Virus record (IMG/VR): IMGVR_UViG_3300017714_004386
Coordinates: 1-25,970 of that record
Source: a virus
Direction: 5' to 3' (one strand)
DNA: 25,970 nucleotides
Shown: positions 1-25,970 of the stretch, piece by piece
Layout of the letters: each line of letters starts with the position of its first letter
Position numbering within the stretch: position 1 is the stretch's first letter
The notes under the pieces: model-generated
Database searches by the model: none
What the model was told of the DNA's origin: nothing
Seen by the model: only the letters and a program-made list of their open reading frames with translations
Made by a program: the position numbers and the translations under genes

Positions 1-372
1 AATAGTATCCTTTTCCAATATTCTGACAAGCTTAATTTGGTTGATTTCGCAAAAATACTCTTTTTTCTCATCCCTCTGTAATTGAGAAAGAAAATTTTGC
101 CTAGAATTTGAGTGGAAAAATTTATTGTACTTATAGTGCTGGTTACCATCCACCTCTATTGCGAGCTTTTTATTCGCGTTGTAAAAATCTAATGTCATTC
201 TTGTCCCAAGAACAGGAAGCTCCTCAAAAACAATATCGGAAACCCAATTTGAATATAAAAGATCCTTAACTTTCTTTTGAAGCTTACTGCGACACTTTTT
301 GTCCCAATCGATTAAGTACTTACTAGAATTCTTGAGCTTTTGTTCTCGACCAGTTGTCGTTAAAAAGATCAT
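1..372 (-). CDS. PD-(D/E)XK-type endonuclease-like protein, truncated by window edge
   Basis: The reading frame starts at an ATG overlapping the recombinase stop codon (ATGA at 372-369) and stays open for 124 codons to the left edge, so the C-terminus lies outside the window. The core around residues 58-83 has a hydrophobic strand with Asp62 (MTLDFY), then KLAIEVDG with Glu73 and Asp75, then a GNQHY turn with Gln78-His79. This D...E-x-D-G-x-Q-H arrangement is typical of Vsr/DUF559-like members of the PD-(D/E)XK nuclease superfamily. The N-terminal 50 residues are basic and lysine-rich, which would suit DNA contact. Coupling to a UvsX-like gene suggests a role in recombination, repair or DNA processing; this is inference. 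It could also be a mobile-type endonuclease. The nuclease fold is fairly sure; the specific role is not. Confidence 0.7.
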   Translation of the reverse strand, partial: MIFLTTTGREQKLKNSSKYLIDWDKKCRSKLQKKVKDLLYSNWVSDIVFEELPVLGTRMTLDFYNANKKLAIEVDGNQHYKYNKFFHSNSRQNFLSQLQRDEKKEYFCEINQIKLVRILEKDTI

Positions 373-1496
373 GCAAAAATGTTTTCAGCAATAAATAAGT
401 GCATAGCCTTTGTAACCTCTTCATTAGTCTCTAAGAGATCATACAAAGATTTCATTCCTTGATACTTCTCTTGAAGTTCAATGCCCCTGTCGGCAAGATA
501 TTTTATCAATTCCTCATCAAACTTAAACCAAGAAGCTGACTTCTCAATAAAGTTCCACATTAGTAGCATTTCAATAATCTCACGCTCAATCCAAATAGAC
601 TTTCCATCAGATCTACCATGCTTAATTGGATAGCGGATACGCATCCCTGTGCTCTCATTAGTAGACTTTTGGATATGAACCTTGGCGTAATGCCCAATGA
701 TTGGATTCTCTGGGCTTGGCCTTGCTTTTTGGTCTTGCAAGATCAAGTCGGCCTGATTTCTCTTTTCGAAGTTAATAATCCAGTCTGGATAGTGAAGTGC
801 TGCATTGCCACCGCTAGAATTAGTTTGGTTGTTTGGATCACTAGCTGCATACTGACTCGTCTTAATAGTTGACCGAACCTGAGAGATCATAATACACATA
901 TGACCAAATTTACCCATCCCAAGACTAACTCGCTTTAAGAAGTCTGAAGTGAGAGAAGCACCTGCTGCAACTTTCGCTGCATCACTAGTAGTCTTCTCTA
1001 GATCAGATTTAGGAAGCAAGCCATCCATACTGTCGATGACAATGCAAAATCTTTCTTTATCTGGATTATTCCTTAGCAATTCTCTAAGGCCATCAAAAAC
1101 TGTATCATAAATATTACACTCCCAGACAAGACAAGTTCCTAACTCCCAATCATCTGGATTACTTACAAATTTCAATCCAGAACGCTTTTGGATGTCTGCT
1201 GATAGGCGACCCTCCGCCTTAATATAAAGACCCTTGGTTTTCTCTACTGTCTCAAGCATGTTCTTCATAACATGTAGAGCCTCGTTTGTTTTACCTCCTT
1301 CATTACAGCCGATAAAACGCTGCAACCCAGCTCCAAGACCACCACCAATAAACTGGTCTAAAATCAAAGAGCCAGTGGAGACTATATAAGTCTTTGCAGT
1401 CTCTTCATAGTTATAATGAAAATCTTTGTTACTCTTAAAAAACTTCGACATAAATTGCGAAGTGCCGATTGTTTCTTTTGTATTTTTCTTACTCAT
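369..1496 (-). CDS. uvsX: UvsX/RecA-like recombinase
   Basis: At 375 residues this is within the usual size of RecA/UvsX strand-exchange ATPases, which coat single-stranded DNA and pair it with a homologous duplex. Visible motifs are Walker A GCNEGGKT at residues 63-70, a strand ending in AEG with Glu95 at the place of the RecA catalytic glutamate, Walker B-like CIVIDS at 151-156, and ISQVR at 204-208 matching the start of the RecA L2 DNA-binding loop. The Ser/Asn-rich stretch near 215-232 fits that loop. The N-terminus is short and the C-terminus lacks a RecA-like acidic tail. The start overlaps the upstream zinc-ribbon gene by 8 nt and the stop forms an ATGA overlap with the nuclease gene, so the three are probably co-translated. 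The family is secure; UvsX versus bacterial-type RecA is decided mainly by phage context. Confidence 0.88.
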   Translation of the reverse strand: MSKKNTKETIGTSQFMSKFFKSNKDFHYNYEETAKTYIVSTGSLILDQFIGGGLGAGLQRFIGCNEGGKTNEALHVMKNMLETVEKTKGLYIKAEGRLSADIQKRSGLKFVSNPDDWELGTCLVWECNIYDTVFDGLRELLRNNPDKERFCIVIDSMDGLLPKSDLEKTTSDAAKVAAGASLTSDFLKRVSLGMGKFGHMCIMISQVRSTIKTSQYAASDPNNQTNSSGGNAALHYPDWIINFEKRNQADLILQDQKARPSPENPIIGHYAKVHIQKSTNESTGMRIRYPIKHGRSDGKSIWIEREIIEMLLMWNFIEKSASWFKFDEELIKYLADRGIELQEKYQGMKSLYDLLETNEEVTKAMHLFIAENIFA

Positions 1497-1935
1497 CTAA
1501 AAAATCTCTCAGGGTTTTTCTTTTTTCGATCAATATATCTTCTCCGAATTTAAGCTTATGGTCAACCATTTTTTCGGAGTTTTTCGGCTTGTAGTAAAAT
1601 TCTCTAAGCTTCTTGTCTAAGTATTTTAATCCATCTTTGGTTAAAAAATATTTTATTGACCCATCAAACTTAAATGGAGGCTTGACCTTTAATAAAAAAT
1701 CAACGTCATTTTCAAAGCGCTTGAATAACTTCGTCGCTGTAATCATGTCCAGCTTATAATTTATTGAAGGCTGATTGTTCAGCATCTTCTTTATAAACTG
1801 CTGCCTCTCTCTGAAATAAGTAGGCTTTTTTGGCGTTTTTTTATGGTTTTTAAATACAAAACCACACTCACACTCTAAAGCTCTGCTAGAACATAAAGCA
1901 GAACACTTTGGACATTCCTTTTTACCCCTTGGCAT
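1489..1935 (-). CDS. Zinc-ribbon protein of unknown function
   Basis: A 148-residue protein with an N-terminal zinc ribbon: CPKC at residues 8-11, further cysteines at 15, 22 and 24, and a C-x-C-G knuckle. After a basic linker (about 30-45) comes a helical, lysine-rich domain with no motif I recognise. Such proteins usually bind nucleic acid or act as adaptors, but no function can be assigned. It sits 9 nt downstream of the GDP-mannose dehydratase gene and overlaps the recombinase start by 8 nt. It could therefore be the last gene of the glycan run or, more likely from its zinc ribbon, belong with the recombinase and nuclease. There is no Shine-Dalgarno sequence before the ATG. Confidence 0.75.
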   Translation of the reverse strand: MPRGKKECPKCSALCSSRALECECGFVFKNHKKTPKKPTYFRERQQFIKKMLNNQPSINYKLDMITATKLFKRFENDVDFLLKVKPPFKFDGSIKYFLTKDGLKYLDKKLREFYYKPKNSEKMVDHKLKFGEDILIEKRKTLRDFLDE

Positions 1936-1944
1936 AAAGGTATG

Positions 1945-2973
1945 CTAACATGACTTCATATCGTTTGCAACCATTTTTCTCACCAAACCTAAAAAATTTG
2001 TTTTTGGAGACCAACCCAGCTCTCTTCTAGCTAAATCAGAATCTCCTAAAAGCAAGTCTACTTCAGCGGGACGATAAAAAGCTGGGCTAATCTGAACTAA
2101 GATCTGATCTTCATGGTAATACTTCTCGTTAACACTATAGCCCTCCCATCGACACTTTTCTTTAGCAAATCCTGCGAAGTTAAAAGCCTCCTCAACAAAT
2201 TCTCTAATCGAGTGCGTCTCGTCTGAAGATAGGACGTATTCTTTTGGACTCTCTTGGTTAAGCATCAGCCAAACACCATGAACGAAGTCTTCTGCATCAC
2301 TCCAATCTCGCTTTGCATCCACATTTCCTAACTCAATAGGCTTAAAATCACCGATAGGGTATTCTTTTTGAATACGAGCTACATTTTTGGTGATCTTACG
2401 AGTTACAAACTCTTCTCCGCGACGAGTTCCTTCGTGGTTGAATAACCATCCTTGAATAGCAAATAAATTGTAAGAGTCTCTCCATACTTTTACCATGTGC
2501 CTCGCACTAGCCTTAGAAACACCATAAGGGCTTCTTGGCCGCAATGGGTGAAGTTCTGCCTGTGGAGAATACAAAACGTCTCCAAACTCCTCTGAGGAGC
2601 CAGCATTATAATAATGGCATTTAGGACAATGTTTGCGAATTGCCTCAAGCTGATACATTACAGCCATAGCGTTTGTGTTCATATGGTTTGCTGGTTGAGT
2701 CCAACTAACACCCACAAAAGAATTCGCTGCGAAATTAATAAAATAATCTGGCTTCTCTCTAGCGATAACATCTTCTACATTCACAGAGTCAGTAATATCC
2801 AAATCAATAAGTCTGAATCGTGGATGATTAACTAAATGCGAAATATTGTCATGGTTCTTAACACTTAACCTACGAATACCAGCGATAATAGTATGTTCAG
2901 TATTTTTTAATAGATAGTCAGCCATGAAGCTGCCATCTTGACCCGTTACTCCTGTAATAATAACTTTTTTCAT
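1945..2973 (-). CDS. gmd: GDP-mannose 4,6-dehydratase
   Basis: This 342-residue short-chain dehydrogenase matches GMD over its whole length. The enzyme converts GDP-D-mannose to GDP-4-keto-6-deoxy-D-mannose, the branch point to GDP-fucose, GDP-rhamnose, GDP-perosamine and related sugars. The NADP-binding glycine motif GVTGQDG is at residues 8-14, the catalytic serine/glutamate region GSSEEFG at 125-131, and the YGVSK signature (Tyr150, Lys154) follows. GMD-specific elements include NHEGTRRGEEFVTRK and the C-terminal RPAEVDLLLGD block. The start overlaps the GDPD-like stop as ATGA. No reductase (GMER/fcl), 4-reductase (Rmd) or aminotransferase is in the window, so the final sugar must come from host enzymes or phage genes elsewhere. 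Confidence 0.95.
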   Translation of the reverse strand: MKKVIITGVTGQDGSFMADYLLKNTEHTIIAGIRRLSVKNHDNISHLVNHPRFRLIDLDITDSVNVEDVIAREKPDYFINFAANSFVGVSWTQPANHMNTNAMAVMYQLEAIRKHCPKCHYYNAGSSEEFGDVLYSPQAELHPLRPRSPYGVSKASARHMVKVWRDSYNLFAIQGWLFNHEGTRRGEEFVTRKITKNVARIQKEYPIGDFKPIELGNVDAKRDWSDAEDFVHGVWLMLNQESPKEYVLSSDETHSIREFVEEAFNFAGFAKEKCRWEGYSVNEKYYHEDQILVQISPAFYRPAEVDLLLGDSDLARRELGWSPKTNFLGLVRKMVANDMKSC

Positions 2974-3383
2974 ATAATATAATCACTACAAACTCCAAAG
3001 CAGTCATAGTTTTTAGACTGCCAATTTGAATTATTATCAACAATTACTGATTTCTCAACAACAAGTTTATTAGGAAAAGTCCAAATAAAGTTTTTTGATG
3101 TCAAGGTATAAGAGTCTCTGTCATGCCAAAAATAATTTTGTTTGTCAGTACAAGCATTTAAAGCATCTAAATTTTTGCAGTGAATCCAAAGACCCTCTTG
3201 ATCTAAAAAAGCAGGGTGAATGCAATATTCTGGGATGTCATGCCCCAGATAAAACCTACCAAATTCATACCACAGATCTATTTCACAATCATACCCTAGA
3301 TCCAAAACTTTTTTAATTTGGGCTGGGTGATTTTCTGAATCAGATGGACCATTTAAATTACCCCTATGAGATATGAGCTTCAT
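2970..3383 (-). CDS. Short GDPD-like (glycerophosphodiester phosphodiesterase-fold) protein
   Basis: At 137 residues this is about half the length of usual glycerophosphodiester phosphodiesterases, yet it keeps the active-site pattern of the family: HRGN at residues 6-9, SENHP with Glu17, CEIDLW with Glu34 and Asp36, and LGHD with His48. GDPD enzymes hydrolyse glycerophosphodiesters to glycerol-3-phosphate and an alcohol using a metal ion. Here it is embedded in a glycan operon, overlapping the phosphatase/nucleotidyltransferase fusion by 20 nt and gmd by 4 nt (ATGA). A role in making or trimming a phosphodiester-linked sugar or glycerol phosphate would fit, but this is inference. The missing second half of the TIM barrel means it may need a partner or may act on another phosphodiester. 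Confidence 0.75.
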   Translation of the reverse strand: MKLISHRGNLNGPSDSENHPAQIKKVLDLGYDCEIDLWYEFGRFYLGHDIPEYCIHPAFLDQEGLWIHCKNLDALNACTDKQNYFWHDRDSYTLTSKNFIWTFPNKLVVEKSVIVDNNSNWQSKNYDCFGVCSDYII

Positions 3384-4740
3384 TATTTATTTTGGATAAA
3401 TAAATGTTTAGATCTTCTGGAGTGCCTAAGCCCCACATCGCGTTAGCTTCAAATGAAGATATCTTCAGTCCAGATTCTATGGCTTGATTAAAAACAGGAC
3501 AAACGTAAAACTCGTTATTTACACGAACATCTTTCTCTATCATTTGCTCCGCATATTTGACAAAATCAGACCCTTTCCTCCAGTAATAGTATCCTACTGT
3601 AGCATTGTCTGAAATAGGTTTTTTTTCAGCGACCTCTTCTACAAACCCAAATTCATTTAACTTAGCAAAAGACCATTTAGGATGAGTGGATTTAAAAGTC
3701 AATATCCCTCCATCAGAATTTGTTTCCTGCATTTTATAAAGGAATTCACTACTATTCCATTCCGCTACCTGATCTGAGTTCGCAAAAAATAAAGGAGCGT
3801 CATTATCAATATGTTCTTTAGCTAGTAAAGCAGAACACGCTGCACCTTCAGTAATCCCGTCTACCTCAACAATTTTACAATCTGGAGTAATTAAGTTCAG
3901 AAGAGAGTCTAAGTTATATTTAGTTCTATGCGACTTCTGAACGATATAGATATAGTTTGCTTCAATATTCAAATTATCTACAACAACTTGAATCATCGGC
4001 TTCTTGTTAACTTCAATGAGAGGTTTTGGAAAAGTATATCCAGCTTGCTCAAATCTACTTCCAGCACCTGCCATAGGAATAAGCACATTCATTTTCTTAT
4101 TTACCCATTTTGGAGAATATTCGGTCATTTTACTTCTTGTGTCTTTTGTTAGTTTATCATAAGAAATATCTTTAGGTGATTCAACTCTAAAAATATTTGC
4201 TCCACTTAATTCTGCTGCCAGTAAACCAGCAGGAGAATCTTCAACAACTAATGTTTGTTTCGGGTTTACTGAAAAATTAGACATAGCCTTCCAATACATT
4301 TCTGGATGAGGTTTGCCGTTTTTTACATCTTCGTTAGAAACGATGTAATCGAAAAAAGAAATAATGCCTAATCTTGAGAGAATTGTTAACACGGACTTCC
4401 TGATACTATTAGAACAGCAAGCTATCTTATAGCCATCTTGAGATAACTTACTCAAGCAATCTATAAGGTCTTGATTTGGTTCAATACTTGACAGGTAATC
4501 TAAAGTTACTCTTTGTTTGTCTTCCCAAACTTTAGAATGAAGTTCTATGGGGAGACCCTTATTCTGACTAAGTAGTTCAAGTTTTCTTGTTGTTTTAAGC
4601 CCATCATAAATAGACAAGTGCTCGGATAAAGATATTTTGTATTCCTCACCAAGAGCCTTATTAAGAGCTTTGAAATGAAACTCTTTTGTTTCAATCAACA
4701 CTCCATCCAAATCAAAGGCTATCAACTTAACTTCGCTCAT
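3364..4740 (-). CDS. Fusion of HAD phosphatase and sugar nucleotidyltransferase
   Basis: Two enzymes in one 458-residue chain. Residues 1-210 are a HAD hydrolase of the beta-phosphoglucomutase/phosphatase type: DLDGV with nucleophile Asp10 and Asp12, the CCSNS motif near 108-112, GKPHPE with Lys143, and VVEDSP with Glu167-Asp168. From Met217 a second domain begins with the nucleotidyltransferase signature GAGSRF (about 225-230) and FPKP with Lys239, followed by an NSDQ motif; these proteins form NDP-sugars from sugar 1-phosphates. The sugar could be a hexose or heptose but cannot be read from the sequence. An in-frame ATG at 4092 could in principle start the second domain alone. The gene has an ATGA overlap with the WavE-like gene and a 20-nt overlap with the GDPD-like gene. 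Confidence 0.88.
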   Translation of the reverse strand: MSEVKLIAFDLDGVLIETKEFHFKALNKALGEEYKISLSEHLSIYDGLKTTRKLELLSQNKGLPIELHSKVWEDKQRVTLDYLSSIEPNQDLIDCLSKLSQDGYKIACCSNSIRKSVLTILSRLGIISFFDYIVSNEDVKNGKPHPEMYWKAMSNFSVNPKQTLVVEDSPAGLLAAELSGANIFRVESPKDISYDKLTKDTRSKMTEYSPKWVNKKMNVLIPMAGAGSRFEQAGYTFPKPLIEVNKKPMIQVVVDNLNIEANYIYIVQKSHRTKYNLDSLLNLITPDCKIVEVDGITEGAACSALLAKEHIDNDAPLFFANSDQVAEWNSSEFLYKMQETNSDGGILTFKSTHPKWSFAKLNEFGFVEEVAEKKPISDNATVGYYYWRKGSDFVKYAEQMIEKDVRVNNEFYVCPVFNQAIESGLKISSFEANAMWGLGTPEDLNIYLSKINNEAHIS

Positions 4741-5402
4741 TTCTTAGGGAAGGCTTCATTACCATGAATTGTAATATTAGCATTTTCAGACATGTTACAA
4801 TTATATTTAATGCAATGTATATCTAGCGACCCCTCTACTAAATCAACATTAATAAAACTCATTCTATCAATCATTTCTTCATAAGTCCAGCCATGCTTGT
4901 CCATCATAGAGTAACACAACTGAGTTTCTGGAGAATTAAAATTCGGCCCTTCTTGTTTATACGACCAAAAATCTAGAGCATATTCATAACTGCTAAAGGT
5001 CACAAAATCATGTATTTCATGTATACCGGGTTTGTAATTTAAATAAGAACATAAAGAATCTTCTTTAAGCATTTTCTCAAAAGCTAATTTTATTAAGTCC
5101 TTTTGGTTCGTCCACAATAAGTCGCCTCTTACTTTAACTATCCAAGGCTTGTTTATTGATTTTACCCCTAGTTCAGAACTTAAGCATTGCATATTAATAT
5201 TCCTAAATCCATTAAACTTCGGCTTATCATTTAATAATATAGGAATTTTTTCTCCAATATTCTTTATATTATCTATTGGCTCATCACCCCAAGTAGACCA
5301 GACATAAGAAAAGTCTTCGTCAATATTCTCAAGAACTCTTTCATAGCAATCTGTTGGGCCTTGAATGACTATTCCAACATCATTTAAATTAAACTTCTTC
5401 AT
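4737..5402 (-). CDS. WavE-like putative glycosyltransferase
   Basis: This 221-residue protein opens with a short strand and IQGP (residues 13-16). It later carries a strand ending in VKVRGD (89-94), with Arg92 and Asp94 placed like the acidic donor-binding site of nucleotide-sugar transferases. The IVIQGP start, the asparagine/glutamine-rich helix near 68-77 and the K-x-R-x-D motif resemble the WavE family involved in lipopolysaccharide core synthesis. The exact reaction is not established for this family. It is coupled by ATGA overlaps to the GT2 gene before and the phosphatase/nucleotidyltransferase fusion after. There are no membrane segments, so it is probably cytosolic. Confidence 0.6.
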   Translation of the reverse strand: MKKFNLNDVGIVIQGPTDCYERVLENIDEDFSYVWSTWGDEPIDNIKNIGEKIPILLNDKPKFNGFRNINMQCLSSELGVKSINKPWIVKVRGDLLWTNQKDLIKLAFEKMLKEDSLCSYLNYKPGIHEIHDFVTFSSYEYALDFWSYKQEGPNFNSPETQLCYSMMDKHGWTYEEMIDRMSFINVDLVEGSLDIHCIKYNCNMSENANITIHGNEAFPKK

Positions 5403-6004
5403 ATCTTATCGTATAATTTATTTTGTTTCTTTTGCTTCTCTATATCTTTAACATGAAGAATACTAAACATCTGGTCTATTTTAGCTTGTCCACCAGAACG
5501 GAATCCCCTTGGGGTTTCATGCACCTTACCCTCCCACCTAATGTGGCCTTGAGTAGACATAAATCTTAATTGATAGTCTGGATAACCTTCCCAACCCATC
5601 TCATTAATTTGCCAATTAAAATTTTCAATATCTTTTTGTGTAGTACCTCTAACCACATTAATCCGAGGGACAGCAAACAAATCATATTGACATGAATCAG
5701 CTACATTCCTAATTAAATTTAAAAGACTAAACGGAATTTGCTCATCAGCATCTATTTGGAATAAAAAAGGCTTAGTAGAATGTTTAAATAATTCATTTTT
5801 AAATTCTGCAAAATCGTTTTGAAAATCAAAATACTTTAAAGTTAGTCCAACGTATTCACAAAAATCTTGTATTTCCTCAGTGACTTTATTCTTGTCTGCT
5901 AAAACAATAATTTCTTCATCTTGTAAAATATAAGGCTCAAGTGAATTAATTAATCTTTTAAATTCAAAAAACTCATCTGCTACGGTTATTCCATAAGTAA
6001 TCAT
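5399..6004 (-). CDS. GT2-type glycosyltransferase
   Basis: A 201-residue GT-A fold enzyme. The first half has the alternating strand and helix pattern of family 2 transferases, ending in FQIDADEQIP with the metal-binding DAD motif at residues 85-87. A later segment, WEGYPDYQLRFM and RWEGKVHE (about 138-162), is typical of glycosyltransferases of the SunS/WaaE-like type. It probably transfers one sugar from a nucleotide donor to a glycan or protein in the cytosol; donor and acceptor are unknown. The protein is shorter than most GT2 enzymes and has no membrane helix. ATGA overlaps join it to the FkbM gene upstream and the WavE-like gene downstream. Confidence 0.8.
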   Translation of the reverse strand: MITYGITVADEFFEFKRLINSLEPYILQDEEIIVLADKNKVTEEIQDFCEYVGLTLKYFDFQNDFAEFKNELFKHSTKPFLFQIDADEQIPFSLLNLIRNVADSCQYDLFAVPRINVVRGTTQKDIENFNWQINEMGWEGYPDYQLRFMSTQGHIRWEGKVHETPRGFRSGGQAKIDQMFSILHVKDIEKQKKQNKLYDKI

Positions 6005-6585
6005 TTCTCACAAATTATATTATATTCTTCCGTGCGGAACTCTTTAAATCCTAACTGTTTAAGGTAATAAATTAAGCTATTCAACTTAGGTCCACCTTTA
6101 GAGAAAGTGCCATCACTATGAATTGCTTCAAAAATAATTTTACTAATGTTTTTGAAGTGGTCTTGGTTTAAACTAAATAAGTTCATAACGTCTAATCCTT
6201 CAGTATCAATCGAGAGTATGGTGGTTTCATTATATTTTTCTAATAAATTAGACATGCTAATTGTCTCGGTAGAAATTTTAACTATCTCTTTATCTATGTC
6301 ATGTATCTGAGTAAAACTTTTATTAATAGAAGCACTTTGGGAAAGTTCTTCGTCCTCTGGTAAATAAAAATTTATTTTATAATCTTCACAACTTATTGGT
6401 AAAACAGCGAAACATTCAAAATAACAGTTATCAAATTTTTGATACCTCTTCCTAGCCTCAATTAAACATTTAGGATTAGCATCAACTAAAACTATAGAGT
6501 CAATTGAATTGAAATTTTGCTGACAGAATTTGTAAACATGGTCGTCACCATCATTACATCCTATGTGTAAAACATTAAACTTCAT
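6001..6585 (-). CDS. FkbM-family SAM-dependent methyltransferase
   Basis: At 194 residues this is a compact FkbM-type methyltransferase. The SAM-binding loop HIGCNDGDD is at residues 7-15, the acidic end of the second strand is Asp35 in VLVDANP, and the family signature SIDTEGLD is at 125-132. FkbM enzymes O-methylate sugars or polyketides. As first gene of the glycan run it likely methylates a hydroxyl of the glycan or its precursor. The start codon is chosen by the strongest Shine-Dalgarno in the window, AAGGAG with a six-T spacer, which lies inside the 3' arm of a terminator hairpin. Translation may therefore be controlled by folding. The stop overlaps the GT2 start as ATGA. Confidence 0.85.
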   Translation of the reverse strand: MKFNVLHIGCNDGDDHVYKFCQQNFNSIDSIVLVDANPKCLIEARKRYQKFDNCYFECFAVLPISCEDYKINFYLPEDEELSQSASINKSFTQIHDIDKEIVKISTETISMSNLLEKYNETTILSIDTEGLDVMNLFSLNQDHFKNISKIIFEAIHSDGTFSKGGPKLNSLIYYLKQLGFKEFRTEEYNIICEK

Positions 6586-6622
6586 AAAAAACTCCTTCTA
6601 GGTAAGCACAACCTAGAAGGAG
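6586..6622 (-). terminator. Hairpin terminator overlapping the FkbM ribosome-binding site
   Basis: A perfect 12-bp stem (6592-6603 with 6611-6622) encloses a 7-nt loop. On the minus strand it is followed directly by six T residues (6591-6586), the form of a rho-independent terminator for the hsp20 transcript. The AAGGAG in its distal arm is the Shine-Dalgarno of the next gene, whose ATG follows the T-run immediately. The hairpin can therefore both end transcription and hide the ribosome-binding site. Confidence 0.85.
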
Positions 6623-6644
6623 CGATATAAGTCTCTTCGAAGTT

Positions 6645-7109
6645 TTACTTAACTTCAATCATTATGTCTTTTTTCTCCTCTTTTTCAAGAGGTATTTTGA
6701 CTCTCAGTAGGCCATTTTTATATTCTGCCTGAATGGAGTCTTTATCAACGTTCTGGTGCAAGGTAAAGTGCTTCTTGACAGATCGTCGAGATATTTTTCT
6801 ATGGTAGAATTCAGCATCATCATCTTTTTGCTGAGATCCCGCCTCAATCTTTAAGGTTTGGCCAGATACAGATACAGAAATATCTTCCTGATCTAATCCC
6901 ACCAATGCAAACTCAAGAATAAAATTCTCATCCTTGTCTTTATAAGCATCAAAAGGCTCTGAGCCGGAATACAATGGAGCGTTAGCTTCATTAGCTAACA
7001 ACTGCATCCGCTTAAAGATATCTCCCTCGAAAACCAAGGGAGCCAACATTTTGTTTATCATCATTGTCATACTACTATTTTTAGTTAGTTTTTGTTTTTC
7101 TAGCCCCAT
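6645..7109 (-). CDS. hsp20: Hsp20/alpha-crystallin small heat-shock protein
   Basis: At 154 residues this has the normal length and layout of a small heat-shock protein: a variable N-terminal arm, then an alpha-crystallin domain from about residue 50. Diagnostic elements are FALVGLDQEDISV at 67-79, the SRRSVKKHFTL strand near 98-107 and the AEYKNGLLRVKIP block (A-x-x-x-G-L-L) at 118-130. The canonical C-terminal I-x-I tail is weak or absent (IMIEVK). Such ATP-independent chaperones hold unfolding proteins and occur in many aquatic T4-like phages, where a role in capsid folding or host stress has been proposed. It lies between the RNR genes and a strong terminator. Neither the first ATG nor Met14 has a Shine-Dalgarno, so the true start could be either. 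Confidence 0.92.
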   Translation of the reverse strand: MGLEKQKLTKNSSMTMMINKMLAPLVFEGDIFKRMQLLANEANAPLYSGSEPFDAYKDKDENFILEFALVGLDQEDISVSVSGQTLKIEAGSQQKDDDAEFYHRKISRRSVKKHFTLHQNVDKDSIQAEYKNGLLRVKIPLEKEEKKDIMIEVK

Positions 7110-7150
7110 TTTGGGTGCTGGAAATTCTCAGACAATAGAGATATACTAAA

Positions 7151-7252
7151 TCAATCTTCGTCGAATTTTGCTTCGTCGATACGATCTAATATAAATGCTA
7201 TTGTTTCGTCGAGTTCTACCTCGTCTGTAAAATTAATTTCTGGTTCGGTCAT
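7151..7252 (-). CDS. Small acidic ORF, 33 residues
   Basis: An ATG-started frame of 33 codons between nrdA and hsp20, ending in TGA. About a third of the residues are Asp or Glu, with one predicted amphipathic helix in the middle (ETIAFILDRIDEA). There are no cysteines or membrane segment and no recognisable family. It fills most of a 181-nt gap in an otherwise packed operon, which is the main reason to believe it. No Shine-Dalgarno precedes the ATG, as for most genes here. Confidence 0.4.
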   Translation of the reverse strand: MTEPEINFTDEVELDETIAFILDRIDEAKFDED

Positions 7253-7290
7253 AGTGCATGTATATACACAATCTATAACCTTGGGGAATT

Positions 7291-8937
7291 TTACCCTTCA
7301 CAAGATTTACATTCCATCATTGATCTTGCTAATTCTTGGCTAGGGTTTGCGCTTCTCTGGTAATAAAAGCCTTTAACTCCATTTTGCCACCCATAAATCA
7401 AAAGCTGATTCACTTCTTTAGCAGGGGCTTTGGGAGCAACCATGATATTTAAAGATTGCCCTTGGTCAATATACTTTTGCCTTTGAGCTGCTTGAATAAC
7501 AATTTCTTTCTGGCTAATTTCTCCAAAAGTTTTGAATACTTCTTTCTCCTCGTTAGATAAAAAAGATAAATGCTGCACTGAACCTCCTTTCCCTAAGATA
7601 CCCATCCAAACATCATCATTATCTTTGCCCTTTTTAGCTAAGAGAGTTTTTAGGTAAGGATTTCTAAACGTAAATTTACCTTTAGCGAGATCTTTAGTAA
7701 AATAATTGCCGTTGAGAGGTTCGATAGATGGAGAAACCTGACCCAAGATGAAGGAGCTACTTGTAGTTGGAGCGATAGCTAAGGTGGTAGTATTCCGACG
7801 ACCGTAACCCTCACAATACATAGGCTCTCCCAAGCCTAGTGCTAATTCTTCTGTAGCTTCATCTGCCCGACTACGGATGATTTTCCAAATGGAGCTATTC
7901 TCCATTTTAGCTTCCATACTTTCAAACCCAATCATCTTGCTTTGTAGGTAAGAGTGCCAACCAAGAACCCCCATGCCCAAAGCCCTATGACGCTTGGCAA
8001 AATTATGAGAGGACTCCATGAATGGAATGTTCGTTGTTTTTAAGATGTATTCCTCCATTACTGCGTCAAGAAACTTAACTAATGTCTCAATAGCGTCCGT
8101 CTTTATAATATCATCCCATCTAACTAGATTCAAAGAAGATAAACAACAAACGAAAGACTCTTCCTCTTTGGACGGCAAGCTAATCTCATTACAAAGATTA
8201 GATGCATAAATCTTCATGTCTTGGTGTTTATAACAGTCAGGTGCATTCTTATTTGCTGTATCTTGAAAAAAGATATACGGATATCCAGTCTCGAAACGCT
8301 TTCTAATTACAGAAGCCCAAAGCTGACGTTTTTCTGGATCGCCATCAATCATACTCTGCATCCAACCATCAGTGACAGTGACTCCAAAAGACATATCTTG
8401 GATCGCGTTGCCCTCGCTTTTAATGCGGAGAAACTCTTTGACATCAGCATGCTCAATAGGAAGGTAAGCTGCAAAAGAACCACGACGAACATTCCCCTGA
8501 GAGACAACAGCAGCTACCTTATCAAACAGTTCCATGAAGTGAACTGCTCCTGATGATTCACCACCAGAATTGATTGATGCGCCACGCTCGCGAAGATCAC
8601 CAAAGTAAGCAGAAGTGCCTGAGCCATGCTTAGTCTGCATACCTACCTCAGACTGTTTGGCTAGGATGCCATCCATTCTGTCGGGGACGTAGACTCCGTT
8701 ACAGGATATGGGCAAACCACGATCACGACCAAAATTAGACCAGACAGGAGAAGCCAAGGAATAAAATCCCTGTTTCATATAAAGCTCAAACTTGTCAGCA
8801 AATCCATCAATGCTTAGATAAGCTTCAGCAGTATCTGCAATATCACGAATTCTCTGTTCTGGAGTTTCTCCTTTTTTCAGATACCCTCTCTCAAGAAATA
8901 ATCTTGAGTCATCATTTAGCCAATAGTAGTCAGTCAT
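7291..8937 (-). CDS. nrdA: Ribonucleoside-diphosphate reductase class Ia, large subunit
   Basis: The catalytic subunit reduces ribonucleotides to deoxyribonucleotides with the small subunit encoded just upstream. At 548 residues it is much shorter than E. coli NrdA (about 760), because the N-terminal ATP-cone is missing and several loops are trimmed. Key residues are present: Cys79 in LPISCNG, the N-x-C-x-E site Asn247/Cys249/Glu251, a partner cysteine in VCCLSS (264/265), the radical-transfer pair Tyr525-Tyr526 in GFYYQRS, and the C-terminal shuttle cysteines 543 and 546 in ECKSCEG. Loss of the ATP-cone implies no dATP overall-activity inhibition through that domain, which would suit a phage that needs excess dNTPs. 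The ATG follows the nrdB stop with no gap (TAAATG), so the two are coupled. Confidence 0.96.
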   Translation of the reverse strand: MTDYYWLNDDSRLFLERGYLKKGETPEQRIRDIADTAEAYLSIDGFADKFELYMKQGFYSLASPVWSNFGRDRGLPISCNGVYVPDRMDGILAKQSEVGMQTKHGSGTSAYFGDLRERGASINSGGESSGAVHFMELFDKVAAVVSQGNVRRGSFAAYLPIEHADVKEFLRIKSEGNAIQDMSFGVTVTDGWMQSMIDGDPEKRQLWASVIRKRFETGYPYIFFQDTANKNAPDCYKHQDMKIYASNLCNEISLPSKEEESFVCCLSSLNLVRWDDIIKTDAIETLVKFLDAVMEEYILKTTNIPFMESSHNFAKRHRALGMGVLGWHSYLQSKMIGFESMEAKMENSSIWKIIRSRADEATEELALGLGEPMYCEGYGRRNTTTLAIAPTTSSSFILGQVSPSIEPLNGNYFTKDLAKGKFTFRNPYLKTLLAKKGKDNDDVWMGILGKGGSVQHLSFLSNEEKEVFKTFGEISQKEIVIQAAQRQKYIDQGQSLNIMVAPKAPAKEVNQLLIYGWQNGVKGFYYQRSANPSQELARSMMECKSCEG

Positions 8938-9909
8938 TTAAAACAAGTCGTCTGCGTTGAACGTCTGCGAATTTTTTGAATACTCGACTGGTCGAGCATA
9001 AAAGAAGTCGGTGGCATTATTGCCAAGCAACTCCTCTTCAAACCAGATGGTATCTTTCAGCAGGTTTTTGTCAACATCAAAAGCTTGTTTAAAGCCAATT
9101 TTTTTCAGAGAATCATTTATCCTGTTTTTAATGAACTCTTTGAGAACCACAGCGTTAAGTCCTTTCTCTCGGATTCCATTAATCATCCAATCAACAATCT
9201 TACTCTCAGCATGGAATGCTTGTTGAGCTTCTTCAAGAACTCGTTGTTCTAATTCTTCGTCAAAAAGCTCAGGGTGCTCTTCACGGATAGTGTTTATGAT
9301 CTTCATCCCAACAAGAGCGTGAACATTCTCCTCATTCCGTGTGTATTTCACCTGTTGATCAGTATCCTTCAGAACATTTTTGTTTCTAGCAAACCAGTTT
9401 ATTACGTAAAATTGGGAAAACAACGACACGTTCTCTACGAAAAGGGTAAATAGGATTAAAGCATAAACATATTGCTTCTTGCTATTCTTGTAAAATTTGT
9501 GCGTATATTTCCTTAAGTAATTTACTCGTCCCTCAATAAAGTCCAGCTTTAGATTCTGCTCAAATACATCCTCTAAACCCAAAACCTCAAGTAGCCGTTC
9601 ATAGGCATTATTGTGAATAACTTCGACGTTCGCCATAACAAAGCCCAAGTCGCTCAATGATGGGTGCGGCAAATTGTCTCCCAACTTACTCCAGAACTTT
9701 TTAACAGCAACTTCGATCTGCCCGATAGCGGAAAGTGTTCTAACGATTATCTCTTTATCCCTTTCGCCTAGGGAAACATTGAAGTCTTGAATATCAGAAG
9801 AAAAACTAAATTCTTTATCGGTCCAGAACCCATTATGCATTGCCTCAATAAACTCTCCTGCCCAAGGGTATTGGTCAGGCTTCCTCGATATCTGTTCTTC
9901 AAAAATCAT
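8938..9909 (-). CDS. nrdB: Ribonucleoside-diphosphate reductase class Ia, small subunit
   Basis: A 323-residue ferritin-fold subunit that houses the diiron-tyrosyl radical used by NrdA. Likely metal ligands are Glu66 (where E. coli has an aspartate), Glu96 and His99 in EVIHNNAY, Glu159 in LFVENVS, and Glu194 and His197 in EENVHA. The radical tyrosine is kept as Tyr103, with the same spacing from the ligands as in E. coli, so this is not a tyrosine-less variant. The C-terminal acidic segment ending DDLF resembles the tail that docks on NrdA. It is the first gene of the long minus-strand run. A sigma70-like promoter lies about 190 nt upstream, separated by a structured leader that may attenuate transcription. 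Confidence 0.96.
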   Translation of the reverse strand: MIFEEQISRKPDQYPWAGEFIEAMHNGFWTDKEFSFSSDIQDFNVSLGERDKEIIVRTLSAIGQIEVAVKKFWSKLGDNLPHPSLSDLGFVMANVEVIHNNAYERLLEVLGLEDVFEQNLKLDFIEGRVNYLRKYTHKFYKNSKKQYVYALILFTLFVENVSLFSQFYVINWFARNKNVLKDTDQQVKYTRNEENVHALVGMKIINTIREEHPELFDEELEQRVLEEAQQAFHAESKIVDWMINGIREKGLNAVVLKEFIKNRINDSLKKIGFKQAFDVDKNLLKDTIWFEEELLGNNATDFFYARPVEYSKNSQTFNADDLF

Positions 9910-9955
9910 GTCTCATCTATTTACACGAACGGTGTTGATGGGCAAGGAAAAAATG

Positions 9956-9975
9956 AAAAAAGATGGCGAAGCCAT
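9956..9975 (-). terminator. Terminator-like hairpin in the nrd leader
   Basis: On the minus strand a 5-bp stem (ATGGC/GCCAT with a 3-nt loop, 9975-9963) is followed by C and then six T residues (9961-9956). It lies between the predicted nrd promoter and nrdB, so it could attenuate the operon or end a short RNA. The stem is short, which limits confidence. Confidence 0.45.
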
Positions 9976-10010
9976 TCTATTAATGCGAACGTAGTGAGTA
10001 TTAATAGAAT
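9974..10010. repeat. 11-bp perfect inverted repeat in the nrd/sigma intergenic region
   Basis: ATTCTATTAAT at 9974-9984 is repeated in inverse at 10000-10010 around a 15-nt centre. It abuts the terminator-like hairpin on its left and the 13-bp repeat array on its right. It could be an RNA stem in the nrd leader or a binding site for a dimeric DNA-binding protein. Confidence 0.75.
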
Positions 10011-10011
10011 A

Positions 10012-10076
10012 CGTATCCTAACTACGTACCCTAACTACGAATCCTAACTGCACTGTAAGGGTTCGTATCCTTGCTA
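10012..10076. repeat. 13-bp direct repeat array
   Basis: Three adjacent copies lie at 10012-10024, 10025-10037 and 10038-10050, with consensus CGTATCCTAACTA and one or a few changes per copy. A fourth, diverged copy (11 of 13 matches) lies at 10064-10076. Regular spacing on one face suggests protein-binding iterons, or a repeated RNA element in the nrd leader. Confidence 0.75.
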
Positions 10077-10095
10077 CTGCGGCTCCAATACGCCT

Positions 10096-10123
10096 ATTAT
10101 ATCGACAAGAAAATATCCGTCAA
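10096..10123 (-). promoter_or_regulatory. Sigma70-like promoter for the nrdBA operon
   Basis: On the minus strand, TTGACG (10123-10118) and a perfect TATAAT (10101-10096) are separated by 16 nt. Transcription would start near 10090 and leave a leader of about 180 nt before nrdB. The match to the housekeeping consensus suggests early transcription by unmodified host polymerase. Confidence 0.65.
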
Positions 10124-10137
10124 GAAAAAAAAATAAG

Positions 10138-10170
10138 TTGACAAAACTTCACCATATGCGAAAATAATAT
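10138..10170 (+). promoter_or_regulatory. Possible sigma70-like promoter for the sigma-factor operon
   Basis: A perfect TTGACA (10138-10143) lies upstream of AATAAT (10163-10168, 19-nt gap) or TAATAT (10165-10170, 21-nt gap). Both spacings are longer than the ideal 17, so the match is weaker than for the divergent nrd promoter. The start point would be close to the ATG at 10182, leaving little or no leader. Confidence 0.35.
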
Positions 10171-10181
10171 TTAACAGACAA

Positions 10182-10772
10182 ATGGACTTTCAAAATGCCA
10201 CAGACCCAGAATTAACTGACTTAATCAAAGAAAAAGATAACGAGGATGCTCTGAATCTACTGATTGAGAGACATTCTGGAATATATGTTGACATAGTTAA
10301 GAAATATGGATCTAAATCTTTGCCAAATACCGATATATATGACATTATCTCTGATAAAGATTATATTATCTATAAGGCCGCTTTAGACTATGATGAAAAC
10401 AAAGCTAAATTCTCTACGCATGTAGGGAATAAAGCTAAATACTTGTGTTTAAGTAAAAAAACATTAAGCAAAAAAAACAAAAGAATGATACCTTTCGATT
10501 CTATCGATTACTCCGAACAATCAAAAGAACTCCATCCTGATGAGAAATGTGAAATAAGTGAAAATTTTTCGTCCATAATGAAACTAATAAATGATCACCC
10601 CGATAATAGAGTTAAGACCATTTTCAAACAAAGATACTTTGGTGGAGAAAGAGGAAAGCTTAGTACTTGGAAAAATATTGGCGATAATATAGGACTATCT
10701 GCTCAAGGATGCATAAACATCCACGACAAAACACTAATAGAATTCCAGAAACAAATTAAAAAAAATGCATGA
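10182..10772 (+). CDS. Phage RNA polymerase sigma factor, late-sigma-like
   Basis: This 196-residue protein has the reduced sigma layout of an N-terminal region 2 and a C-terminal region 4. Residues 23-42 (ALNLLIERHSGIYVDIVKKY) match the first helices of region 2. Residues 51-90 (IYDIISDKDYIIYKAALDYD, then KAKFSTHVGNKAKYL) carry the core-binding and -10 recognition pattern. Residues 159-188 form a helix-turn-helix like region 4. Size and pattern resemble T4 gp55-type sigma factors that direct late transcription. It is the first gene of the plus-strand block and overlaps the following glycosyltransferase by 8 nt. Virion genes in the window may be its targets, but no convincing common late promoter was found. 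Confidence 0.8.
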   Translation: MDFQNATDPELTDLIKEKDNEDALNLLIERHSGIYVDIVKKYGSKSLPNTDIYDIISDKDYIIYKAALDYDENKAKFSTHVGNKAKYLCLSKKTLSKKNKRMIPFDSIDYSEQSKELHPDEKCEISENFSSIMKLINDHPDNRVKTIFKQRYFGGERGKLSTWKNIGDNIGLSAQGCINIHDKTLIEFQKQIKKNA

Positions 10773-11847
10773 ATTGAATTTAGACGCACCATTTAACTCG
10801 TTAAGCTTGGGGAATGTATCCTTAAACTTCTTCAGAGAACTTGTAAAAAAAGATTTAAAATTAAATGTTTTTCCAATGGGAAAGCCTGATTTCTCTGCTT
10901 TCGATAAAATGAGTCAAGAGGAGATGGATTCATACAAAGAGGATTCCGAGAATTCTTTGAAAAACCTTAATAGAGAAATACCCACTTTAAGGATTTGGCA
11001 CATCAACGGTGCTGAGAAAAAAATCGGAGATCGCCAGTTTTTATATACATTCTACGAAGTAGATAGCCCGACAGAAGAAGAGATAGCAATTGTTAAATCT
11101 CAAGAGCATGTTTTCTTTTCTTGTTCAGAAGCTGCTGAAATTTTTAAAAGCAAAGGGTGCGATAATGTTTCGTATGTCCCACTTGGTTTCGATCCAGATT
11201 TTCATAAGACGGACAAGGAATACCTTGGTGATGATGTGATTCATTTTGGACTTATTGGAAAAATGGAGCGCAGAAAGAATACCCAAGCTTTGATCCAACT
11301 ATGGTGTAATAAATTCGGGAATAACCCAAGATTCCAGCTAACTTGTTTGGTGGGTAATCCATTTGTTAAACAAGAACAGATGAATAAATCGATTGCTCAG
11401 GCGATGAATAATCAAAAATATTCAAATGTAAATTTTTTGTCCCGACTAAAAACAAATAGTGAAGTTAATGAATTAATTAATTCAATCGATATTGACTTAT
11501 CTGGACTCTCAAACGGAGAAGGTTGGAACCTTCCAGCATTCAATGCGACAGCTCTTGGCAAGTGGTCTATAGTTAGTAACTGTAGCTCGCACAAAGATTG
11601 GTCCAATAATAATAACGCAATTCTAGTCGATCCGAAAGGCAAACAACCATGCTATGATAATATGTTCTTTGTAGAAGGGTCTAAGTTCAACCAAGGCGAA
11701 TATTACCTTCTAAATGGATCAGAAATTAATTCTGCAATGGATACAGCTTGCCAAATGGCTAAATCTGAAAATACAGAAGGACTAAAACTTCAACAGAAAT
11801 TTACATACGAAAAAACTGTTGAAAAAATCCTAGAAAAAATCTACTAA
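10765..11847 (+). CDS. GT4-like (GT-B fold) glycosyltransferase
   Basis: A 360-residue GT-B type protein. The N-terminal half (1-160) has weak Rossmann features with YTFYEVDSP and YVPLGFDPDFH. The C-terminal half holds the donor site: HFGLIGKMERRKNTQALI near residues 160-180 and NGEGWNLPAFNATALGK near 250-267. In GT4 enzymes this last motif usually carries two glutamates eight residues apart; here Glu252 is kept but the second position is Asn260. This may alter donor choice or activity. It overlaps the sigma gene by 8 nt and is followed after 1 nt by the FmdB-like gene. A sigma factor coupled with a glycosyltransferase is an unexpected pairing. Confidence 0.82.
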   Translation: MHELNLDAPFNSLSLGNVSLNFFRELVKKDLKLNVFPMGKPDFSAFDKMSQEEMDSYKEDSENSLKNLNREIPTLRIWHINGAEKKIGDRQFLYTFYEVDSPTEEEIAIVKSQEHVFFSCSEAAEIFKSKGCDNVSYVPLGFDPDFHKTDKEYLGDDVIHFGLIGKMERRKNTQALIQLWCNKFGNNPRFQLTCLVGNPFVKQEQMNKSIAQAMNNQKYSNVNFLSRLKTNSEVNELINSIDIDLSGLSNGEGWNLPAFNATALGKWSIVSNCSSHKDWSNNNNAILVDPKGKQPCYDNMFFVEGSKFNQGEYYLLNGSEINSAMDTACQMAKSENTEGLKLQQKFTYEKTVEKILEKIY

Positions 11848-11848
11848 G

Positions 11849-12232
11849 ATGGCTATTTATATCTACAAACACCCAGAGACAGGAGAACACAAAGAAGTCA
11901 TTCAAGGAATGAATGAAGAACACACCTATATTGATGAGTCTGGTCTAAAATGGAAAAGAGTATTTACATCCCCGCATGCATCAATTGATACTAAAGATGA
12001 CGCTTGGGATCACAACAGTTTTGTAGAGAAAACTGGCAAGATGAAAGGAACTGTAGGTGATGTTTTAGATTATTCGTCAGAATTATCTGCTAAAAGGGCA
12101 GAAGCTAACGGTGGAGAAGATCCAGTCAAAAGAAAGGCTTTCAAAGACTACGAGAAGAAAGTCGGCAAAAAACACATTTCAGACAAAAAGAAGACTATTG
12201 AAACTTCCAAGATTAAAATAGATCTTGATTAA
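11849..12232 (+). CDS. FmdB-like small protein lacking zinc ligands
   Basis: The first 45 residues of this 127-residue protein (MAIYIYKHPETGEHKEVIQG, then a strand WKRVFTSPH) follow the layout of FmdB-type zinc-ribbon proteins. The usual two C-x-x-C knuckles are missing, and the chain contains no cysteine at all. The C-terminal half is charged and lysine-rich (about 85-127), perhaps disordered. Proteins of this sort are common in marine phages with no established role. It closes the plus-strand block, and its stop codon overlaps the stop of the convergent fibre-like gene by 4 nt. Confidence 0.7.
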   Translation: MAIYIYKHPETGEHKEVIQGMNEEHTYIDESGLKWKRVFTSPHASIDTKDDAWDHNSFVEKTGKMKGTVGDVLDYSSELSAKRAEANGGEDPVKRKAFKDYEKKVGKKHISDKKKTIETSKIKIDLD

Positions 12233-13257
12233 ATAGCTACATACGAATTAGCTGGGAAAGGGATAGCTCCTGTGAAATTAGACCCCTCTACAACAAAATA
12301 AGCTACACTGGTTCCAGTTAATACATGTCCAGTTACTATATTTTGGGCGAATAAATCTCCAGTCAAAACAGTTTCTAAGTTATTTACCGTTATACCTCCA
12401 AGAGCTTCAACTGGAGTAGTTGTGCCAGTTGTAGTATTTGGTTCTATAAGCATGGCGAAATCGTGGCGCACAACCCGATTTTCTAAATACCCTGATGATA
12501 CAGCTTCACCACCAGTCAATGTTACTACACCGCTAAATTGTACACTAGTATTGAAATCAACATTTCCTGAAAATCCACAATCTCCACTGAATGTGGCGGT
12601 TTCACTTGAATCTAACTTAATGTCAGCATCAAAGATAACATCAGTACCACTAAAGGATACGCTATCATTAAACACAACATCATCAGAAAATAAAACCTCA
12701 TTATTTAAATATACGTTATCATTGAAAACAACATCATCAGAAAACACAACACCACTATTAGGAGTCTTGAACTCGACTCCACTATCGAATGAAATCAAAA
12801 GTGAATTATTCTTAGTTATGCTTTGAGCGGTGGTTAACTGATCCGCTATCACCGTAGATCCCGTGATTTGATCCGAAAAAGAAATACTCCTACCACATAC
12901 TATGGTATTATGATCCCCACTCCGCCCAAAATTAGAATTCTTACCATTTAAGGCTGTATTAAAAGTTCCTGAATTAGCATTAATTGTGCTCCCATTAACC
13001 ACAACATTTGTTCCTGTAGCGGTATTCAAAATACCACCCAAAGCTTTACCAGTATCGTCGGAAGAATTAGAAGAGTTTGCAGTAAGAAGCTTTTGACTAT
13101 CAATTAGTAAACTTCCGTCAATTGTGAAATCACCTGTTAAATCCCTTTTTAAATCAATATTAAATCCAGTAATATTGTCTGTAAAAATGAGATCACCGCT
13201 TGCACTTAAAAAAGTGGGCAATTGTAATTGTTGTGGTTGAATTTTAGTAAATGCCAT
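12229..13257 (-). CDS. Beta-repeat fibre-like virion protein
   Basis: This 342-residue protein has no cysteine pattern or enzyme motif but many short beta-strand repeats. Examples are VVFSDDVVFNDNVYL and VLFSDDVVFNDSVSF, with an 18-residue period, followed by FSGNVDF and QFSGVVTL. The order is a short N-terminal part (about 1-60), Ser/Thr/Asn-rich segments, the repeat region (about 165-255) and a C-terminal head. Repeats of this kind build beta-helical stalks of tail fibres or whiskers, so a structural or receptor-binding role is likely. It stands alone on the minus strand between two plus-strand blocks. No Shine-Dalgarno is visible. Confidence 0.65.
   Translation of the reverse strand: MAFTKIQPQQLQLPTFLSASGDLIFTDNITGFNIDLKRDLTGDFTIDGSLLIDSQKLLTANSSNSSDDTGKALGGILNTATGTNVVVNGSTINANSGTFNTALNGKNSNFGRSGDHNTIVCGRSISFSDQITGSTVIADQLTTAQSITKNNSLLISFDSGVEFKTPNSGVVFSDDVVFNDNVYLNNEVLFSDDVVFNDSVSFSGTDVIFDADIKLDSSETATFSGDCGFSGNVDFNTSVQFSGVVTLTGGEAVSSGYLENRVVRHDFAMLIEPNTTTGTTTPVEALGGITVNNLETVLTGDLFAQNIVTGHVLTGTSVAYFVVEGSNFTGAIPFPANSYVAI
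12663..12744. repeat. Two 28-bp near-identical copies inside the fibre gene
   Basis: Copies at 12663-12690 and 12717-12744 match at 26 of 28 bases and lie 54 nt apart. This equals the 18-residue period of the encoded beta repeat (FSDDVVFND). The near identity suggests recent duplication or gene conversion of the stalk repeat. Confidence 0.8.
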
Positions 13258-13295
13258 GCTACAATAGATTATCTAAATAAGAATACACTTTTTCT

Positions 13296-13877
13296 ATGAA
13301 ATTCACACTTTACAAGCCAAATGCCAAAAATACTGGATCAGCATTCACTTTTGATTGCACTAAAGATAGAAATGGTAATCCAGTTCTTTTCGTCTCCATG
13401 ATTCTTCAGTATGGCTGGAATGATGAACGTAAAACAGGCTCCTTTAAGGAAAACGCCAAGAATCCAGATAAATCCACTACAATTAAGCTCACAGACATTG
13501 AAGCTGGAGAGTTCCTATCCTCAATTAAAACTCGGATTCCATTCTTGGGTTTTCATAAAACAGAAGAAAAAACAACAATTATCAAGTTTACCCCTTGGGA
13601 TAAGAATCGAATTATCAAAAATAAAGATGGTCAAGAGACATTTAAATCACCAGCTTGGGGTCTTACGGTTACAAAAAATTCCTCTCAATTCTTTAAGCTG
13701 CCAATCGAAGCTGGAGAGTCTGAATGCCTAGCTGTTTTGCTTGAAGGGTATATTAAACAGAGTCTGACTGCTAAGTCAGAGGCTTATAAACAAGACCAGC
13801 CACAAAAAACTTATAAAAAACCTGCCCCTAAAGCGCCCGTAGTTGAGGATGAAGACGATGATGATGTCCCATTCTAA
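13296..13877 (+). CDS. ssb: Single-stranded DNA-binding protein
   Basis: A 193-residue protein with a beta-rich, basic and aromatic N-terminal domain (about 1-155), a Lys/Pro/Ala linker (about 165-182) and a sharply acidic end EDEDDDDVPF. This end matches the partner-binding DDDIPF tail of bacterial SSB and resembles the acidic tails of phage SSBs such as T7 gp2.5 and T4 gp32. It probably coats single-stranded DNA during replication and recombination, working with the UvsX-like protein. I cannot tell an OB fold from a PC4/Whirly-like fold by eye. The codons for the acidic tail also contain the start codons of the next gene. No Shine-Dalgarno precedes the ATG. Confidence 0.8.
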   Translation: MKFTLYKPNAKNTGSAFTFDCTKDRNGNPVLFVSMILQYGWNDERKTGSFKENAKNPDKSTTIKLTDIEAGEFLSSIKTRIPFLGFHKTEEKTTIIKFTPWDKNRIIKNKDGQETFKSPAWGLTVTKNSSQFFKLPIEAGESECLAVLLEGYIKQSLTAKSEAYKQDQPQKTYKKPAPKAPVVEDEDDDDVPF

Positions 13878-15570
13878 AATTAAAGTATTAGTCCAATCTA
13901 ACTATTCCCGTATGGTGACGGGCTTCGGGAAGAATATGAAGAACATTCTTCTCGCTCTTTATGATGATCCAGACATTGAAGTTATAGAAGCTGCGAATGG
14001 AGTCCCTTATGGAAGAGATATTCACACCCCTTGGGAGTCTTATGGAACATACCCTTCAGATCAAAATACGCTAAGTGTTATAGAAAAAGACCCAGCAAAA
14101 AAAAGAGCAGCTCAATACGGGTTTTATACAATTGATAAAATTGTAGAAAAAGTAAAACCAGATGTATTTTTAGGGATTGAAGACGTTTGGGCTTTCAGGG
14201 AATACGAAAAGAAATCTTGGTGGTCTAAAACAAAAAAGATTATTTGGACAACCTTAGATAGCTTACCTATTTTAGATCAGGCTGTCGAAATGGAGCCAAA
14301 ATGTGACCAAATGTTGGTTTGGGCTAGCTTCGCTGAAAAGGCAATGAAAGAGCTTGGCCATGAAACAGTAGAGACTGTTCACGGAGCTGTAGACTACAGT
14401 CACTTTAAACCTCTTGATAATAGGGGAGAGCTGCGGAAACTTCACGGTCTTCAAGAAGACTTCGTAATTGGATTTGTTTTTAAAAACCAACTAAGAAAGT
14501 CTGTACCAAATCTACTTGAAGGATTTAAAAAATTCAAAGCAAATAATCCGAAGGTTTCAGCCAAACTTTTACTCCATACAGATTGGGGGGAAAAGAGTAT
14601 GGGATGGGATATCCCAAGATATCTAAAAGAAAAAGATCTTGAAGACGGTAGCGTCTTGGCAACTTATGTGTGCCATAAATGCGATGATTACTTTATTCAA
14701 CCATATTCTGGGGAAGACAAAGATTGCTCTTCTTGCGGTTCTAAAAAATCTGTAAAAACCAAAAATAGCGGTAAAGGGGTGGGAGAAAAAGAGTTAAATG
14801 AAATATACAACATGATGGATGTTTACTGTCATCCATTTACAAGTGGAGGTCAGGAGCTTCCAATTCAAGAAGCTAAAGCTGCTGGTCTCATTACTCTTGT
14901 TACAGACTACTCTTGTGGTACTGACTCCGCATATGAGCATCAAGGTGGGATTCCCTTATCTTGGAATGAGTATAGAGAACCAAGCACTCAGTTTATTAAA
15001 GCTACCACATGTCCAGATAATATTTGCGAGAGACTACAACAAGTTTACGAGATGGATACAGAGTCTAAATCTAAACTTATTGAAACTTCCAAGAAATATG
15101 TTCAAGAGGAGTTTTCGGTTCAAAACACGGTAAACAAATTAAAGAGTTTTATAAAATCAGTTGAATTAAGGATAAAAAAAGAAAAGGAAGAAGAGTCAAA
15201 AGACTCTAATCCAAAAATAGAAGACTTTATAAAAGACATTCCTCTAAAAGACAGAATTGCTGTTGTCTTGCCAAGGTCAGCTGGAGATGTATTAATGGCA
15301 AACTCTCTAATGGAAAACCTACAAAACCTCTACCCCGACAAAAAAATATTTTTTGTCACCCAGCCAGAATTTTACGACCTTATTAATGACAACCCTTTCG
15401 TTCATAAAGTTCTTCCTTATTCAAAGTCATTTGAAAACTTACACGCTCTTGAAGGCAGGGGGGACCACAAAGGTCTTTTCGATATAGCTTTTCTCCCTCA
15501 CTGTATGACACAGAAAACGTACAGCTATAATCATAACGGAAAAGATAAAACTCAATTTAGATTAAGATGA
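13858..15570 (+). CDS. GT4 glycosyltransferase fused to N-terminal half of a GT9 (heptosyltransferase-like) domain
   Basis: Residues 1 to about 430 are a GT-B enzyme: SNYSRMVTGFGKN at the N-terminus, a donor-binding region with FVFKNQLRKS, and ELPIQEAKAAG with Glu338. A C-x2-C...C-x2-C zinc ribbon (Cys272, 275, 290, 293) is inserted in the donor domain. After a charged linker, residues about 465-570 look like the first Rossmann domain of GT9 heptosyltransferases (RIAVVLPRSAGDVLMANSL). The chain then stops at an ATGA overlap with a gene encoding the matching second half. The frame could start at TTG 13843 or ATGs at 13849, 13858, 13861 or 13864. I prefer 13858 because GAGG lies 9 nt upstream. 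The product is probably cytosolic. Confidence 0.8.
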   Translation: MMMSHSKIKVLVQSNYSRMVTGFGKNMKNILLALYDDPDIEVIEAANGVPYGRDIHTPWESYGTYPSDQNTLSVIEKDPAKKRAAQYGFYTIDKIVEKVKPDVFLGIEDVWAFREYEKKSWWSKTKKIIWTTLDSLPILDQAVEMEPKCDQMLVWASFAEKAMKELGHETVETVHGAVDYSHFKPLDNRGELRKLHGLQEDFVIGFVFKNQLRKSVPNLLEGFKKFKANNPKVSAKLLLHTDWGEKSMGWDIPRYLKEKDLEDGSVLATYVCHKCDDYFIQPYSGEDKDCSSCGSKKSVKTKNSGKGVGEKELNEIYNMMDVYCHPFTSGGQELPIQEAKAAGLITLVTDYSCGTDSAYEHQGGIPLSWNEYREPSTQFIKATTCPDNICERLQQVYEMDTESKSKLIETSKKYVQEEFSVQNTVNKLKSFIKSVELRIKKEKEEESKDSNPKIEDFIKDIPLKDRIAVVLPRSAGDVLMANSLMENLQNLYPDKKIFFVTQPEFYDLINDNPFVHKVLPYSKSFENLHALEGRGDHKGLFDIAFLPHCMTQKTYSYNHNGKDKTQFRLR

Positions 15571-16676
15571 GCCACTTAGTAGAAGTTTACGCAAAGGATT
15601 TGGGGGTTAAAATTGGCAAACCGTATTTCCAACCTCATTTCTTTCCTATTCTTGAAGAGAATTATATTACTATCCACAATGATAATAAAGTTCAATCCAA
15701 AGAATACGATTATTGGGAAGAGGTTATTTCTTTAGTTAAGCAACAAGCTCCAGATATTAAGTTCATTCAGGTAGGCTCTGGAAAAGAACCAAAAATAAAA
15801 AATGTTACGAAGTTTGCTGCTACCCACAGTATCAAACAATCTGCTTACATTATTAAGAATGCACTAATGCATGTTGGTACAGACAGTTTGCCAGTTCATA
15901 TCGCGTCATCGTTTGATAAACCAATTGTTTCCATCTACGCTCATACATATGCTTCCACTTGTTGTCCTGTCTGGGGGGCCAAAAAGAATCATACAATGAT
16001 TGAGTCCCATAGAGACGGCAAGAAACCATCTTACTCCTTAAAAGAGCATCCCAAACAAATCAACTTGATCAAACCAGAAGAAATAGCGAATGCTATTCTA
16101 AAAAAATTAAGTAAAAAGAAAATCTCTAGAAAAACAATTTTCATTGGCGACAAATATAAGGAAAATTTAATTCATGTCATACCAGATAATAAATATTCAT
16201 TGTCTAACAAGAAGGTGGTTCTTAGATTTGATTTACTGCATAACGAAGAAAATACCCTTCATCTATTCAAAGATAATCAAGTATCAATTGTCACAAGCAA
16301 ACCTTTGGCAGATGAAATTCTAAGTCAAAGAAACATTGACTGCATTAATTATTTATCTGATAACTTTGATGCAGAATTTATTGAACGAACAAAAAAGAAA
16401 GGCATCGCCTTACGTTTGTTTTGCACAAAAGAGGAATTCCTCAATGAACAGAGACATAAATTTTTTGACATACAGATCCCCCTAATTAACGAAGCAAAAA
16501 AAATAGAGGAAGCAAAAAAAATAGTTACACTCCCGAAAAAGAACTTTAAAATAAAATCTTACACAATTTTTTTCAAAAACGGGGAAGCGTATCACTCTCT
16601 TTTTGAAGCCAATGGAAAAGAAAATTTAGATGATATTTTTATTGACTTAGAGAAACTCATGCTTTATACTGATTGA
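15567..16676 (+). CDS. GT9 (heptosyltransferase-like) C-terminal half with extra domain
   Basis: This 369-residue protein begins where a GT9 enzyme would be in mid-chain. Residues 1-180 contain the second Rossmann domain with a strand giving FIQVGSG and the nucleotide-sugar signature ALMHVGTDSLPVHIASSF around 99-116 (Asp106), then PIVSIYAHTYASTC. This matches the C-terminal half of heptosyltransferases; the N-terminal half is at the end of the preceding gene. Residues 185-369 form a further alpha/beta domain that I do not recognise. A lysine-rich EAKKI repeat is encoded at 16491-16526. The two genes share an ATGA overlap, so they are likely made in equal amounts and may assemble into one active site. 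Confidence 0.75.
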   Translation: MSHLVEVYAKDLGVKIGKPYFQPHFFPILEENYITIHNDNKVQSKEYDYWEEVISLVKQQAPDIKFIQVGSGKEPKIKNVTKFAATHSIKQSAYIIKNALMHVGTDSLPVHIASSFDKPIVSIYAHTYASTCCPVWGAKKNHTMIESHRDGKKPSYSLKEHPKQINLIKPEEIANAILKKLSKKKISRKTIFIGDKYKENLIHVIPDNKYSLSNKKVVLRFDLLHNEENTLHLFKDNQVSIVTSKPLADEILSQRNIDCINYLSDNFDAEFIERTKKKGIALRLFCTKEEFLNEQRHKFFDIQIPLINEAKKIEEAKKIVTLPKKNFKIKSYTIFFKNGEAYHSLFEANGKENLDDIFIDLEKLMLYTD

Positions 16677-16677
16677 A

Positions 16678-17451
16678 ATGAGTGATAAAAAGATTTACGG
16701 ACCCGACCTTTACAAGCGTAATGAGCATGGACTTTTAGAAAATGCGAAATATGAATTTAACGAGGACGGCTCTGTAGATTGGAGAGCTATGATTAAGTCG
16801 GAGTTTCTCTATCCAAATAAAGGATGGTTCGAAGCTCGCAAAAAAGATGTGCCTACCTCTCCAGAAGGATTGGATGATAAACAACTTTTAATTATGTTGG
16901 GGGGGATTAAAGAGTTAGCTCGTCTCCGGGGATTTGAAGGCGTTTCATTTGAAACTAGTCATCTTAGCGACACTTATGTTGTGGCTACTTGTGAAATCGT
17001 TTGGTCTCCCAACTATGAAAGCAATAAGGAGCGAATTGTCTACCAAGATGTTGCTAATGCTACACTTCAAAATACAGGGTCTTTCGCAGCAAAGTTCTTA
17101 GAAACTATTGCTTGTAATAGAGCTTTTGTAAGATGTGTCCGTAACTTTCTAAACATTCATATTGTTGGAGCTGATGAGATAGACAAATCAAAAGATTCTG
17201 TAAATTCATTTTCAGTAGAAGCATCTAGCGATGAACCTTTGGAGAAAATTCTATCCCCTAACGCGAGACTATTCCAAGATTGGCAAGATCATGGTGGTGG
17301 AGGTGGAAATTTTAACGATTTCAAAGAAACTCTTCGATCCTTATGGAAGAAAGAAATTTATCAGAATGGGGATGCTCAAAATTGGAATGACTTCAATGAC
17401 GTTCCCGCCAAAGAAGCTCGCAAAATTAGGGCTGCACTTAAAAAATTATAA
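16678..17451 (+). CDS. Possible Rad52/Erf-like annealing protein
   Basis: This 257-residue protein has an N-terminal domain with an I-K-E-L-A-R-L-R-G-F helix (about 77-86), a strand VVATCEIVW (101-109) and a long helix ETIACNRAFVRCVRNFLNI (142-160). A strand followed by an E-T-x-A-x-x-R-A helix is reminiscent of single-strand annealing proteins of the Rad52/Erf/Sak group, which pair complementary strands. The resemblance is by eye and not diagnostic. A glycine run (206-210) separates a C-terminal helical part ending in a basic tail. It shares a plus-strand block with SSB, which supports a DNA role, although glycosyltransferases lie between. It ends in a 6-nt convergent overlap with the tail gene. 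It could equally be an unrelated phage protein. Confidence 0.35.
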   Translation: MSDKKIYGPDLYKRNEHGLLENAKYEFNEDGSVDWRAMIKSEFLYPNKGWFEARKKDVPTSPEGLDDKQLLIMLGGIKELARLRGFEGVSFETSHLSDTYVVATCEIVWSPNYESNKERIVYQDVANATLQNTGSFAAKFLETIACNRAFVRCVRNFLNIHIVGADEIDKSKDSVNSFSVEASSDEPLEKILSPNARLFQDWQDHGGGGGNFNDFKETLRSLWKKEIYQNGDAQNWNDFNDVPAKEARKIRAALKKL

Positions 17452-20007
17452 CCCCATGAAGTTCCTTTGACCAGCGGAGAATCCTACAAAATTCCTAGAT
17501 GTTGAAGCTTGGTCATTAGCAAGAATAACTTGTTCGTCAGGTCTGAGGATTTTAACCGCAGATTCATTAATAGTAGTTGTGATTCCAGACGATCCTAATT
17601 TTAAAGAAATGCCAGACATCTGTAGAGAAAATCTAGTTGGCAAAGATAATCCGACTATAGTCCTTGAAGAACTTTGCAATGGTGGTTGATTAGAAATACT
17701 CGCAGAAATTCCTGATTTTTTCAGACTCTTCACATTAGATAAGTTTAAGTTACTTATATTTAGTTGAGCTGGATGTAATGGGGAGCCATTAGCGCCATTT
17801 CTTTCGATTGAGTATTTTCTTAAATCAAACCTTTCGCTAAGTTCATCTAGCTTTTGTGCTCGCTCATCAAGAGCATCTCTCCTTTTTGCGGCCCTTTCTT
17901 GTTTCTTTTTTTCGTCCTCTGTTTCTGGTACGCTAACAGGTCTTTTTCCCCTGTTGTAAGTAGCCTTCATAGTATGCTCTTCAGTCACAAGGTCGTTAAA
18001 TAACTTCTTTGATTTCTCCATCATTTCTTTTATTTTAGTGACAAATGCAGGACTAACGGCCACAAACTGCCTCTCACTCTTCGGATGAATAAGTCCTTCT
18101 CCAGCTTTAGCTGGAGGGAAAAAAGCCTGTTCATCGCAAATCTCTTTCCATTTTAGATCTGTGGCCTCTAGATCCAGAGTACTTTTGTTGTTTTTGCTAT
18201 TAAAGCCAAAAAATACAAAATCACCACCTCCAACTGCGTCTTGTTTACCATCATCCCAAAAACCTCCGATTTTTAGTGCTTCAGGATCTTCCCCGTTTCT
18301 CTTGAAAGCCGTCCTAAGATTCTCAATTCCATCTGTTTCAGATAATTTTTGCTTTAGCTCAAATGGCCCTTCTATACTTAAAGGAGAGTTTTTAAACGCC
18401 ATTCTCGTTGCTTTCCAGCGACCAAATTTATTGGAAATATACAAACCACAAGTTATGGCATCAAAATAAACTTTTAACTTATCAAAAGCATCATTGTTAA
18501 AAATATCTTCGAACTTTTCCTTTATTGTAGCAGTTTTGTCGAAAAGAGGTATTAGATGTGCGTTTAAAAGGTCAAATTTGCCACACCTCATGTGCTTGTC
18601 TGCTTGTCCTGTATCCCTGAAAATCTTCTCATAAGTATCCCAATCGCCCTCTTTTGAGAGTTTAGTATAATCTGGCCAATCGTCACCCCACTTTAGATCA
18701 TGCGTTATTGTAGCTATATACGCATAAATAGAGAACAATTGGGATGATTGAAATTTATTAGAAGCATAAAGAATATAAAAATATTGCAATATTTCATGAT
18801 TAAAATCTAATCTTTTTATGAATTCTATAGGCTTCCATTTATGAAATCTTGTTAATCTGTCTCTATCTGGTATCTCGAAAGTAGTCTCGTTACGCTCAAT
18901 AGTTGAAGCATATACATCAACAATTTTTGGAGTTTTGAAATCAGTACTAATAGATCCACTAACATACTTGGATTTTAAAGAACCATCTTGTGTTAAAGGG
19001 TTGGTAACTTGAAACTGAGCGCTGTTGGCAGAATCAACCATAATAATTCGCCCAGCTGAAAATGGATCTGCATACCAATAATACCCAAATTTAGAAGCTA
19101 TGGAAGAAATAATACTATCTAAACTTCCAGATTCAGTTATTAATACAGATTCTGAACTAGGTAATCCAATAACACTTATCCCAACTAACCCGAAAATTGT
19201 TTGAACTTCTCTTAGGGTATAACCATATTTTAAATTATAATTAGCAAAATCTGGTTGCGATTTGTAAAAATGACCAACTTTATCAGAGTTGAAGCTTAAC
19301 TTTTCTTTTAACTGCCCGTTCTGATAAACTAGAGAAACTTTATCTCCGTCAAAAGCAATAGAGCTTTCTTCATTATATATATTCCCAGCATATATTAAAG
19401 CACCACTTTTAGTAGGCGCATTATAACCAAACTTAAGATTCGCTGAAACGGGAGAGCCAACCACTTCTCCAAAATAAGGGATGGTTATTCTATCACTTGT
19501 TTGATTAGCTGAAGCCCTTGCATTACGGCTCCCACTCCCAAAAATTGGTCTTTTTGGCAAGTTAACTGGTATATTTTCTCTTGAGACACAGCCACCAGAA
19601 GAATCACTATTACCAAGATTTACGTTAAAATTATTGGGTTGGAAAAATACGCCTCCTCCTTGACCACCTCTATATTTAGGATCAAAATCTCTACCCCGAA
19701 CAATTACAGCGTGAGATTTTAGCAACAAGTTCGTAGTATCTTCGTATGACCTCGATATTGCAGTGTGCCTTGCGTCTTGAGATACGGTTCTAGACACTTC
19801 AGTAAAATTACCAAGAATATTCTGTAATCTTTCATTTGTAAACGTTGTTACGCCTCCCCCTACCCCAATCAAAGATCCCAAATTCTCCTGAGTATCTGTT
19901 ACTAAATCTTTAGCGCCTTTTACCGAAGTAACAGTCGCAGTATGTCCTCCATTATTAGAGAAATTAATATCTAAAGAGGTGATTGTTTCGTTGCATCCAA
20001 TAGCCAT
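17446..20007 (-). CDS. Large virion/tail protein, possibly baseplate or tail tip
   Basis: At 853 residues this is the largest gene of the window. The N-terminal 150 residues are Ser/Thr/Gly-rich and beta-like. A middle part (about 200-360) has strands and TLREVQTIFG of the kind seen in tail-hub proteins. The centre (about 390-560) is aromatic and helical. A coiled coil rich in Glu, Lys and Arg spans about 695-733, and a Ser/Asn-rich tail follows. There is no enzyme motif. Its place at the 3' end of a run of structural genes suggests a tail-tip, hub or connector role, but no family is recognised with certainty. Six nucleotides separate it from the upstream 280-residue gene and no Shine-Dalgarno is seen. 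Confidence 0.6.
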   Translation of the reverse strand: MAIGCNETITSLDINFSNNGGHTATVTSVKGAKDLVTDTQENLGSLIGVGGGVTTFTNERLQNILGNFTEVSRTVSQDARHTAISRSYEDTTNLLLKSHAVIVRGRDFDPKYRGGQGGGVFFQPNNFNVNLGNSDSSGGCVSRENIPVNLPKRPIFGSGSRNARASANQTSDRITIPYFGEVVGSPVSANLKFGYNAPTKSGALIYAGNIYNEESSIAFDGDKVSLVYQNGQLKEKLSFNSDKVGHFYKSQPDFANYNLKYGYTLREVQTIFGLVGISVIGLPSSESVLITESGSLDSIISSIASKFGYYWYADPFSAGRIIMVDSANSAQFQVTNPLTQDGSLKSKYVSGSISTDFKTPKIVDVYASTIERNETTFEIPDRDRLTRFHKWKPIEFIKRLDFNHEILQYFYILYASNKFQSSQLFSIYAYIATITHDLKWGDDWPDYTKLSKEGDWDTYEKIFRDTGQADKHMRCGKFDLLNAHLIPLFDKTATIKEKFEDIFNNDAFDKLKVYFDAITCGLYISNKFGRWKATRMAFKNSPLSIEGPFELKQKLSETDGIENLRTAFKRNGEDPEALKIGGFWDDGKQDAVGGGDFVFFGFNSKNNKSTLDLEATDLKWKEICDEQAFFPPAKAGEGLIHPKSERQFVAVSPAFVTKIKEMMEKSKKLFNDLVTEEHTMKATYNRGKRPVSVPETEDEKKKQERAAKRRDALDERAQKLDELSERFDLRKYSIERNGANGSPLHPAQLNISNLNLSNVKSLKKSGISASISNQPPLQSSSRTIVGLSLPTRFSLQMSGISLKLGSSGITTTINESAVKILRPDEQVILANDQASTSRNFVGFSAGQRNFMGL

Positions 20008-20013
20008 TATAAA

Positions 20014-20856
20014 TTATAAGTTATAAATATCTTCTTCTAGTATAACCCTAGTATTAATAAATACTTGAATTCCTGTTTGTATCATTTCATGGACACCTGT
20101 ATTTAATTCTAAAATATCGTCTGAAATCTGCTCCATTCCATTTAAGTAAAGATCGCAATGCCCCTCAATAAAACCAGATCCAAATAAATCAGGTCCATCA
20201 GAATACACTTCATTTATCCTATCTTTTTTTGGTATAGCGAATAAATTACCTGTAGTTCCGTAGGCTGGGACTTCAACACCAGTGAATTCCGCGATTGAGT
20301 CCTCAGTATATTTTAATTTTTGTCCGTTTAAAAAAACATCATAATTTGTCCAGAAATCTTGTTCTGTTGCAGCATTAGAATAAGCAGAGTGGACTTTAAC
20401 TCTAAGAGCACCATGATCTAAAGGATTAGTAGTCGAGTAAATTAAAATCCCAGTAGCAAAATCTCTTTTATCATAATTTACGATATCTTCGTTAGAAACA
20501 TCCAATTCTGGAACAAAATGAAAAACATTTTGCCCACTAATAGTGTCCACGAAATATTCGCCACTTGCTAAGTTATAGTATGACTGTCCACCTTCTACGG
20601 TCACCTCCTCTCCACCTTCCAAAAGAGTTTGGGAATTAAAACTTAGTAAAGAACTATGGTCGCCTGTAACTACATTTAAATCAAGAGCAGAAGCTTCAAA
20701 TTTTAGCGACCCATCTTGATTTACAACAAAAGGATATTCGGGTCTAAGGTACGATTCATACTCAACAATATGAGACTTCCTGTTTTTCTCTAAAAAGTTA
20801 AGAAAATTCCCTGTAGCAGAGCCGTCTCCCGTTGTTAAAACGTAATTAAAATTCAT
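20014..20856 (-). CDS. Virion/tail-associated protein of unknown function
   Basis: A 280-residue beta-rich protein with no known motif. Two similar segments, DVFLNGQKL (about 172-180) and DLYLNGMEQ (about 235-243), look like the repeated D-x-x-L-N-G element common in phage fibre and appendage proteins. It has one of the few real Shine-Dalgarno sequences in the window, GGAGGT six nucleotides before the ATG, inside the end of the upstream gene with which it shares an ATGA overlap. The context of tail genes makes a structural role likely. Confidence 0.6.
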   Translation of the reverse strand: MNFNYVLTTGDGSATGNFLNFLEKNRKSHIVEYESYLRPEYPFVVNQDGSLKFEASALDLNVVTGDHSSLLSFNSQTLLEGGEEVTVEGGQSYYNLASGEYFVDTISGQNVFHFVPELDVSNEDIVNYDKRDFATGILIYSTTNPLDHGALRVKVHSAYSNAATEQDFWTNYDVFLNGQKLKYTEDSIAEFTGVEVPAYGTTGNLFAIPKKDRINEVYSDGPDLFGSGFIEGHCDLYLNGMEQISDDILELNTGVHEMIQTGIQVFINTRVILEEDIYNL

Positions 20857-22223
20857 GACCTACCTCCCATGTAGTAAATATAATCTTTAAATAAATCTCT
20901 CCCATCTTCCTCAAAAGAAACGCCAGAGGTTGCTGGTGTAACTTTTTGCCAAGTCTGGATTATTGGAGTATCAACTACCCCACTGACTTCATCTAGAGTC
21001 CCATAAACTGGTGTTTTGCCATATAAATTAATGGAGATATTACTACCACGATTACCAGTAGTCAAAGTTTCTGCATAAGTTTGTATAGATGAGGACACAT
21101 CATTTAAGCCTAATGTATCATAAGCATCTTCTCCCGTAGGATAATATAGGTATCCCGAACCATCAACTAATGCCCCTAACTCTTCTTTATACTGGCTTGT
21201 AGTACTTCCATTATTAAAAGTATAGTATTTAAAGTATTTTTCTCCTTCTTGACGAGCTGCACTACTGGTAGGTGATGTTGACATCTGAAATGTTTCTCTA
21301 CCCGTATTTATGGTTAGAGTGCCTGTAACCTCATATTCATAACCAGTAACGCCCGTTTTATAAACTATGGAATTCGAGTATCCAGTCACTCTAGAATAAG
21401 AGTTTACTTGTTCTGCATTAAAGGTATATTCACTAAGAGACGCTTCTCCTATATCTTTCAGAGTTAAAGGGTCATAAGCTCCAGAAAGAATCGTAAAACT
21501 GTTTAGATTGCCTGAGAATTCATCGTTTTGATAAAATTCATTTGTTCCACCTAATAGTAAATCTCCTGTAAAAGAAATTGAATTTTCGTGAACTGGAACC
21601 TCAAGTGTTTTGACTAAATCATTAAAGTAATCAAAATAACTTAATGATAATTTGGTTTTATTTGCAGAAATACCTATGATGTTTCTTTTTGATAACTCTG
21701 CATCATAAAGAACTTTTATTGTTTCTTCGTCTTCTCTATTTAAATATTGTAAAAATAAATGACCACGATCAGTCACTCCGACATTAAAGCCAGATGATGT
21801 TACGTAATTTTCACCTTGTCTAGTGACTTCTCCTAATCCATATGCTCCAACTAAAACTCCACCGCTAACACTTTCACAAAAATTAAAATCTACTATAGTC
21901 GATATATTGTTTAAATTTAATCCATCCAAAGGAATCAAAAAGTTTCCAGAAGTAAGATTACATTCAGAACTATCAATAATATGGTCTATTTTTGTTTCAG
22001 CAGCGCTAGAAAGTGATGCAGTTGCACCCAGAGCGAAACACTTGTGTAATGAAGGATCATTGCTAATAGAGGAGTTACTTAAGAACCCAGTAAATTCATT
22101 AGAGACACTCCCTGCTGCTGAAGTTGAAGAAGGAGAAAAATTTGTAAAATCAAAAAAAGCAGAAAGTCTTTGGTTATCACCAAAACTTTCCTTGAGTTGA
22201 AAATTTAAACCTTGCTCACTCAT
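20853..22223 (-). CDS. Virion protein with LamG/concanavalin-like domain
   Basis: This 456-residue protein has a segment at about 95-265 that reads like a jelly-roll of the LamG/concanavalin A type: alternating strands such as STIVDFNF, GFNVGVTDRGHLFLQYL, LSLSYFDYFN, then LLLGGTNEFY and FSGNLNSFTIL. The G-x-x-x-F-x-G-x-L-x-x-F pattern before the last strand is typical. Such domains bind carbohydrate and occur in tail fibres and spikes, so host-surface recognition is plausible. The remainder is Ser/Thr/Gly-rich. The ATG overlaps the previous stop by one base (TAATG), and the stop forms ATGA with the next gene. Confidence 0.6.
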   Translation of the reverse strand: MSEQGLNFQLKESFGDNQRLSAFFDFTNFSPSSTSAAGSVSNEFTGFLSNSSISNDPSLHKCFALGATASLSSAAETKIDHIIDSSECNLTSGNFLIPLDGLNLNNISTIVDFNFCESVSGGVLVGAYGLGEVTRQGENYVTSSGFNVGVTDRGHLFLQYLNREDEETIKVLYDAELSKRNIIGISANKTKLSLSYFDYFNDLVKTLEVPVHENSISFTGDLLLGGTNEFYQNDEFSGNLNSFTILSGAYDPLTLKDIGEASLSEYTFNAEQVNSYSRVTGYSNSIVYKTGVTGYEYEVTGTLTINTGRETFQMSTSPTSSAARQEGEKYFKYYTFNNGSTTSQYKEELGALVDGSGYLYYPTGEDAYDTLGLNDVSSSIQTYAETLTTGNRGSNISINLYGKTPVYGTLDEVSGVVDTPIIQTWQKVTPATSGVSFEEDGRDLFKDYIYYMGGRS

Positions 22224-23830
22224 TAATAATATTTAGATAAATTATAAGAAATTTGATTACTACCAGTTTGATAAGACTCACTTATATTGTATAAACCACT
22301 CACATAATCTTGAGTTAAGTTTTTTAAATCATTCAATTTACTAGAATCATCGGTTGAATTAGCACTCACAGAGTATTTGCCGAGAGTTCTGGATATTACT
22401 GTTTGAGCAGAAAAACCGCTAATGGTTTCTTGTACTTGTGATAACTGTATTGGTTTTTTGTCCACAATGCTTATGGAGAAATTTTTTAAATCTCCATTCG
22501 ATAGATCAATTGAATTATTATAATTATAAGAGTAATTCAAAATGTTTTCTACAGGATCTTTGTTTATTGAAAAATTAATCTCTCCAGTGTTTATGTAAGA
22601 AGATTTAAATTGATATCCCGTAGCAATTCCCGTAAAATCATCCATTGCTTCGTAAGCAATCAACTCTGGATTAACTTCTGAAAAAGCTGACTCAATAGCT
22701 TGGAACCTAGCACTATCTTCAAATTCTCCTGTGTCAGAGATAAATTCCGCACCTCTATACCTTAATTGCCCTTGCACCCCAATTGATGCAACAGGCGCAT
22801 CTTTTGAAATGCTTATTGATGTAGCATAAGTATGCACAACATTACCATTAATAATGTCCAAATTCTCTGGATCAGAAAATTGGAATGAAAACCCTAAAGT
22901 GTTAGAGCCAGTGTCTAAATCATACTGGAAGGACGTAGGTCCGTCCGAAACGAAACTATACACTCCTGATTCATAATCAGAGTAAGAGCTTACAATAGCG
23001 TTAAGTGCGACCTCGGTAGCGTTTTCTAACGTGAAATCACCAGTGGACAGTAACCCCTCCTGTGTTCCAGTATTTGCATCTATATTCCCTTTTACAGATC
23101 CCTGTATAGAAACTGACAGTCCTTCGGTAAGACCGTAAGATATAGAGGTTTGAACCCCCACAACCCCGCTGATATCTTCAAAGATTGGATCTTGAGAAGT
23201 GGAGTATAAGTAAGTCTCCGTCACTCCATAAACATTACTTTTATTGTCTATGTTCTCCACTCTAGATTGCAGGTATGCGTCTCCATCCGGGCTATTAAAT
23301 ATCGCTAGATCGGAAAAGCCTTCCTCTAACTCCCCAGTAACAAAAAACCTAGCGTTATCTAATTCAGTTCCACCATCCACCTTTAATCCTCTTGCAGAGA
23401 CAGTATGAGTGGCTAATACAGTATTATTTTCTTGCTCCTTATATTCCCAATTATTTTGTGGATCTGCAATTTTAAAATAATTTGAAAATGTTTCTCCACT
23501 ATAATAAGTTAAGGATAAACTATATGGTAATAAAGTAGTTAAGTCACTCTCATTAAATGAAATTGATTTCACAGAGGATTTGGGGCAAACCTTTTCTTCG
23601 TTATTGACTGTAATTGTTAAGTCTTGATATTCATTTAAAAACCCGCTTATCATTTGCATTTTTTGCAAGTCTAATTCAGATAAATCAGATCCTGTAAAAT
23701 ATCCAACTAAATTAACGGTTATTGTGCTATGATCGTAATTACCCGCAACAGAAATGGCTTGATCCTCCTCTGCTACCAACGGTATTGGATCGGGGAAGCT
23801 GTAACTCCCATATGTTATAGAAATAGCCAT
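22223..23830 (-). CDS. Tail protein, paralogue of its upstream neighbour
   Basis: A 535-residue beta-rich protein made of repeated strand modules with SIQGSVKG, SFQFSDPEN and SINKDPVEN. The first 100 residues begin MAISITYGSYSFPDPIPL. The segment at about 65-145 aligns by eye with about 100-190 of the following upstream gene (S-x-S-F-x-E-x-x-L, then F-x-x-Y-F-x-x-x-x-P, then N-A-R/K-x-F). No enzymatic motif is seen. It probably forms part of the tail tube, baseplate or an appendage. It lies 1 nt from its upstream neighbour and overlaps the downstream gene by one base. Confidence 0.6.
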   Translation of the reverse strand: MAISITYGSYSFPDPIPLVAEEDQAISVAGNYDHSTITVNLVGYFTGSDLSELDLQKMQMISGFLNEYQDLTITVNNEEKVCPKSSVKSISFNESDLTTLLPYSLSLTYYSGETFSNYFKIADPQNNWEYKEQENNTVLATHTVSARGLKVDGGTELDNARFFVTGELEEGFSDLAIFNSPDGDAYLQSRVENIDNKSNVYGVTETYLYSTSQDPIFEDISGVVGVQTSISYGLTEGLSVSIQGSVKGNIDANTGTQEGLLSTGDFTLENATEVALNAIVSSYSDYESGVYSFVSDGPTSFQYDLDTGSNTLGFSFQFSDPENLDIINGNVVHTYATSISISKDAPVASIGVQGQLRYRGAEFISDTGEFEDSARFQAIESAFSEVNPELIAYEAMDDFTGIATGYQFKSSYINTGEINFSINKDPVENILNYSYNYNNSIDLSNGDLKNFSISIVDKKPIQLSQVQETISGFSAQTVISRTLGKYSVSANSTDDSSKLNDLKNLTQDYVSGLYNISESYQTGSNQISYNLSKYY

Positions 23831-23831
23831 G

Positions 23832-25379
23832 TTAAGCGATTATATAGTTTATTACACGGGTTGTGCTCCCATTAGCTAAATCTATAGAAATTTGATCGCT
23901 TGTTCCATAAAAATTAGCTTCTTCTAAAGCTGCATTCATTTCACTAGTCTTACCATTTAGAAAATCTTTCCCGTGGAACATTCCGTACTCTGGAGAAGCT
24001 ACAGATGTTAAAGTAACAGTGGCACTCCCAAGGGCATTGAGGTTTGATGTAATTAACTTTTGTCTGAGATTAATCAAGTCTACAACAGCTTGTGTTCTTG
24101 GTATTTTTTCTTGTTTAGATACTTGTATTTTATATTTTAAAATCCCGTTTGGTAAAGCATTAGAATCATATGCTTCTTCAGTTGTATAATTTATAGTCTC
24201 CGTAATTGTACCTTTAGACTTTTGGATATTACAAGATCTCGACTTTTCATAAATAGCTGTAGCTTCAGAAAATAAACCTGTCACTTTAGATTCATTGTCG
24301 CCCTTTGAAGACTTCCATGTTTCATAGGCTTTTTTATACCTTTCTATTTCGCTTTTCCCGATTGACTTATAGACTACATTCAGAGCGTAATTTAAGAAAC
24401 TACCTTCTTTAACTTGCTGGCAACTATAATACACAGAGTTATCTATGGACACTTTTGGATCTGTAGAAAAAGTTATTGTGACTTGTGCTGATCTACTATC
24501 CTTAGATACCCCCTTTTGAATCACTGAAGGTTCACCAAATCCATTAGACTTTTCTGTGGTTATCGTTTCATCTATAACTGAGCCAATAGCTTGTTGCAGA
24601 ATGTTGGAAGAATCTAACCTTAAAGAAGTTAAAGATATATTGAGAGTTTTAGATAAGTAACCTCTTTCATCTACAGACTCACTAGTTGTAATCAGTTTAG
24701 ATACCCCAGAAGCCTGATCAATAAAAGAAGAAGAGAAGTTTTCGTTTAAATCAACTTTTAAATTAATTAAATCAAGAGACTGATTAAGGGTTCCATTAAA
24801 GTTCTTATTAAATTTAGCATTTTCAGAAATTCCATCTTCATAATACCCAATTGATGGCCTATTTTCATAATAATAAGTTGTCAGAAAAGACTTTGCATTA
24901 TTTAAAAATTCAGACCCAGCATCTTGAGCGTATTGTATTGATATATCTCTTGTATACGAATATCCCGAATCAGATCTACTAAAACTATAGTTTTCTTCGA
25001 AGTTGGAAAGTAAATGTGGGCTAGGAATATACTTCGCAAAATTTGTAGAACTATAATCATCTAATCTACGCCTCTCCTCAATTACCAAATTTACAGTCTC
25101 TTCAGCGTTGAGAGACCCTTCCGGGAAAGACATTGAAACAATTAACCCATGTAGGATTTCATCTCCTGCAATTCTAGCTGTTATGTTTTTTCTTTTATAT
25201 GCAGCTCTTAGTGCAGACCGACCAGACAAAAGAACACCATCATCATTGTCGAAGTTAATATCTTCTACTTTGATATTGTATGTTAACGTAATAAGATATC
25301 CAAAAATCTCAGACTCACTAAGATAAGAATAACTTATTGTAGATGAAGCATTAATAACATTGTTAACAATTAAACTCAT
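23832..25379 (-). CDS. Tail protein, paralogue of its downstream neighbour
   Basis: This 515-residue protein begins with beta-strands, then carries IVSMSFPEGSL and an EERRRLDDYSS segment near 100-145. It goes on with many strands and a helical piece around 355-385. The module from about 100 to 190 resembles that of the next gene, suggesting tandem duplication. No enzyme motif, signal or membrane segment is visible. A structural tail role is inferred from context. The ATG follows an AT-rich 15-nt gap with no Shine-Dalgarno. Confidence 0.6.
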   Translation of the reverse strand: MSLIVNNVINASSTISYSYLSESEIFGYLITLTYNIKVEDINFDNDDGVLLSGRSALRAAYKRKNITARIAGDEILHGLIVSMSFPEGSLNAEETVNLVIEERRRLDDYSSTNFAKYIPSPHLLSNFEENYSFSRSDSGYSYTRDISIQYAQDAGSEFLNNAKSFLTTYYYENRPSIGYYEDGISENAKFNKNFNGTLNQSLDLINLKVDLNENFSSSFIDQASGVSKLITTSESVDERGYLSKTLNISLTSLRLDSSNILQQAIGSVIDETITTEKSNGFGEPSVIQKGVSKDSRSAQVTITFSTDPKVSIDNSVYYSCQQVKEGSFLNYALNVVYKSIGKSEIERYKKAYETWKSSKGDNESKVTGLFSEATAIYEKSRSCNIQKSKGTITETINYTTEEAYDSNALPNGILKYKIQVSKQEKIPRTQAVVDLINLRQKLITSNLNALGSATVTLTSVASPEYGMFHGKDFLNGKTSEMNAALEEANFYGTSDQISIDLANGSTTRVINYIIA

Positions 25380-25394
25380 ATAAATATTTTTAAA

Positions 25395-25970
25395 TTAATC
25401 GCTGCCTTCAAGTGGTACGGGAGTAGGTGCGGGAGCAGGAGGACCACCCATCATGTTAGCGAGCTGACCACCCAGATCATCAATTTGGAATTGTTGAGAT
25501 TTAATTTGTCCACCTAATTCTTTTATTCTTGCCTTATCTGCTTCAATTATTGCTTCAGCCTGTTTCCTTAACTCGTTCACCTTGGCAGCGACATCTACTA
25601 ATCCAGAAGTTGCTTCACCCGCCGCATTCAAGCCATCAGCCATCCTCCGAGCCTGTTCTGCGGATCTTCGCAAGTCATCAACGATCTTTTTCCCGAATTG
25701 ATCGCCTAATTTACCTATTTGATCATCTAGGAATTCGCTTCTTCTCTTGTTATCCCCTATTTCGTCGTCTATTTCTCCAGCTCTTTCTCGGTCTCTCCCA
25801 GATCCTCCTAATGAGTAGATCAGTTCAGAATCTCCGGGTTTTGCTCTTTCCGGCATCACCCCATCTGTAACAACAGATTCTTCGTTAACTTTATCAAAAA
25901 ATGCTTGGTTCTTCTTCCCTTGACTACTGTCATCTAATGTGAAACCAAAATGATCGAGAACTTTATCTTC
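25395..25970 (-). CDS. Coiled-coil virion-block protein, N-terminus beyond window
   Basis: The frame is open from the right edge, so the 5' end is outside; 191 codons are visible. The first 37 visible residues (starting EDKVLDHFGFTLDDSS) precede an internal GTG/ATG at 25859 that might be mistaken for the start. The rest is mostly long charged helix with heptad-like spacing (IGKLGDQFGKKIVDDLRRSA, then VNELRKQAEAIIEADKARIK), ending in a Pro/Ala-rich tail. A coiled coil next to tail genes could be a tape-measure fragment, a chaperone or a spacer, but no family is recognised. Confidence 0.6.
   Translation of the reverse strand, partial: EDKVLDHFGFTLDDSSQGKKNQAFFDKVNEESVVTDGVMPERAKPGDSELIYSLGGSGRDRERAGEIDDEIGDNKRRSEFLDDQIGKLGDQFGKKIVDDLRRSAEQARRMADGLNAAGEATSGLVDVAAKVNELRKQAEAIIEADKARIKELGGQIKSQQFQIDDLGGQLANMMGGPPAPAPTPVPLEGSD

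Follow-up and report, generated by a model that had tools for sequence, protein, structure and literature searches.

Bacterial O-antigen-type serotype loci hold fixed flanks around an interior of sugar genes that is swapped, and the PeSLs of T4-type phages are mobile regulatory cassettes with a stem-loop at the borders of swapped gene blocks. Among phages, variable islands rich in glycosyltransferases and sugar-nucleotide enzymes and set between conserved flanks are already known from the hypervariable host-recognition cluster of pelagimyophages and the LPS clusters of cyanomyophages, as is the idea that they remodel surfaces; the authors of those studies favour envelope (surface) modification (PMC7029224, PMC2984593). 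The marine-phage island reported there spans ~45 kb in a structural region with tail fibres and is described as gradually diverging (PMC7029224, PMC2984593). Virion glycosylation, too, is already known in other viruses (PMC4691112, PMC12619734). Chlorovirus PBCV-1 encodes a GDP-mannose 4,6-dehydratase (GMD) and glycosyltransferases, and bears a methylated 6-deoxysugar on its capsid protein (PMC4691112); in mycobacteriophages, which grow on an unrelated host, both the capsid and the tail tube are glycosylated (Freeman et al. 2023, as cited in PMC12619734).

The locus described here lies in a 25,970-bp virus record, the whole of which was analysed and is called the window below. In an uncultured lineage of aquatic phages it forms a slot for exchangeable glycan-synthesis genes, with precise borders and swapped contents: 2.4-9 kb in size, it sits between nrdA/hsp20 and GMD/uvsX and is replaced at gene-start borders. 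Fixed flanks and a swapped interior liken it to O-antigen-type loci; the Wzx/Wzy-type flippase and polymerase and the initiating transferase were not found here, and the cassette is thus not an intact host O-antigen pathway. To our knowledge, PBCV-1 has no exchange slot, and mycobacteriophage glycosylation no comparable multi-gene nucleotide-sugar pathway. PBCV-1 further differs in being a eukaryotic virus with other GT families and in having a glycan that was solved experimentally, whereas the present one is known from genes alone (PMC4691112). What characterizes the hypervariable islands of marine phages is a block of glycan genes whose content changes strongly from one syntenic phage to another, and such a block is what we found. 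The sequence-only reading of this DNA, which saw in the cassette the main candidate for an undescribed system, was therefore too strong as to kind, because hypervariable glycan-gene islands of marine phages have been published (PMC7029224, PMC2984593). Our literature search found no earlier account, for this lineage, of a compact slot whose borders stay fixed at start codons while its entire content is replaced.

The cassette of the window (1945-6585) consists of six intact minus-strand ORFs, in the order FkbM methyltransferase, GT2, WavE-like, HAD phosphatase–nucleotidyltransferase (HAD-NTase) fusion, compact GDPD and GMD (Table 1). Successive ORFs overlap by 4, 4, 4, 20 and 4 nt; the 20-nt overlap is that of HAD-NTase and GDPD, and ATGA forms the 4-nt overlap at the other four junctions. 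Coordinates, order, strand and junctions all reproduce those of the sequence-only reading, and the names that it gave to the genes stand, supported by Pfam, structure and profile comparison. Purifying selection acts on all six genes (dN/dS 0.05-0.15 in a comparison of the window with one relative, L002), which argues that they are real. Their tight coupling is ordinary for the clade, where 4-nt overlaps also occur at 82 of 258 junctions in comparable interiors. Among the matches listed, the exact six-gene order recurs in one other contig only, L002. The order is not unique to the window's genome, but with only one other contig sharing it we reject the six genes as one conserved system; relatives with near-identical flanks hold unrelated glycan genes in the same slot. 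Of the cassette as first proposed, what holds is a phage glycan cassette with a conserved HAD-NTase and GDPD sub-pathway inside it; the fixed set of six does not.

Table 1. Features of the cassette, its borders and its flanks in the window.
Feature	Position	Strand	Evidence or remark
Exchanged interior, FkbM to GDPD	2974-6585	-	in most near relatives, either lacking as a whole or similar only in places
Hsp20, conserved left flank	6645-7109	-	Pfam 2e-19; kept in many relatives
Left-border hairpin, 13 bp, followed by a T run	6591-6623	-	z-score -6.1
FkbM-family SAM methyltransferase, first cassette gene	6001-6585	-	Pfam PF05050 2.5e-5
GT2-type glycosyltransferase	5399-6004	-	Pfam PF00535 1.5e-4, just under cut-off
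WavE-like glycosyltransferase	4737-5402	-	hhalign to bacterial WavE proteins 98.8%
HAD (beta-phosphoglucomutase-like) and nucleotidyltransferase fusion	3364-4740	-	HAD_2 1.7e-30, NTP_transferase 7e-9
Compact GDPD-superfamily protein, 137 aa	2970-3383	-	AlphaFold pLDDT 95.8; Foldseek to GDPD 1v8e
GMD, right border gene of the slot	1945-2973	-	PF16363 4.3e-101
UvsX-like recombinase (369-1496) and small conserved protein (1489-1935), right flank	369-1935	-	phrog_97; conserved beside GMD

The borders of the slot are sharp. By blastn, DNA homology to relatives breaks off at the start codon of GMD (2973-2980) and picks up again at that of the first cassette gene (6564-6582). Both breaks were seen in L217, L218, L220, L222, L223, L228, L234 and L236 (in L228 homology restarts at 6645), and the right-hand break is present in L219, L221 and L224, whose contigs do not reach hsp20. 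Between the breaks, L218, L223, L228 and L236 hold no DNA alignable to the window; L217, L220, L222 and L234 share with it only the GT2, at 67-71% identity. The left border comprises hsp20 and a hairpin with a ribosome-binding site, and the right border GMD followed by uvsX. Across 42 loci there are 32 distinct interior gene sets drawn from 101 families, 49 of which occur in a single locus only. The interior ORFs (n=300) are closely packed on one strand, with a GC content of 29-35%; that of the flanks is mostly 34-44%. L218 and L222 illustrate the exchange: their uvsX genes are 99.4% identical, and their interiors have a Jaccard index of 0.11. In the aligned block that includes their GMD, identity is 74-92% for the initial ~1.2 kb and 98-100% from there on, apart from one 96% bin, and the jump is located near the end of GMD. 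The genes between the borders are presumably replaced by homologous recombination in the flanks. L226 and L229 retain GT2-WavE and GDPD-GMD, with a KdsC-like HAD, a PfkB-like kinase, an NTase-RpiB fusion and a cupin in place of HAD-NTase; thus, modules within the cassette also swap. The loci L301 and L308 are the two ends of one 118,005-bp contig and hold different cassettes in the same slot. Their flanks are 92% identical, which points to two co-assembled strains or a chimera; judged by this contig, the genome unit would measure roughly 113 kb.

The Shine-Dalgarno sequence of the first cassette gene, AGGAG (6592-6596), lies within the 3' arm of the left-border hairpin. This hairpin is kept in relatives with different first genes, directly before them, and paired (compensatory) changes preserve its stem in L223, L248 and L249. 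When viral contigs were scanned for its exact pattern, every match followed hsp20 apart from one (L305), whose contig ends before hsp20. A repeated mobile element was considered and rejected, the hairpin being present in a single copy in the window; it differs from PeSLs in this respect, in overlapping a ribosome-binding site and in being tied to one slot. Our reading is that of a terminator overlapping a ribosome-binding site. Late transcripts of T4 gene e lose the 5' arm of such a structure, a parallel that makes the hairpin a candidate for late unmasking. Directly before it, at 6624-6640 (-), is a TTATATC string, conserved in the slot loci that have this hairpin and found in one further copy in the window, upstream of 10182; it could be a promoter element with its start site in the 5' arm of the hairpin.

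The individual assignments differ in strength. The FkbM protein matches TIGR01444 (1.7e-7) under its curated cut-off. The GT2, with DADE and WEGKVHE motifs, matches TIGR04195 (5e-7), also below cut-off, and its closest solved relative is SunS, a protein S-glycosyltransferase (PDB 7msp, 1.4e-6); against the curated SunS peptide S-glycosyltransferase equivalog it scores 28.9 bits where 350 are required, and it would appear to be a distant SunS relative only. The WavE-like protein has no direct Pfam match to WavE (PF07507), and one bacterial protein in the WavE group matched by hhalign is itself a Pfam WavE match. A fold search gave it a GT-A-like fold, and it carries the motifs IQGPT...STW...KxRxD. 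It was also considered as a Stealth/LicD phosphotransferase, a candidate rejected because the fold search ranked GT-A-like glycosyltransferases and nucleotidyltransferases highest. All catalytic motifs of the HAD-NTase fusion are intact and its catalytic residues invariant in 39 homologues, including D10, D12, H22, K75, K143, E167 and D168 of the HAD domain; that domain matches beta-PGM TIGR02009 at 2.7e-28 and 99.4 bits, against a curated cut-off of 153.35.

The compact GDPD has no Pfam match. The best Foldseek matches of its structure are GDPDs (E 6e-4, TM about 0.5), and the HR, E-x-D and HD residues (H6, R7, E34, D36, H48 and D49) are invariant in 41 homologues. With these catalytic residues on a predicted GDPD fold, the protein probably belongs to the superfamily. 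The segment that canonically reads E-x-K and supplies the third metal-binding glutamate reads HCK by our by-eye assignment, with H68 and K70 invariant. A domain of BFVD A0A3G5A5B5, a Homavirus (giant virus) protein annotated as FkbM methyltransferase, matches the compact GDPD with TM 0.89 and 39% identity, and the protein is thus an apparent FkbM-GDPD fusion. The PF16363 match of GMD covers 332 of 332 positions and is full-length; TIGR01472 gives 8.4e-94 and 314.5 bits, under the curated 415. Some cyanophages hold heptose-type genes (annotated as GHMP kinase, NTase and isomerase). We rejected a GDP-heptose pathway for this allele, given that heptose-type genes are absent here and that GMD is far nearer to mannose than to heptose dehydratases.

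From these domains a pathway can be proposed. HAD-NTase would turn a sugar phosphate into a nucleotide-sugar, its HAD part acting as a phosphatase or, more speculatively, as a beta-PGM-like mutase that shifts phosphate to C1. Sister cassettes have a phosphatase and a kinase in place of the HAD domain, and the HAD may thus perform a net move of phosphate, as a mutase would; a plain phosphatase is as consistent. GMD would yield GDP-4-keto-6-deoxymannose. The cassette holds no separate 4-keto reductase; the GMD of PBCV-1 illustrates that an enzyme of this type can also reduce GDP-4-keto-6-deoxymannose (PMC4691112). GT2 and the WavE-like enzyme may add sugars in the cytoplasm, FkbM may cap the glycan by methylation, and the compact GDPD may make or trim a phosphodiester-containing intermediate. 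A methylated 6-deoxysugar is, given GMD and FkbM, a plausible product.

The real functional core of the cassette is the NTase and GDPD pair, which occurs in hundreds of viral contigs. Among the best 80 of at least 600 HAD-NTase matches, the protein is 64-77% identical across viral loci (95% in one), and 56 of these 80 loci have a GDPD no more than about 8 kb away. Conversely, 76 of 80 GDPD-anchored viral loci, some of them near-duplicates, have an NTase or HAD-NTase near, and all 16 phage records with a GDPD are Synechococcus phages in which the NTase is also present. Four distinct interiors have both HAD-NTase/NTase and GDPD, none has one alone and 28 have neither (p 2.8e-5, ignoring relatedness). 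In the HAD-NTase tree the members from viral contigs form one clade (support 100/100), which includes three MAG-labelled sequences; the cyanophage copies fall outside it. One of the three, L092 (JABXKB010000009.1), was binned as Lokiarchaeota. It is a phage relative with the same gene order, likely a misbinned or infecting virus, and was set aside as a cellular source for that reason. Cellular sequences have the pair as well: in SAR11 and Patescibacteria it adjoins WavE-type proteins, and it is also present in SAR86 and Poseidoniales (archaea). Legionella and relatives (L096, L097, L100, L101, L111 and L132) have LicD adjoining HAD-NTase between apparently unrelated genes, with no GDPD nearby. 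In other phages (L029, L032, L047, L054, L056, L062, L069, L078 and L081), tail sheath and tube genes follow 0.8-3.2 kb downstream of HAD-NTase, and GDPD is also present in most of these nine. A literature search of incomplete coverage found nothing on the couple and no description of its function. HAD-NTase and GDPD are thus a widespread couple for which we found no assigned product, and finding that product would allow a glycan pathway common in aquatic environments to be annotated.

What the glycan is attached to can be argued from what surrounds the genes. Multi-spanning membrane proteins (≥4 TM segments) number 0 of 300 interior proteins in a simple hydropathy scan and 1 of the 1456 proteins encoded near viral HAD-NTases; SAR11 loci, in contrast, have several. 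Fifteen clade contigs, themselves incomplete, gave no match to flippase or initiating-transferase families (PF13440, PF02397), and none, over about 1.2 Mb, to the thymidylate synthase/dCMP-hydroxymethylase family (PF00303). Together these absences favour an acceptor in the cytoplasm, for which a virion protein is the simplest candidate, and the similarity of GT2 to SunS, which glycosylates a peptide, leads in the same direction. We therefore favour an exchangeable slot with "serotype" cassettes that direct cytoplasmic glycosylation of a predicted virion-protein acceptor, over envelope remodelling and DNA modification, and give this reading about an even chance of being right. The occurrence of HAD-NTase, mostly with GDPD, near tail genes in nine other contigs supports it. 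Against it, the product could reach the envelope by way of the host's export machinery, the SunS similarity may reflect the GT-A fold only, and the WavE-like and FkbM families also serve bacterial surface polysaccharides. If glycosylation of virion proteins is correct, cassette exchange would alter the sugar coat of the virion; such swapping would be a phage version of bacterial serotype switching, with a bearing on adsorption, particle protection and the coexistence of near-identical phages. A more elaborate form, in which a hairpin-bordered dedicated slot gives switchable virion "serotypes" and the cassette embodies an undescribed nucleotide-sugar route (a beta-PGM-like mutase–NTase fusion, together with a compact GDPD whose substrate is a sugar intermediate with a phosphodiester), we consider unlikely.

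The main competitor is a cassette whose products, passed to host lipid carriers and host export machinery, alter the envelope of the infected cell (LPS O-chain or capsule) and thereby block superinfection or grazing. This is the published interpretation of similar pelagimyophage and cyanophage islands (PMC7029224, PMC2984593). Genes for HAD-NTase, GDPD and WavE occur, besides, in glycan clusters of SAR11, SAR86 and archaea. The resemblance of GT2 to a protein glycosyltransferase argues otherwise, as does the lack in these islands of the multi-spanning flippase or polymerase and the initiating transferase of Gtr or Wzx/Wzy surface-glycan loci, export and membrane genes of the kind that serotype-converting prophages have. 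Envelope remodelling is therefore possible, on our estimate, rather than probable. Glycosylation of phage DNA bases, as in T4-like hypermodification, would account for a phage with soluble GTs and sugar-nucleotide enzymes, and T4 has DNA glucosyltransferases; the thymidylate-synthase-family hydroxymethylase of T4-type glucosylation is absent from the 15 clade contigs, and multi-gene sugar synthesis with rapid gene turnover is atypical of base glucosylation, which makes this very improbable. We give equally little credence to the interior as a landing site for unrelated genes without common function. The very high turnover would fit random cargo, but the window interior consists wholly of glycan-type genes, several recurrent families elsewhere are glycosyltransferases, methyltransferases and nucleotide-sugar enzymes, all 300 interior ORFs share one strand in close packing, and the dN/dS values are low (0.05-0.15).

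The window UvsX is at most about 25% identical to that of any phage in the collection searched, which marks the lineage as uncultured. We take it to be one of aquatic phages with no close cultured relative, judging by sequence; the label "T4-like" is not established. A search with GMD showed it adjoining uvsX in many relatives, and where contigs are long enough nrdB-nrdA(-hsp20) lies on the opposite side of the slot. At 17446-25970 (-), six consecutive proteins have no PHROG match; they are probably structural components of a virion type about which little is known. On its plus strand the window carries another group of soluble glycosyltransferases, of which two are GT1-like and one is GT9-like (10765-11847, 13843-15570 and 15567-16676), in which GT1a and its neighbours, unlike the swapped interior, are conserved in the clade.
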